Part shown: positions 1 through 64,000 of the stretch, one piece after another
Layout of the letters: the number at the start of each line of letters is the position of its first letter
Numbering within the stretch: position 1 is the first letter of the stretch
DNA from: Pseudomonadaceae bacterium SI-3
GTDB taxonomy: Bacteria > Pseudomonadota > Gammaproteobacteria > Pseudomonadales > Pseudomonadaceae
Assembly (NCBI GenBank): GCA_004010935.1
Contig: CP026511.1
Span: 558,001-622,000 of the forward strand
Direction of reading: 5' to 3'
DNA length: 64,000 bases
The notes under the pieces: generated by a model
Database searches by the model: none
Seen by the model: the letters and a program-made list of their open reading frames with translations, nothing else
Told to the model about the DNA's origin: nothing
Position numbers and translations under genes: made by a program

Positions 1-1365
1 CACCTTGCTCGCTACAGCCAGTTGCTACTGGTAGTGACGGGGCCCGAGGGTAGCGGCAAAACACTGGTGCGTCAGGCCCTTGTGGCCAGCAGTAACAAGC
101 AGGCGGTTCAGAGCGTGGTCATCTCGCCACAGGAAACGCTCGATTCGAACATTCTTTTGCAGCAGATCGCCCAAGCGCTTGGCAGTCAGCGCGCCGACTT
201 CGACTCGATCATGGCGCAGATCATTCAATTGGCGTTGACCGGTCAGGAAGTGTATCTGCTGGTCGATGATGCCGAACGGCTTACGGGGGCGGCCGTCGAA
301 ACCTTGCTGCGACTCGCTCAGGGTAGCCCTGAAGGGCGGCCGCACGTCTTTCTCTTCGGTGAGCATACTCTGGTGGCGCGTCTGGAGGCGTTGGTAGAAG
401 GTGAGGAGCGCTTCCATGTGATTGCGCTTCAACCGTACGAGCAAGATGAAACTCGCGAGTATCTCGCGCTGCGCCTCGAAGGGGCTGGATCTGGGCTGGA
501 TTGTTTTACTGAAGAGCAGGTCGAGCGAATTCATGTCGATTCCGGCGGATGGCCGGGTGCCATAAACCAGACCGCTAGAGAGGAGCTTCTCGAGGCAATG
601 CAGCAGTCGAAAGGGCGTCGAAAGTCGGCCGGATGGAGCTTGCCGCTACCCATGAAGCACGTGCTCGCTCTGGTCGTCGTCGTTTTCATCGTCTTGATCA
701 CCTTGCTGATGATGCGAGGCTCGGATGACTCGTCAGCGACGGCTGTCACCACCGCATTGCCGCTGGGGACGGCCCCGGTAACCGAGGCGCTTGACGAGGA
801 GGCCGATACGGCGTCGGAGATCGTCCCGGTGCCGCCTGCTCAACTGGTTATCCGAGAGCCACTTGCTGCTGCTGGTAGTGCCGAGGCGGATGATTCATCG
901 GCACAGGCTATCGAGGAGCCGGCGCCTGTTGAGGAACTGGCTGACGACAGTATTCAAGCGCCTGCAGAAATCGCCGCCCCGGTGGCAGTGGAGCCTCCGG
1001 CCGCTCAGCCCAATCGCGTAGCCGAGGTGCCGCGGGAACCCGTGCGTCAAGTTGTCGCGGATGCGCCTGCCTCCCCTGCGAACTGGTACGCCAACCAGTC
1101 CAAAACCAACTACCTGGTTCAGGTGTTGGGTACGCGGACCCAAGCGAACGCTGAGGCATTGGTTAAACGGCAAGGTGACGGTTTCCGTTATTTTGTCAAG
1201 CAGCATGAGGGTAGGCCCTTATATGTTGTGACCTACGGCAGTTTCCCCAGTCGTAATGCTGCGTTGGAGGCCATCAAGAAATTGCCGCCCTCGCTGCAGG
1301 CTGGTAAGCCTTGGGTGCGGAGTTTCATGAGCGTCCAGCAGGAAATCTCGCCGACTCGCCAGTGA
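1..1365 (+). CDS. AAA-ATPase/SPOR-domain membrane protein (DamX-like), 5' end outside window
   Basis: The reading frame is open from base 1, so the true start lies upstream; 454 codons are visible. A Walker A motif (GPEGSGKT) and a Walker B-like stretch (VYLLVDDAE) mark an ExeA-type AAA domain. A single membrane segment follows (about residues 217-238), then a Pro/Ala/Glu-rich linker and a C-terminal SPOR domain (about residues 365-445) of the kind that binds denuded septal peptidoglycan. This architecture matches DamX-type cell-division proteins, and in Pseudomonas a gene of this type lies directly upstream of gltB, as here. The role in division is inferred from the family. Confidence 0.85.
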   Translation, partial: HLARYSQLLLVVTGPEGSGKTLVRQALVASSNKQAVQSVVISPQETLDSNILLQQIAQALGSQRADFDSIMAQIIQLALTGQEVYLLVDDAERLTGAAVETLLRLAQGSPEGRPHVFLFGEHTLVARLEALVEGEERFHVIALQPYEQDETREYLALRLEGAGSGLDCFTEEQVERIHVDSGGWPGAINQTAREELLEAMQQSKGRRKSAGWSLPLPMKHVLALVVVVFIVLITLLMMRGSDDSSATAVTTALPLGTAPVTEALDEEADTASEIVPVPPAQLVIREPLAAAGSAEADDSSAQAIEEPAPVEELADDSIQAPAEIAAPVAVEPPAAQPNRVAEVPREPVRQVVADAPASPANWYANQSKTNYLVQVLGTRTQANAEALVKRQGDGFRYFVKQHEGRPLYVVTYGSFPSRNAALEAIKKLPPSLQAGKPWVRSFMSVQQEISPTRQ

Positions 1366-1367
1366 TT

Positions 1368-1402
1368 GCCCCAAAATAGTGCGCGGTGCCCTGTTTTGGG
1401 GC
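1368..1402 (+). terminator. Inverted repeat after the SPOR gene; possible terminator or gltB leader hairpin
   Basis: Perfect 9-bp arms (GCCCCAAAA at 1368-1376 and TTTTGGGGC at 1394-1402) flank a 17-nt loop, starting just after the stop codon. There is no T-run on the 3' side, so it is either a weak terminator or a hairpin in the gltB leader. The rest of the 171-bp gap shows no convincing sigma-70 promoter by eye. Confidence 0.4.
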
Positions 1403-1536
1403 TTGCAAAAATAAAATTGTGTCGCTCTACCGGGCTTTGTAAACTGCTCCCCCTTTTGCCCACGTGTATGACGGGGCGATTCTGTGCGCCGTCAATAAGG
1501 GGTTGATTTACAACGCATTTAGCTGGTGGAGTGCCT

Positions 1537-7515
<5,979 letters not shown>

Positions 7516-7522
7516 TTTGGAA

Positions 7523-7548
7523 GGCGGGTCATGCTTCTCTGACCCGCC
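7523..7548 (+). other. Hairpin after gltD
   Basis: GGCGGGTCA (7523-7531) and TGACCCGCC (7540-7548) form a 9-bp stem just after the gltD stop. No T-run follows, so it probably supports the stronger terminator about 50 bases downstream. Confidence 0.45.
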
Positions 7549-7601
7549 GAGCGGGCGCGCCGCTACGCCGGAAAAGCCTGACCAGAATCAAGCCCATAGA
7601 T

Positions 7602-7634
7602 AAAAGGCACGGCGCTCGCCGTGCCTTTTGTTTT
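7602..7634 (+). terminator. Rho-independent terminator of gltBD
   Basis: AAAAGGCACGGC (7602-7613) pairs with GCCGTGCCTTTT (7618-7629) around a 4-nt loop, followed by GTTTTG. A strong stem with a T-rich tail separates gltBD from hemE. Confidence 0.85.
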
Positions 7635-7677
7635 GTGCTTTGCGACAATGCCGCCACTTTTTCGCTGGAACCCAGAC

Positions 7678-8742
7678 ATGACTGCCTTGAAGAATGATCG
7701 CTTTCTCCGCGCCTTGCTCAAGCAACCTGTCGACGTCACCCCGGTGTGGATGATGCGACAGGCCGGGCGCTACCTCCCGGAGTACCGGGCCAGCCGCAGC
7801 AAGGCGGGCGACTTCATGAGCCTGTGCATGAATCCCGAACTGGCCTGTGAAGTCACCCTTCAGCCGCTTGAGCGCTACCCGCTGGATGCGGCGATCCTGT
7901 TCTCCGACATCCTCACCGTGCCGGACGCGATGGGTCTGGGGCTGTACTTCGAGACAGGCGAAGGGCCACGGTTCAAGAAAGTCGTCAGCAACATGGCCGA
8001 TATCGAAGCGTTGCCGGTTCCGGATCCCGAGAAAGATTTGGGTTACGTGATGGACGCGGTACGCACCATTCGCCGCGAGCTTAACGGCCGCGTACCGCTG
8101 ATCGGCTTTTCCGGAAGCCCTTGGACCTTGGCAACCTATATGGTCGAGGGCGGTTCGTCGAAGGACTTCCGCAAGTCCAAAGCCATGCTCTACGAAAATC
8201 CCCAAGCGATGCATGCGCTACTGGATAAGCTCGCGCAGTCGGTGACCAGCTACCTCAACGGGCAGATTCTCGCCGGTGCCCAGGCAGTGCAGATTTTCGA
8301 TTCGTGGGGCGGCAGCCTTTCTGCCGCCGCATATCAGGAGTTCTCCCTGGCCTATATGCAGAAGATCGTCGATGGGCTGATCCGTGAACAGGATGGTCGC
8401 CGTGTGCCGGTGATTCTGTTCACCAAAGGCGGTGGGTTGTGGCTGGAAACCATGGCAGATACCGGAGCTGAAGCGCTGGGCCTCGACTGGACATGCGATA
8501 TCGGCAATGCGCGGGCGCGAGTGGGCGACAAGGTCGCGCTACAGGGCAATATGGATCCCAGCGTGCTGTTCGCCAAGCCGGATGCCATTCGTGCCGAGGT
8601 CGGGCGCATCCTGGCCAGCTTCGGTCATGGCAACGGGCATGTATTCAACCTGGGTCACGGCATTACCCCCGAAGTCGATCCGGCTCACGCCGGCGCCTTC
8701 ATCGAGTCGGTTCACGAGCTCTCGGCGCAATACCACCGCTGA
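7678..8742 (+). CDS. hemE: Uroporphyrinogen decarboxylase
   Basis: Decarboxylates the four acetate side chains of uroporphyrinogen III to give coproporphyrinogen III in cytosolic haem synthesis. The family signatures [15 protein letters not shown] near residue 20 and [16 protein letters not shown] in mid-protein are intact, as is the conserved C-terminal [15 protein letters not shown] 7678 gives 354 aa ([13 protein letters not shown]), the usual length; a longer frame from 7621 would start inside the upstream terminator. The gene is flanked by terminators and is probably monocistronic. Confidence 0.97.
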
Positions 8743-8752
8743 TTCGTTGCCG

Positions 8753-8783
8753 AAAAAAGAGCCGCTTAAAGCGGCTCTTTTTT
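8753..8783. terminator. Bidirectional terminator between hemE and the convergent small gene
   Basis: AAAAAAGAGCCGC, loop TTAAA, GCGGCTCTTTTTT. The symmetrical A-tract/stem/T-tract should stop transcription from both hemE and the minus-strand gene ending at 8798. Confidence 0.9.
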
Positions 8784-8797
8784 GTTCAGGCTTTCGC

Positions 8798-9091
8798 TCA
8801 GGGCTGTTGATAGTGGCCTGGCGTAGTGCCTGGTTCATGTTCGTGAACCAGTTTGGTAACGCGGATATCGGTAATACCGATGACTTCGGCCTGTTCAAGT
8901 ATCTTGCCCTCTCCAGCTCCCGCCTCCGGCATCACCAGGCTGTTTTCGGCGTCGCCGTTGTGAAGCTCGATGAGATGCCGAGCGGCACTGGCCTGCGACA
9001 TGCGTTCTTCTTCCGAGTCAATGACGTGGTTACGCGGCTCGTTCTGGAAGAGGTAGTTGATTTCGAACTTGTGCGTTGACTTGCCAAACAT
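8798..9091 (-). CDS. Conserved-looking hypothetical protein, 97 aa
   Basis: No family recognised. The start is well supported: AAGGAGCTG lies just upstream of ATG 9091 on the minus strand, and the stop falls beside a bidirectional terminator. The protein begins MFGKSTHKFEINYLF and is acidic and hydrophilic, with no signal peptide or membrane segment. The C-terminal part (about residues 62-90, ILEQAEVIGITDIRVTKLVH) looks like a short beta-rich element. It is separated from the upstream gene by a 140-bp gap containing an inverted repeat, so it may be transcribed on its own. Function unknown. Confidence 0.65.
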   Translation of the reverse strand: MFGKSTHKFEINYLFQNEPRNHVIDSEEERMSQASAARHLIELHNGDAENSLVMPEAGAGEGKILEQAEVIGITDIRVTKLVHEHEPGTTPGHYQQP

Positions 9092-9190
9092 GGGCAGCTC
9101 CTTGAAGTGGAAGGTTCTGCTTCTGTTGACTCGCCGGTCCAGTTATTCGTTCGGCAAGGAAGACACTGGATCGTCGTCTCGCGTGCGGGT

Positions 9191-9226
9191 GCAGCGCTCG
9201 GTTCCGTTCTATTCCCCGAGCGCTGC
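9191..9226 (-). other. Perfect 11-bp inverted repeat downstream of the APE cluster
   Basis: GCAGCGCTCGG (9191-9201) and CCGAGCGCTGC (9216-9226) flank a 14-nt loop just after the last cluster-associated gene (stop at 9232). On the minus strand no T-run follows. It is positioned like a transcript-end hairpin for the APE operon. Confidence 0.5.
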
Positions 9227-9231
9227 GGGCT

Positions 9232-9672
9232 TTACTTGACCTTCGCCAGGTTGCCCTTGATCGCAACCCCGGCCATGATCGCGCCGGCATGGCACTCGTA
9301 CTTCTGACTGTCTTTGTATTCGACGTGCTTGTAATTGCTGGCGATGTCCACCACGGCATTGGCGCCAGCCGCCTTGGCGGCCTGCTGCATACCGATCAGT
9401 GCCGATTGCATTGCCCAGCTGCAGGCACCCTCGTCAGTCTTGTTGAACGCGTTGGTTTTCTTGCTGGTAGTAACGTCCCGGCGGATGACCTGGGCGCCTT
9501 TGGGTGTCTTGCCAGCCAGGTAGAACTTCACGCTGCCGTCGAGTTTGCCTGAGGCCGTTGCCTCGGCCACGACCTGATCGAATGGCAGGTAGTGAGTGGT
9601 GTCGCGGGCCTGGCTGATTCCGGGTAATGCACAGAGCACCAGTGCTGCGCCGATCCATGTGTTCTTGTTCAT
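9232..9672 (-). CDS. Small exported protein of the type often labelled 'excinuclease ATPase subunit'
   Basis: 146 aa with a clear signal peptide (hydrophobic stretch to ISQA, cleavage likely before RD at about residue 23). The mature part contains an Ala-rich segment with a single Cys (GACSWAMQSALIGMQQAAKAAGANAVVDI) and a second Cys near the end (KYECHAGAIMAG), so a periplasmic disulfide is possible. No ATPase or UvrA motif is present; the common database name seems to be a propagated misannotation. AAGGAA precedes ATG 9672. It lies 33 bp after apeR, and I recall such genes beside other APE clusters; the function is unknown. Confidence 0.75.
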   Translation of the reverse strand: MNKNTWIGAALVLCALPGISQARDTTHYLPFDQVVAEATASGKLDGSVKFYLAGKTPKGAQVIRRDVTTSKKTNAFNKTDEGACSWAMQSALIGMQQAAKAAGANAVVDIASNYKHVEYKDSQKYECHAGAIMAGVAIKGNLAKVK

Positions 9673-9705
9673 TGCTTTTTCCTTGCGGTGTTTTGGTTGA
9701 AAGGG

Positions 9706-10932
9706 TCAAGCCCAGCGGCGGAAGATCAGCGAAGTGTTGATGCCGCCAAAGGCGAAATTGTTGTTCATCACGTATTCGTGCTGCATCGCTCGTGGTGCGT
9801 CGATGAGATAGTCCAGCTCGCCACAGCGCGGATCGATGCTGCCCAGATTCAGGGTGTGAATATAACGGTCGCTGTTCATCATCTCGATGCTGAACCAGGA
9901 TTCCAGAGCGCCGCAGGCGCCTAGCGTGTGGCCGAGGAAGCTCTTCTGCGAGCTGATCGGCATGCCACTGCCGAATAGCGATTGGGTGGCCAGGGTTTCG
10001 GCGATATCGCCCTGCTCGGTGGCGGTGCCATGACCGTTCACGTAGCCAATGGCGCCGGGTTGCAGGCCGGCGTCTTCCAGCGCCAGCTCCATGGCGCGAC
10101 GCATGGTCAGCTGTTCGGGCTTTGTCGCGTGCTGGCCGTCGGCATTGCTGCCAAAGCCGATCAGTTCGGCGTGGATCGTGGCGCCACGGGCGAGGGCATG
10201 CTCGAGCTCCTCCAGCACCAGTATGCCCGCACCTTCGCCGATCACCAGGCCATCGCGGCCGGCGTCGTAGGGACGCGGAGACGTATGCGGCGCGTCGTTC
10301 TTCAGGCTGGTGGCATACAGCGCATCAAACACCATGGCTTCGGTGGCGCAGAGTTCCTCAGCGCCGCCGGCCAGCATCATGGGCAGACGACCGAACTTGA
10401 TCGCCTCGTAGGCGTAGCCGATTCCCTGGCTCCCGCTGGTGCAGGCGCTCGACGTAGGAATCACTCGGCCAGTCAGGCCGAAGAAGATGCTGATGTTGGC
10501 CGCCGTGGTGTGCGGCATCATGCGGATGTAGGAGTTGGCGTTCAGCCCGTCGGCCACCGAGTTGAGCAGCATATTGCCGAAGGCCTTGATTTCCTCGGTG
10601 CTGCCGGTGGATGAGCCACAGGCGACGCCCATCCGGCCGTCACGGATCGACGGGTCATCGAGCAGGCCGGCATGGGTGAGGGCCTGTTCAGCGGCCTTCA
10701 CCGACAGCCGCGAGACTCGGCCCATGCTGCGCAGTTGTTTGCGTGTCCAGTGCCTGGGGACGGCAAAGTCATCAACCGGCCCCGCCAGCCGGGTGTTGAG
10801 TTCAGTGAACCGGTCCCACTCGTGCATGTAGCGAATGCCGCTGCGGTTGCTGCTGAAGTGGGCTTCGATACTGGCCCAGTCGCTGCCCAGTGAGGTGATG
10901 CCGGCCATGCCGGTGACAACGACGCGTTTCAT
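9706..10932 (-). CDS. apeR: Beta-ketoacyl-ACP synthase of the APE pathway (ApeR-like)
   Basis: FabF-type ketosynthase, 408 aa. The nucleophile Cys sits in SSACTSGSQGIGYA, and the catalytic histidines in NGHGTATEQGD and FLGHTLGACGALE; the C-terminal NNNFAFGGINTSLIF is conserved. Start ATG 10932 shares its A with the TGA of apeQ (TGATG), which favours coupled translation over a GTG at 10938. It is called ApeR rather than ApeO by position: in described APE clusters this larger ketosynthase follows the reductase. It should condense malonyl-ACP with the growing polyene chain, as a homodimer in characterised systems. Confidence 0.88.
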   Translation of the reverse strand: MKRVVVTGMAGITSLGSDWASIEAHFSSNRSGIRYMHEWDRFTELNTRLAGPVDDFAVPRHWTRKQLRSMGRVSRLSVKAAEQALTHAGLLDDPSIRDGRMGVACGSSTGSTEEIKAFGNMLLNSVADGLNANSYIRMMPHTTAANISIFFGLTGRVIPTSSACTSGSQGIGYAYEAIKFGRLPMMLAGGAEELCATEAMVFDALYATSLKNDAPHTSPRPYDAGRDGLVIGEGAGILVLEELEHALARGATIHAELIGFGSNADGQHATKPEQLTMRRAMELALEDAGLQPGAIGYVNGHGTATEQGDIAETLATQSLFGSGMPISSQKSFLGHTLGACGALESWFSIEMMNSDRYIHTLNLGSIDPRCGELDYLIDAPRAMQHEYVMNNNFAFGGINTSLIFRRWA

Positions 10933-11660
10933 CAGCACAACCCGCCGTTGACCGCGAGAACCTGACGGGTGATGTAGCTGGCCTCTTCCGACATCAGAAA
11001 GTTGACCGCGCCAGCGACTTCTTCAGGCGTGCCCATGCGCTGTGCTGGAATCATCTTGAGCATCTCCTCGATGGGCAGGTTGTCGTCGAGCATGTCGGTA
11101 TCGATCAGCCCGGGTGCGACGCAGTTGACGGTGATGCGTCGTTTACCGAGTTCCACCGCCAGAGCCTTCGCCGCGCCGATCACGCCGGCCTTTGACGCGC
11201 TGTAGTTGACCTGGCCGCGGTTGCCGATCAGCCCCGACACCGAGGTAATGCAGACGATTCGTCCAGGCTGGCGGCGACGTATCATCGGCATGGTCAGTGG
11301 CTGCAGGACATTGTAGAAACCGTCCAGATTGGTGCGCATGACCAGATCCCAGTCGTCCTCGGTCAGGGCTGGAAAGGCGCCGTCGCGGGTTAGCCCGGCG
11401 TTGCACACCACGCCGTAATAGGCGCCATGGGTTTCGACATCGGCTTCCAGCTGTTCACGACATTGCGCGCGATCCGCCACGTCGAACTGCAGGATCCGCG
11501 CCGCGCGGCCCATCTCCTGAATCTGCGTCTGGACGGTTTCCGCCTCGTCCCGCCGCGCGCGGCAATGCAGGACGATGTCGTGACCACTTTGTGCCAGGCG
11601 CAACGCAATGGCGCGGCCGATGCCGCGACTGGAACCGGTGACGAGGATGCTGTTACTCAT
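10932..11660 (-). CDS. apeQ: 3-oxoacyl-ACP reductase of the APE pathway (ApeQ)
   Basis: Short-chain dehydrogenase/reductase of the FabG type, 242 aa. It has the NADPH glycine motif TGSSRGIGRAIA near the N terminus, NAG in VCNAGLTRDG, the catalytic Ser in CITSVSGLIG, and Tyr/Lys in YSASKAG. The start is ATG 11660 (MSNSILVTGSSRG), which overlaps the apeP stop as ATGA; a longer frame from 11753 would run through apeP. It reduces the 3-keto group formed in each condensation before dehydration to the conjugated double bond. Confidence 0.92.
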   Translation of the reverse strand: MSNSILVTGSSRGIGRAIALRLAQSGHDIVLHCRARRDEAETVQTQIQEMGRAARILQFDVADRAQCREQLEADVETHGAYYGVVCNAGLTRDGAFPALTEDDWDLVMRTNLDGFYNVLQPLTMPMIRRRQPGRIVCITSVSGLIGNRGQVNYSASKAGVIGAAKALAVELGKRRITVNCVAPGLIDTDMLDDNLPIEEMLKMIPAQRMGTPEEVAGAVNFLMSEEASYITRQVLAVNGGLC

Positions 11661-12109
11661 GGGGAAGGCTCTTGCAGATAGCTCGCCACTTCGGGCGGGC
11701 GGTACACGTTGAGGCGCGCCTCGGCATGGATGCCGGGCCCGTCGAGATGGCATTCGAACACGCCCATGCCGTTGTCATCCTGCAGCGAACGCAGCGCATG
11801 GATGCGTAACCGGCTACCGGCTGGGAAGTGTTCTACATTGCATTGGAAGCGGCGGGTGCCCAGTAAAAAGCCCAGTTCCACTGGTTGTCCGGCCTGGCGC
11901 GCCTGGCAGCCAGCAAAAGCGGCGACCGTCTGCGCCATGATCTCGATGCCGACCCAGGCCGGCAGGCTGCCGTCGGGCGAATTGAGCAGACCGCCAGGCT
12001 TCACCTGCAATTGCGCGGTAATGCTATCCGCATCGAATGATTCGACGGCGCCGAGCAGGATCATATCTCCCGCATGAGGCAGTAGTTCGGCTACTGGCCA
12101 ATCAATCAT
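11657..12109 (-). CDS. apeP: Hotdog-fold 3-hydroxyacyl-ACP dehydratase (ApeP)
   Basis: 150 aa. The N terminus has the dehydratase motif LLPHAGDMILL with the catalytic His, then AWVGIEIMAQTVAAFAG, where Glu is the partner residue of the FabA/FabZ-like fold. In characterised APE systems ApeP works as a heterodimer with ApeI; here ApeI is fused to the ligase encoded at 21858-23537. ATGA overlaps join it to apeO upstream and apeQ downstream. Confidence 0.9.
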   Translation of the reverse strand: MIDWPVAELLPHAGDMILLGAVESFDADSITAQLQVKPGGLLNSPDGSLPAWVGIEIMAQTVAAFAGCQARQAGQPVELGFLLGTRRFQCNVEHFPAGSRLRIHALRSLQDDNGMGVFECHLDGPGIHAEARLNVYRPPEVASYLQEPSP

Positions 12110-13293
12110 GGCGCATCTCCCAGGATCAGGCTGATGTTATTGCCACCAAAAGCAAAGGAGTTGCTCATCGTCCTCCGCTGCCCGGCCGCTGTCGCTTGGG
12201 TGCCGGGTGCGATCAGATTCAGCCATGGCAGGTCGGCGTCTTGCTCGCCGTCCCAGCGATGCGGCGGCAGCTGCTGTGCAGGGTAATGGTCGGACAGGGT
12301 CAGCCAGCAGAACGCCGCTTCCAGTGCTCCGGCGGCACCCAGGGTATGGCCGGTGAGCGGCTTGGTGGATGAGCAGGGCACGCCGGCCGGAAACACCGTA
12401 GCCACAGCCAGGCTTTCCATTGCATCGTTGTGTCGCGTAGCGGTGCCGTGCAGGTTCAGGTAGCTGATCTGCTCGGCAAGAACTGCGGCGCTGCGCAATG
12501 CTTTGCCCATCGACTCTATCGCGCCTAGCCCCTGCGGGTCGGGGGCCGAGATGTGGTGCGCATCGGAACTGGCGCCGCCGCCTAGCAGGGCAATCGGAGC
12601 GCGTTCACGAGTCATGAGGAACACAGCGGCCGCTTCGCCAATATTGATGCCGTCTCGGTTGACCGAAAACGGATTGCAAACATGGGCGCTGGTCGCCTCC
12701 AGCGAGCTGAAACCGCGAAGGGTCAGGTCACACAGCGAATCCACCCCGCCACAGATCACTGCATCGCAGACGCCCGCATCCAGCAGTCGTTTGGCACTGA
12801 GCAGTGCGCGTGCACTCGACGTACACGCCGTGGATATCGCGTAGCTCGGGCCGCTGAGCTGCAGTCGCTCACTGATGAAGCTGGCCGGTGCACAAAGCTC
12901 TTGATGGGTGTAGTGATAGCTGGACGGCAATTGGCCGTCACGTACCAGACGAGCTATTCCCTGGGTCGCCTCCTGAATACCGGAGGTGCTCGTCCCCATG
13001 ACCACGCCGACACGGCTTGGGCCGAAGCGGGAAATTGCTTCATCCACTTCGCATGCGATTTCGTCCAAGGCAGCCAACAGCAGCTGGTTGTTGCGGGTGG
13101 CGTACTGCAGCGGCGCATCGGCAAGCGAGGGTAGCTCGACAGTGACGGCGCCGACCGGCAGACGGCGCCCGGCAATCATCTGGGGATGCGGCTGCATACC
13201 TGAGCTGTCGCCTGCCAGCAGGCGGCGTGCGACTTCAGCCTTGCCGCGCCCCAGGGCGCAAATCAGCCCGAGTGCATTGAGGTAGGCGGTCAT
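12106..13293 (-). CDS. apeO: Beta-ketoacyl-ACP synthase of the APE pathway (ApeO-like)
   Basis: 395-aa ketosynthase with Cys in ISTACTSSARALL, His in NLHGTATRHND and PLTGHTLGAAGALEAA, and the C-terminal SNSFAFGGNNISLIL. Its place directly after the DUF3261 lipoprotein gene matches ApeO in other APE clusters. Published APE work describes ApeO paired with the ketosynthase-like ApeC, much like a KS/chain-length-factor pair; the partner here is the gene at 25492-26211. The start overlaps the apeN stop (ATGA). Confidence 0.88.
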   Translation of the reverse strand: MTAYLNALGLICALGRGKAEVARRLLAGDSSGMQPHPQMIAGRRLPVGAVTVELPSLADAPLQYATRNNQLLLAALDEIACEVDEAISRFGPSRVGVVMGTSTSGIQEATQGIARLVRDGQLPSSYHYTHQELCAPASFISERLQLSGPSYAISTACTSSARALLSAKRLLDAGVCDAVICGGVDSLCDLTLRGFSSLEATSAHVCNPFSVNRDGINIGEAAAVFLMTRERAPIALLGGGASSDAHHISAPDPQGLGAIESMGKALRSAAVLAEQISYLNLHGTATRHNDAMESLAVATVFPAGVPCSSTKPLTGHTLGAAGALEAAFCWLTLSDHYPAQQLPPHRWDGEQDADLPWLNLIAPGTQATAAGQRRTMSNSFAFGGNNISLILGDAP

Positions 13294-13817
13294 TGTTGGC
13301 GGGCTCCGGCTGGCGCGATAGGCGCGACACGATAGGTCAGCGTCGGTTCGACGTCGAGTTCGAAGCCGCCATTTTTCTCATAGCGAACGTGCCAGGCCGA
13401 GGTATCGTCTGCCAGCGACCGGCCGTTTTGCTGAAGCGCCCAAGGCTTACCAGCATAGAGCTCGTCCAGCTGCTCAGCGGGGCTGAGTGCGAATAGCAAG
13501 GCGGCAAACAGCGCGCGCGCTTCGGCATTCGGAGGCAGCAGCCCATCGGCTTGCCAGCGTCCATCAAGGAGTAGCTGGCGCGCCAGCGGTACGCCCAGTG
13601 GGTTGAACAGCGACCAACGCAATGCAGCCCCTTCTTGCTGAATCACCAATAGCCAATCGTCGGTTTCGCCCTGCTCGTGACGCTGGATATGCAACTGCAT
13701 CGGCAGCGACAGCCGTGGCGCCTGGCTCGGCAAGGGCTGTTGCTGCGCGCAGGCGCCGAGCAACAGCAGCAGCGGTAGCCAGATCAGACGTGACAGCTTG
13801 TGTTTCATCGAAATCAT
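13290..13817 (-). CDS. apeN: DUF3261 outer-membrane lipoprotein (ApeN-like)
   Basis: 175 aa from ATG 13817, which overlaps the stop of the upstream gene as ATGA; ATG 13808 (MKHKLS) would give 172 aa and cannot be excluded. The signal peptide ends in a lipobox, LLLLLGAC, so the protein is predicted to be lipidated at that Cys. The rest is a globular periplasmic domain of the DUF3261 type found in APE clusters. With the LolA-like and MMPL proteins it probably helps move the lipid-linked polyene to the outer membrane (inference from family and context). Confidence 0.85.
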   Translation of the reverse strand: MISMKHKLSRLIWLPLLLLLGACAQQQPLPSQAPRLSLPMQLHIQRHEQGETDDWLLVIQQEGAALRWSLFNPLGVPLARQLLLDGRWQADGLLPPNAEARALFAALLFALSPAEQLDELYAGKPWALQQNGRSLADDTSAWHVRYEKNGGFELDVEPTLTYRVAPIAPAGARQQ

Positions 13818-15067
13818 GCAGGCGCCGGAGTGGCGCAGAGTTCGGCCAATACGCGCAAGCGGCGTCTGGGCTCCGCGACGTAGGGGTTGCTGTTGTCCCA
13901 GGCGTAACCAGCGAGGATCGAGCAGATCATGCGGCGAATCTCCGGCTGGGCGCGTTCGTAGTAGATCACGTCCTGAAAGCTGCCGTCGTACCAGCCCTCG
14001 ACATAGGCGCGGAAGGTATCCACGCCCCGCTTCAGAGGGATCGAGAATTCGCGGTCCCAGTCCACGGTCTCGCCGTTCAGCTGCCGGTGCAGTACCGCAG
14101 CCGCCATGCTTGCCGAGCGCATCGCAATAGTGACCCCGGACGAAAACACAGGGTCGAGAAACTCGGCCGCATTGCCCAGAAGCGCAAAGCCGGGGCCGTG
14201 CAGCGCTTTGACGTTCGCCGAGTATCCGTTGATCAGGCGTGCCGGCGTGTCCCATTCAGCGTGCTTGAGGATGCGCTGCAGGTTGGGGGCCTCAAAGACG
14301 AACGCCTTTAGACAGGCGTCCAGATCCAGCGGGCGTCCAGCGTAACGTTCCGCGCTGGCGACGACGCCCAGAGAGCACCGACCGTCGCTGAAGGGGATGG
14401 TCCAGAACCATACATCGCGCCATTCAGGGTGGGTGGTGATGAGGATTTTGTTGCGGTCGAAATGCGGGTCTTCAATGTTGTCCCTGATGTGAGTGAACAC
14501 CGCACGGCGCAGCGGAAAGTTCGACGGCGCTTCCAGGTCGAGCAAGCGCGGCAGCACCCGGCCGTAGCCGCTGGCGTCGAGGACAAAGTCGGCGTGCAGC
14601 GCATATTCGCTACCGTCGAGACGGCGGACCTGCAAATACGGGTGCGGGCCGTCGAAATCCGCGGCGGTAATTTCCTCTTCGTAACGAATCTCTACGCCTT
14701 GCAGAGCGGCCTGATCGGCCAACAGCTGGTCGAAATCCGCGCGCTGCACCTGATAGGTGCTGCCGTGGCCTTCGGTGAATTTGTCGCGGAAATCGAACTC
14801 GGTGTAGCGGTCACCGCAACCGAACGCTGCGCCATGTTTGATCTGAAAACCTGCGGTCTGTACCGCTTCGAGCATGCCGGCTTCCTCGATGAAATCCAGG
14901 CAATGCGAAAGCAGGCTCTCTCCGATCGAAAAGCGTGGAAACCGCTGTCGTTCGATGATCAGCACGTCATGCCCCTGACGCTTGAGCAGGGCAGCGGCGA
15001 TGGCCCCGGAAGGCCCTGCGCCAATAACGACGACGCTACGTTTTTCTGAATGCGAGGAAGCCTTCAT
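13814..15067 (-). CDS. Flavin-dependent halogenase-like oxidoreductase in the APE cluster
   Basis: 417-aa flavoprotein. Visible motifs: FAD-binding GAGPSG (16-21), FSIGES (46-51), Lys77 in GFQIKHGAAF, and WFWTIP at 220-225. The last fits the WxWxIP signature of FADH2-dependent halogenases, and Lys77 lies where these enzymes carry the lysine proposed to guide hypohalous acid. The family most resembled is the phenolic/carrier-bound type rather than the tryptophan type. It could halogenate the aryl head group, as in brominated xanthomonadins, but non-halogenating relatives exist. The start follows a 148-bp gap, unusual in this tightly overlapping operon; the stop overlaps apeN (ATGA). Confidence 0.8.
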   Translation of the reverse strand: MKASSHSEKRSVVVIGAGPSGAIAAALLKRQGHDVLIIERQRFPRFSIGESLLSHCLDFIEEAGMLEAVQTAGFQIKHGAAFGCGDRYTEFDFRDKFTEGHGSTYQVQRADFDQLLADQAALQGVEIRYEEEITAADFDGPHPYLQVRRLDGSEYALHADFVLDASGYGRVLPRLLDLEAPSNFPLRRAVFTHIRDNIEDPHFDRNKILITTHPEWRDVWFWTIPFSDGRCSLGVVASAERYAGRPLDLDACLKAFVFEAPNLQRILKHAEWDTPARLINGYSANVKALHGPGFALLGNAAEFLDPVFSSGVTIAMRSASMAAAVLHRQLNGETVDWDREFSIPLKRGVDTFRAYVEGWYDGSFQDVIYYERAQPEIRRMICSILAGYAWDNSNPYVAEPRRRLRVLAELCATPAPA

Positions 15068-15215
15068 GTATTCGACTCGACAAGGGTGGCGGATGCCGGT
15101 TGTTGCCGGCGGGTTGGATAAGACAGGTCGTTATTCGGGCGATTGCCTTGGTCTGGTCGCGTTGGAAACTCAGCCAAGGGCCGCCGAGGCCATAACCAGG
15201 CGTTAGGCTGGGCGG

Positions 15216-17555
15216 TCAAGATGCTGGCTCTTCGGTGGTTTTTGCCGCCCAAGGCGCGAGCAGAAACGCAAATACCAGACCGATGCCCACCGCCAGGCCA
15301 AAGTTGCTCACGGCCGGTGTGCTCGACAAGGCCAGGAGGCCGAACGATAGCCAAGTCGTGACGGCCGCGAGTAGCGTGCCGACCAGGCTCACCGCAGCGC
15401 CACCGATCCGCTCACGCATGAGAATCGCGTAGTCCACCCCGATTGCCGTGACCAATAACAGGCCGAACAGGCCAAACAGGGTCAACGGCTGGCCCAGCCA
15501 ACCGAGGCAGGCAAGGCTGCCAAGCGCTGCAAGTAGCGGAACAGCCAGGCAGCGCAGGGCGCCGCTCCAGCCGAACGGCAGACACAGCAGAGCCAGGATA
15601 ACGACAGCGGCAAACATCTTGAGCAGCGCCGCCTGGCGCTGGGTCTCGGCAAATAAGCGATTCAGCTCTGCGGGCCGGTCGACGAGGCTGACCCCGGCAA
15701 TACCGTCAGCCAGGCCGTGCAGCGCCGAACTGTCGCGCAGGCCTTGCAGGCTGATCAGGCCAGCAACCGTGCCGTCGCTCCGCGTGCTCAGCCAAAGCGG
15801 GCGCCACGGTTCGGCAATCGGTCCTGCCAACACCTGATCCAGGCCTGTCACTGGTTTCGCCTGCAGAGCGGCAAGTTCCTTTTCGAGCGCCCCAGCAGTC
15901 ATGCCAAGCGCCAGCAGTGGCTGGCTGTATTCCAGCAGGCGCGGCAGGGCGAGATGCAGGCTTTCCTGGGCGACGGTCGTGGCCGCCAACTGGCTCAGGG
16001 CTAAATAACCGCGCAGCTTCTGCTCTGCCACCAGCTCGTCAAGGCGGGTGCCGAGCGCTTCCTGGCGCTCCAGCAACTCGTCAGCCGTCTGCGCGCGAAC
16101 CAGGAAATACTGGCTGGTAGGCTCGAAGCCAGTGATCTGGCCGATGCGCTCGGCTTGTTGTTGCAGCGCCGGCGCTCGGCTGACCCATTGGCGCAGGTCA
16201 TCCTTGAACGACACCTGACTGATGCCGGCCAGGCAGAACACCACGAAGCCGGCCAGCAGCCAGCTCGACGGCAGCCGACCGAGCAACCGTTGACGCAGGG
16301 CCAAGGCGCGTTCAGCCCAGCTCAGCGGGGCCGCCCACGGCTGCAGTGGCACGTTCACCAACGAGGGGAGCAGGCAGGTCGCGCAGGCGAAGGCGCCCAG
16401 CAGTCCGGCGGCAGAAAAGACGGCGACCTGGCTCAGCGCTGGAAACGGGGTAAACGCCATGGCTAGATAGCCGATGACATTGGTCGCCAGGGCCAGGGCC
16501 AGGCCTGGCAGCGTCAAGCGCAGGGCCCGAAATGCCTGCCAGGGCTGCAACGTCCAGCTTTTGGACAAGTAATGCAGCGGGAAATCGATGCTGACACCGA
16601 CCAAGCTGGCCCCCAGCACGAGGGTCAGCACATGGATCTGACCGAACAGAGCAACGCAGGCCGCGGCGCCGCTGAGCGCCCCGACTAGCACCGGCAACGC
16701 GACCAGCAGGACGCGCGATGTACGAAACAGCAGATGGAGCAAGGCGAGCGTGGCGACGAGCGAGACGCTCCCGATAAGGCTCGCTTCCTCACGCGCCTGG
16801 CGCTGCCCGTACGCCGCATGCAGCACGCCGCCAGCCGCGAGCAGTTCGCCCTGCTGGGACTCGACCCGGTGGCGAGCGGCACGGACCTGATCGTCGATCA
16901 GGAGTGGCAGCTTGTCATCAAAGGCGTCGCCGTGGATTTGCGCATGGATCACGGCCCAACGCTGGCCGTCATGTTCGGCCAGCAATGCGCCATCGAGGCG
17001 CGGATGGATATTGCCCGGATGCGGGAGCCGACGCTGCGCCAGGTCGGCCAAGCCGAACCAGTCTTCTTCGACCGGCACGAGGCTGGTGCTTTCGAACGGG
17101 CTGAACAGGCGCTGCAGGCGTTGTTGAATGAAGTCTTCGGGTGAGGCGATCAGGGCTTCGCGGCTGGCCCGGTCGAGCAATACCAGTCGTTGATCCAGCA
17201 ACTGCTGGCGCATCGCTGGCAAATCGGCCTGCACAGAGCGACGAACTTGTGCGAACAGGCCGCTGGCCTTGAGGTTGCCAGCGACCTCCTGGGCCAGCGC
17301 GACGGCCGTGTCTTCGTCTTCATGTTGAACCAGCAGCATCAGGTCGCGATTGAGTGGGGCCTGCACGCGCTGCTCGGCGAGTTGCTCCAGCTCCCCTGGC
17401 GCGCCGCTGGGCAGCAACTGCAGCAGGTTGGCGCTGATTGGCGGGCCATTGCGCCATTGCCATGCGGTCAACGCGACCAGTCCGAGTAGCGCCAAAAAGA
17501 ATAGCGAGGAGAGCCAGGCCGGTAGCCTGAGCGCGTGATCAGTCGGCGAGGTCAT
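15216..17555 (-). CDS. apeM: MMPL/RND-family exporter of the APE cluster (ApeM)
   Basis: 779-aa inner-membrane protein with the RND/MMPL duplication. There is one membrane segment near the N terminus, a large periplasmic domain (about 45-255), a block of five to six segments (about 260-400), one segment at about 430-450, a second periplasmic domain (about 455-630), and a final block (about 640-770). The loop motif GVSIDFPLHYLSKS in block one and GVDYAILMRER in block two are the paired charged motifs of proton-driven MMPL proteins. Probable role: flipping or exporting the polyene lipid. The start overlaps apeL by 17 bp. Confidence 0.88.
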   Translation of the reverse strand: MTSPTDHALRLPAWLSSLFFLALLGLVALTAWQWRNGPPISANLLQLLPSGAPGELEQLAEQRVQAPLNRDLMLLVQHEDEDTAVALAQEVAGNLKASGLFAQVRRSVQADLPAMRQQLLDQRLVLLDRASREALIASPEDFIQQRLQRLFSPFESTSLVPVEEDWFGLADLAQRRLPHPGNIHPRLDGALLAEHDGQRWAVIHAQIHGDAFDDKLPLLIDDQVRAARHRVESQQGELLAAGGVLHAAYGQRQAREEASLIGSVSLVATLALLHLLFRTSRVLLVALPVLVGALSGAAACVALFGQIHVLTLVLGASLVGVSIDFPLHYLSKSWTLQPWQAFRALRLTLPGLALALATNVIGYLAMAFTPFPALSQVAVFSAAGLLGAFACATCLLPSLVNVPLQPWAAPLSWAERALALRQRLLGRLPSSWLLAGFVVFCLAGISQVSFKDDLRQWVSRAPALQQQAERIGQITGFEPTSQYFLVRAQTADELLERQEALGTRLDELVAEQKLRGYLALSQLAATTVAQESLHLALPRLLEYSQPLLALGMTAGALEKELAALQAKPVTGLDQVLAGPIAEPWRPLWLSTRSDGTVAGLISLQGLRDSSALHGLADGIAGVSLVDRPAELNRLFAETQRQAALLKMFAAVVILALLCLPFGWSGALRCLAVPLLAALGSLACLGWLGQPLTLFGLFGLLLVTAIGVDYAILMRERIGGAAVSLVGTLLAAVTTWLSFGLLALSSTPAVSNFGLAVGIGLVFAFLLAPWAAKTTEEPAS

Positions 17556-18159
17556 GGTGTTCGCCGGGGCTCAACTGATCGTCGATCTGAATGTCAGTCA
17601 GCGTTAGCAGGGTACTGTCGCCCTGGGCTTCGACCAGCTCGATACGCTCGGCGGTGGCACTCCCCTGAATCAGAATGGTGGAGAAGATCTGGGCAAGCAG
17701 TCGGGAGCGTGGCGTCAGGGTCAGCGCCCATGCCTGCGTAGTTCCCGTCAGTTGCAGTTCAAAATCGCGCTGCAGGGCTTCGGTATCACCCTGCAGTACG
17801 GCTAGAAAAAGCTCGTTCTGTCGCGCCGCAGGCCCTTGCTGACTGGTCTGCTTCCAGCCGTTTGGCGTGCGCCGGGCAATGCCGGCGGCGCTGATGCGGT
17901 AATCCTGTTGCACCGGATCTTGCAGGAACCACAGCAGACCCCTGTCGCGTGCCAGGACGAAGGTGCCCACGCTGACCAGCGGTTGGGGCAGTGCGCGCAG
18001 GTATTTCTCCTGGGTGAAGGTGCCACGAACCACCGTGGGTTCGCGCAACTGCAGGCTGAGTTGGACCAGATCGAAGGCGTTGGCGCGGGTGGTCAGCGCC
18101 AACAGCAGGCTCAGTGCGACCAGCAAGGCCCAGCAAGGGCTGTTGAATAAACGCTTCAC
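17539..18159 (-). CDS. apeL: LolA-like periplasmic carrier (ApeL)
   Basis: 206 aa with an N-terminal signal peptide ending near TRANA. The mature part has the LolA-like features VVRGTFTQEKYL and LWFLQDPVQQDYRISAAGI. It probably carries the hydrophobic polyene or its lipoprotein partner across the periplasm. The start is GTG 18159, overlapping the thioesterase stop as GTGA, which supports this weaker start codon by translational coupling. Confidence 0.85.
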   Translation of the reverse strand: MKRLFNSPCWALLVALSLLLALTTRANAFDLVQLSLQLREPTVVRGTFTQEKYLRALPQPLVSVGTFVLARDRGLLWFLQDPVQQDYRISAAGIARRTPNGWKQTSQQGPAARQNELFLAVLQGDTEALQRDFELQLTGTTQAWALTLTPRSRLLAQIFSTILIQGSATAERIELVEAQGDSTLLTLTDIQIDDQLSPGEHHDLAD

Positions 18160-18581
18160 AGCAGCGCGCGCTCCACGGCTTCGACCAGCACCTTCGGCGA
18201 AGCCAGCAGCATTTCGCGGCTGGCGATCTCCACGGCAACTTGCACGGTGCTGCCGCGCGTCATGCGCTCACCGGTTTCTGCGTCGTTGATCAGGTAGTTG
18301 ATCTTCAGGCGGTTCTCCCACTCGACCAGATCGGCGCGAACAACGATGCGCTGATTGAAACGGGCGCCGCGCATATAGCGCAGCTGTACATCGATGATCG
18401 GCCAGGCGTAGCCGGCTTCTCTCATCTGCACATAGTTGTGGCCAATACGGTCGAGCAGGGCGCAGCGCGCCATTTCGAAATACTTGACGTAATGGCCGTG
18501 CCAGACGATGTCCATGGAGTCGACGTCGAAGAAGGGCACCAACACTTCGATCTCTGCCTGCAGTACGCCGCCCTTACGCAT
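18156..18581 (-). CDS. apeK: 4HBT-type acyl-ACP thioesterase (ApeK-like)
   Basis: 141-aa hotdog thioesterase. VPFFDVDSMDIVWHGHYVKYFE is the YbgC/4HBT active-site segment, with the catalytic Asp (FDVDSMD) and the following His. ATG 18581 overlaps the ammonia lyase end by 8 bp; an in-frame start at 18644 lies deep inside that gene and is unlikely. It may release the finished chain or edit mis-primed carrier proteins. Confidence 0.88.
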   Translation of the reverse strand: MRKGGVLQAEIEVLVPFFDVDSMDIVWHGHYVKYFEMARCALLDRIGHNYVQMREAGYAWPIIDVQLRYMRGARFNQRIVVRADLVEWENRLKINYLINDAETGERMTRGSTVQVAVEIASREMLLASPKVLVEAVERALL

Positions 18582-20112
18582 ACAGCCCCCAGTGCTGCGC
18601 ACGAATTCGCTCGAGGCAAAGGCGCAGTTCGCGTTCCAGCGCACGGTCTTCGATCAGCGGTGGGAAGTCTTCGCCAAGCGCTTCGTGCATCAGCGATAGC
18701 GGTGCCGGTAGCGGCCGCGAGCCCTGCTGACGTTGACGCAGCCAGACGCCCTGGTTCGCGGCGATCAGCGTGGCGGCGGCGACCTGCTCGGTCAGTTCCA
18801 GGCTGCGCAATGCGTCGCGCGCGGCAATGGTGCCCATGCTCACCTTGTCCTGGTTGTGACACTCGGTCGAGCGCGAAAAAACGCTGGCCGGCATGCTGTT
18901 CTTCAGGGCTTCCGCGGTCCAGGCGCTGGCGCCGATCTGCACCGCCTTGAAGCCATGGTTGATCATCGCTGTGGCTTCGGGGGCGCCGGACAGGTTGCTC
19001 GGCAAGCCGTGGTTGTAACGAGTATCGACCAGCAACGCGAGCTGCCGGTCGAGCAGGTCCGCGACGTTGGCAACGAGATTCTTCAAGCTGTCCATGGCGA
19101 AGGCGATATGTCCGCCATAGAAATGCCCACCATGCAGCACCCGCTCGTTTTCCGCGTCGATGATCGGGTTGTCGTTTGCGCTATTCAGTTCGGTTTCGAT
19201 GAACTGCCGCAGCAGGCCCAGGCTGTCGGCGAGCACACCGAGCACGTGCGGGGCGCAGCGCAGCGAGTAACGGTCCTGCAGGCGATGCAGCGGCGCCGCC
19301 GGCGCCTCGATGGCCAAGTCCTGACGAATCCAGGCGGCCACCTGCATTTGCCCAGGGTGCGGTTTGGCAGCGAACAGGCGCTCGTCGAAATGTTCCGGAT
19401 TGCCTTCCAGTGCGATGACGTTGAGCGCGGTGATCCGGGTCGCCAGTTTCAGCAGGTAATCGGCGCGGGCATAGGCCAGACAGGCCAGGCCGGTCATCAC
19501 TGCGGTGCCGTTCATCAGCGCCAGGGCCTCCTTCGGACGGAGAGTCAGCGGCGTCCAGCCAAGTTGGCGGTGTACCTCGGCGGCGCTGCGGCGTTCGCCC
19601 CGATACATCACCTCTCGCTCGCCAGCCAGGGTCGCCGCGACATAGGACAGCGGCGTGAGGTCACCGCTGGCGCCGACCGAGCCTTCTTCGGGGATCAATG
19701 GCAGCACGTCATGCTCGAGGAACGCCTGCATGCGCTCGAGCAACTCGATGCGTACCCCAGACATGCCGTGCGTCAGCGAACGCAGGCGAGCGGCCAGGAC
19801 CGCGCGCGTGGCTTCCGCGTCGAGCAGCTTGCCCAGGCCGCAGCCGTGAAAGGTGAACAGATGCTGCGGCAGGGCTTCGACCTGGTGCAGCGGCACCGCC
19901 ACCACGCAGGAATCGCCATAGCCGGTGGTCACGCCGTAGATCACACCTTCGCGGTCGAGCAGGGTGTCGAGAAACTGTGCACCGCGGGCGATCCGTTCGC
20001 GGAACGCCGCGTCGGACTGCAGCCGGGCGGGCGCACGGCCCTGGGCCACGGCCAGCAGGTCCTCGATGCGCAGGTGGTTTTCGCCAAAGATGACGGGCTC
20101 AGCGTTGTTCAT
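18574..20112 (-). CDS. MIO-dependent aromatic amino acid ammonia lyase (HAL/PAL/TAL family)
   Basis: 512 aa. The Ala148-Ser-Gly150 triad (VGASGDLTPLSY) forms the MIO prosthetic group, and Tyr59 in VIYGVTTGYGDS is the catalytic Tyr. The substrate-selectivity pair reads Phe88-His89 (TFHGCGLG), unlike the textbook Ser-His of histidine lyases, Phe-Leu of phenylalanine lyases or His-Leu of a typical tyrosine lyase. In an aryl polyene operon, tyrosine deamination to 4-coumarate as a starter acid is the likely role. ATG 20112 overlaps the acyltransferase end by 14 bp. This gene is absent from the minimal E. coli-type APE cluster. Confidence 0.88.
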   Translation of the reverse strand: MNNAEPVIFGENHLRIEDLLAVAQGRAPARLQSDAAFRERIARGAQFLDTLLDREGVIYGVTTGYGDSCVVAVPLHQVEALPQHLFTFHGCGLGKLLDAEATRAVLAARLRSLTHGMSGVRIELLERMQAFLEHDVLPLIPEEGSVGASGDLTPLSYVAATLAGEREVMYRGERRSAAEVHRQLGWTPLTLRPKEALALMNGTAVMTGLACLAYARADYLLKLATRITALNVIALEGNPEHFDERLFAAKPHPGQMQVAAWIRQDLAIEAPAAPLHRLQDRYSLRCAPHVLGVLADSLGLLRQFIETELNSANDNPIIDAENERVLHGGHFYGGHIAFAMDSLKNLVANVADLLDRQLALLVDTRYNHGLPSNLSGAPEATAMINHGFKAVQIGASAWTAEALKNSMPASVFSRSTECHNQDKVSMGTIAARDALRSLELTEQVAAATLIAANQGVWLRQRQQGSRPLPAPLSLMHEALGEDFPPLIEDRALERELRLCLERIRAQHWGLYA

Positions 20113-21040
20113 GGGTGTCCCAGAAAGGGTAGAAGTTGAACCATTGCAAGGGTGCCTCCAGGCAGCGCGCCGCCAGTCGATCCGCATAGCGCTGCACCCA
20201 GCGCTGCACGACGGCATCGCGTTCGCCTCGGCGCCATTCGATGCAGTCGGCGAAGGGCTCCAGATGGACATGAAATTGCTCGCCCTGTTTCAGGCAGAAC
20301 AACAGATTTGCCGGACATTGCAGCAACCCGGCCAATAGCCAGGGGCCCTGGGGGAAAGCGGCCGGCTGTCCTAGAAAGTCGGCCGTGGCAATGCGCGCGC
20401 CCTGTAGCGGTACCCGGTCACCGGCGATGGCCAGCCATTCGCCTTGGTCCAGCCGGTGGGACAACTCCATCATGATCGCCGGGTCGAGCTCACTGACCTG
20501 GATCAGCCGTAAGTTGTTCGCGCCGGACTCGTTCAGTAGCCGGTTGAATTGTTCGGCGTGGCGAGTATGTACCAGAACGTTCATTCTGACCTTGCGGCCC
20601 ATTTCTGCCAGGGCTCGGCAGATCTCCAGATTGCCCAGGTGCGAGCCGACCAGCAGCTGGCCACGCGGCGCCTTGAGGTCAGCGTGCAGGTTGGCGCTGT
20701 CATGCAGCACCAGTCGATCCAGCCTCAGGCGTCCACCCCAGACATCGAGCTTGTCCAGCAAGGCATCGGCGAAGGCCATGAACTGGCGATAGACCGAGTG
20801 CCAGTTGGGCGCCAGATCGGCGCGGCCGCTGTACGCGGCGAGGTTCTGTTGGTACCGCCAGGCGCTCTGCCGCGCGCTGCGGTTGAACAGGTAGAAATAC
20901 AGCACGATCAGGTACAGCAGCGGTGCCATGGCACGTCGGCCAAGCAGGCGCACGGCCCAAGCCGTTAGCTTCATCAAGGCAAAGCTGCCCCGCTCGCGGT
21001 GCGCGGCCCAATGCGAACCGGCTGAGGCCTGTTCGCTCAT
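20099..21040 (-). CDS. LpxL/HtrB-like acyltransferase of the APE cluster
   Basis: 313 aa. A membrane segment near residues 35-50 (PLLYLIVLYFYLF) precedes the acyltransferase signature SHLGNLE (HX4E) and a later conserved GDRVPL segment, the pattern of lipid A late acyltransferases. In other APE clusters a glycosyltransferase and an acyltransferase are fused as ApeJ; here they are two genes overlapping by 4 bp (ATGA). The likely role is attaching the polyene, or a fatty acid, to the glycolipid anchor. The start at ATG 21040 is set by that overlap. Confidence 0.82.
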   Translation of the reverse strand: MSEQASAGSHWAAHRERGSFALMKLTAWAVRLLGRRAMAPLLYLIVLYFYLFNRSARQSAWRYQQNLAAYSGRADLAPNWHSVYRQFMAFADALLDKLDVWGGRLRLDRLVLHDSANLHADLKAPRGQLLVGSHLGNLEICRALAEMGRKVRMNVLVHTRHAEQFNRLLNESGANNLRLIQVSELDPAIMMELSHRLDQGEWLAIAGDRVPLQGARIATADFLGQPAAFPQGPWLLAGLLQCPANLLFCLKQGEQFHVHLEPFADCIEWRRGERDAVVQRWVQRYADRLAARCLEAPLQWFNFYPFWDTHEQR

Positions 21041-21861
21041 CCCCTCCACCGACGCCAGAGCAGTGCGGGCGCCCGCATGAGCATGCCGCCGAACAGCCGT
21101 GCGTGCATCGACGAGATCAGCAGGTTGTCGCGCCACAGACGGAAGTGCGAAACCCCATCGGCCGGGTAGTGCACCCGCGTCGGCAGCCAGACCATCGGCT
21201 GCTGTCGCCAGTGCAGGCGAACCAGGATTTCGGTGTCGAAGTCCATGCGCTGACCCAACGTCATCGCGTCGAGCAGGGCCAGGGTGGGGGGCAGCGGATA
21301 GACGCGAAAGCCGCACATGGAGTCGCGGATCGACAAGGACAGGGTGTTAATCCAGACCCAGACGTGGGTCAGGTAGCGACCATAAAGACGCCCCTTCGGC
21401 ACGCTCGAGTCGTACTGGGGATAACCGCAGATCAGCGCATCCGGCGCCTGGCTGGCGCGGTCGAGAAACAGCGCCACGCAGCCCAGGTCATGCTGGCCGT
21501 CGGCATCCACCTGCAGTGCATGGCTGAATCCCAGGCGCGCCGCCTCGCGCAGGCCGGATACAACCGCTGCGCCTTTGCCCTGATTGCGGCGGTGGCGGAG
21601 CAGGTGCACTGAGGGTTGTTCTGCCAACTCATCGATAACCGCCGCCGCTGCCGGGCTGGAGCCATCATCAACGAGCACGCACTGCAAGTCTTCGGCGAGC
21701 AATGCACGAACGACGCCGGGCAGGCTGGCCTCGTGGTTGTACACCGGCACCACCGCGCACGGCTTGAACCAGTCTTCGTCAATCGCTAGCGACAACTGTT
21801 GAGGGCTGTCCTTAACGGGCACGGTCGCCATCGCAGGCTCAAGCGGGGTAAGCATGGTCAC
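21037..21861 (-). CDS. Family 2 glycosyltransferase of the APE cluster
   Basis: 274 aa, GT-A fold: the N-terminal VVPVYNHEASLPGVV, the VDDGSSP loop and the DXD-like QVDADGQHD (nucleotide-sugar and metal binding) are intact, and an internal MCGFRVY is typical of GT2 enzymes. GTG 21861 overlaps the ligase stop as GTGA; ATG 21855 is the alternative. It probably adds a sugar to the aryl polyene lipid. With the next gene it corresponds to the two halves of fused ApeJ proteins. Confidence 0.85.
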   Translation of the reverse strand: MTMLTPLEPAMATVPVKDSPQQLSLAIDEDWFKPCAVVPVYNHEASLPGVVRALLAEDLQCVLVDDGSSPAAAAVIDELAEQPSVHLLRHRRNQGKGAAVVSGLREAARLGFSHALQVDADGQHDLGCVALFLDRASQAPDALICGYPQYDSSVPKGRLYGRYLTHVWVWINTLSLSIRDSMCGFRVYPLPPTLALLDAMTLGQRMDFDTEILVRLHWRQQPMVWLPTRVHYPADGVSHFRLWRDNLLISSMHARLFGGMLMRAPALLWRRWRG

Positions 21862-23537
21862 AGCGGATCTCCCAGCAGAATGCGGCCGGACGAGCAGGGT
21901 GCGTCGCCGTTGCGGTATGCGAAGTGCAGCTTGCTGCGCTCGCGGTCGAAGCGCAGCGTCAGACTCAACTGGTCACCCGGACGGGCGAGCTGTTGGAACT
22001 TGAGCACTTCCATGCCTTGAAAGCTCGGTGGCAGGTCGGCGATCAGCTCGCGGGCGAGGCCGATGGCCCAGTCGATCTGCACCACGCCGGGCAGAACCGG
22101 GGTCTGCGGGAAATGCCCGGTGAAGTGCGCGAGGTCCAGCGGGACGGCCAACTGCAGCTGCCACTGGTCTTCTTCTTGGGAAGCGCTGAGTCGCTCCGGC
22201 TGCAGCGGGCGCGGCGCCTGCAACAGCGCGTCGAGTTGTGCCTGCGCGAGCTTGCCCTGACTGTTGCAGGGCAGCTGGGCGACAAGCCTCCAGCGGCGCG
22301 GTAAGGCTAGCGCTTCGCAGTGGTTTGCCAAGTGCTTGCGCAACGTCTCGGTCAATGCGCGTCGACCACCGTTGCGCAGCGCATGCAGGCCGGCTTCGCT
22401 CAGTGCGACCAGCGCCGCGAGGTAGGCGCGATTGTCATTGATCACCCCCAGCCGCGCGTCACTGACGAAAGGGTGAGCGGCCAACGCTGTTTCGAGCATC
22501 GGCAGAGCAATGCGCTTCTCTTCCAGCTTGACGATACGATCCAGTCGGCCGAGCAGCTCGAAGCGTCCATCTGCTTCGATGCGCGCCGCATCGGCGGTTT
22601 GTTCGACGTGGCCTGGAGGCAGGCAAGGCGAGGCGATGCGCAGCGCTCCATGATCGTCCTGGCTCAACTGCACCCCGGCGAACGGCTGCCACAGGGCGCC
22701 GCCTTGGCGCCAGGCGATGCCACCGGTCTCGGAGCTGCCGTAGATCTCGGTCGGTAGCTGACCCAGTCGCTGCTGCAGTCGCTGCCCTGCCTCGACATCC
22801 AGGGCTCCCCCTGAGGAAAAGACCCGGCGCACGCTGCGCAAAGCAGGCCAGTCGAGGTTGTCCCCCATCCGCTTGAGCAGCGCCGGGCTGGCCACCCAGC
22901 AGAAGCGCGGATGCTGACGGCTGGCCAGCTGCAGGTCTTCGGAAAAGGGTTGCGCGCGGCGCAGAAAGGGACGGCCGGCGCACAACGGCCAGAGCACGCG
23001 GAACAGCAGTCCATAGATGTGCTGCGCGGAGACGCTGGCAATCATGCAGGCGTCGCCGAGGTCGGCGCCCCAGCAGGCTTCGAGTGTTTCCACTTCGTTT
23101 GCCAGCTGGCGCAGGCGTTTGTCGATCAGTTTCGGCTCGCCACTGGAGCCTGAGGTGCAGAGCAGCAATCGGCACTGGTCCAGATCCAGCTTCGCCCCTT
23201 CGAGCGGCTCGGCAAACAGCTCCGAGAGATGAGCATCGCCGTCCTGATCGGTCAGCCAGAGATCGGCCTGGTGGGCCAGTCGCGCTCGGCTGGCGGGCTG
23301 CAGGTCGGCGGGTAGCAATACAGTTACGCCGGCTCGCCAGGCGCCGAGCAAGGCAATCGCCAGCTCGCCGGCGTCCTCCAGATGCACTGCGAGCCTGGCG
23401 ACGCCACGGTTACGCAGCCCAGCAGCCACACGCAGCGCTCGTTGGCGCAGCTCGGCATGCTCAAGGACGGGATCGAGCGTGACCGGCCGCGACGTGGGCG
23501 TCTGGTCGAGCAGATGTTCGAGGGGAATCCAGTTCAT
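21858..23537 (-). CDS. Starter acyl-AMP ligase fused to ApeI-like dehydratase (ApeH-ApeI)
   Basis: 559 aa in two parts. Residues about 1-430 are an ANL adenylating enzyme: the P-loop-like CTSGSSGEPK, YGSSETGGIAW and GRLDRIVKLEEKRI are the A3, A5 and A8-type motifs. From about 455 to the end lies a hotdog domain with FTGHFPQTPVLPGVVQIDWA, the FabA/FabZ-like segment seen in ApeI. The fusion therefore joins starter activation (an aryl acid loaded on an acyl carrier protein) to one half of the ApeI/ApeP dehydratase. ATG 23537 overlaps apeG (ATGA). The terminal lysine of the ligase was not located with confidence. Confidence 0.88.
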   Translation of the reverse strand: MNWIPLEHLLDQTPTSRPVTLDPVLEHAELRQRALRVAAGLRNRGVARLAVHLEDAGELAIALLGAWRAGVTVLLPADLQPASRARLAHQADLWLTDQDGDAHLSELFAEPLEGAKLDLDQCRLLLCTSGSSGEPKLIDKRLRQLANEVETLEACWGADLGDACMIASVSAQHIYGLLFRVLWPLCAGRPFLRRAQPFSEDLQLASRQHPRFCWVASPALLKRMGDNLDWPALRSVRRVFSSGGALDVEAGQRLQQRLGQLPTEIYGSSETGGIAWRQGGALWQPFAGVQLSQDDHGALRIASPCLPPGHVEQTADAARIEADGRFELLGRLDRIVKLEEKRIALPMLETALAAHPFVSDARLGVINDNRAYLAALVALSEAGLHALRNGGRRALTETLRKHLANHCEALALPRRWRLVAQLPCNSQGKLAQAQLDALLQAPRPLQPERLSASQEEDQWQLQLAVPLDLAHFTGHFPQTPVLPGVVQIDWAIGLARELIADLPPSFQGMEVLKFQQLARPGDQLSLTLRFDRERSKLHFAYRNGDAPCSSGRILLGDPL

Positions 23538-24112
23538 GTAACGTTCCTGACGCGCTGGCGTATCACCCACTCTCCGGCGAACAACAGTCCCATCAGCAGA
23601 TAGGCGATAAAACCGGTGTAAAGCGTCCACCAGCTCAGCGGCGCCCAGAGCGCGAGTGCGCTGGCGATACCGGCGTTGACGATGAAATAGCCCACCCAGA
23701 CCCAGGTCACCTGCCGCGTATAGCGCACAGCCGCGGGTGGGAGCTCGGGTTCGCTTAGCCGCGCGAGGCGTTCGATGATCGGCATGCCGGAGTAGAGGCT
23801 GCCGGCAAACAGGCCAAGCAGCGCCAGGCTGATCAGTACGGGATACCAGCGTAACAACGCCGGCTCGTCAGCCAGCCCCAGCAACAGGCAGAACAGCAGC
23901 GCGGTCGCTGCCACCGTATTGCTCAGCAGTGTCTGCTTGCCACTGCATAGGCGAGCCAGCCAGAGCGCGCCGAGCAGCAGCGCAAAGAGCCGAGGCGACA
24001 GCTGCTCCAGCCCCACATACACAACGAACGGGTAGGCGAGGCCGACCAGCAACAGGGCGAGGCCTGTTAGCCGACTGGCGTTCGCAGTGCCTGTTCGAGC
24101 GGGTGTCTGCAT
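23534..24112 (-). CDS. apeG: Polytopic membrane protein of the APE cluster (ApeG, COG4648-like)
   Basis: 192 aa from ATG 24112; an in-frame GTG at 24163 would add 17 residues but has no better ribosome binding site. About six hydrophobic segments are visible (LTGLALLLVGLAYPFVVYV, LFALLLGALWLARL, AATALLFCLLLGLA, LISLALLGLFAGSLY, WVWVGYFIVNAGIASALALWA, LYTGFIAYLLMGLLF). A conserved integral membrane protein of unknown activity at this position in APE operons; it may anchor or assist the synthase at the membrane. Confidence 0.8.
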   Translation of the reverse strand: MQTPARTGTANASRLTGLALLLVGLAYPFVVYVGLEQLSPRLFALLLGALWLARLCSGKQTLLSNTVAATALLFCLLLGLADEPALLRWYPVLISLALLGLFAGSLYSGMPIIERLARLSEPELPPAAVRYTRQVTWVWVGYFIVNAGIASALALWAPLSWWTLYTGFIAYLLMGLLFAGEWVIRQRVRNVT

Positions 24113-24194
24113 CGTGCCGTCCGTTTGCGCATGGGAGCTTGATCCGGGGAGCTCTGGGCTCACCGGACAATGCTTGGTTGGTTGATCGGGTGGG

Positions 24195-24452
24195 TCAGGC
24201 CGGTTGCGGGTTCACCAGCCGATACACCGCCTCGACGACATCGCCCACGGTTCGTACCGACTTGAATTCCTCTGCGGCAATCTTCTTGCCTGTCTGTCGC
24301 TTGATGTGATCGATCAGGTCGACGGCGTCGATGCTGTCAATTTCAAGATCCTGGTATAGGTTGGCTTCCAGGCTGATTCGCTCGGGTTCGAGTTCAAACA
24401 GCTCGACCAGCGCATCGCGCAGGGTCTGGAAGATTTCGTTGCGGCTTTCCAT
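24195..24452 (-). CDS. apeF: Acyl carrier protein 2 (ApeF)
   Basis: 85 aa. The phosphopantetheine attachment Ser is in LEIDSIDAVDL. The protein is acidic, four-helix and of normal ACP length. GAGGAGG lies ahead of ATG 24452 and the gene follows apeE by 1 bp, so the pair should be made together. One ACP is thought to carry the aryl starter or chain and the other the extender in APE systems; which is which cannot be read from sequence. Confidence 0.9.
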   Translation of the reverse strand: MESRNEIFQTLRDALVELFELEPERISLEANLYQDLEIDSIDAVDLIDHIKRQTGKKIAAEEFKSVRTVGDVVEAVYRLVNPQPA

Positions 24453-24453
24453 T

Positions 24454-24726
24454 TCAAGCCTCCTCGGTGACGGCGCGGTTGGCGCTGACGTAGGCGGTCA
24501 GGCTATCGACACTGGCGAAATGCTTGCGGGTGTCCTTCGCATCGGCGTCGATCTTGATACCGAAGCGCTTCTGGATCGCCAGACCCAGCTCCAGCGCATC
24601 GACCGAATCCAGCCCGAGCCCTTCGCCAAACAGCGGCTGGTCGGCTGCGATGTCGTCTGGGCCGAGGTCTTCCAGACCCAGGGCGTCGATGATCAGTTGC
24701 TTGATTTCAAGCTGCAGTTGGCTCAT
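24454..24726 (-). CDS. apeE: Acyl carrier protein 1 (ApeE)
   Basis: 90 aa with the attachment Ser in GLGLDSVDALELGLAI. AAGGAG lies 10 bases upstream of ATG 24726. The gene overlaps the end of apeD by 20 bp. Its sequence differs clearly from ApeF, so the two are distinct carriers rather than a recent duplication. Confidence 0.9.
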   Translation of the reverse strand: MSQLQLEIKQLIIDALGLEDLGPDDIAADQPLFGEGLGLDSVDALELGLAIQKRFGIKIDADAKDTRKHFASVDSLTAYVSANRAVTEEA

Positions 24727-25516
24727 CGAGTGCGAGCTCCTTTATGAAGTGTCGATGCAGATGATCGTTGAGTTGCCGAGAGGCAATGGGTGCTGCGCCA
24801 CGCGAAGCGAACATCTGCGGGTCGATATCCTCACCGACGCGCAGATGAAAATGAAAACGTCTTGCCGGAATCCGATACCAGGGCTCGGCTTTGGTCAGGG
24901 TGGTGGGTGTTACGGTGATCACGACCGGTGTGACCAGGCGTGCGCCACGAAGCGCGATAGCCGCCGCGCCCCGATGAAACTGCGGCGCCTGGCCCGGCGT
25001 GGTGCGCGTGCCTTCGGGAAAGATGATCAGTGTCTGGCCTTGCCTCAGCGCATCGGCTGCTTCGTCGAGCATCTCCGCGCTGCCGTTATTGCTGATGTAC
25101 TGAGCCGCACGTATCGGCCCGCGAGTGAAGGGGTTGTCCCACAGGCTCTGCTTGACCACACAGTTGGCGTCACGGATCAGTGCGATCAGCACCACCACGT
25201 CGATCAGCGAAGGGTGGTTGGCGATCACCAACTGCCCAGGGCGGCCGAGCCGTTCGGCACCCTCGACTTCATAGGTCAGTACGCCGCTGCGGTACATGAA
25301 CTGGACGAACAGCCAGAACAGCCGGCTCACGGTCTGTCGCGCCCGACTGCGGCGTTCGGTCGTGTCGCCTGGCAGCAGACCCAGCACAGGGAAGACGATC
25401 ATTCGCAGGCAGAGCCCGCCGAGACCGAACAGGGCAAACGACAGCCCGGTCGCGACCAGGCGCCACAGCCAGGGCGCGCTGTATCGGCGGTTCAATAGGT
25501 TTGCTGCCAGTTCCAT
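24707..25516 (-). CDS. apeD: 1-acyl-glycerol-3-phosphate-type acyltransferase (ApeD)
   Basis: 269 aa. An N-terminal membrane segment (about 20-50) precedes the PlsC-type motifs: ANHPSLIDVVVL (HX4D catalytic pair) and FPEGTRTTPGQAP. This second acyltransferase is separate from the LpxL-like one in the same operon, so two acylation steps seem to be involved in building the lipid carrier. ATG 25516 lies inside the 3' end of apeC (25-bp overlap). Confidence 0.88.
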   Translation of the reverse strand: MELAANLLNRRYSAPWLWRLVATGLSFALFGLGGLCLRMIVFPVLGLLPGDTTERRSRARQTVSRLFWLFVQFMYRSGVLTYEVEGAERLGRPGQLVIANHPSLIDVVVLIALIRDANCVVKQSLWDNPFTRGPIRAAQYISNNGSAEMLDEAADALRQGQTLIIFPEGTRTTPGQAPQFHRGAAAIALRGARLVTPVVITVTPTTLTKAEPWYRIPARRFHFHLRVGEDIDPQMFASRGAAPIASRQLNDHLHRHFIKELALDEPTAA

Positions 25517-26211
25517 TGGCGGCTCTCCCAGGTGTTTTGAAAGGTCGGTTGGTCCTTGAGCAGTGCGTGGACCAGTTTGATCGCATGCGGGTGCGATGCC
25601 TGCCTAGCGGCTGGCTCGGCTGTTTCGAGGCTCAATTGCCAGGTCTTACCCGGCTTCAGCAACAGCGCCACGGCATAAGGAAAGCTGACGTCGTTGATCC
25701 AGGGCGCATAGACCGCAGGGGGCTGATCTTCCGCGACCACCACCAGGACTTCGGGAGCGCCTTCGCCGAGCAACAAGGCTGCTTCGAGCACGGCATGCTC
25801 CAATCCGTCACCTTCAGCTGCGAGCGCCGTCATCTCGCTGGTGTCCTGCTGCTGGATGGACCAGAGACCGATGATCGCGTTGTGCACCGACAGGCTGAAC
25901 TGGGTAGGGGAAAGTGGCTCGTCGCTCGCCAGGTCGTTGAGGATGGCGAAAGTGCGCGTGGTCTCGCCGTGACGGGAGGCGTAGACCAGGGGCATTGGCG
26001 CCCGGTTGGCCGCCAGAGGAGTGGCCACGGCGAACACCATGCGCGCCAGGCGACTCAGGCGTCGGCGCTGCATGGCCGGCAGGAAGCTGACGTCCGGTTG
26101 TGCGTCACTGCTTTCGAGCTCGCACGGATCCCCGGCCCAATTGGCCCAGTCATCAGTGCTCGCCAGTCCTGGAGCCCAAGCCTGCCATTGATCGATTTCG
26201 AATTGAATCAC
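25492..26211 (-). CDS. apeC: Ketosynthase-like partner subunit (ApeC)
   Basis: 239 aa, first gene of the operon. It starts QFEIDQWQAWAPGL and holds MQRRRLSRLARMVFA and FSLSVHNAIIGLWSI, matching the N-terminal-like ketosynthase domain found as ApeC. The position of the active-site Cys is taken by SVHNA, so it should be a non-catalytic partner that pairs with ApeO, like a chain-length factor. The start is GTG 26211, with GGTGAG 9 bases upstream; no in-frame ATG nearby fits. Confidence 0.88.
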   Translation of the reverse strand: MIQFEIDQWQAWAPGLASTDDWANWAGDPCELESSDAQPDVSFLPAMQRRRLSRLARMVFAVATPLAANRAPMPLVYASRHGETTRTFAILNDLASDEPLSPTQFSLSVHNAIIGLWSIQQQDTSEMTALAAEGDGLEHAVLEAALLLGEGAPEVLVVVAEDQPPAVYAPWINDVSFPYAVALLLKPGKTWQLSLETAEPAARQASHPHAIKLVHALLKDQPTFQNTWESRQWNWQQTY

Positions 26212-26533
26212 GCTGAACTCACCGGCTCATCCTCGAGCCTTTGTTATTGGCGTGTCGACGTCCTTGTACAGCGACTATCGGTAAATGTCTGCCGTGAAAA
26301 CGGCGGCATTATCCAATCGCGGTCGAGCCTAGGCAAACGTTGCGTGAAATATCCAGATAAAAGGCAGGCCTAATGCACGGAACTGCGGGGTCGGTCGGTG
26401 GTCAGTTCTAGGTTTGCCAAAGAGCCCGGTGGCCAAGGATGCGCCTGCCGTGACGATGCCGGCGTCGAGCCGCTTGGCTGCCAGTCCTTCTTCCGTCTCC
26501 TCAGAAGCCAAACAGACTACCGCGTGGCGCCTG
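26212..26533. other. 322-bp spacer between the APE operon and trxC
   Basis: Lies between apeC (start 26211) and the trxC stop (26534), both minus strand. It holds a candidate APE promoter (26308-26336) and a short hairpin GCCGT-GAAA-ACGGC (26291-26304) at the predicted transcription start. Short open frames here (for example 26329-26511 minus) have no ribosome binding site or recognisable sequence. I see no regulator gene. Confidence 0.6.
26308..26336 (-). promoter_or_regulatory. Candidate sigma-70 promoter of the APE operon
   Basis: Read on the minus strand: -35 TTGCCT (26336-26331), a 17-bp spacer, then -10 GATAAT (26313-26308). Transcription would start near 26301, giving a leader of about 90 nt before apeC that opens with the GCCGT/ACGGC hairpin. 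Confidence 0.55.
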
Positions 26534-26968
26534 TCATACCCCGTGCTGTTGGAGCCAGGCCAGTAGCTGCGGCAATGGCATCGCGCCGCTCTGGCGCGCC
26601 ACTTCCTTGCCTTGCTTGAAGAGGATCAAACTGGGAATCGAACGAATGCCGAGCTGGCTAGACAGTTGCGGACTGGCCTCGCTGTCCAGTTTGGCCAATC
26701 GGCAACGGCCCTGCAGCTGAGCTGCCGCCTGGGCGAAGGTTGGGGCGAAACTGCGGCACGGGCCGCACCAGCTGGCCCAGACATCCACCAGCAGCGGCAA
26801 ATCACCCTTGATCTGGTTGGCGAACTGATTCTGCTGCAGCTCGAACGGCGTGTTCGGCAAGGCTTCTTCCTTGCAACGTCCACAGCGCGGCGCGTCGTGC
26901 AGCCGGTCGGCGGGGATGCGGTTGAGGCTGGCGCAATGTGCGCAGGGGATGATCAGCGAGTCGGTCAT
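26534..26968 (-). CDS. trxC: Thioredoxin 2 (zinc-containing)
   Basis: 144 aa. The N-terminal zinc-binding extension has CAHC and CGRC; the thioredoxin fold follows with the redox site WCGPC and the cis-Pro loop IRSIPSL. This is the TrxC type, a cytosolic disulfide reductase often tied to oxidative stress. ATG 26968 has GGAG 7 bases upstream, but that Shine-Dalgarno lies inside the 3' arm of a perfect 12-bp inverted repeat (26970-27012). A longer frame to 27025 would translate through the repeat and is unlikely. Confidence 0.95.
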   Translation of the reverse strand: MTDSLIIPCAHCASLNRIPADRLHDAPRCGRCKEEALPNTPFELQQNQFANQIKGDLPLLVDVWASWCGPCRSFAPTFAQAAAQLQGRCRLAKLDSEASPQLSSQLGIRSIPSLILFKQGKEVARQSGAMPLPQLLAWLQQHGV

Positions 26969-26969
26969 G

Positions 26970-27012
26970 GCGAGGCTCCACAGCGGTCTGTCGCAGTAAT
27001 GTGGAGCCTCGC
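26970..27012 (-). promoter_or_regulatory. Perfect 12-bp inverted repeat over the trxC ribosome binding site
   Basis: GCGAGGCTCCAC (26970-26981) and GTGGAGCCTCGC (27001-27012) are exact reverse complements with a 19-nt spacer. In a trxC transcript starting upstream, the arm next to the start codon contains the GGAG Shine-Dalgarno and would be paired. Alternatively it is a DNA operator overlapping a weak promoter (TTGATA, 18 bp, CATTAC). Confidence 0.6.
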
Positions 27013-27017
27013 TGGCC

Positions 27018-27037
27018 GATATCAAGCGATATCAAGC
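27018..27037. repeat. Tandem 10-bp direct repeat upstream of trxC
   Basis: CGATATCAAG occurs twice in direct succession (27018-27027 and 27028-27037), each unit holding the palindrome GATATC. Two sites one helical turn apart resemble a double operator; on the minus strand each unit also reads as TTGATA, a possible -35 element. Confidence 0.55.
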
Positions 27038-27063
27038 GTCGCGGGCAAAGCGGTCTTGCGAAA

Positions 27064-28341
27064 TCAGCCTTTGGCCGCGTCCAGGGCCTGGGTCAGGTCG
27101 GCCAGAATGTCATCGATGTGCTCGATGCCAATCGACAGCCGGATCAGATCCTGGGAAACGCCTGCCCTGGCCAGTTCTTCGGCGTTCAGCTGGCGATGCG
27201 TGGTGCTGGCGGGATGACAGGCCAGCGACTTGGCGTCGCCGATGTTGACCAGCCGCACGATCAGCTTGAGCGCATCGATGAAGCGCGCGCCGGCCTCCAT
27301 GCCCCCTTCGATGCCGAAGCAGAGGATCGACGCCGGCGTGCCGCTCATATAACGGCGCGCCAATTCATGCTCCGGATGATCGGCCAGGCCGGCATATTTC
27401 ACCCACGCCACCTGCGGGTGTGCCTGCAGGTATTCGGCAACCTTCAAGGCGTTCTCGCAATGCCGCTCCATGCGCAGCGCGAGCGTTTCCAGCCCCTGCA
27501 GGATCAGGAACGAATTGAACGGCGAAATCGCCGCGCCCATGTTGCGCAGCGGCACCACGCGGCAGCGGCCGATGAAAGCGGCGGGGCCGAACGCCTCGGT
27601 GTAGGTGACGCCGTGATAGGACACGTCAGGCGTGTTGAGCAGCGCGAAGCGCTCCTTGTGCTGTGCCCAGGGAAACTTCCCTGAGTCGACGACGATGCCG
27701 CCAATGCTGGTGCCATGGCCGCCCATATACTTGGTCAGCGAATGCACGACGATGTCCGCGCCATGCTCAAAGGGGCGGCACAGCATCGGTGTAGCGACGG
27801 TGTTATCGACGATCAACGGTACGCCGTGGCGGTGTGCGGCGTCTGCCAGCGCGGCGAGGTCAATGACATTGCCGGCTGGGTTGCCGATGGATTCGCAGAA
27901 TACAGCCTTGGTGCGCTCGTCGATCAGCGACTCCAGCGCAGCGATATCGTCGTGGGCAGCGAAGCGCACCTCGATTCCCTGCCGCGGCAGGGTATGGGCA
28001 AACAGATTGAAGGTGCCGCCATAGAGTTTGGCGACCGAAACGATGTTGTCGCCAGCTTCGGCGATGGTCTGGATGGCATAGGTGATCGCCGCCATTCCCG
28101 AGGCCACAGCCAATGCCGCCACGCCGCCTTCCAGTGCCGCGACGCGCTGCTCGAGCACGTCGGTGGTGGGATTCATGATGCGCGTATAGATGTTGCCCGG
28201 CACCTTCAGGTCGAACAGGTCCGCGCCGTGCTGGGTATCGTCAAACGCGTAGGAGGTGGTCTGGTAGATCGGCACAGCCACTGCGCGGGTGGTTGGGTCT
28301 GGGCTGTAGCCGGCATGGACGGCGAGGGTTTCCAGCTTCAT
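27064..28341 (-). CDS. metY: O-acetylhomoserine aminocarboxypropyltransferase (sulfhydrylase)
   Basis: PLP enzyme of the Cys/Met metabolism family, 425 aa, that uses O-acetylhomoserine and sulfide to make homocysteine. The Schiff-base Lys is in [13 protein letters not shown]; the N-terminal [20 protein letters not shown] and the YGGTFNLF segment are typical of MetY rather than cystathionine lyases. ATG 28341 has AAGGAG about 7 bases upstream; a longer start at 28365 is not needed. It lies 92 bp after the SLC13 permease in the same direction, so co-transcription is possible. Confidence 0.92.
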
Positions 28342-28433
28342 GGCGCGCTCCTTGTTCTTGTTCATCGGGGCAAAGGCCCGAGAGCATGAAACTGAACGCC
28401 GATGCGGTCAATGATCCAGGGCAAGCACCGTTA

Positions 28434-30224
28434 TCAAAGCGGTGTGAGCGGCCAGAACAACGGGATGACCAGCGTTGCGACGACCCACAGCAACAGATTC
28501 AGCGGGATTCCCACCTTGAGGAAATCAGCGAAGCGATAGCCACCGGCGTTATAGACAAATGTGTTGGTCTGGTAACCGATCGGCGTGGCGAAGCTAGCGC
28601 TGGCAGCGAACATCACCGCGACGACAAACGCACGCGGATCGATACCGAGCTGCTGGGCGAGGCCGATGGCGATTGGTGTGACCAGCACGGCGACGGCATT
28701 GTTAGAGAGGATCTCAGTAAGCACTGAGGTGAACAGATAGATGAACCCGAGCATGAATAGCGGGCCGGCCCAAGGCGTCAGGTCGACCACGCTGGAAACA
28801 ATCAGCCCGACCAGCCCTACCTTGTTCATCGCTACGCTGATGGCGAGCATGCCGAAGATCAGGCTGAGGATCTTCCAATCGACCGCCTTGTAGGCATCCT
28901 CCACGTCCAGGCAGCGGGTCGCCAGAACCGCCGCGGCACCGATGATCGCCAGGCCTTCGATCGGCATCACACCGAACGCTGCCAGCAGCATCACCATCAG
29001 CGTCGTGCCAATGGCGATGGGCGCCTTGTCTCGTCGAAAAGCGCGCTCCTGTACGGCGTTGAGACTGATCAGCTCGCCGTTGTCGGCGAAACGCTTGATC
29101 TGCGCCGGGGTGCCCTCGACCAGCATCACATCGCCGAACTGCAGTTGGAAATCGTCGAGGTTGCCCTGGATGTTTTCGTCCTGCCGGTGAACGGCCAGCA
29201 CATTGATCCCGTAGCGGGCGCTGAGGTCGAGGTCGCGCATCGGTCGGTGGCTGTAACGCGAGTTGCGTCCGACGATGGCTTCAGCGAGCACTTCATCCTC
29301 GCTGCTGAGGGTCTCGAAGGCGTCGCTGCGGTTGAAGCTCAGATGACCGCTGCCGCGTAGCTCAACTACATCCTTGACCTGGCCGTGGATGACCAACACA
29401 TCGCCGGCCAGCAAGCTGAAATCCTGTTCCGGTCGGCTGTGCAAATGAACCCCGCGGTTCACCTGCAGCACCTGCAGTCCGCTGCCACCGTTGAGGTTGG
29501 CCTCGGCAATGCTCTTGCCGACGACGGGCGATCCTTGAGGAACCCGCAATTCGCTCATGAAGGTGCGATCGAGCCTAGGCCCGAGAAGCTTGGAGAGAGT
29601 GTCGCGCTCCGGCAGCAGCCGCTTGCCGATGGTCAGCATATACAGCATGCCGGCCGCGGCGAGCACCAGCGCAGCGCCGGTGATTTCGAACATGCCGAAT
29701 GGCGCGAGGCCCGCCTTGCGCGCCACACCGTCGACCAGGATGTTAGTCGAGGTGCCGATCATCGTCAGCGTGCCGCCAAGGATGGTGGCGTAGGACAGCG
29801 GAATCAGCAGCTTCGAAGGCGTGGTGCCGGCCCGCGTTGCCAGGGAAATGGCCACCGGTGTCAGGATCGCTACCACGGGCGTGTTGTTGAGAAAGGCCGA
29901 AATGACCAGCGCAGTAATCGTCAGCCCGCCGAGCACGCGGGTCGGGCTGGTGCCGACCAGCCCACCCAGCCAGTTACCCAACGCATCGATGCAGCCGGTG
30001 CGCTCCAGCGCCGCGGATATCACGAACATGCAGGCAATGGTGACGGGCGCAGAGTTGGACAAGACTCCGAGCACTTCCGCGGGGGTCAGTAACTGGCTGG
30101 CGATCAACACCGCCACCGCAATCGCCACCACGATGTCGGGGCTCCAGGTCTCCCGCACGAAAGACACCAGCACCCAGACCAGCAAGGCGCAGACGAAAAG
30201 CAGCGGCAGCGAATCGGAGAGCAT
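28434..30224 (-). CDS. SLC13/DASS-family permease with two RCK_C domains
   Basis: 596 aa. Membrane segments run from about 5 to 195, then two consecutive TrkA-C/RCK_C-type soluble domains (about 210-300 and 300-390; VVGKSIAEANL and DVMLVEGTPAQIKRF), then a second membrane half (about 400-596). Paired substrate/sodium motifs are SAFLNNTPVVAILTPV in the first half and TEILSNNAVAVLVTPI in the second. Related proteins import sulfate, thiosulfate or dicarboxylates. Its place upstream of metY and an AT-rich box in its promoter region suggest a sulfur substrate (inference). The start has AAGGA upstream. Confidence 0.85.
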   Translation of the reverse strand: MLSDSLPLLFVCALLVWVLVSFVRETWSPDIVVAIAVAVLIASQLLTPAEVLGVLSNSAPVTIACMFVISAALERTGCIDALGNWLGGLVGTSPTRVLGGLTITALVISAFLNNTPVVAILTPVAISLATRAGTTPSKLLIPLSYATILGGTLTMIGTSTNILVDGVARKAGLAPFGMFEITGAALVLAAAGMLYMLTIGKRLLPERDTLSKLLGPRLDRTFMSELRVPQGSPVVGKSIAEANLNGGSGLQVLQVNRGVHLHSRPEQDFSLLAGDVLVIHGQVKDVVELRGSGHLSFNRSDAFETLSSEDEVLAEAIVGRNSRYSHRPMRDLDLSARYGINVLAVHRQDENIQGNLDDFQLQFGDVMLVEGTPAQIKRFADNGELISLNAVQERAFRRDKAPIAIGTTLMVMLLAAFGVMPIEGLAIIGAAAVLATRCLDVEDAYKAVDWKILSLIFGMLAISVAMNKVGLVGLIVSSVVDLTPWAGPLFMLGFIYLFTSVLTEILSNNAVAVLVTPIAIGLAQQLGIDPRAFVVAVMFAASASFATPIGYQTNTFVYNAGGYRFADFLKVGIPLNLLLWVVATLVIPLFWPLTPL

Positions 30225-30308
30225 GAACGTCCTTAACGTGGCGTAACGACTGGCCGCAGAGCGGCCCCGCGCGAACGATAGGGTCGAGCACTTAGAGAGT
30301 CTAGGAAC

Positions 30309-30353
30309 GTTTATTCCGGTTTATATGCGTTTTGGGTATTAGCATAATTAATA
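30309..30353 (-). promoter_or_regulatory. AT-rich regulatory region upstream of the SLC13 permease
   Basis: About 45 bp are strikingly AT-rich (TTTATTCCGG, TTTATATGCG, TATTAGCATAATTAAT) in an otherwise GC-rich genome, 85-130 bp before the permease start. On the minus strand TATAAA is a possible -10 without a good -35, as expected for an activated promoter. CysB-type control is a guess. Confidence 0.35.
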
Positions 30354-30410
30354 GAGGCTCAAGTCGCGTGGCGCGAGGCGTTGCAACAAGAAAGGTCGGA
30401 GGCAAACGAA

Positions 30411-30433
30411 AAAGCCGCGCAGTGCGCGGCTTT
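30411..30433 (-). terminator. Terminator of the tRNA gene
   Basis: AAAGCCGCGC, loop AGT, GCGCGGCTTT: a 10-bp stem, with TTTTT on the minus-strand exit side, 5 bp beyond the tRNA CCA end. Confidence 0.85.
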
Positions 30434-30438
30434 GGAGT

Positions 30439-30515
30439 TGGTGGGCCCACACGGACTCGAACCGTGGACCAAAGGATTATGAGTCCTCTGCTCTAACCAA
30501 CTGAGCTATAGGCCC
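30439..30515 (-). tRNA. tRNA with CAU anticodon, probably tRNA-Ile2 (lysidine type)
   Basis: 77 nt on the minus strand with the CCA encoded. The 5' strand GGGCCTA pairs with TGGGCCC; D-arm, anticodon loop CTCATAA, and T-arm GGTTCGAGTC are normal. CAU can mean elongator Met or Ile2. The anticodon stem GAGGA/TCCTT has a G27-U43 pair and the variable loop reads TGGTC, both like E. coli Ile2 (GGCGA/UCGCU) and unlike elongator Met (CAUCA/UGAUG). I therefore favour Ile2, whose C34 would be modified by TilS. Confidence 0.9.
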
Positions 30516-30603
30516 TCAGAGGCGGGCGGATTATACCGGTGGTGTTGTGTGTGCGCCAAGCGAAGCTGTGCGTACAGGCATGTTTTGACTGGCCTGAATG
30601 CAA

Positions 30604-30627
30604 AACCCCCGGCGCGGGCCGGGGGTT
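30604..30627 (-). terminator. Rho-independent terminator of rpoD
   Basis: A 10-bp stem AACCCCCGGC/GCCGGGGGTT with a 4-nt loop, followed on the minus strand by TTTTG, a few bases after the rpoD stop codon. Confidence 0.88.
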
Positions 30628-30632
30628 CTGTT

Positions 30633-32489
30633 TTACTCGTCGAGGAAGGAGCGCAGATGCTCGCTTCTCGTCGGGTGGCGCAGCTTGCGCAGCGCCTTGG
30701 CTTCGATCTGACGGATCCGCTCGCGGGTGACATCGAACTGTTTGCCAACTTCCTCGAGGGTGTGGTCGGTGTTCATGTCGATGCCGAAACGCATGCGCAA
30801 TACCTTGGCTTCCCGTGCGGTGAGGCCGGAGAGGACTTCGCGAGTGGCTTCCTTGAGGCTCTCCACGGTCGCCACGTCGATCGGCGATTGCATGGCGGAG
30901 TCTTCAATGAAGTCGCCCAGGTGCGAATCTTCGTCGTCACCGATCGGGGTTTCCATGGAGATCGGCTCTTTGGCGATCTTCAGTACCTTGCGGATCTTGT
31001 CCTCGGGCATTTCCATGCGCTCGCCAAGCTCTTCAGGCGTGGGTTCGCGGCCCATTTCCTGCAGCATCTGACGAGAGATGCGGTTGAGCTTGTTGATCGT
31101 CTCGATCATGTGGACCGGGATACGGATGGTCCGCGCCTGGTCGGCAATGGAGCGAGTGATCGCCTGGCGTATCCACCAGGTAGCGTAGGTCGAGAACTTG
31201 TAGCCGCGACGGTATTCGAACTTGTCCACCGCTTTCATCAGGCCGATGTTGCCTTCCTGAATCAGGTCGAGGAATTGCAAGCCGCGGTTGGTGTACTTTT
31301 TTGCGATGGAGATAACCAGACGCAGGTTGGCCTCGACCATCTCCTTCTTGGCCCGGCGAGCCTTGGCTTCACCGATCGACATGCGACGGTTGATATCCTT
31401 GATGTCGGCGATCGCCAATATGCATTCTTCTTCCAGCGCGAGCAGCTTCTGCTGGCAGCGTTGGATGTCTTCCTTGCGTGCGGCGATGGCTTCGGCGTAT
31501 TTGCTTTTGCCATTGGCCAGCTTTTCTGCCCAATCAAGGTCTGTTTCGTTGTTAGGAAACTGACGCAGGAAGTCGGCGCGGGGCATGCGTGCGTCACGCA
31601 CGCAGATTTGCATGATGGCGCGTTCTTGGGCGCGGACCTGGCTCAAAGCATCACGTACGCGATCGACCAGCGCATCGTACTGCTTAGGGATGAGCTTGAT
31701 CGGCATGAACAGCGTGGCGAGTTCCTGCAGGGCATCGGTCGCCTGCTGGCTACCGCGGCCATGCTTCTTCAAGGCCTTTTTGGCGACGTCCAGTTGCTCG
31801 GCGACGGCGCCGAAGCGAACGCGAGCAACTTCCGGATCCGGACCGCCATCGCCTTCTTCTTCATCGCTGTCGGAATCGTCCTCTTCCTCGTCGTCCTTGT
31901 CGTCACCGGCCGGCTTTACTGCTGCCTGCGGTGCGACGGGCTCGACTTCTGCCTGAGGGCCGGCCGCGCCGTCATCGTCAGGGTCGATATACCCGCTGAG
32001 AATGTCGGAGAGACGCCCACCCTCGGTGGTGACGCGATCGTAATCGGCGAGGATGCTGTCGACGGTACCCGGGAAATGGGCAATGGCACTCATCACCTCG
32101 CGAATGCCTTCCTCTATGCGTTTAGCGATTTCAATCTCGCCTTCGCGGGTCAGCAGTTCGACAGTACCCATTTCACGCATGTACATGCGCACGGGATCGG
32201 TGGTGCGGCCAATGTCGGTTTCGACAGCGGCAAGTGCCGCCGCGGCCTCTTCGGCTGCGGCTTCATCGGTATCGGCTTCGGCCAGCAACAGGGCATCGGC
32301 ATCCGGGGCAACCTCGAATACATTGATACCCATGTCGTTGATCATGCGAATGATGTCTTCCACCTGTTCCGGATCGGAAATATCCTCCGGTAGGTGGTCA
32401 TTGACCTCGGCGTAAGTCAGGTAACCCTGCTCACGGCCACGCTGGATCAATTCTTTGAGACGGGACTGCTGTTGCGCTTTTCCGGACAT
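30633..32489 (-). CDS. rpoD: RNA polymerase primary sigma factor (sigma-70)
   Basis: 618 aa. Region 1.1 is at the N terminus, then region 1.2 ([16 protein letters not shown]), a long non-conserved region with an acidic run at about residues 195-215, region 2 ([20 protein letters not shown] and [15 protein letters not shown]), region 3, and the region 4 helix-turn-helix ([18 protein letters not shown]). Third gene of the rpsU-dnaG-rpoD macromolecular synthesis operon. Confidence 0.98.
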
Positions 32490-32556
32490 ATAACCCTATC
32501 CACTGACGGTTCTGGCGGGCTGAAAACAAGCTGAGCATTATAGCCGAGCAAGGACC

Positions 32557-34491
32557 TCACGCGCCAGTTGAGGTCGATATAGCGGGTGTTGAGTTGCGAT
32601 TTAGCAGGCTGCGCAGCTGCTCTTTCTCCTCTGCGCTGAGTTCACCCTGGCGAGCTTTGCGCAGCAGCGTTTCAAGGCTGCGGTCGCGTTGTCTGGCAGC
32701 AAGGCTTGTTATGGTGTCGAAAAACTGTTGTTCAAGGTTATCGGCCGAGATTAGCCATTCTTTCTCGGCAAGTGCGCGCAAAAGGCGCCCTTGGTCGGTT
32801 CCATGCCAGCGTGCAATCAATTGCAGGCTGCGCAGTTTGGGGTTCTTTTGCAGCGTTCCCAGCAGGGCGACAAGCAGTTGTGCGTAGGTGTCGTCTTCCG
32901 CCGCGAAGTGGCTGGCATCTTCGACCTTCTGCGCAAGCTCAGGGTGGTGGAGGAGCGTACGCAGTGTGGTCAGGGCCGGTGGTTCTACTGAAGCGGGCGT
33001 TCTCGGTGCGCGTGGCTTTTTGAAGTCTGGACGCTGGCCAGGCTTTTTCCAGTCTTTTTTCCACTCTTTCTTGCCGCCGGTCTTCGGCTGGGTGGTGGCC
33101 GGCGGTGCGTAGTAGTCGCCTTCGTCATGGCCAGCCGCGGTGTCGTAATACACGCTGTCGTCATATTCCAGCGCGGGGCTCGGCGATGCTGAGCTCATCT
33201 GCTGAAGCGCTTCGCTGTGCAGGCCGGTGATTTCCCCGAGGCGCTGCCGCATCAATGCGCGCAGGTTGTTGCCGGGGATTTTTTCGATGAGCGGTGCTGC
33301 AAGAGTCGCCAGGTGGGCCTTGCCTTCCAGTGAGCGTGGGTCTGCTTCTTCACTAAGCTGCTGGAAGAAGTAGTCGGCCAACGGTTGCGCCTGTTGCTGG
33401 ATTCGGGCTTTGAAGGCATCGGTACCTTCGCTGCGCACCAAACTGTCCGGGTCTTCGCCTTCCGGCAGGAACAGAAAACGTGCGCGGCGGCCATCCTGCA
33501 GGTTTGGTAGCGCCGATTCCAGAGCGCGCCAGGCAGCCTTGCGACCGGCTGCGTCACCATCGAAACAGAACAGCACGCTGGGCACGATGCGGAACAGGCG
33601 CTTGAGGTGTTCGTCACTGGTCGCGGTGCCCAGCGTCGCGACGGCGTTGCGCAGCCCTTGCTGTGCCAGGGCAATGACGTCCATGTAGCCTTCAACGACC
33701 ATGATTTCATCCAGGTCGCGGTTAGCCTTGCGTGCCTCGTAGAGCCCGTAAAGTTCCTGGCCTTTATGAAAGACAGGTGTTTCCGGCGAATTCAAATATT
33801 TTGGCTTGTCATCGCCCAGCACTCGTCCACCGAAAGCAATGACGCGCCCTCGACTGTCGCGGATCGGAAACATCACCCGGTCACGGAAACGGTCGTAGCT
33901 CCGGCCGGTTTCAGCGTTTTCGATTAACAGTCCAGCCTCGATCATGGCCTTCTGCTGAAGGGCATCGCCACCCAGGTGCTTCATCAGGTTGTCCCAGCCG
34001 GGCGGGGCAAAGCCGAGGCCGAAATCCCTAGCGATGACACCTGACAAGCCTCGCCCTTTCAGGTACTCCACTGCGGCCTTGCGCGCCGGGTGACCCTTGA
34101 GGGACTGTCGATAGTAATCGGCGGCGGATTCGAGCAAGGGGTAGAGCGGTGAGTCCACGGGCTGACGTGGTTTGCGCCCCGGTCCGCTTTCTTCGCGCGG
34201 CACTTCCATGCCGGCGCGCTTGGCTAGCTCCTCGACTGCCTGGGGAAATTCCAGGCTGTCGTGATCCATAATGAAGCCGAGCGCGTTGCCGCCAGCGCCG
34301 CAACCAAAGCAATAGTAGAACTGCTTATCCGGGCTGACGCTAAATGAGGGGGTCTTTTCCTTGTGAAACGGGCAGCAGGCGGTGTAGTTCTTGCCCGCTT
34401 TTTTCAGTTGGATGCGCGAACTCACCACCTCGACGATGTCGGAGCGGTTGAGTAGGTCATCAATGAATGATTGTGGGATCAAGCCGGCCAT
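32557..34491 (-). CDS. dnaG: DNA primase
   Basis: 644 aa. The CHC2 zinc finger is at the N terminus (Cys-Pro-Phe-His and CFGCG). The TOPRIM core follows, with VVEGYMDVIAL and FCFDGDAAGRKA (acidic catalytic residues), and then the C-terminal DnaB-binding helical domain. Between core and C-terminal domain is a low-complexity linker (about 440-500) with a Tyr/Asp-rich piece and a Lys/Trp/Pro-rich piece (KKEWKKDWKKPGQ). It makes RNA primers for replication. Two hairpins separate it from rpsU, so its expression likely depends on read-through or its own promoter. Confidence 0.97.
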   Translation of the reverse strand: MAGLIPQSFIDDLLNRSDIVEVVSSRIQLKKAGKNYTACCPFHKEKTPSFSVSPDKQFYYCFGCGAGGNALGFIMDHDSLEFPQAVEELAKRAGMEVPREESGPGRKPRQPVDSPLYPLLESAADYYRQSLKGHPARKAAVEYLKGRGLSGVIARDFGLGFAPPGWDNLMKHLGGDALQQKAMIEAGLLIENAETGRSYDRFRDRVMFPIRDSRGRVIAFGGRVLGDDKPKYLNSPETPVFHKGQELYGLYEARKANRDLDEIMVVEGYMDVIALAQQGLRNAVATLGTATSDEHLKRLFRIVPSVLFCFDGDAAGRKAAWRALESALPNLQDGRRARFLFLPEGEDPDSLVRSEGTDAFKARIQQQAQPLADYFFQQLSEEADPRSLEGKAHLATLAAPLIEKIPGNNLRALMRQRLGEITGLHSEALQQMSSASPSPALEYDDSVYYDTAAGHDEGDYYAPPATTQPKTGGKKEWKKDWKKPGQRPDFKKPRAPRTPASVEPPALTTLRTLLHHPELAQKVEDASHFAAEDDTYAQLLVALLGTLQKNPKLRSLQLIARWHGTDQGRLLRALAEKEWLISADNLEQQFFDTITSLAARQRDRSLETLLRKARQGELSAEEKEQLRSLLNRNSTPAISTSTGA

Positions 34492-34531
34492 AGGGGTATG
34501 AGAATACGCTCGCAGTGTTCAGGCCGGAATG

Positions 34532-34570
34532 AAAAAAACTCCGGCCTTTCGCCGGCTGGCGAAGCGGAGT
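34532..34570 (-). terminator. Terminator/attenuator between rpsU and dnaG
   Basis: On the minus strand ACTCCG pairs with CGGAGT, with an inner CGCC/GGCG stem, followed by seven T residues. This is a classic terminator shape and matches the internal terminator known between rpsU and dnaG in the E. coli operon. Confidence 0.8.
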
Positions 34571-34584
34571 CTCCTTCAAATGCA

Positions 34585-34606
34585 AAGCCCGGCATTGGCC
34601 GGGCTT
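34585..34606 (-). terminator. Second hairpin after rpsU
   Basis: AAGCCCGGC (34585-34593) and GCCGGGCTT (34598-34606) form a 9-bp stem 24 bp after the rpsU stop. The tail is only weakly T-rich. It probably protects the abundant rpsU transcript or adds to termination. Confidence 0.65.
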
Positions 34607-34629
34607 GATGCAGCGTCAGCAGTACTGGA

Positions 34630-34845
34630 TCAGTACAGGCGAACGCTACGGCGCTGTTCGCGCTGCACTTTCTTAGCGTGACGCTTGACTGCGGCAGCAG
34701 CTTTACGCTTGCGCTCAGCAGTAGGCTTCTCGTAGAACTCACGGCTGCGGACTTCGGCCAGAACACCGGCCTTTTCGCAAGAACGCTTGAAGCGACGCAG
34801 AGCTACGTCGAATGGTTCGTTCTCTTTAACTTTAACGTTGGGCAT
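34630..34845 (-). CDS. rpsU: 30S ribosomal protein S21
   Basis: 71 aa, very basic; [20 protein letters not shown] and the Arg/Lys-rich C terminus are characteristic of bS21. It takes part in translation initiation. First gene of the rpsU-dnaG-rpoD operon, with a good promoter about 75 bp upstream. Confidence 0.98.
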
Positions 34846-34925
34846 CCAGGACGTACCTTCACTTGTTTACCGGTTACAACGCGCTTCGGCAAATATCGCG
34901 AGCACGCTGGTTTTAAGGGTTGCGG

Positions 34926-34954
34926 ATGTTAACGCCTTGCCGCGTGGAATGCAA
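34926..34954 (-). promoter_or_regulatory. Sigma-70 promoter of rpsU-dnaG-rpoD
   Basis: Minus strand: -35 TTGCAT (34954-34949), 17-bp spacer, -10 TAACAT (34931-34926). The start would be near 34919, leaving a leader of about 74 nt before rpsU. Confidence 0.65.
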
Positions 34955-35041
34955 AGCCCCTTATCGAAAAGCGCTGGTCGGTCGCTGGCCCCGGCGATTA
35001 ATATGCGCGGCTTCATTCGCTTCTTTGGAAAGGTCGTGCCC

Positions 35042-36067
35042 ATGCTGGTTCTGGGGCTGGAAACTTCATGTGACGAGACCGGTGTTGCACTGTATGACAG
35101 CGAGCACGGCCTGTTGGCCGACGCGCTGTTCAGTCAGATCGATCTGCACCGCGTCTATGGAGGCGTGGTGCCAGAGTTGGCGTCGCGTGATCACGTCAAG
35201 CGGATGCTGCCGCTGATCCGTCAGGTGCTCGAAGAGGCCGGGCGCGAATCCAGCCAGATCGACGCGGTGGCGTATACGGCCGGCCCCGGCCTGGTGGGCG
35301 CGCTACTGGTTGGCGCTTCTTGCGCACAGGCGATGGCGCTTGCCTGGGGTGTGCCGGCAATCGGCGTGCACCATATGGAAGGACATCTGCTGGCGCCGAT
35401 GCTCGAAGAGCAACCGCCGGCGTTTCCCTTCGTTGCGTTGTTGGTTTCCGGTGGGCACACCCAACTGGTCCGAGTCGATGGCATCGGTCGCTATGAGCTG
35501 CTGGGCGAATCGGTAGACGACGCCGCCGGAGAGGCTTTCGACAAGACGGCCAAACTGATGGGGCTGCCCTACCCGGGTGGTCCGGAAATCGCAGCGCTTG
35601 CTGAGCGCGGGATGCCGGGGCGATTCACCTTTCCACGACCAATGACAGATCGGCCTGGGCTGGATTTCAGCTTCAGCGGCCTCAAGACGTCCACCCTGAC
35701 GACCTGGCAGCAACGACAGAGTGCCGGCGATGAGGGTGAGCAAACCCGCTGTGATATCGCGCTGGCTTTTCAGCAAGCCGTTGTCGATACGCTGACCATC
35801 AAATGTCGACGTGCTCTGCTGCAGACGGGGTTGAATAGTCTGGTCATCGCCGGTGGTGTGAGCGCCAATACGGCATTGCGCCAGAGCCTGGAGACGATGC
35901 TCGCCGAGCTGAAGGGGCGGGTGTTCTATGCCCGTCCGCGTTTCTGTACCGACAATGGGGCGATGATTGCCTACGCCGGCTGCCAGCGTTTGCTGGCGGG
36001 TCAGCAGGATGGTCCCGAGATATCGGTACAGGCGCGCTGGCCAATGGAAACGCTTCCGGCAATTTGA
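35042..36067 (+). CDS. tsaD: tRNA N6-adenosine threonylcarbamoyltransferase
   Basis: 341 aa. It transfers the threonylcarbamoyl group to A37 of ANN-decoding tRNAs together with TsaB, TsaE and TsaC. Motifs: [16 protein letters not shown] at the N terminus, metal-binding His in HHMEGHL, the ASKHA nucleotide-site VSGGHTQLV and [16 protein letters not shown] 35042 has GGAAAGG upstream and gives the usual length; upstream in-frame extension is unsupported. Divergent from rpsU. Confidence 0.97.
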
Positions 36068-36078
36068 CGCCGGTTAGC

Positions 36079-36657
36079 TTAAAAATGTCGCTCTCTGCCT
36101 TTAGACAGGTCGCGCAGGTTGTTACGGTGACGCCAGGCGATGAGCGCGGCCAACAATGCCATAGGCCAGAGCGCCGTAGGTTGCATCCAGGCAAGAAGGG
36201 GCAGGCAGAGCGGTAGTGCGACCAGTGCGGCCAGTGAACTGGTGCGTGACAACGTGAAAACAGCCAGCCAGATGAGCAGCGCCAGCAATGCCGTTGCGGG
36301 ATGCAGGCCAAGCAAGACGCCAGCGGCGGTGGCCACGCCTTTGCCCCCACGAAAGCGGAAGTACAGCGGATATGAGTGGCCCAATACTGCGGCAATGCCG
36401 ATCCAGGCTTGTTGCTCGATCGTCAGGCCCAGTGCGGCGGCAAGCAGCACCGGCAGTAGGCCTTTGAGCAAATCACCGAACAGGGTGCTGATGGCCAGGC
36501 CTCTGCCGGCCAGTCGCAGCATATTGGTGGCGCCGGGATTGCCGGAACCGCCGGCGCGTGGATCGGGTGCGCCGGTCAGGCGACTGAGTAGAATGGCGAA
36601 TGAAAGCGAGCCGGTCAGATAGGCGAGCAGTGCTAATTGCCAGAACATGGCATTCAT
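36079..36657 (-). CDS. plsY: Glycerol-3-phosphate acyltransferase PlsY
   Basis: 192 aa, about five membrane segments. It acylates glycerol 3-phosphate from acyl phosphate, the first step of phospholipid synthesis. Family motifs are visible: [12 protein letters not shown] (motif 1), [14 protein letters not shown] (motif 2) and the C-terminal WRHRNNL. Start choice is uncertain: ATG 36657 is used; ATG 36648 and TTG 36666 (the latter 4 bases after AGGAG) are in-frame alternatives. Confidence 0.93.
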
Positions 36658-36723
36658 CCGGGGCAAGGAGCTCCTGAGTCTAACGGCCTGTCATGAAGTT
36701 GTCGTGCCGAGGGAGAACGTTGC

Positions 36724-37077
36724 GTGGATACAGTTTTCATCGAAGGGCTGGAAGTGGATACGCTGATCGGCGCCTATGAGTGGGAGCGCGGCATTCGACA
36801 ATGCTTGCGGCTGGATCTGACCCTCGGCTGGGACATCCGTCCCGCCGCCCAGAACGACGAACTGGATAAAGCGTTGGACTACGCCGAAGTGACTGCCTCC
36901 ATTGATCGTTTCGCTCAAACGTCACGCTTCGAGCTGGTAGAAACCTTTGCCGAACGCCTGGCTGCTTCCCTGATGAGTGAGTTCGGCATTCCATGGTTGC
37001 GGCTACGGGTGACCAAACCGGGCGTCAACCCGCGCGCAAAAGCGTTGGGTGTGGAGATCGAACGCGGATGCCTCTGA
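36724..37077 (+). CDS. folB: Dihydroneopterin aldolase
   Basis: 117 aa, folate pathway: cleaves 7,8-dihydroneopterin to 6-hydroxymethyl-dihydropterin. DTVFIEGLEVDTLIGAYEWER at the N terminus, the catalytic Lys in RVTKPG and the motif VETFAERLA match the family. The start is GTG 36724. The end overlaps folK by 10 bp, and the two enzymes act in succession. Confidence 0.95.
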   Translation: MDTVFIEGLEVDTLIGAYEWERGIRQCLRLDLTLGWDIRPAAQNDELDKALDYAEVTASIDRFAQTSRFELVETFAERLAASLMSEFGIPWLRLRVTKPGVNPRAKALGVEIERGCL

Positions 37078-37604
37078 CTCGCGTACTGCTGGGGCTCGGC
37101 AGCAATAACCGCCGTGAGCGGAATCTGGCTGCCGGTCTCGATGCGCTGGAAAAGCTGCTCGGAGACATGCGCTGTTCACCCGTTTTTGAAAGCCTTGCGG
37201 TGGGCTACAAGGGTGACCATTTCTACAACCTCGTGGTGTCCGGTAGCACCGAGTTGCCGTTGATGGAGCTGGACCGACGGCTCAAGTTCATCGAAGCGGA
37301 TAACGGACGCTACGCGCCGGACCGCAAAGGTCTACCGCTGGATATTGATGTGCTGATGTATGGCGATCTGCAGGGCAATTTTCATGGATTGCAACTGCCG
37401 CGGCCGGAGACGCTGAAAAACGCTTTCGTGCTCTGGCCACTGGCATTGCTTTCGCCGGAGGTGATGCATCCCGAAGCCGGGCGGTGCTTCGCTGAATTGT
37501 GGCGGGAATCGGTCATCGAGCAGCAGCTGTGGCCGGTGCGTTTTCAGTGGAAAGGCGAGGAGTTGACGCCAGCGTCGTTGTTGTCCGCCGCGGACCCGCG
37601 CTGA
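37068..37604 (+). CDS. folK: 6-hydroxymethyl-7,8-dihydropterin pyrophosphokinase
   Basis: 178 aa. It adds pyrophosphate to the FolB product. VLLGLGSNNRRERNL, the loop with DRKGLPLDIDVLMYGD and LQLPRPETLKNAFVLWPLALL fit the HPPK family. ATG 37068 lies inside the end of folB; longer in-frame extensions into folB are not credible. An RTLDLDLL-type motif is replaced by LPLDIDVL, as in the shorter Pseudomonas 'FolK2' proteins as I remember them. Confidence 0.9.
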   Translation: MPLTRVLLGLGSNNRRERNLAAGLDALEKLLGDMRCSPVFESLAVGYKGDHFYNLVVSGSTELPLMELDRRLKFIEADNGRYAPDRKGLPLDIDVLMYGDLQGNFHGLQLPRPETLKNAFVLWPLALLSPEVMHPEAGRCFAELWRESVIEQQLWPVRFQWKGEELTPASLLSAADPR

Positions 37605-37613
37605 CGTCGCCTT

Positions 37614-37635
37614 GCGAGGAGCGCGGGTTCCTCGC
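37614..37635. terminator. Hairpin between convergent folK and cca
   Basis: GCGAGGA (37614-37620) and TCCTCGC (37629-37635) with an 8-nt loop in the 53-bp convergent spacer. No T-run on either side, so termination is only suggested by position. Confidence 0.4.
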
Positions 37636-37657
37636 GTCGCAACACGACAAGCGCTGA

Positions 37658-38869
37658 TCAGTTGGCGTTGCCTTGATGGAGGCGTTGATATTGGTGGACA
37701 GCCTCCAGCCGTTCGCGTTTGAGTGCCTCTCCTAGTTCTGCGCCCTTGTGACCCTGTTCAATGAGTGGCTTCACCTGTACCGCGCAGGCATGCTCGGCGG
37801 CTCCGCGCAGGTATTCGGCCTGCGGATAGGCGTGCCCCTCGTGACCGCTCTGCGCGTCCATAGCGCAGCAGGCGACGAACTGCTCGAAGCGTTCCGGGCG
37901 GCGGTAAATGTCGAAATGCTGCAGCAACTCGAACAACGTCTGCGCCGGCAGTGACATGGCCTGATGGCCGAGCGAGTAGAATTCGCCGACCAGTCTGGCC
38001 AACTCCTGGCAGTCCCGCGGCACTTTGTAACGCGTGCTGACGATGTCAATTGGCGATGTTTTGGCTGTTTCCGAACTCGGCGCATCGAGGTCAGCTGTCT
38101 GTCCCAGCGGCATCAGTAGACAGGCCCAACGCACTGTTAGGGGCTGAGCATGAGCGGCGCATCTGTGTAGCACCTCGAGTGTGTGTTTGCCGGCCTGGGT
38201 ACCATCCTCGAGCGGTAACGTCTCGTCGAATAGCCGGTCGATTTCCGGAAACAGCTCCTTCAAGGCGCCGCAGTCGCGTAAGACTTGTATGAAGACGTCA
38301 GGGCGAGGCTCCATCAGCGCGCGGGCGATTTCCTTCCAGCTGCGTTCCGGTGTCAGGGCCAGTAGCTCACCCGATTCCGCGAGCTGGCGCATCAGTACCT
38401 GGGTTTCAGGCGCCACGCCAAAGCCGAGCTCGGCATAACGCGCGGCAAAGCGCGCCACGCGCAACACCCTTAAAGGATCTTCGGCGAAGGCGGGGGATAC
38501 GTGCCTGAGCTGGCGAGCGGCGAGGTCGGCCTGGCCGCCGTAGGGGTCGATCAGCTGGCCCTGCTCATCCTCGGCCATGGCGTTGATGGTCAGATCGCGG
38601 CGGATCAGGTCTTCTTCGAGAGTCACTTCGGGGCTGGCATAGAAGGTGAACCCGCCGTAACCGCGACCGCTTTTGCGCTCGGTGCGGGCCAGTGCGTATT
38701 CCTCGCCAGTGACCGGATGGAGGAACACAGGGAAATCTGCGCCCACCGGGCGAAAACCTTTGGCCTGCATCTCTTCGGCACTGGAGCCGACGACCACCCA
38801 GTCCACCTCGGTCACAGGGCGTCCCAGCAACCGGTCACGTACCGCTCCGCCGACTTTATAGATTCGCAT
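37658..38869 (-). CDS. cca: CCA-adding tRNA nucleotidyltransferase with degenerate HD domain
   Basis: 403 aa. The class II nucleotidyltransferase half is intact: [19 protein letters not shown], the [10 protein letters not shown] motif and the [23 protein letters not shown] neck. The C-terminal half should carry an HD phosphohydrolase with a CHDLGKG-type metal site; here the equivalent segment is [15 protein letters not shown], so the His-Asp pair and the following Lys are gone, as is the downstream His-rich loop. It should still build CCA ends but lack the 2'-nucleotidase/phosphodiesterase activity of E. coli-type CCA. TGGAGGA precedes ATG 38869. Confidence 0.93.
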
Positions 38870-38903
38870 GCAGTCCTCCATTGCGGCGGAGGATAAACGA
38901 ATG

Positions 38904-38936
38904 CCCCGAAGCAGCAAGCTGCGACTGCTCTCGGGG
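38904..38936 (-). terminator. Terminator of the prkA-yeaH-spoVR operon
   Basis: On the minus strand CCCCGA and AGCAG pair with CTGCT and TCGGGG, with one bulged base, beginning about 27 bp after the spoVR stop. The T-tract is weak (CATTCGTTTATCC). Confidence 0.6.
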
Positions 38937-38962
38937 ATCCGATCTGAAGTGGTGTGTAATCG

Positions 38963-40516
38963 TCAGATGGGTGGCAGCGCCAGATTCATACCGGGATATT
39001 TGGCCTCAGCGTCCGTGTCGACTCTCGGCGGCATGTGGTGCGTGGCGATCAGCTTGTCATCCTGCATCGATTGCAGGTGCACATCGAACCCCCAGAGCCG
39101 ATGCAGGTGTTTGAGGACCTCGTCGGTGGAGCCGCCCAAGGGTTTGCGGTCGTGCTGCTGGTGGCGCAGGGTCAGCGAGCGATCACCGCGGCGATCGACG
39201 CTCCAGACCTGCACATTGGGTTCACGATTGCCGAGGTTGTATTGGGCTGCAAGCAATTCGCGGATGGCGTGGTAGCCATTTTCATCATGGATGGCTGGCA
39301 CCAGCAATTCATCCTTGCGATCGTCGTCGAGGATGCTGAACAGCTTGAGGTCGCGGATAACCTTAGGTGAAAGGAACTGCAGGATGAAGCTCTCGTCCTT
39401 GAAGTTGTTCATCGCGAACTTGACCGTGGTGAGCCAGTCGCTGCCGGCGATATCCGGGAACCAGTGTTTGTCTTCCTCGGTGGGGTGCTCGCAAATCCGG
39501 CGAATGTCTTGGTACATCGCAAAGCCCAGAGTGTAGGGATTGATGCCGCTGTAGTACGGGCTGTCAAAGCCGGGCTGGTATATGACGCTGGTGTGTGACT
39601 GGAGGAACTCCATCATGAAGCCATCGGTTACCAGGCCTTCGTCGTACAGGTCGTTGAGCAGCGTGTAGTGCCAGAAGGTCGCCCAGCCTTCGTTCATGAC
39701 CTGCGTCTGGCGTTGTGGATAGAAATACTGTGCGATCTTGCGCACGATCCTCACCACTTCGCGCTGCCAGGGCTCCAGCAGCGGCGCATGCTTTTCGATG
39801 AAGTAGAGGATGTTCTCCTGTGGTTCAGCGGGGAAGCGCTGGTCTCGCTGACGCTCGTCTTCCTTTTCGCCAAATTTGGGAATGGTCCGCCAGAGATCAT
39901 TGATCTGTTTCTGTAGGTGCTCTTCGCGATCCTTCTGCCGCCGCCGCTCTTCCTCGGCTGAAATCGGGTAGGGACGCTTGTAGCGGTCGACCCCGTAGTT
40001 CATCAGGGCGTGGCAGGAGTCGAGCAGGTCTTCCACCGCGTCGATCCCGTGGCGCTCCTCGCACTGCATGATGTACTGCTTGGCGAACACCAGGTAATCG
40101 ATGATCGAACTGGCGTCGGTCCAAGTGCGGAACAGGTAGTTGCCTTTGAAAAAGCTGTTGTGGCCGTAACTGGCGTGGGCGATCACCAGCGCCTGCATGG
40201 TGATGGTGTTCTCTTCCATGAGGTAGGCGATGCAAGGATCGGAGTTGATCACGATCTCGTACGCCAGGCCCATCTGCCCACGGGTATAGGATTTTTCTGT
40301 GCTTAGGAAATGCTTACCGTAGGACCAATGATGGTAGCCCAGCGGCATGCCTACGGAGGCATAGGCGTCCATCATCTGCTCGGCAGTGATGACCTCGATC
40401 TGGTTGGGGTAGGTGTCCAGCGCATAGCGCTCGGCGATGCGGCCGATCTCACGGTCGTAGGTACGGATCAGATCGAAGGTCCATTCCGAGCCGGTGGAAA
40501 TGGGCTGTCGTTTCAT
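38963..40516 (-). CDS. SpoVR-family protein (YcgB-like)
   Basis: 517 aa, soluble. Family marks: EWTFDLIRTYDREIGRIAE at the N terminus, MLPLGYHHWSYGKHF-like region, YLMEENTITMQALVIAHASYGHNSFFK with several His/Glu residues, and MNEGWATFWHYTLLNDLYDEG. The His and Glu clusters suggest a metal-dependent activity, but none is established to my knowledge. It is the third gene of a conserved operon with prkA and yeaH linked to stationary-phase and nitrogen-starvation stress in enterobacteria. GAGGTAA lies before ATG 40516. Confidence 0.92.
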   Translation of the reverse strand: MKRQPISTGSEWTFDLIRTYDREIGRIAERYALDTYPNQIEVITAEQMMDAYASVGMPLGYHHWSYGKHFLSTEKSYTRGQMGLAYEIVINSDPCIAYLMEENTITMQALVIAHASYGHNSFFKGNYLFRTWTDASSIIDYLVFAKQYIMQCEERHGIDAVEDLLDSCHALMNYGVDRYKRPYPISAEEERRRQKDREEHLQKQINDLWRTIPKFGEKEDERQRDQRFPAEPQENILYFIEKHAPLLEPWQREVVRIVRKIAQYFYPQRQTQVMNEGWATFWHYTLLNDLYDEGLVTDGFMMEFLQSHTSVIYQPGFDSPYYSGINPYTLGFAMYQDIRRICEHPTEEDKHWFPDIAGSDWLTTVKFAMNNFKDESFILQFLSPKVIRDLKLFSILDDDRKDELLVPAIHDENGYHAIRELLAAQYNLGNREPNVQVWSVDRRGDRSLTLRHQQHDRKPLGGSTDEVLKHLHRLWGFDVHLQSMQDDKLIATHHMPPRVDTDAEAKYPGMNLALPPI

Positions 40517-40526
40517 GCTGCTTACC

Positions 40527-41798
40527 TCAGCTAGCCATGCGCCGCTGGAATAGCTCGCGGAACACCGGATAAATGTCCCCTGCTGTCACCAGCTGCTGCT
40601 GGGCGAACGAGTCGCCGAAGGCCTCGGCCACTTGGTTGTATTCGTACCACAGAGCCTGATGTTCGCGAGGGGTGATTTCGACGTAGGAGAAGTACTGGAC
40701 GAACGGCATGATCTGGTTGATCAGAATGTCCCGGCATACCGGCGAGTCGTCGTTCCAGTTATCACCGTCGGAAGCTTGCGCGGCATAGATGTTCCACTCG
40801 TTGGCCGGATACCGTTCGGCCATGATCTCCTGCATCATTTTCAGCGCACTGGAGACGATGGTGCCGCCGGTTTCGCGGGAGTAGAAGAACTCCTCCTCGT
40901 CGACTTCCTTGGCGCTGGTGTGATGGCGGATGAACACCACCTCGATCTTGTCGTAGTTCCGCTTGAGGAACAGGTACAGCAGGATGAAGAAGCGCTTGGC
41001 GATGTCCTTGGTGGCCTGGGTCATCGACCCGGACACGTCCATCAGGCAGAACATCACCGCTTTCGAGCTTGGGTTGGGATGTTTGACCAGCAGGTTGTAC
41101 TTGAGGTCGAAAGTGTCGAGAAAAGGCACGCGATGAATTCGCGCGCTGAGTCGTTCGATCTCCTCTTCAACCGCCTGGATGTCAGTGAAATTGGCGGGTT
41201 CTTCCAGCTTGAGTCGCGCCAGCTCGGCTTTTACCTCGCGCAGTTTCGCGCGGCTGCTTCCGGACAGGGCAATCCTGCGCGCGTGAGCCGAGCGAAGGGT
41301 ACGAACGATGTTGATGCGTGACGGATTGCCTTCGTTGCTGATCCCGGCGCGGACTGTCTTGAAGGTGTCGGTGCCGGTCAGGTGGCGTTTGACCAGGTTG
41401 GGCAACTCCAGATCCTCGAACATAAAGTCGAGGAATTCTTCCTGGGTAATCTGGAACACGAAGTCGTCCATGCCTTCGCCGCTGTTGCTGGCCTGGCCAG
41501 CCCCTTGGCCACCGCCGCCGCCTTGTGGGCGAGGGATGCGCTCACCGGCAATGAACTCCTTGTTTCCGGGATGCACGATGGTTTGCCGACCGCCGCGACC
41601 GTGGTGAAGGATCGGCTCATCGGTATCTCGGCCGGGAATACTGATCTGTTCACCGTGCTCCATATCGGTAATGGAACGGCGTCCAACGGCCTCCTCCACG
41701 GCTTTCTTGATGTGTCCTCGGTATCGCTGCAAGAAGCGCTGGCGATTGACCGTGCTCTTGTTTTTGCCGTTCAGACGGCGGTCGATCACGTAACTCAT
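40527..41798 (-). CDS. YeaH/DUF444 protein with von Willebrand A domain
   Basis: 423 aa. The basic N terminus ([30 protein letters not shown]) is typical of the family; a Gly-rich, low-complexity stretch (about 90-105) follows. The C-terminal half is a VWA-like fold with a MIDAS motif DVSGSM and a later SGG-type [16 protein letters not shown] stands before ATG 41798; an upstream extension to 41876 is not needed. It is a probable partner of the PrkA kinase encoded upstream. Confidence 0.92.
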
Positions 41799-41834
41799 AC
41801 GAGCCCTCCGGGCTGAGCTGAAGTCGCGGGCCGC

Positions 41835-41867
41835 GAGCCGGAAGCGTGCTGCTTTGGCTTCCAGCTC
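41835..41867. repeat. Imperfect palindrome in the prkA-yeaH spacer
   Basis: GAGCCGGAAGC (41835-41845) and GCTTCCAGCTC (41857-41867) match as inverted arms except for one base. Related GCAGCTGGAAGC and GCAGCTGGGAGC words occur at about 46455-46488 beside ksgA, so this may belong to a small dispersed intergenic repeat family. Confidence 0.4.
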
Positions 41868-41890
41868 CGGCTCCAAGCCCTCAGCTGCTC

Positions 41891-43813
41891 TTACTGCGAT
41901 TTACGTACGCGCAGATACCATTCCGAGAGTAGGCGAACCTGCTTCTCGGTGTAGCCGCGCTCGACCATACGCACGACGAAGTCGTTGTGCTTCTTCTGAT
42001 CTTCCTTGCTGGCCTTGGCGTTGAAGCTGATGACCGGAAGCAAATCCTCAGTGTTGGAGAACATTTTCTTCTCGATCACCACGCGCAGCTTCTCGTAGCT
42101 GAGCCAGGACGGATTCTTGCCGTTGTTGTTGGCGCGGGCACGCAACACGAAGTTGACGATCTCGTTGCGGAAGTCCTTCGGATTGCTGATGCCGGCTGGC
42201 TTCTCGATCTTTTCCAGCTCTTCGTTGAGCGCCATACGGTTGAGGATCTCGCCGGTTTCCGGGTCCCGGTATTCCTGATCTTGAATCCAGAAATCCGCAT
42301 AGAGTACGTAACGGTCAAAGATGTTCTGGCCGTACTCGCTGTAGGACTCGAGGTAAGCGGTCTGGATTTCCTTGCCGATGAAGTCGACGTAGCGCGGCGC
42401 CAGGTACTCCTTGATAAAGCGCAGATACCGCTCGCGAATCTCGGCTGGGAATTGCTCCTGCTCGATCTGCTGCTCCAGCACGTAAAGGAGATGCACCGGG
42501 TTCGCGGCGATTTCATGGGGATCGAAGTTGAACACCTTGGACAGGATCTTGAAGGCGAAGCGGGTGGAAAGCCCATTCATGCCCTCGTCGACCCCGGCCG
42601 TATCGCGATATTCCTGCATCGACTTGGCCTTGGGGTCAGTGTCCTTGAGGTTCTCGCCGTCGTAGACCCGCATCTTGGAGTAGATGTTGGAGTTTTCTGG
42701 CTCCTTCAGGCGGCTCAGCACTGAGAACTGCGCCAGCATTTTCAGCGTATCGGGCGCGCAGTGGGCTTTCGACAGCGAGCTGTTGAACAGCAGCTTGTCG
42801 TAGATTTTGATCTCGTCGCTCACCCGCAGGCAGTACGGCACCTTGACGATGTAGATTCGGTCGATGAAGGCTTCGTTGTTCTTATTGTTGCGGAAGGTAT
42901 GCCATTCCGACTCGTTCGAGTGGGCCAGCAGTATGCCGTTGTAGGGAATCGCACCGAGCCCTTCGGTGCTGTTGTAGTTGCCTTCCTGGGTGGCGGTCAG
43001 CAGCGGATGCAGCACCTTGATAGGCGCCTTGAACATCTCGACGAACTCCATCATGCCCTGGTTGGCGCGGCACAGCGCGCCTGAGTAGCTGTAGGCGTCG
43101 GCGTCGTTTTGTGGAAATTCCTCGAGCTTGCGGATATCGACCTTGCCCACCAGCGCCGAGATGTCCTGGTTGTTCTCATCGCCCGGCTCGGTCTTGGCAA
43201 CCGCGATCTGATTGAGGATCGAGGGATAGAGCTTGACCACGCGGAACTGGCTGATATCGCCGCCGAACTCCTGCAGTCGCTTGGTGGCCCAGGGGGACAT
43301 GATCGAGCTGAGGTAGCGACGGGGAATGCCGTAATCCTCTTCGAGGATCTGCGCATCTTCAGCCGGGTTGAACAACCCCAGGGGCGACTCGAATACCGGC
43401 GAACCCTTGATGGCATAAAAGGGTACTCGCTCCATCAGTTGCTTGAGCTTCTCGGCGAGCGATGACTTACCGCCGCCCACCGGGCCCAGCAAATAGAGGA
43501 TCTGCTTCTTCTCCTCCAGGCCCTGCGCGGCGTGGCGGAAATAGGAAACGATCTGGTCGATGCAATCTTCCATTCCGTGGAAGTCTTCAAAGGCGGGATA
43601 CCGGCGGATGACTTTGTTGGAGAAAATCCGCGAAAGTCGCGAGTCGGCAGAAGTGTCGATCAGTTCGGGCTCGCCAATCGCCATCAACAGGCGTTCGGCT
43701 GCAGTTGCGTAGGTTCCCCGGTCTTCCTTGCACAGGTCGAGGTATTCCTGAAGCGAATACTCTTCCTGACGGGTTGCTTCGAATCGTTGCTGGAAATGGC
43801 TGAAAATGCTCAT
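41891..43813 (-). CDS. prkA: PrkA serine protein kinase / AAA protein (YeaG)
   Basis: 640 aa. The AAA-type N-terminal domain has a Walker A motif [14 protein letters not shown] near residue 110; the C-terminal PrkA kinase-like domain includes [24 protein letters not shown] 43813 ([12 protein letters not shown]) has GAGGT 8 bases upstream and is preferred over GTG 43822. It is the head of the prkA-yeaH-spoVR operon. In E. coli yeaGH is RpoS- and NtrC-dependent, and a sigma-S-like -10 element lies upstream here. Confidence 0.93.
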
Positions 43814-43971
43814 TGACTTCACCTCGGACGATGCTCGGAGCCGGTGTTGTCATCATGCATTCAGGTACGGCCGCCTTACCGGCCTGTGGAGTTCCCCCGA
43901 ACACCTGATGGTCGAAACTGAGGCCCGGTAGCCGCTGCACGGCTTCCACCTGTTTGGATGGCCTGCACTGA

Positions 43972-43998
43972 AGGATAGTTCGGATTCGGCAAGGTCAA
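43972..43998 (-). promoter_or_regulatory. Possible sigma-S-type promoter of prkA
   Basis: On the minus strand C(-13)TATCCT is at 43978-43972, with TTGACC (43998-43993) only 15 bp upstream. The C at -13 and the poor spacing suit a stationary-phase sigma factor better than sigma-70. No sigma-54 (GG-N10-GC) element was found in the 270-bp spacer (43814-44083), which holds no other gene that I can support. Confidence 0.3.
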
Positions 43999-44046
43999 GG
44001 GAGGAGAGGTGTTATTGCCGCTGCGTTTCGTCGGAAGGGAGGCTCA

Positions 44047-44067
44047 AGGCCGCATTATCTGCGGCCT
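44047..44067 (-). terminator. Hairpin after glpE
   Basis: AGGCCGCA (44047-44054) and TGCGGCCT (44060-44067) form an 8-bp stem with loop TTATC, 17 bp after the glpE stop on the minus strand. The tail (TGAGCC) has no clear T-run. Confidence 0.55.
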
Positions 44068-44083
44068 AGGCGGGCGTGATTTT

Positions 44084-44413
44084 TTAGGCGGGATCGCCTT
44101 GTTCAGTGTCTTGCGGAAACGCTTGTCGCCAAAGCTCGAATCCGCCGTCAAGGCTGTAGACGTCTGAAAAACCCTGGCCTACCAGATAGGCGGCTGCGCT
44201 CTGGCTGGAGTTGCCGTGGTAGCAGACGACTATCAGCGGTTGGTCGAGATCAGCGGTAGCGATGAAGTCTGGCAAGGATTGGTTGTCCAGATGTGTCGAG
44301 CCGGTGACGTGACCATTGGCGAAGCTGTGCGGGTCGCGGATGTCGACGATCACGCCGCCTTCGCTGCGCAGCGACTGCGCCTGCTCGGGTGAAATACGTT
44401 TGAACTCGGTCAT
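44084..44413 (-). CDS. glpE: Thiosulfate sulfurtransferase GlpE (single-domain rhodanese)
   Basis: 109 aa. The persulfide-forming Cys is in the loop [13 protein letters not shown], the expected six-residue rhodanese active-site loop; the flanking [16 protein letters not shown] is typical. It transfers sulfane sulfur from thiosulfate to thiol or cyanide acceptors. The start overlaps the apaH stop (ATGA), so the apaG-apaH-glpE trio is translationally coupled. Confidence 0.95.
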
Positions 44414-45231
44414 GGCTTGGCCTCACAGTCGCAGCTGTACAGTTCGTTGCTGTCCACATTCATCAGTGTCATGGAATTGCCCCATACGCAGCCGGTATCC
44501 AGCGCGTAGACGTTCGGCTCGTCGCAATTGCCTTCCAGCGCGGCCCAGTGGCCGAAAATGATCTTTTCGCCGCGGGTTTTGCGAGTGGGGTGGCTGAACC
44601 AGGGCGCGAACCCGGCGGGTGCTGAGTCGAGGCCTTCTTTGGCTTCGAGATCGAGGGTGCCGTCAGCTTTGCAGAAGCGCATCCGGGTGAAATAGTTGGT
44701 GATCAGACGCAACCTAGGGATGCCGTGCAGCTCCTTGCTCCACTTGGCCGGCTGGTTACCGTACATGCCGTCGAGGAAGGGTTGCAGCATAGCGTCATCG
44801 CGAAGCGCCTGTTCGACCTCGGCCGCACGGCGCAGGGATTTGCTTAGTGTCCATTGCGGTGGGATGCCGGCATGAACCATGGTGACCTGGCGTTCGGCAT
44901 CGTGGTGGACCAGTTTCTGCTGACGCAGCCAGAAGATCAGGTCGGCTCGGTCGGGCGCATCGAGGATCGGCTGAAGCGTGTCGGACTTCTTCAGCCGCTC
45001 GACCTTGTGCGTGACGGCCAACAGATGCAAGTCATGATTACCCAGAACGGTGACACCCGAACTGCCCAGGTCTCGCGCGAAGCGCAATGCTTCCAGCGAT
45101 TGTGGGCCGCGGTTGACCAAGTCGCCAGCCAGCCACAGGCAGTCGCGTGATGGGCTGAAGTCAACTTGTTTGAGAAGACAGAGCAAGGGTTCGAGGCAAC
45201 CTTGCAGGTCGCCGACAGCATAGGTAGTCAA
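44410..45231 (-). CDS. apaH: Diadenosine tetraphosphatase, symmetrical
   Basis: 273 aa. It hydrolyses Ap4A to two ADP. Metallophosphatase motifs: GDLQG near the N terminus, [10 protein letters not shown] and GNHDLHLLA. The start is the rare TTG at 45231, overlapping the apaG stop as TTGA, with GGGAG 7 bases upstream; it gives [11 protein letters not shown], matching other ApaH N termini, and no in-frame ATG lies close enough to replace it. Confidence 0.96.
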
Positions 45232-45611
45232 TGCAGGGCTCCCGGTACCGCCAGCCGAAACGGCGCGATCGTGGCATCGAAGCGGTGCCCGTCCTCGGCA
45301 AGCATTTGATAACTGCCCTGCATCGTGCCGACGCGTGAGGCCATCAGCGTGGCGCTGGTGTAGACATGGCGATGGCCGGGGGCTAGTACCGGCTGCTCCC
45401 CCACCACGCCTTCGCCGCGCACTTCCTGCACCTGACCGTCCCCATCCGTGATGATCCAGTGGCGTGACAGCAACTGAGCTGTGAGCTCGCCCTTGTTTTC
45501 GATGGTTACGGTGTAGGCAAAGGCAAAACGGTTTTGTTCTGGCTGTGACTGGTCTGCGAGGTAGGCCGGGCGGACATTGACGTCGATCCGGTAGCGGAGG
45601 TCTTCAGACAT
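45228..45611 (-). CDS. apaG: ApaG/CorD protein
   Basis: 127 aa, fibronectin-III-like beta fold; [27 protein letters not shown] and the nucleotide-like loop in [11 protein letters not shown] are family hallmarks. The biochemical role is unsettled (linked to cobalt resistance and Ap4A metabolism). AAGGAG precedes ATG 45611; 26 bp after ksgA. Confidence 0.95.
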
Positions 45612-45637
45612 GGTGTGCTCCTTCGCGTAGGTCGCTT

Positions 45638-46435
45638 TCAGCCGCGGGCAAATAATTGATCCGATAGTCTTACGAACGCGGCGAGGTCCAGCTGTTCCGG
45701 GCGCAGGCTACCATCGACGTCGGCGGCGGCGATCGCATCTGCGTCCAGCAGCCCCTTGAGGGTGTTGCGCAGCGTCTTGCGGCGCTGATTGAAGGCCTGG
45801 CGAACCACGGTCTCCAGCTGCCGGTGATCCCGCGCAGGATGCGGCAACACCTCGTGCGGGACCAGACGCACGATGGCTGAGTCGACTTTCGGCGCCGGGT
45901 TGAAAGCGCCAGGGCCCACGTTGAACAGATGTTCGACGCGGCAGTGGTACTGCACCATGATCGACAGCCGCCCCCAGTCGCCACCACCTGGCTCTGCGGC
46001 AAGGCGCTCGACCACTTCCTTCTGCAGCATGAAATGCATGTCGCGGATCAGGCTGGCGTGATCGAGCAGGTGAAAGATCAGCGGCGTGGAGATGTTGTAC
46101 GGCAGGTTGCCAACGATGCGCAGGCTGTTTGGCTCCGAGCTTAACTGGGCGAAGTCGAATTTCAGCGCATCGCCCTGGTTCAGGGCGAAGTTCTCGCGGT
46201 CGGCAAATTTCTGTTGCAGGATCGGAATCAGGTCCAGGTCCAGCTCGACCACGTCTAAGTGCGCACCGCTGTCTAGCAGACCTTCGGTCAGTGCGCCCTG
46301 GCCCGGCCCGATCTCGACGATCCGCTCGCCCGGTTTGGCATGGATGGACCGCAGGATGCGATGGATCACGCCCGCATCGTGAAGGAAATTCTGGCCGAAA
46401 CGCTTGCGCGCGCGGTGTTGGTAGTTCTCGGACAT
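45638..46435 (-). CDS. rsmA: 16S rRNA (adenine1518/1519-N6)-dimethyltransferase
   Basis: 265 aa (also called KsgA). SAM-binding motifs [16 protein letters not shown] and VELDLDLIP, then the catalytic NLPYN ([18 protein letters not shown]), are present. It dimethylates two adjacent adenines near the 3' end of 16S rRNA late in 30S assembly. A 260-bp spacer separates it from pdxA on its 3' side... in transcription order pdxA comes first; the spacer holds AGCTGGAAGC-like repeats and no gene I can support. Confidence 0.96.
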
Positions 46436-46695
46436 ATACAGCAGTCTCAGGAGCAGCTGGAAGCGTGAGGCTTGCAGCTGGGAGCGAAAAGGCCCGCAGT
46501 TTAGCAGCTGCGGTCGCTGAGGCGAGTGCCCCCGCCGCGGGCCATTGCGGTTCGGAGGCGCGCTGGAAAGTCCGGAAGCGGTTTTTGTCGACTCCAGACC
46601 GCTGTTCCGGCCGCTGCTCGACAGGCTGCGGCCGCCACGCCGATCCGTTTCAGGTGTATGCCTTACGCCCGAACAGGGTGTGCTGCGTGCTGCTT

Positions 46696-47679
46696 TTAGC
46701 TGGCGCTCATCTCATACGCCGTTTCCAGCGCGACTTGCAGGCTGCCGGTGTCGATTCGGCCAGTGCCTGCAAGATCCAGCGCGGTGCCGTGATCGACCGA
46801 GGTGCGTACGATCGGCAGCCCCAGCGTGACGTTGACGGCTGCGCCAAAGCCCTTGTACTTGAGCACCGGCAACCCCTGATCGTGGTACATCGCCAGCACC
46901 GCGTCGCAGTGTTCGAGGTGTTTGGGCGTGAACACTGTGTCAGCCGGTAGCGGGCCGATAAGGTCGAGCCCGTCGCTTCGCAGTATTTCCAGCGTTGGCT
47001 CGATGACCTCGATTTCCTCGCGGCCCAAATGTCCGCCCTCACCAGCATGTGGGTTGAGCCCGCAGACCAGAATCCGGGGATGGGCAATGCCGAATTTTGC
47101 TACAAGGTCGTTGTGCAATATGCGCGTCACACGCTGCAGCCGCTTGGCAGTGATGGCTGCCGGCACCTCCTTAAGCGGCAGATGGGTGGTGACCAGTGCA
47201 ACCCGTAACCCACGCGTGGCCAGCATCATGACGACCTGCTCTGTGCCGGTCAGCTCCGCGAGAAATTCGGTGTGTCCTGAAAACGAGATGCCTGCCTCGT
47301 TGATGACGCCCTTGTGCACCGGCGCAGTGATCATGCCGGCAAAGCTGCCATCAAGGCATCCGTTACCGGCGCGTGTCAGCGTCGTTAGCACATAGTCTGC
47401 GTTCGCCGGGTTGAGCTGGCCGCTTATGGCCGGCGCAGCGAGCGGCGTGTCCCAGACATACAGGCTGTTGGCGGGTGCCGGCTGGTTCGGCCAGCTGCCT
47501 GGGGCAACGTCAATCACGGTGATGTCCAGTCCAAGCTCGGCTGCGCGGGTGCGTAGCAGCTCGGAACTGGCGATGGCGACCAAGGCGTGAGGGTGGCTGT
47601 CGCGTGCGAGCAGCAAACAGAGGTCCGGACCAATACCGGCGGGCTCGCCGGGCGTCAGGGCGAAACGTTTGACGGTCAT
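46696..47679 (-). CDS. pdxA: 4-hydroxythreonine-4-phosphate dehydrogenase
   Basis: 327 aa; pyridoxal phosphate synthesis. [12 protein letters not shown] at the N terminus, the metal-binding His in [20 protein letters not shown] and [13 protein letters not shown] are the family motifs. ATG 47679 ([13 protein letters not shown]) is chosen by family N terminus; the extension to 47754 would run through the intercistronic hairpin. Follows surA in the lptD-surA-pdxA-ksgA order. Confidence 0.96.
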
Positions 47680-47706
47680 CTCTAGGCCTTTGGGCTGATG
47701 AAATGA

Positions 47707-47734
47707 AGCGGGCCGGCCGATTGGCCGGCCCGCT
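47707..47734 (-). other. Perfect 12-bp hairpin between surA and pdxA
   Basis: AGCGGGCCGGCC (47707-47718) and GGCCGGCCCGCT (47723-47734) with a GATT loop. On the minus strand it is followed by TCATTTCATC, a poor T-tract, so partial termination or mRNA processing between the genes is more likely than a full stop. Confidence 0.65.
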
Positions 47735-47766
47735 GAGGCGTCGCTGACGGGCAACTCAACGCGAAA

Positions 47767-49074
47767 TCAAAGCTTGATCTCAACGTAGGCTTCGTCGCGA
47801 ATCTGGCGTAGCCAGTTCTGCAGCTCTTCTTCGTACTTACGGTTGCGCAGCAAAGACAGGGCCTGTTGCTCGCGGAACTCTTCGCTGGCATCTGTGGCGC
47901 GGCGTCCGAGCACTTCCAGGATGTGCCAGCCATACGGCGTCTTGAAGGGTTCGGACAGCTGCCCACTGGCCGTGTTGGCCATGACTTCACGGAACTCCGG
48001 AACCAGCGAGCTTGGGTCGATCCAGTTGAGGTCTCCGCCGTTCAGCGCCGAGCCTGGGTCTTCGGAGAAGTTCTTCGCCAGCTCGGCAAAGCTCTCGCCG
48101 GCCTGGATGCGGTCACGCAGTCGCTGGATCAGGCGTCGGCTTTCTTCTTCGCTGCGGATCTGGCTTGGTTTGATCAGGATATGACGAACATGGACCTCGT
48201 CACGCACCTGAGTATCGCCGCCACGCTTGTCGAGCACTTTCAGCAAGATGAAGCCCGGCGGGGTACGCACCGGCCGGGTGACGTCGCCGACCGACATGCT
48301 GCTGACTTCGGTATCGAATGGCGGTGGCAGCTGAGCGGCCTTGCGCCAGCCCATATCGCCGCCTTCCAGTGCGTTTTCACTGGCCGAGCGTGAGACAGCC
48401 AGCTTGGCGAAGTCGGCGCCTTGCTGAAGTTGCTGATAGGTATCCATCGCGGTTTTTTCAGCCGCCTGGATCGTGGCCGAATCAGCGGACTCTGGCACTG
48501 GTATCAGGATATTGGCCAGTCGATATTCTTCCGACAGCTGCAGCTTGCCGAGATCGGAAGCCAGGAAGTTTTCCACTTCTTGGTTCGACACCTGGACACG
48601 TTCGGCGATTCTGCGCTGGCGCACCCGGCTGATGACCATTTCACGGCGAATCTGCTCGCGGGCGGTGTCGAGGCTCAGGCCGTCACGCTCCAGAGCCGCG
48701 CGGAACTGGTCCAACGTCATGTTGTTACGCTGGGCGATGGTGCTCATTGCCTGGTTGAGCTCTTCATCGGAGATGCGGATCCCCGAGCGATCGCCGATCT
48801 GCAGCTGCAGATTTTCGGTGATCAGCCGCTCCAGCACCTGTTGTTGCATGACGTCCGCGGGTGGCATTTCCGCGCCGCGTTTTTCGATGGTCTGCTGGAC
48901 TTCACGGGTCCGCTGGTCCAACTGGCTCTGCATGATCACGTCGTTATCCACGATCGCGACAATGCGGTCGAGCTGTTGAACCTCGGCCGACGCGGTCAGG
49001 GCAGCAGTCACGCTGCCCAGCAGAAGGGCGCCCGCCAGCAGGGGGCGCAGGTAATCAGAAAGCTTGATCTTCAC
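47767..49074 (-). CDS. surA: Periplasmic peptidyl-prolyl isomerase/chaperone SurA
   Basis: 435 aa. It escorts outer-membrane proteins through the periplasm. A signal peptide ends near LTASA, followed by the SurA N domain ([20 protein letters not shown]) and two parvulin domains (around [15 protein letters not shown] and the preceding repeat). The start is taken at GTG 49074 ([10 protein letters not shown]) by similarity to Pseudomonas SurA; GTG 49080 is 6 bases upstream and closer to an AGG. Both lie inside the 3' end of lptD, so the genes overlap by at least 20 bp. Confidence 0.95.
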
Positions 49075-51820
49075 GTTCACGGTAACCTTGTATGCCTTCG
49101 TCGAGGAATGTCTCGGTCGAGCTGCCGAACACGCCGCCGAGTCCCTTAAGGACGATTTGCAGGAAGATGCCGTTGTCCGGCTCGTCATTCTGCGATGGGT
49201 TGAGACTGGTTTCGTCGTAATCGATCCAGTAGCGGTTGATCAGACGCAGCTTCCAGCAGCAGCTGTCGTACTCGAAGCCACCGAAGGCCTCCAGTGTCCG
49301 ATTGCGACTGTAGTCGTGCTGCCAGCGTGCGATCACGCTCCACTGCGGCAGGATCGGCCAGATAGTGGAGATATCGTGCTGGTTGATCTTGTAGTAATCC
49401 TCAATGTACTCAGGCGAACCCGGCGCACCGTAGTCGCCGCCATAAGTCCACTGCCCGGTGGCCTGGTCGAACCGTACGGTGTCGTTGCGATAGCGGTAGC
49501 CGAAGTTGACGATCTTCCGCGGATTGTCAGCTGGCTGATAGTGGAACATGGCGCTGCCTGACTGCGTTTGGCCCTGATCCGGGTCCCAGTTGAACGTCGA
49601 GGTGAAGCGCCAGTCGCGGTTGTAGCGATATAGGTACTCGAGGGCGTATGGCGAGACGTCCGAGGTCGAGCCTGGACGATCTTCCAGGTTGGGTAGCTGC
49701 ACTTCGCGGTCGCGGAAGTAAATGATCTGGCCAACGCTCAAGCGCTGACGCTCCAGTCCGTTCGGCTCGATCCAGCGATTGGTCACGCCCAGCGAGAGCT
49801 GATTGGCATCACCTATACGGTCCTTGCCGGAGAAGCGGTTTTCACGCCACAGCGAAGAGTAGCTGAAGGTGTTTTCACCGGTATCAAACACAGGAATGTC
49901 ATCCTGGTCTTCTTCCGGTACGTACAGATAGAACATCCGCGGCTCGAGGGTCTGACGGTAGTTCTTGCCGAACCACTGGGTGTCGCGGTCGAAGTACAGT
50001 CCGCTATCGACGCTGAAGATCGGTACGCTGCGATCAGGCGAGTCGTTGAAGTCGCTCACCTGGCGACGGCCGGTATTGTCCAGCGTCAGGTCGTACTTGG
50101 TGTACGCGTATTTCAGCGATGGCCGGACGAAGCCCCAGCTCCAATCGAGCGGAAGATTAACTCCGGGCTCAAGGTGCAGACGCTCGCCTTCCGCTCGAGT
50201 CAGACCGCTAAGACGGGCGTCGTACCACAGCTGCTCCGGCGTGCCGGTGTTGCCATATTGGTCGGTGAAGTAACCATTGCGCAGGCTGCGCTGGAAGCTG
50301 ACGAACTCGGTGCCGTAAGCGAACCGCAATCCACCCGGCTGGAACGGCAATGCGCCGTTCAACGTCAGCTGCGGCAGGCGCTCGTAGGGTGTGATGTCGG
50401 CAATGGTTGCACGCTCGTAAGCGTGCACGTTCAGCTGAGCCGTGTAGGACGGCGCGCGGTAAGTCAGGGTGCCACGCTGATCTAGGTGATCCGGTTGATC
50501 GATGCCCAGCTGGGTATCCAGGTCCTGGAAGTAGTAGGGGTCGCTGATGTCGGTGTAGTCGACCTCTGCCAGCCAGCGCGTGTCCAGGCCGGTACGGTGT
50601 TGCCAGCTGTACATCCAGCGCTGGTCCTCGTACTCAGACTGCAGCTTGCGCTCGTCGTTGCTGTCATTCAGGTAGGCAGCGCCAAACTGGCCTTCGCTGC
50701 GACGGGTCAGGTAACGGAACTCACCTTCCATAAGCAGGCCGCGATCGGTCATGTAATTCGGGTAGAGCGTGGCGTCGAAATTCGGCGCCAGGTTGAAATA
50801 GTACGGTGTGATCAGCGACAAACCCGTATCGCTGGAGGAGCTGATGCTCGGCGCCAGGAAGCCGGACTGACGGCGGTCATCAATCGGGAAATAGATGTAA
50901 GGCGTATAGAACACCGGAACACCCTTGACCCGCAGCGTGACGTTGGTTGCCGAGCCGAAGCCGGTGGCAGGGTTGAGGGTGACGTTGTTGCCTTGCAGAT
51001 ACCAGTCGTTATCGCCGGGTTCGCAGCGGGTATATGTCCCGTCCTTGAGGCGGATGATCGCGTCCTCGGTACGCTTGGCATACAGTGCACTGCCGCGGAC
51101 CTTACCTTCGTGAACCACGTATTCGGCGTTTTCGACCTGCGCTTCACCTGTGTCGAGGAACAGTTCAGCGCGGTCACCGACCATCAGTGCGCCGCCGTCA
51201 CGCAGACGGACATTGCCTTTCAGCTCGCCGCGGTTCTCCAGCTGGTACAGGCTCGCCTCGTCGGCTTCGGCCTGGATGCTGCCCTGGCGAAGTACCACGT
51301 CGCCGGCCAGCGTGGCGATTTCCTGCTGCTGCTCGTAACGGGTTGCTTTGGCCGATACGTAGGTCGGTGCCTCGCTCATCGGCGTGTCGTCGAACTGACC
51401 GGGGCGGTTTGGTTCAACATAGGTACCGGCACAGTAAGGACCTGTCTCGGCCAGCTGTGCATTGGTCAGCTGATCGCGCGGCACCCAATCCAGATGGCTG
51501 TAATCGGCACTGCGCGAGGCCAGTGCTCGGCCCTTGCTTTCGGTGACCAGTTTGGTGGTGGCCGCCTGGCGCTCGGCCTTGCTGGCGCTGGGCTTAGCGC
51601 TAGTGGTCTCGCCAGTAGACGTGCCACGATGAGTCGGACGCGGTGGCAGGGCCGGGCTGGCGGCATCCGCTGCGCAATTCCAACCCCCGCCGGCACCTGG
51701 TTGGCAGGCAAACTGTTCGGCTGCGATAACCATGGGCGCCGCTACAGGTTGCAGTGCGAGCAAGCCGCCGGTTACCAATAGAGGGAATTTTTTACGAAAA
51801 GCGGGATATTTGACTGCCAT
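49055..51820 (-). CDS. lptD: LPS-assembly protein LptD
   Basis: 921 aa outer-membrane protein that inserts lipopolysaccharide with LptE. A signal peptide ([21 protein letters not shown]) is followed by a linker with Pro/Ser/Lys-rich sequence, an OstA-type beta-jellyroll (about 150-270) and the beta-barrel. Cysteines in [20 protein letters not shown] and the adjacent pair in YDSCCWKL provide the expected disulfide pattern. ATG 51820 is supported by the signal peptide position. Its main client chaperone, SurA, is encoded just downstream. Confidence 0.95.
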
Positions 51821-51950
51821 CTTGTTTTTTGGTCCGTGCTTGCGGCGAGCCATCGGCCGGGCTGGGCCGCACGCCTCTCGATGGGCTGAAAAAGATGCTG
51901 GATAATAAAGCATGACCCGCTTATCGGCTAGCGCCGTGGAGAGCCCTGAT

Positions 51951-53635
<1,685 letters not shown>

Positions 53636-54406
53636 ATGTTCTGGCCAATCACGTTTCTAGGCGCACTTGCGGGGTGGCTGTTGGCGAGCATTCCGGGCGC
53701 CCTGTTGTGTGCACTGATCGGGCAGGTGCTGGATCGTCGCTTCGGGCTCGATTCCTGGGCGAGTGTTCGCCAACTGCTATCAAGGGTCAAACCGATGATG
53801 CAGGGCAACGACTTGCTGTTTTTCCTGCTCGGACGCTTGGCGAAAAGCAGCGGGCGTATCAGCGAGGCTCACATCCAGGCCGCCCGCAGTGAGATGCGCC
53901 GGCTCCAGTTGACCGCGCCTCAACAGCGCATGGCAATTGATGCCTTTTACCGTGGCAAATCCAGTGGGGACGGACTACGCGAGCCCTTGCAGCGATTAAG
54001 GGGGCGGCAGGATGAAGCGAAGGCGCTCCTGCAAGCCTGCTGGCGCATGGCCGGGGCACAGGGGCAGATCGATGCGCGTGAGCATGAGTTGATCATGCTC
54101 TGGGGCAAGTGGATGGGCTGGGATTCGGTGGCCGTGGCGGCGCTGGACCAGCAAGGGGGGCGCCGCCAGGGCGCGCCGAGCAATCCCGGTGGGGCCTACG
54201 AGCAGGCATTGCGGTTGCTGGGAGTCCGTGCCGACAGCGAGCCGCAGGCCATCAAAAGGGCCTATCGGCGCCTGCTCAGCAAGCACCACCCGGACAAGCA
54301 GGCCGGTGCCGGCGCAACCGCCATCGAGGTGCGCGAGGCAACCGAGCGGACCCGCGAACTGCACCATGCCTACGGCCTGATTCGCGAGCGGCGAGGCTTT
54401 CGTTAG
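53636..54406 (+). CDS. DjlA-like membrane co-chaperone (TerB and J domains)
   Basis: 256 aa. One N-terminal hydrophobic, glycine-containing segment (FLGALAGWLLASIPGALLCALIG) is followed by a TerB-type acidic helical domain (about 55-155) and a C-terminal J domain with the HPD triad in SKHHPDKQ. It recruits DnaK to the inner membrane. The start directly abuts the murU stop, so it is co-translated with the recycling genes; a link in function is not evident. Confidence 0.9.
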   Translation: MFWPITFLGALAGWLLASIPGALLCALIGQVLDRRFGLDSWASVRQLLSRVKPMMQGNDLLFFLLGRLAKSSGRISEAHIQAARSEMRRLQLTAPQQRMAIDAFYRGKSSGDGLREPLQRLRGRQDEAKALLQACWRMAGAQGQIDAREHELIMLWGKWMGWDSVAVAALDQQGGRRQGAPSNPGGAYEQALRLLGVRADSEPQAIKRAYRRLLSKHHPDKQAGAGATAIEVREATERTRELHHAYGLIRERRGFR

Positions 54407-54423
54407 CGAGAGCCGGTCAGCGC

Positions 54424-55431
54424 TTATATTTCTCGCTTGAGCCAGCCGCGGACTCGTCGAACGAGCGCTTCCTGATCGGAGGGGCGATCGCCGGTCTGCT
54501 GGGGTAATCCGACTTGGCGATAGGCCGGGTGCTGGATTCGGCGGCTGGCGTTCAGTCGCTCGCGAGCTGTCCGTTGCTCACTCCCTGAGTCTTTGTAATA
54601 GAAGTCCCCGGTGGCCAGTTTGAGGGTCGGCACCAGCTGCGCAAGCGGCTCGTCTTGTCCTTCCGGTTGGCGCGGCTGGATCACCAGCAGATGCCTGACA
54701 TCCGCCGGCGCCCGTTGCTGAAGATAGCGTGCCGCCCAATAGCCGCCTGTACCCTGGCCTAGCAGCACAATCGCTGCGGGTTGTTTGCTGCGGGCGAAGG
54801 TCAGGGCCGCCTCGATGCGTGCAGTGATCTGCTCGGCCTGCTCAGGCTTGGGCGCGGCCGTTTCGGCGGGGGCTTGCGCGTCGCCGTCGTCGGCTGCCGG
54901 TTCGTCTGGCACTGCTGCGGCTTCTTCAGGCAGATATCCGGCTTCGCTTGGCGGCGGCTCTTCGGTGGGCTGTTCAGGCTCGGGTTCGTCGGTCGGTTGC
55001 TCGGGCGTTTGCTCAGTGGCTGGCGGTAACAGCAAGCCCGGCGAGTCCGGAAGGCTCAGGCTCAGGGTGTGCCAACCGTGGTCCGGCAGGCCACGACGCA
55101 GCGGGCCAATGCCGCGCGGCCAGTTGGTGCTTTCGCCCTCGCCAGGCAACAGGACGATGACACCCTTGGGTTCAGCCACATTGGCGGGGCGCCAGAGCGC
55201 AACGAAGTCGTCCTTGTCCGCGTTCAGGCTGATGAACTCGCTGGGCGGCAGTTGGCGTAATAGGTCCGCGGCCATGGTCGCGCTGCGAGAGGGCAGCGGC
55301 GGGCGATCAACAGCTACCGGAGCCGGAGTGGCTTCCGGTTCGGCAAGCTCCTCAACGGCGTTGACCAAAGGACTGGTGACGATGGCGAACAAGACGATCG
55401 CCAAACCAGTTGAAACGCGAGCATGAACCAT
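54424..55431 (-). CDS. DUF3530-family exported protein, alpha/beta-hydrolase-like
   Basis: 335 aa with a signal peptide ending near VNA. The segments VIVLLPGEGESTNW and IVLLGQGTGGYWAARYL suggest an alpha/beta-hydrolase fold with the nucleophile elbow as GQGTG, which lacks Ser, so classic esterase activity is doubtful. A long Pro/Glu/Ala-rich, acidic insert (about residues 138-200) splits the fold. Transcribed divergently from the sensor kinase gene with about 105 bp between starts. Function unknown. Confidence 0.8.
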   Translation of the reverse strand: MVHARVSTGLAIVLFAIVTSPLVNAVEELAEPEATPAPVAVDRPPLPSRSATMAADLLRQLPPSEFISLNADKDDFVALWRPANVAEPKGVIVLLPGEGESTNWPRGIGPLRRGLPDHGWHTLSLSLPDSPGLLLPPATEQTPEQPTDEPEPEQPTEEPPPSEAGYLPEEAAAVPDEPAADDGDAQAPAETAAPKPEQAEQITARIEAALTFARSKQPAAIVLLGQGTGGYWAARYLQQRAPADVRHLLVIQPRQPEGQDEPLAQLVPTLKLATGDFYYKDSGSEQRTARERLNASRRIQHPAYRQVGLPQQTGDRPSDQEALVRRVRGWLKREI

Positions 55432-55537
55432 GGGCTTTCCTGATAGACGCCGGCCTGGCGCTGCCGTGGTGCTGGCGCAGGCGGTGCAGATGCACTACAA
55501 AAGCGTTTTCGGCACGAATGCCGATCTCGTGAGGCTT

Positions 55538-57958
55538 ATGGTGTCATTTCTGCTGCGTTGTTGCTGCCTGTTGCTTGCGCTGAACGTAATGACCGTACAG
55601 GCCTCGAGCGTGCCGCTGAGCGATGCGCAACAGGAGTGGCTGGCGGCACACCAGCAGTGGCGTGTGGGTGTCGTGATGGCGCCGCCTTACGCCGAGTATG
55701 ACCAGCGCCAGCGTCGCCTGTCCGGCTTCCACGTGCAGTTCATTGAGCGGCTGGCCGCCAGCCTCGGCGTCTCCCTGCAATGGCATCGATTCGTCGACGA
55801 GGCAGCATTGAATGATGCCATGCGCGCCAACGAGATCGACCTCGCGCCAGGGCTGCGACAGACTCGGGAAGGGCTGCGCATCTGGCGCTATAGCGATCCG
55901 TTTCTGAGAGTGCCAAGGCTGATAATCGGGGACATAAACGGCCCCCGTGCGATCGATCTAGAGCGTCTGGACAGCAATGATGTGATCGCCCTGGAAGGGC
56001 CCGGCGCGGTGGCCGACTACATGCGCAGCAACTACCCGAGCCAGCCGGTGCTGGAAGTCGGTAGCCAGTTCGAGGCACTGCGTCAGTTGCTCGAGGCGCG
56101 CGTGCGCTTCGCAGTGGTGGATGAGCCGCTCTACGGCCGACTCTCGCAGCGGGCCGAATACGCATCGCTGGATGTCGTAGGCGATCTAGGCAATCCATTG
56201 TTGCTGCGCATCGGTTCCCGCCGCGACAGCCCGGTGATGAGCGCAGTCATCGATCAGGCGTTGCGCAACTTTCCCGCCCGTGAGTTCAGTCAGTTGCAGG
56301 AGCACTGGCTAAAATCGCGCAGCATCGACCAATCCCGCCGCATCAGTTACTGGCGCAGCCTTAGCCTACTGTTGACGTTGCTGCTGGTGGCTACCGTAAC
56401 CATGCTGGTCTGGCAGCGCCGCCAGCAGGGACTTCTGGAGAACCGGTTGAAAACGGCGCGGCGAGACATCGAGGCGCGCGCCGCGGCCGAAGAGGCGCAG
56501 CGGTTGACTCAGTTCTGCCTCGATCACAGTACGGTCGGCATTCTCTGGTTGAACTGGGACAGCCATGTTCGATATGCCAACCAGGCTGCCGTCGAACTGC
56601 TCGGGTATGCCTCGGACAGTCTTCTCGACCAGCCCTTGCAAGCGTTGGAACCGGGTATGAGCATGGACGACTGGCTGCAGCTCTGGCGTGACGCCCGCAG
56701 CGGTGTGGAGGACCACCGGGTTCACGAATGCGAATGGCAGCGTGCCGACGGCAGCCGGTTCCCCGCCGCAGTCACCCTGAGTTTCCTGCGATTCGGCAGT
56801 AAGGAATACCTGGTCGTGTTCCTCGCTGACATTACCGAGCGCCGCCGCGCCAGTGCCGCGCTGCAGGAAAGCGAGGTGCGCCTTAAGGCCATGGCCGGCA
56901 ACGTCCCTGGACTGGTGTTCCGCCTCGAACGGCAGGACGCCGGTGCGCCGGTCAGCATCGCCTACATCAGCGAGGCCAGCGAGCGCCTGGTTGGCTACTC
57001 GGCTGAGCTGTTGTTGCAGCCCGGACGCGGTATCCGCTGCCTGGTCCATCCCGATGACGAGCCGGGTTACTGGAGCAGCCAGCAGCAAGCCCTGGACAGC
57101 ATGAGCGACTGGTACTGGCAGGGGCGGATTCTGACTCGTTCCGGCGAGATTCGCTGGGCCGATATCCGTGCGTCGGTACGGGGCCAGTTGGAGGGACGGC
57201 AGGTCTGGGACGGTATCGTCTGGGATATCACTGACAACAAGCGGATTGAGCTGGAGCTGGACGCCTCGCGTGCGCAGTTACGCAAGCTGGCGGCGCACGT
57301 CGAGACCGTGCGCGAGGAGGAAAAAGCCCACATCGCCCGCGAGGTGCATGACGAGCTGGGGCAGATGCTGACGGTGCTGAAGTTGGAAATCTCCATGTGC
57401 GAGATCAGCTTCGCCGAGCTCGATCCCGGCCTGGCGGCCCGTTTGCAGGGCATGAAGCGGCTGATTGCGCAGCTGTTCCAGCAGGTGCGCGACGTGGCGA
57501 CCGCCCTGCGCCCGCCGATTCTGGACGCCGGCATCGCATCGGCCATCGACTGGCAGGCGCGGCGCTTCGAGGAGCGTACTGGCGTCGCCTGCCTGGTGGA
57601 AGTGCCGGAATGCCCGCCGCAACTCGGTAATGCCAAGGCCATCGGCCTGTTTCGCATCCTTCAGGAAGCCCTGACCAATGTCATGCGTCACGCCAATGCA
57701 CAAACCGTGAGCCTCACCCTGCAGCAGCAAGGAGATATGCTGTGCTTGAGCATCAGCGATGACGGCCAGGGGTTCGTGGTTCAGCAGAGCCGCCAGGGAC
57801 CCTCATTCGGCCTGGTTGGTATGCACGAGCGAGCGCAGATGCTCGGCGGCACGTTGCTGCTGGAAAGCCAGCCGGGCGAGGGGACCTTGATTCACGTCTC
57901 GGTGCCCCTGGATGTCCCAGCCGCGCCTGCGGTTCTGATCAGTACATTGGAGAGCTAG
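55538..57958 (+). CDS. agtS: Hybrid-input sensor histidine kinase with periplasmic SBP_bac_3 and PAS domains (AgtS-like)
   Basis: 806 aa from ATG 55538, chosen so that a signal peptide (FLLRCCCLLLALNVMTVQA) is at the N terminus; frames from 55430 or 55490 bury it. Then follow a periplasmic amino-acid-binding-protein-like domain (about 30-260), one membrane segment (WRSLSLLLTLLLVATVTMLV), two PAS/PAC domains, a HisKA_3 dimerisation domain with the phospho-acceptor His in AREVHDELGQ, and an HATPase domain (DDGQGF, FGLVGMHER). In P. aeruginosa a gene pair in this position relative to an ABC operon (agtSR) senses 5-aminovalerate/GABA; symbol by synteny. Confidence 0.85.
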   Translation: MVSFLLRCCCLLLALNVMTVQASSVPLSDAQQEWLAAHQQWRVGVVMAPPYAEYDQRQRRLSGFHVQFIERLAASLGVSLQWHRFVDEAALNDAMRANEIDLAPGLRQTREGLRIWRYSDPFLRVPRLIIGDINGPRAIDLERLDSNDVIALEGPGAVADYMRSNYPSQPVLEVGSQFEALRQLLEARVRFAVVDEPLYGRLSQRAEYASLDVVGDLGNPLLLRIGSRRDSPVMSAVIDQALRNFPAREFSQLQEHWLKSRSIDQSRRISYWRSLSLLLTLLLVATVTMLVWQRRQQGLLENRLKTARRDIEARAAAEEAQRLTQFCLDHSTVGILWLNWDSHVRYANQAAVELLGYASDSLLDQPLQALEPGMSMDDWLQLWRDARSGVEDHRVHECEWQRADGSRFPAAVTLSFLRFGSKEYLVVFLADITERRRASAALQESEVRLKAMAGNVPGLVFRLERQDAGAPVSIAYISEASERLVGYSAELLLQPGRGIRCLVHPDDEPGYWSSQQQALDSMSDWYWQGRILTRSGEIRWADIRASVRGQLEGRQVWDGIVWDITDNKRIELELDASRAQLRKLAAHVETVREEEKAHIAREVHDELGQMLTVLKLEISMCEISFAELDPGLAARLQGMKRLIAQLFQQVRDVATALRPPILDAGIASAIDWQARRFEERTGVACLVEVPECPPQLGNAKAIGLFRILQEALTNVMRHANAQTVSLTLQQQGDMLCLSISDDGQGFVVQQSRQGPSFGLVGMHERAQMLGGTLLLESQPGEGTLIHVSVPLDVPAAPAVLISTLES

Positions 57959-57962
57959 CGCC

Positions 57963-58592
57963 ATGATTAGGGTAATCGTCGCCGAGGATCACACCATCGT
58001 TCGCGAGGGCATCAAGCAGCTGATCGGATTGGCCAAGGACATGCAGGTGATCGGTGAGGCGGGTAACGGTCAGCAGCTGCTCGACCAGTTGCGGCTGACG
58101 CCTTGCGATGTGGTGCTGCTGGACATCTCCATGCCGGGCATCAACGGACTGGAAGCCATTCCACGGATCCGTGCATTGAGCCAGCCGCCAGCGATCCTGG
58201 TCCTGTCGATGCATGACGAGGCACAGATGGCGGCGCGTGCGCTGAAAATCGGCGCTGCCGGATATGCCACCAAGGACAGCGACCCGGCGCTATTGCTGAC
58301 CGCGGTGCGCAAGGTCGCCGCCGGCGGCCGTTATATCGATCCGGAGCTGGCGGATCGAATGGTCTTCGAGGTCGGGCTCACTGATTCCCGGCCACCCCAT
58401 GCGCTGCTGTCCGAGCGTGAGTACTCGGTTTTCGAGCGCCTGGTGCATGGTGACTCGGTCAACGACATCGCTGCCAAGCTGGCGCTCAGTAGCAAGACCA
58501 TCAGCACGCACAAGGCGCGCCTGATGCAGAAGCTCGTCGCGCACTCAGTGGCCGATCTGGTCCGCTATGCCATGGAGCACAAGCTGGTCTGA
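57963..58592 (+). CDS. agtR: NarL/LuxR-family response regulator (AgtR-like)
   Basis: 209 aa. Receiver domain with the phosphorylated Asp in VVLLDISMPGING and the Lys of ATKDS; C-terminal LuxR-type helix-turn-helix (LSEREYSVFERLVHG to ALSSKTISTHKARLMQKL). It starts 4 bp after the sensor gene, so they are one unit. Likely target: the ABC operon starting at 58804, whose upstream region holds a strong inverted repeat (58681-58698). Confidence 0.88.
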   Translation: MIRVIVAEDHTIVREGIKQLIGLAKDMQVIGEAGNGQQLLDQLRLTPCDVVLLDISMPGINGLEAIPRIRALSQPPAILVLSMHDEAQMAARALKIGAAGYATKDSDPALLLTAVRKVAAGGRYIDPELADRMVFEVGLTDSRPPHALLSEREYSVFERLVHGDSVNDIAAKLALSSKTISTHKARLMQKLVAHSVADLVRYAMEHKLV

Positions 58593-58670
58593 GCTCGCTC
58601 CACCGCCGCCGTGCACGCCTCAACCCTGTGGCCTTCGCGCTTTGACAGCTGCTTGTTCAGGCCGCTGGGG

Positions 58671-58698
58671 CAACAGCTGTTGTAGGGCAATCCCTACA
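58671..58698 (+). promoter_or_regulatory. Inverted repeats upstream of the ABC importer operon, candidate AgtR site
   Basis: TGTAGGG-CAAT-CCCTACA (58681-58698) has perfect 7-bp arms and a 4-bp spacer; it overlaps by two bases the perfect 12-bp palindrome CAACAGCTGTTG (58671-58682). The 211-bp spacer has no convincing sigma-70 promoter at the usual distance, which suits activator dependence. Confidence 0.6.
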
Positions 58699-58803
58699 CC
58701 AGCCTCTCCGTTTGACTGAGTTCAATCACTCCGCTGCGCCGATGTTCGCGGACTGCGCAGGCTCCTAACCTGTGGTCACGGAACAACGGAACACAGGTGC
58801 GGC

Positions 58804-59913
58804 ATGCTCGATTCCCAAGCGAACGAAGTACTGGTCAGCTTTCGTGGCATCCAGAAGAGTTACGACGGCGAAGCGCTGATCGTCAAAGACCTCAACCTGG
58901 ACATCCGCAAGGGTGAATTCCTCACGCTGCTGGGCCCGTCCGGCTCCGGCAAGACCACCAGCCTGATGATGCTGGCCGGTTTCGAGACGCCGACTGCCGG
59001 TGAAATCCTGCTCGGCGGCCGTTCGATCAACAAGCTGCCGCCGCACAAGCGCGACATGGGCATGGTGTTCCAGAACTATGCGCTGTTTCCGCACATGACG
59101 GTTTCCGAGAACCTGGCGTTTCCGCTAAGCGTGCGGGGCATGGCCAAGCTCGATGTCAAGGAACGAGTCAAACGCGCGCTGTCGATGGTGCAGCTAGAGG
59201 GCTTCCGCAATCGCTACCCCGCGCAGCTGTCCGGCGGCCAGCAGCAGCGCGTGGCCCTGGCCAGGGCCCTGGTGTTCGAACCGCAGCTGGTGTTGATGGA
59301 TGAACCCCTGGGGGCGCTGGATAAGCAGTTGCGCGAGCAGATGCAGATGGAGATCAAGCACCTGCATCAAAGCCTTGGGGTCACTGTGGTCTACGTCACC
59401 CATGATCAGGGCGAGGCGCTGACCATGTCAGATCGGGTCGCGGTATTCCATCAGGGCGAAATTCAGCAGATCGATGAGCCGCGGGCGCTCTACGAGCGGC
59501 CGGCAAATACCTTCGTCGCCAACTTTCTCGGCGAGAACAACCGGCTGCCGGCACGGCTGGTCAGTCGCAATGGCGACAACTGCACCGTTGAGTTGGGACG
59601 CGGCGAACGGGTCGAGGCCCTTGCGGTGAAGGTCGGTGCGCCGGGTACGCCGGTCAATCTGTCGATTCGCCCGGAACGGGTCCGCCTCAACGGCGCCAGC
59701 GCCAATTGCCCGAATCGCTTCACCGGGCGGGTGGCCGAATTCGTCTATCTGGGCGATCACATCCGCATCCGCCTCGAGGTCTGTGGCATCAGCGATTTCT
59801 TCGTCAAGCAACCAATCGCCGAGTTCGATCCCGCCCTGGCGGTTGGTGATGTCGTGCCGATCGGCTGGCAAGTGGAACACGTCCGTGCGCTGGATCCGCT
59901 GCAAGCGGCATAA
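58804..59913 (+). CDS. agtA: ABC importer ATP-binding subunit, polyamine/opine-family (AgtA-like)
   Basis: 369 aa. Walker A GPSGSGKTT, signature LSGGQQQRVALARAL and Walker B LVLMDEPLGALD are intact, with H-loop VYVTHDQGEAL; the C-terminal 110 residues form a TOBE/OB domain as in PotA-type ATPases. The order ATPase, binding protein, two permeases equals agtABCD of P. aeruginosa, which takes up 5-aminovalerate and GABA. The substrate here is inferred. Confidence 0.88.
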   Translation: MLDSQANEVLVSFRGIQKSYDGEALIVKDLNLDIRKGEFLTLLGPSGSGKTTSLMMLAGFETPTAGEILLGGRSINKLPPHKRDMGMVFQNYALFPHMTVSENLAFPLSVRGMAKLDVKERVKRALSMVQLEGFRNRYPAQLSGGQQQRVALARALVFEPQLVLMDEPLGALDKQLREQMQMEIKHLHQSLGVTVVYVTHDQGEALTMSDRVAVFHQGEIQQIDEPRALYERPANTFVANFLGENNRLPARLVSRNGDNCTVELGRGERVEALAVKVGAPGTPVNLSIRPERVRLNGASANCPNRFTGRVAEFVYLGDHIRIRLEVCGISDFFVKQPIAEFDPALAVGDVVPIGWQVEHVRALDPLQAA

Positions 59914-59968
59914 GCAGGGGCGAGCAAGCAAGAAAGCTGTCTTCAACCGCATCATGGAGCGAATAACA

Positions 59969-61000
59969 ATGCTGAACTCTCTGAAACTGACCGCCCTTAG
60001 CATCGGACTGGTATGCGCTGCCCAGGCCTCGGCGGAAAACCTCACGGCCGTCACCTTCGGCGGGGCCAACAAGCAGGCCCAGATTAAAGCCTTCAACGAG
60101 CCGTTCGAGGCCAAGACCGGCCACAAGATCATCGCCGGCGAGTACAACGGCGAGATGGCCAAGGTGAAGGCCATGGTCGATACCAACAGCGTGTCCTGGC
60201 ACCTCGTGGAGGTCGAATCACCGGAGCTGTCGCGCGGCTGTGACGAAGGGCTGTTCGAGGAAATCGATCCGTCGGTGGCGGGTAATCCGGATGACTTCAT
60301 CGAGGGTGCCATACAGCCTTGCGGTGTCGGCTTCTTCGTCTGGTCCACGGTGCTGGCCTACAACGCCGACAAGCTTGCCAGCGCGCCGACCGGCTGGGCG
60401 GATTTCTGGGATACCGAGAAATTTCCCGGCAAGCGCGGCCTGCGCAAGGGGGCCAAGTACACCCTTGAATTCGCCTTGATGGCTGATGGGGTTGCGCCGA
60501 AAGACGTGTACACAGTCCTGGCGACCAAAGAAGGCCAGGACCGGGCCTTCAAGAAGCTCGACCAGATCAAGCCCAGCATTCAATGGTGGGAAGCCGGCGC
60601 GCAGCCACCGCAGTTTCTGGCCTCCGGTGACGTGGTCATGAGCAGCGCCTACAACGGTCGCATCGCCGCGGTGCAGGACGAGAGCAATCTGCAAGTGGTT
60701 TGGGACGGTGGCATCTATGACTTCGATTCCTGGGCGATGCCCAAAGGGGCGAAGGATCAGAAGGCGGCGCTCGAATTCGTCAGCTTTACCTTGCAACCGC
60801 AGCAGCAGAAAGCCTTCTCAGAAAACATCGCTTACGGGCCGGCGAACAAGAAAGCGGTCGAACTGCTCGATCCCAAGCTGCTGAAGAACATGCCCACGAC
60901 ACCCGAGAACATCGCCAACCAAGTGGCTATGAACGTCACCTTCTGGGCCGACTATGGCGAGCAACTGGAACAGCGCTTCAACGCCTGGGCTGCGCGCTAA
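59969..61000 (+). CDS. agtB: ABC importer periplasmic binding protein (AgtB-like)
   Basis: 343 aa. The signal peptide is MLNSLKLTALSIGLVCAAQASA, cleaved before ENLTAV. The mature part is a polyamine/Fe-family (PotD/SBP type 2) binding protein: VTFGGANKQAQIKAF, DVVMSSAYNGRIAAV and the FSENIAYGPANKKA region. GGAGCG lies ahead of ATG 59969; an ATG at 59954 is in frame but contains the Shine-Dalgarno. Confidence 0.9.
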   Translation: MLNSLKLTALSIGLVCAAQASAENLTAVTFGGANKQAQIKAFNEPFEAKTGHKIIAGEYNGEMAKVKAMVDTNSVSWHLVEVESPELSRGCDEGLFEEIDPSVAGNPDDFIEGAIQPCGVGFFVWSTVLAYNADKLASAPTGWADFWDTEKFPGKRGLRKGAKYTLEFALMADGVAPKDVYTVLATKEGQDRAFKKLDQIKPSIQWWEAGAQPPQFLASGDVVMSSAYNGRIAAVQDESNLQVVWDGGIYDFDSWAMPKGAKDQKAALEFVSFTLQPQQQKAFSENIAYGPANKKAVELLDPKLLKNMPTTPENIANQVAMNVTFWADYGEQLEQRFNAWAAR

Positions 61001-61079
61001 GCAAGCCTGGCACCCCTCGCATGGCCGGCCCTGAGGCGGGCCATGCGCCGCCGGAAACTGAAACTATGCGGAGTTCGCC

Positions 61080-62333
61080 ATGGCGACTGCCATCTCCTTG
61101 CCTGTTCCCGATATCGCCGAGCCCAACCTGAAGCGTCGGCTGGCGCGTGCCGAGCGCATGAACCGGTTGAAATCCAAGGCGCTGATCCTGCCGTTGCTGG
61201 TGTTCTTGCTGTTGACCTTCGTGCTGCCGATCGCCTCGTTGCTCTGGCGCAGCGTCGACAACCCGGAGGTGGTGGGAAGTCTGCCGCGCACGGTCGAGGC
61301 GATTGCGGCCTGGGATGGCCGCGGCCTACCGGAGGAATCGGTATACCGGGCCCTCAGCGAAGACCTGCTCGAGGCGAGGCAGAATCAGTCACTGGGCGAT
61401 CTGTCCAAACGCTTGAATATGGAGCAGGCCGGTTTCCGCAGCCTGATGACAAAGACGGCCCGCGCGCTCCCATTCAAGGAATTGCCATCGTCCTATAAGG
61501 AAGCGCTCGAGACTTTCGATGAGCGCTGGGGCGACCCTGCCTATTGGCAGGTCATCCGTCGTAACGACAGTGCGCTCACACCCTACTATCTGCTGGCCGC
61601 CCTCGATCACCGCATCGACGACATGGGCGAGCTGGCACCGGTCTCGCCTGATCAGGCGGTGTACCTGGACATCTTCGCCCGCACGTTCTGGATGGGCCTG
61701 GTGATCACGGCGATCTGCCTGGTGCTTGCCTATCCGCTCGCGTATTTGCTGGCCAATCTGCCAGCGCGCAAGAGCAACCTGCTGATGATCATGGTGCTGC
61801 TGCCGTTCTGGACCTCCATCCTGGTGCGCGTCGCCGCCTGGATCGTGCTGCTGCAGTCGAGCGGGCTGATCAACGGTGCGCTGTTGAAGATGGGCCTGAT
61901 CGACGAGCCGCTGCAATTGGTATTCAACCGCGCCGGCGTGTACATCGCCATGGTGCATATCCTGCTGCCATTCATGATCCTGCCGATCTACAGCGTGATG
62001 AAGAATATCTCGCCAAGTTACATGCGTGCGGCAATCTCGCTGGGCTGTCATCCCTTCGCCAGCTTCTGGCGGGTGTATTTCCCGCAGACGCTGGCCGGCG
62101 TCGGTGCCGGTTGCCTGCTGGTGTTCATCATTTCCATCGGTTACTACATCACGCCGGCGCTGCTCGGCAGCCCCAACGACCAGATGGTCAGCTACTTCGT
62201 CGCCTTCTACACCAACACCACCATCAACTGGGGCATGGCGACGGCGCTGGGCGGCCTGCTCTTGCTGGCGACCATGTTGTTGTACGTCGTCTACAGCTGG
62301 CTAGTCGGCGCCAGCCGGCTGAGGCTGGGTTGA
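61080..62333 (+). CDS. agtC: ABC importer permease 1 (AgtC-like)
   Basis: 417 aa. An N-terminal membrane segment (LILPLLVFLLLTFVLPIASLL) is followed by a large extracytoplasmic insertion of about 150 residues (about 58-205), then five more segments. The EAA loop reads AAISLGCHPFASFWRVYFPQTLAG. The insertion makes it longer than a PotB-type permease (about 285 aa) and is a feature of this subfamily. Confidence 0.88.
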   Translation: MATAISLPVPDIAEPNLKRRLARAERMNRLKSKALILPLLVFLLLTFVLPIASLLWRSVDNPEVVGSLPRTVEAIAAWDGRGLPEESVYRALSEDLLEARQNQSLGDLSKRLNMEQAGFRSLMTKTARALPFKELPSSYKEALETFDERWGDPAYWQVIRRNDSALTPYYLLAALDHRIDDMGELAPVSPDQAVYLDIFARTFWMGLVITAICLVLAYPLAYLLANLPARKSNLLMIMVLLPFWTSILVRVAAWIVLLQSSGLINGALLKMGLIDEPLQLVFNRAGVYIAMVHILLPFMILPIYSVMKNISPSYMRAAISLGCHPFASFWRVYFPQTLAGVGAGCLLVFIISIGYYITPALLGSPNDQMVSYFVAFYTNTTINWGMATALGGLLLLATMLLYVVYSWLVGASRLRLG

Positions 62334-62397
62334 GCATGACGGCGCATACCCAGCAATCACAGCAAACCATTCGTTCATTTGGGCAGGAGACCGTTCC

Positions 62398-63225
62398 ATG
62401 CTGAGCCCCTACATGTCGCCCATCGAGCGGGTCTGGTTCTACACGCTGCGCATCCTCTGTGCGCTGGTGCTGCTGTTTCTGATCGTGCCGGTGCTGGTCA
62501 TCGTGCCGCTGTCCTTCAACTCAGGCTCGTTTCTGGTCTATCCGCTGCAGGGATTCTCCATGCGCTGGTACGAAGCCTTGTTCAGCTCGGCGGACTGGAT
62601 GCGTTCGTTGAAGAACTCGATGCTCATCGCGCCGGCCGCCACGGCACTCGCGATGGTTTTCGGCACATTGGCGGCGATCGGCCTGACCCGCGGCGAATTC
62701 CGCGGCAAGGCCCTTGTGATGACCTTGCTGATATCGCCGATGGTGGTGCCGGTTGTGATCGTCGGTGTGGCCAGCTACCTGTTCTTCGCCCCGCTGGGCA
62801 TGGGCAACAGCTACTTGTCGCTGATTCTGGTGCATGCAGTGCTGGGCGTGCCGTTCGTGATCATCACTGTGTCGGCCACGCTGCAGGGCTTCAACCACAA
62901 CCTGGTGCGCGCCGCGGCCAGCCTTGGCGCCTCGCCACTGACCGCCTTCTTTCGCGTGACGCTGCCGCTGATCGCGCCGGGAGTGATCAGTGGTGCGCTG
63001 TTCGCCTTCGCGACTTCCTTCGACGAAGTGGTGGTGACCTTATTCCTTGCTGGCCCCGAACAGATCACCTTGCCGAGGCAGATGTTCAGCGGCATTCGTG
63101 AAAACCTCAGCCCGACCATCGCCGCCGCGGCCACCTTGCTGATTGGATTCTCTATCGCGCTGCTGCTGACCCTGGAGTGGCTGCGCGGCCGCTCCGAGAA
63201 GATGCGTACCCAACAACCCGCCTGA
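62398..63225 (+). CDS. agtD: ABC importer permease 2 (AgtD-like)
   Basis: 275 aa, six membrane segments, PotC-like. EAA loop: RAAASLGASPLTAFFRVTLPLIAPG. Starts 64 bp after the first permease and 13 bp before the dehydrogenase, so it sits in one operon. Confidence 0.9.
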   Translation: MLSPYMSPIERVWFYTLRILCALVLLFLIVPVLVIVPLSFNSGSFLVYPLQGFSMRWYEALFSSADWMRSLKNSMLIAPAATALAMVFGTLAAIGLTRGEFRGKALVMTLLISPMVVPVVIVGVASYLFFAPLGMGNSYLSLILVHAVLGVPFVIITVSATLQGFNHNLVRAAASLGASPLTAFFRVTLPLIAPGVISGALFAFATSFDEVVVTLFLAGPEQITLPRQMFSGIRENLSPTIAAAATLLIGFSIALLLTLEWLRGRSEKMRTQQPA

Positions 63226-63238
63226 TCCGGACGCTTCC

Positions 63239-64000
63239 ATGACCCTGCAACTCGATCACCCCGGCCTGCTTCGCCAGCAGGCCTACCTAGACGGCGTCTG
63301 GTGCGATGCCGACGAGGGCGGCCGGACCGCTATCTTCAACCCGGCCACCGGCGAACTCATCGGCGAGGTGCCCAACATGGGGCGCGCCGAAACCCGTCGC
63401 GCCATCGAGGCCGCACAGGCGGCACAACCGGCCTGGCGGGCGCTGACCGCCAAGGAGCGCGCCGCGCGTCTGCGTCGTTGGTACGGGCTGATGCTGGAAA
63501 ACCAGGAAGACCTGGCGCGCATCATGACGGCCGAACAGGGCAAACCGCTGGCCGAGGCCCGTGGGGAAGTGGCCTATGCCGCGTCCTTTCTCGAATGGTT
63601 CGCCGAGGAGGGCAAGCGCCTGTACGGCGATGTTATCCCGGCGCACGCCAGCGACAAGCGCATTCTGGTGCAGAAGGAGCCGGTGGGCGTGACTGCCGCC
63701 ATTACGCCGTGGAATTTCCCCAGCGCCATGATCACCCGCAAGGTTGGTCCGGCCCTGGCGGCCGGCTGCGCCATGGTGCTCAAACCGGCGCCGCAAACGC
63801 CGTTCTCCGCGCTGGCGCTGGCCGTGCTTGCCGAACGCGCGGGTATCCCGGCTGGATTGTTCAGCGTGGTGACTGCCGACGCCGGCATGTCTCGCGAAGT
63901 GGGTGCCGAACTCTGCGAAAGCCCTATCGTGCGCAAGCTGTCTTTCACCGGCTCGACAGCAGTGGGCATCAGGCTGATGCAGCAATGCGCGCCGACGCTG
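63239..64000 (+). CDS. Semialdehyde dehydrogenase (GabD/DavD-like), 3' end outside window
   Basis: 254 codons are visible and the frame is open at the window edge. The N terminus (LRQQAYLDGVWCDADEG), MTAEQGKPLAEARGEV, ITPWNFPSAMITRKVGPAL and the NAD-binding FTGSTAVG match succinate/glutarate-semialdehyde dehydrogenases; the catalytic Glu and Cys lie beyond the end. Its place right after an importer of the 5-aminovalerate/GABA type predicts oxidation of glutarate or succinate semialdehyde formed after transamination. In P. aeruginosa gabD lies elsewhere, with gabT. Confidence 0.88.
   Translation, partial: MTLQLDHPGLLRQQAYLDGVWCDADEGGRTAIFNPATGELIGEVPNMGRAETRRAIEAAQAAQPAWRALTAKERAARLRRWYGLMLENQEDLARIMTAEQGKPLAEARGEVAYAASFLEWFAEEGKRLYGDVIPAHASDKRILVQKEPVGVTAAITPWNFPSAMITRKVGPALAAGCAMVLKPAPQTPFSALALAVLAERAGIPAGLFSVVTADAGMSREVGAELCESPIVRKLSFTGSTAVGIRLMQQCAPTL

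Follow-up and report, generated by a model that had tools for sequence, protein, structure and literature searches.

Introduction

Aryl polyene (APE) pigments vary in how their head groups are methylated and halogenated, and the hydroxyl on the head usually originates in the precursor, as set out in the passages of PMC8253772 on head-group chemistry, where the clusters of E. coli and V. fischeri are described as enough for APE production. Xanthomonadins carry 0-2 bromine atoms and Xanthomonas clusters hold a halogenase gene, and Lysobacter is described as making a non-brominated pigment and having no such halogenase gene (relevant portion of PMC3691225). In Azoarcus BH72, arcA is annotated as a halogenase, yet the aryl heptaene is non-brominated (passages of PMC3949708), and a cluster from Pseudomonas that includes ammonia lyase genes has been likened to that of V. 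fischeri (a passage of PMC5851621). Chlorinated flexirubins exist, and the pigment of C. pinensis, C43H54O4, is halogen-free.

CndH and CmlS are variant-B flavin-dependent halogenases, and PltA, Mpy16, Bmp2 and ChlB4 are halogenases of the carrier-protein type. The crystal structure 3NIX, released in 2010, is a structural genomics entry for a flavoprotein/dehydrogenase of Cytophaga hutchinsonii, which belongs to another phylum than the organism considered here, and the title of the entry gives no function. QhpG is a proven flavin-dependent peptidyl-Trp dihydroxylase with a CmlS-like fold; structurally it is nearest to the halogenase CmlS, and its channel keeps Trp 181 and 183 (structural passages of PMC7876137).

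The aryl polyene cluster

The window, which is the whole stretch of 64,000 nt that was analysed, holds an APE operon, for a yellow pigment of the membrane, that includes an aromatic amino acid lyase (18574-20271) and, as the initial annotation had claimed, places a flavoprotein gene in this setting. Its ORF was confirmed at 13814..15067, on the minus strand, and because its TGA stop overlaps the ATG start of the lipoprotein gene that follows (ATGA), we took the flavoprotein to be a member of the operon. The genes are given below in minus-strand order, with several of their Ape labels assigned by position.

25492..26211, minus: chain-length factor (ApeC-like), APE marker PF13723
24707..25516, minus: acyltransferase (ApeD-like)
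24454..24726, minus: acyl carrier protein
24195..24452, minus: acyl carrier protein
23534..24163, minus: ApeG-like protein (position-based label, nothing in Pfam; conserved neighbour at related loci)
21858..23630, minus: fused AMP-binding ligase and ApeI-like dehydratase (PF00501 and PF22818)
21037..21861, minus: glycosyltransferase family 2 (ApeJ-like)
20099..21316, minus: lipid A-type acyltransferase
18574..20271, minus: aromatic amino acid lyase with MIO motif ASG (PF00221, 535 bits; translation)
18156..18644, minus: thioesterase (4HBT; ApeK-like by position)
17539..18159, minus: LolA-like carrier (ApeL-like)
15216..17555, minus: RND-type exporter, ApeM-like by position (Pfam gave no match; RND-type matches weak and under the cut-off)
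13814..15067, minus: family-A halogenase-like flavoprotein, 417 aa, P0001 (ORF and translation; Pfam, PDB match, AF2 model)
13290..13817, minus: ApeN/LolB-like lipoprotein (DUF3261), starting at the ATGA overlap (refined start; PF11659 on the longer ORF)
12106..13293, minus: ketosynthase (ApeO-like by position)
11657..12109, minus: ApeP-like dehydratase (PF22817)
10932..11753, minus: ketoreductase (FabG type, ApeQ-like by position)
9706..10938, minus: ketosynthase (ApeR-like by position)

The ligase and the ApeI-like dehydratase share a single ORF (21858-23630, minus strand); in E. coli, the ApeI dehydratase is named as a separate protein (a passage of PMC8253772). No FlxJ-family methyltransferase was found within the 64,000-nt window.

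At its selectivity site the lyase carries the pair FH, aligned with FL of PDB 2NYN (Phenylalanine/histidine ammonia-lyase), and an FH or YH pair was present in all 110 tblastn stretches of APE-linked lyases that span this site, some of the underlying loci overlapping one another. FH and YH are not known among the textbook selectivity pairs of aromatic lyases, so the residue pair did not discriminate between tyrosine and phenylalanine specificity. FlxA, another enzyme that breaks the motif rules, has been shown to act as a tyrosine lyase. The product of the lyase in this cluster may be cinnamate, which would leave the ring to be hydroxylated.

A halogenase-like flavoprotein

Across 369 genomes of the window's class, 17 matched the flavoprotein at 344-964 bits and the next value was 176 bits; the set above this gap defines family A. 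A second halogenase-like family adjoining APE-type genes, about 30% identical, is referred to as family B (L178-L196). The flavoprotein is encoded by the sole PF04820 copy in its 4.84-Mb single-contig genome, which we placed in Stutzerimonas by kinship of the flavoprotein homologues. Among the matches listed, the closest named homologues come from S. xanthomarina (92% identity), and a homologue from a strain filed as S. stutzeri is 94% identical. Public names for family A are inconsistent, comprising tryptophan 7-halogenase, NAD(P)/FAD-dependent oxidoreductase, p-hydroxybenzoate hydroxylase and FAD-binding protein inferred for ABFAE pathway.

GAGPSG and GES were recovered as initially described, Lys77 and WFWTIP at the residues initially assigned to them, and DPVFSSG was recognized in addition. 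By chance, 0.0003 WxWxIP matches are expected in a protein of the same composition. Converted from residue numbers, the positions are as follows.

15005..15022, minus: GAGPSG FAD-binding motif, residues 16-21
14915..14923, minus: GES, residues 49-51
14837..14839, minus: Lys77, in the alignment column of the catalytic lysine of halogenases (invariant in 61/61 rows; K in 7/7 PDB halogenase rows)
14393..14410, minus: WFWTIP, residues 220-225 (WxWxIP)
14171..14173, minus: Asn299, GNA versus GDA in compared halogenases
14135..14155, minus: DPVFSSG, residues 305-311

When the flavoprotein was aligned with 60 homologues chosen among the 360 listed, Lys77, Trp220, Trp222, Ile224, Pro225, Asn299, Asp305, Pro306, Ser309, Ser310 and Gly311 were invariant in all 61 rows. 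A wider alignment of 66 rows showed the lysine together with a complete WxWxIP in 32/32 family-A rows, 7/7 PDB halogenases and 11 of 12 family-B rows, the twelfth being a fragment, and in none of the five geranylgeranyl reductases, two UbiH rows or seven other rows (one of the seven being without data). The row X_L177 has Val for Pro, which leaves its motif incomplete. The initial claim that this combination is rare outside halogenases therefore holds for the groups compared, in which it was confined to the halogenase clade. The end of the DPxxSxG motif varies, with Q, T or Y at the second Ser in CmlS, FasV and Bmp2 and DPxxASG in B_L195. Position 299 is Asn (GNA) in 32/32 family-A rows and Asp in 7/7 PDB halogenases and in all 10 family-B rows with data. 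Residues 164-167 read DASG, typical of most halogenase rows (two family-A rows have DGSG), whereas DG closes the equivalent segment in the UbiH and reductase rows, the UbiH row reading AADG. The DG motif is a defining feature of class A phenol hydroxylases (PHBH, UbiH type); since residues 164-167 do not end in DG, we took NADPH not to reduce the flavin on the flavoprotein.

Family and fold

Profile searches returned Trp_halogenase PF04820 (82.8 bits, cut-off 21) and FAD_binding_3 PF01494 (69.2 bits). The best NCBIfam model was the CmlS equivalog NF033113, whose cut-off of 900 bits is far above the 155.6 bits obtained, and the flavoprotein also scored below the cut-offs of QhpG NF049967 (128.8 bits, cut-off 240), geranylgeranyl reductase TIGR02032 (124.6 bits, cut-off 158.8) and two 4-hydroxybenzoate 3-monooxygenase models (50.7 versus 351 and 38.3 versus 538.7 bits). 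The best PDB match was 3NIX, a family-A structure, with 367 bits over residues 7-410, and the next eight matches were halogenases at 120-157 bits. In fold comparison, the AF2 model (pLDDT 91.8) was closest to 3NIX, followed by ChlB4, Mpy16, PltA and Bmp2; the fold list ranked p-hydroxybenzoate hydroxylases higher than CmlS. PltA, Mpy16, Bmp2 and ChlB4 are 24-27% identical to the flavoprotein, carry GDA rather than GNA and lie on a separate branch.

Phylogenetic analysis, proposed by the initial annotation as a check, grouped the flavoprotein with variant-B flavin-dependent halogenases (support 99/97) and apart from geranylgeranyl reductases and UbiH, in trees that did not include QhpG, the nearest proven hydroxylase. 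Within these trees, the clustering with reductase-like or monooxygenase families that would have counted against the initial prediction was not seen. None of 143 genomes reached the QhpG family cut-off, and 7CTQ was absent from the printed alignments. Family A forms its own lineage (100/99), nested inside halogenases in a quick tree of 58 rows and sister to them in a careful tree of 56 rows (87/84); we adopted the weaker placement, as sister to rather than nested among the characterised halogenases. The careful tree dropped 10 of the 66 rows (a duplicate-ORF UbiH row, a 13%-filled family-B row, X_L177 and seven N_ rows). Its five geranylgeranyl reductase rows derive from six loci, L251 having no usable ORF, and the family-B rows were taken from 12 of the 19 long family-B loci. 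Family B shares with the flavoprotein the lysine, WxWxIP and neighbouring APE-type genes; it is ~30% identical and, B_L195 excepted, forms a branch of its own.

The FAD motif with GES, the catalytic lysine, WxWxIP, the fold and the tree position all accord with membership of the variant-B halogenases, and on these comparisons the flavoprotein is assigned to a separate lineage within the halogenase-containing clade. Identity as a geranylgeranyl reductase was rejected on the sub-threshold TIGR02032 score, the separate tree branch and differing motifs, and identity as a UbiH-type or class A phenol hydroxylase on DASG in place of DG, NCBIfam scores below cut-offs and the tree. Among the matches listed, no activity for the family-A lineage was found in CC-licensed PMC papers.

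Distribution and neighbourhood of family A

Of 398 genomes of the phylum, 47 encoded family A (E up to 1e-60) and 89 the APE marker PF13723 (E up to 1e-15). All 47 family-A genomes had the marker, 42 had the marker only and 309 had neither (Fisher p 1e-36, for sampled genomes that are not independent). Among the best 80 of 271 relatives on named genome contigs, 78 loci were longer than 9 kb, and in every one of these both ketosynthases, the ketoreductase, the ApeP dehydratase and the exporter adjoined the gene; the lyase was present in 76 of the 78, the remaining two stretches being shorter. A further 38 family-A loci exceeded 9 kb, of which 36 held at least three APE genes and 24 the lyase, with the proviso that 20-kb loci may miss a more distant lyase gene. 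Context counts omit three loci below 9 kb (L042, L063 and L168). At L146, the ketoreductase was the only APE gene near family A. Family A is thus an accessory gene of APE clusters, a distribution that fits what a head-group tailoring gene, the role initially proposed, should show.

At one locus (L167), the family-A gene (2559-3797, minus strand) lay in 11 kb free of APE genes, beside genes for a patatin-like protein, DsbB and an AAA ATPase; this member branches with those of Bacteroidota (96/82). At another (L166), the gene is split in two pieces and apparently broken.

Loci from 14 of the 42 marker-only genomes were examined, and family A was found in none of them within the stretches read; one of these loci holds two APE genes only (L286) and another a partial cluster (L277). 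At three of them (L274, L279 and L280), the exporter is followed by an ORF of ~190 aa at the place of the LolB-like gene and then by a ketosynthase. Because Pseudomonas clusters without the family-A gene are otherwise similar, the gene is, judged from gene content, an insert that is probably dispensable for the polyene, as expected of tailoring. Close relatives also differ: within one genus, G274 and G651 combine the APE marker with family A, and G742 carries the marker without a family-A match.

A FlxJ-like methyltransferase lay near family A in seven of eight central loci (L225, L227-L233, family f189, taken as Vibrionaceae from protein names), L230 being the exception. At L152, such a match reached 490 bits (cut-off 560), and four of the 14 marker-only loci (L274, L275, L278 and L287) also carried one. 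In the named Pseudomonas loci, family A is not accompanied by a FlxJ-like methyltransferase. An FkbO/Hyg5 chorismatase was encoded in 11 of the 19 long family-B loci, and no chorismatase match was found in family-A loci L138-L176. In neighbourhood alone, family B resembles arcA beside arcB of Azoarcus (PMC3949708) and xanB1 beside xanB2 of Xanthomonas.

Proposed function and alternatives

On the place of the gene, its family, the predicted fold, the invariant signature residues and the accessory link to APE clusters, we lean towards the flavoprotein being a two-component FADH2-dependent halogenase-type enzyme that modifies the aryl head of the polyene. By analogy with characterised halogenases, free FADH2, supplied by a reductase encoded outside the cluster, would bind the flavoprotein and react with O2 to give a C4a-hydroperoxyflavin, which a halide would attack to form HOX; this would pass the WxWxIP strands to a Lys77 relay, and Lys77 would present it to a carbon of the ring, in either the starter or the polyene held on the carrier. 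The substrate, timing, halide and C-X bond outcome are the inferred parts of this scheme. Because the nearest fold matches include halogenases presumed to be of the carrier-protein type, an ACP-bound substrate is weakly favoured. That family A would consist of true halogenases, a lineage so far overlooked that serves aryl polyenes specifically, is a more tentative proposition, to which we give somewhat less than even credence.

The initial annotation had predicted a chlorinated or brominated head group as in xanthomonadins and chloroflexirubins, a prediction that is plausible and partly supported; the support extends to the enzyme's family and its place in APE clusters, and not to a halogenated pigment. 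Brominated xanthomonadins and chlorinated flexirubins are real, but neither is linked here to family A. The literature searched gave no known activity for this lineage, which is sister to characterised halogenases, and Azoarcus BH72 pairs a halogenase-annotated gene with its non-brominated pigment. A. fischeri also has family A, as its 90%-cluster (40 sequences) is 98% identical to the gene of G795, which lies ~2 kb from a chain-length factor. The APE of Aliivibrio fischeri is reportedly methylated and halogen-free; should the native pigment also lack halogen when bromide is supplied during growth, this would be the strongest evidence against halogenation.

Among the alternatives, a hydroxylase built on the halogenase scaffold carries most weight: QhpG, a proven dihydroxylase nearest to CmlS with two channel tryptophans, demonstrates that a hydroxylase can have a CmlS-like fold (structural passages of PMC7876137). 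Such an enzyme would keep the halogenase fold and residues and use the hydroperoxyflavin, without halide, for ring hydroxylation or polyene oxidation. Asn299 in place of Asp, the possible cinnamate from the lyase, the ranking of p-hydroxybenzoate hydroxylases above CmlS in the fold list and the naming of some family-A database entries as p-hydroxybenzoate hydroxylase all agree with oxygenation. We nevertheless regard it as rather unlikely, given that the lysine with WxWxIP is conserved in 61/61 family-A rows and occurs in no compared non-halogenase row with data, that the nearest structures after 3NIX are halogenases, and that head hydroxyls commonly come from the precursor (head-group passages of PMC8253772).

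The position of the gene between the exporter and the LolB-like gene, with its stop overlapping the start of the latter, and the TIGR02032 match could instead mean that the enzyme helps to assemble the APE or to attach its lipid and leaves the ring alone, as a flavin-dependent polyene reductase or desaturase might. This we find improbable, as the match lies below its cut-off, geranylgeranyl reductases branch apart and APE clusters are otherwise in place without family A (e.g. L274, L275, L279 and L280). The uneven presence of family A in close kin (G742 against G274 and G651) would suit a former halogenase that is now inactive or rarely used and kept by drift, but invariance of the signature residues across different phyla argues for selection on catalysis and makes such a history very improbable.

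Implications

About half of the APE-marker genomes in the phylum sample (47/89) carry family A, a lineage without known activity in the literature searched, and knowledge of its function would reveal whether aryl polyene pigments are commonly completed by halogenation. Should family A hydroxylate, the rule of calling halogenases by the lysine and WxWxIP can mislead. If its members are true halogenases, ring-halogenated aryl polyenes would extend beyond Xanthomonas and flexirubin producers to many Pseudomonadaceae, Vibrionaceae and Bacteroidota, and would have been overlooked owing to heterologous pigment production, bromide-poor media or prior ring methylation.
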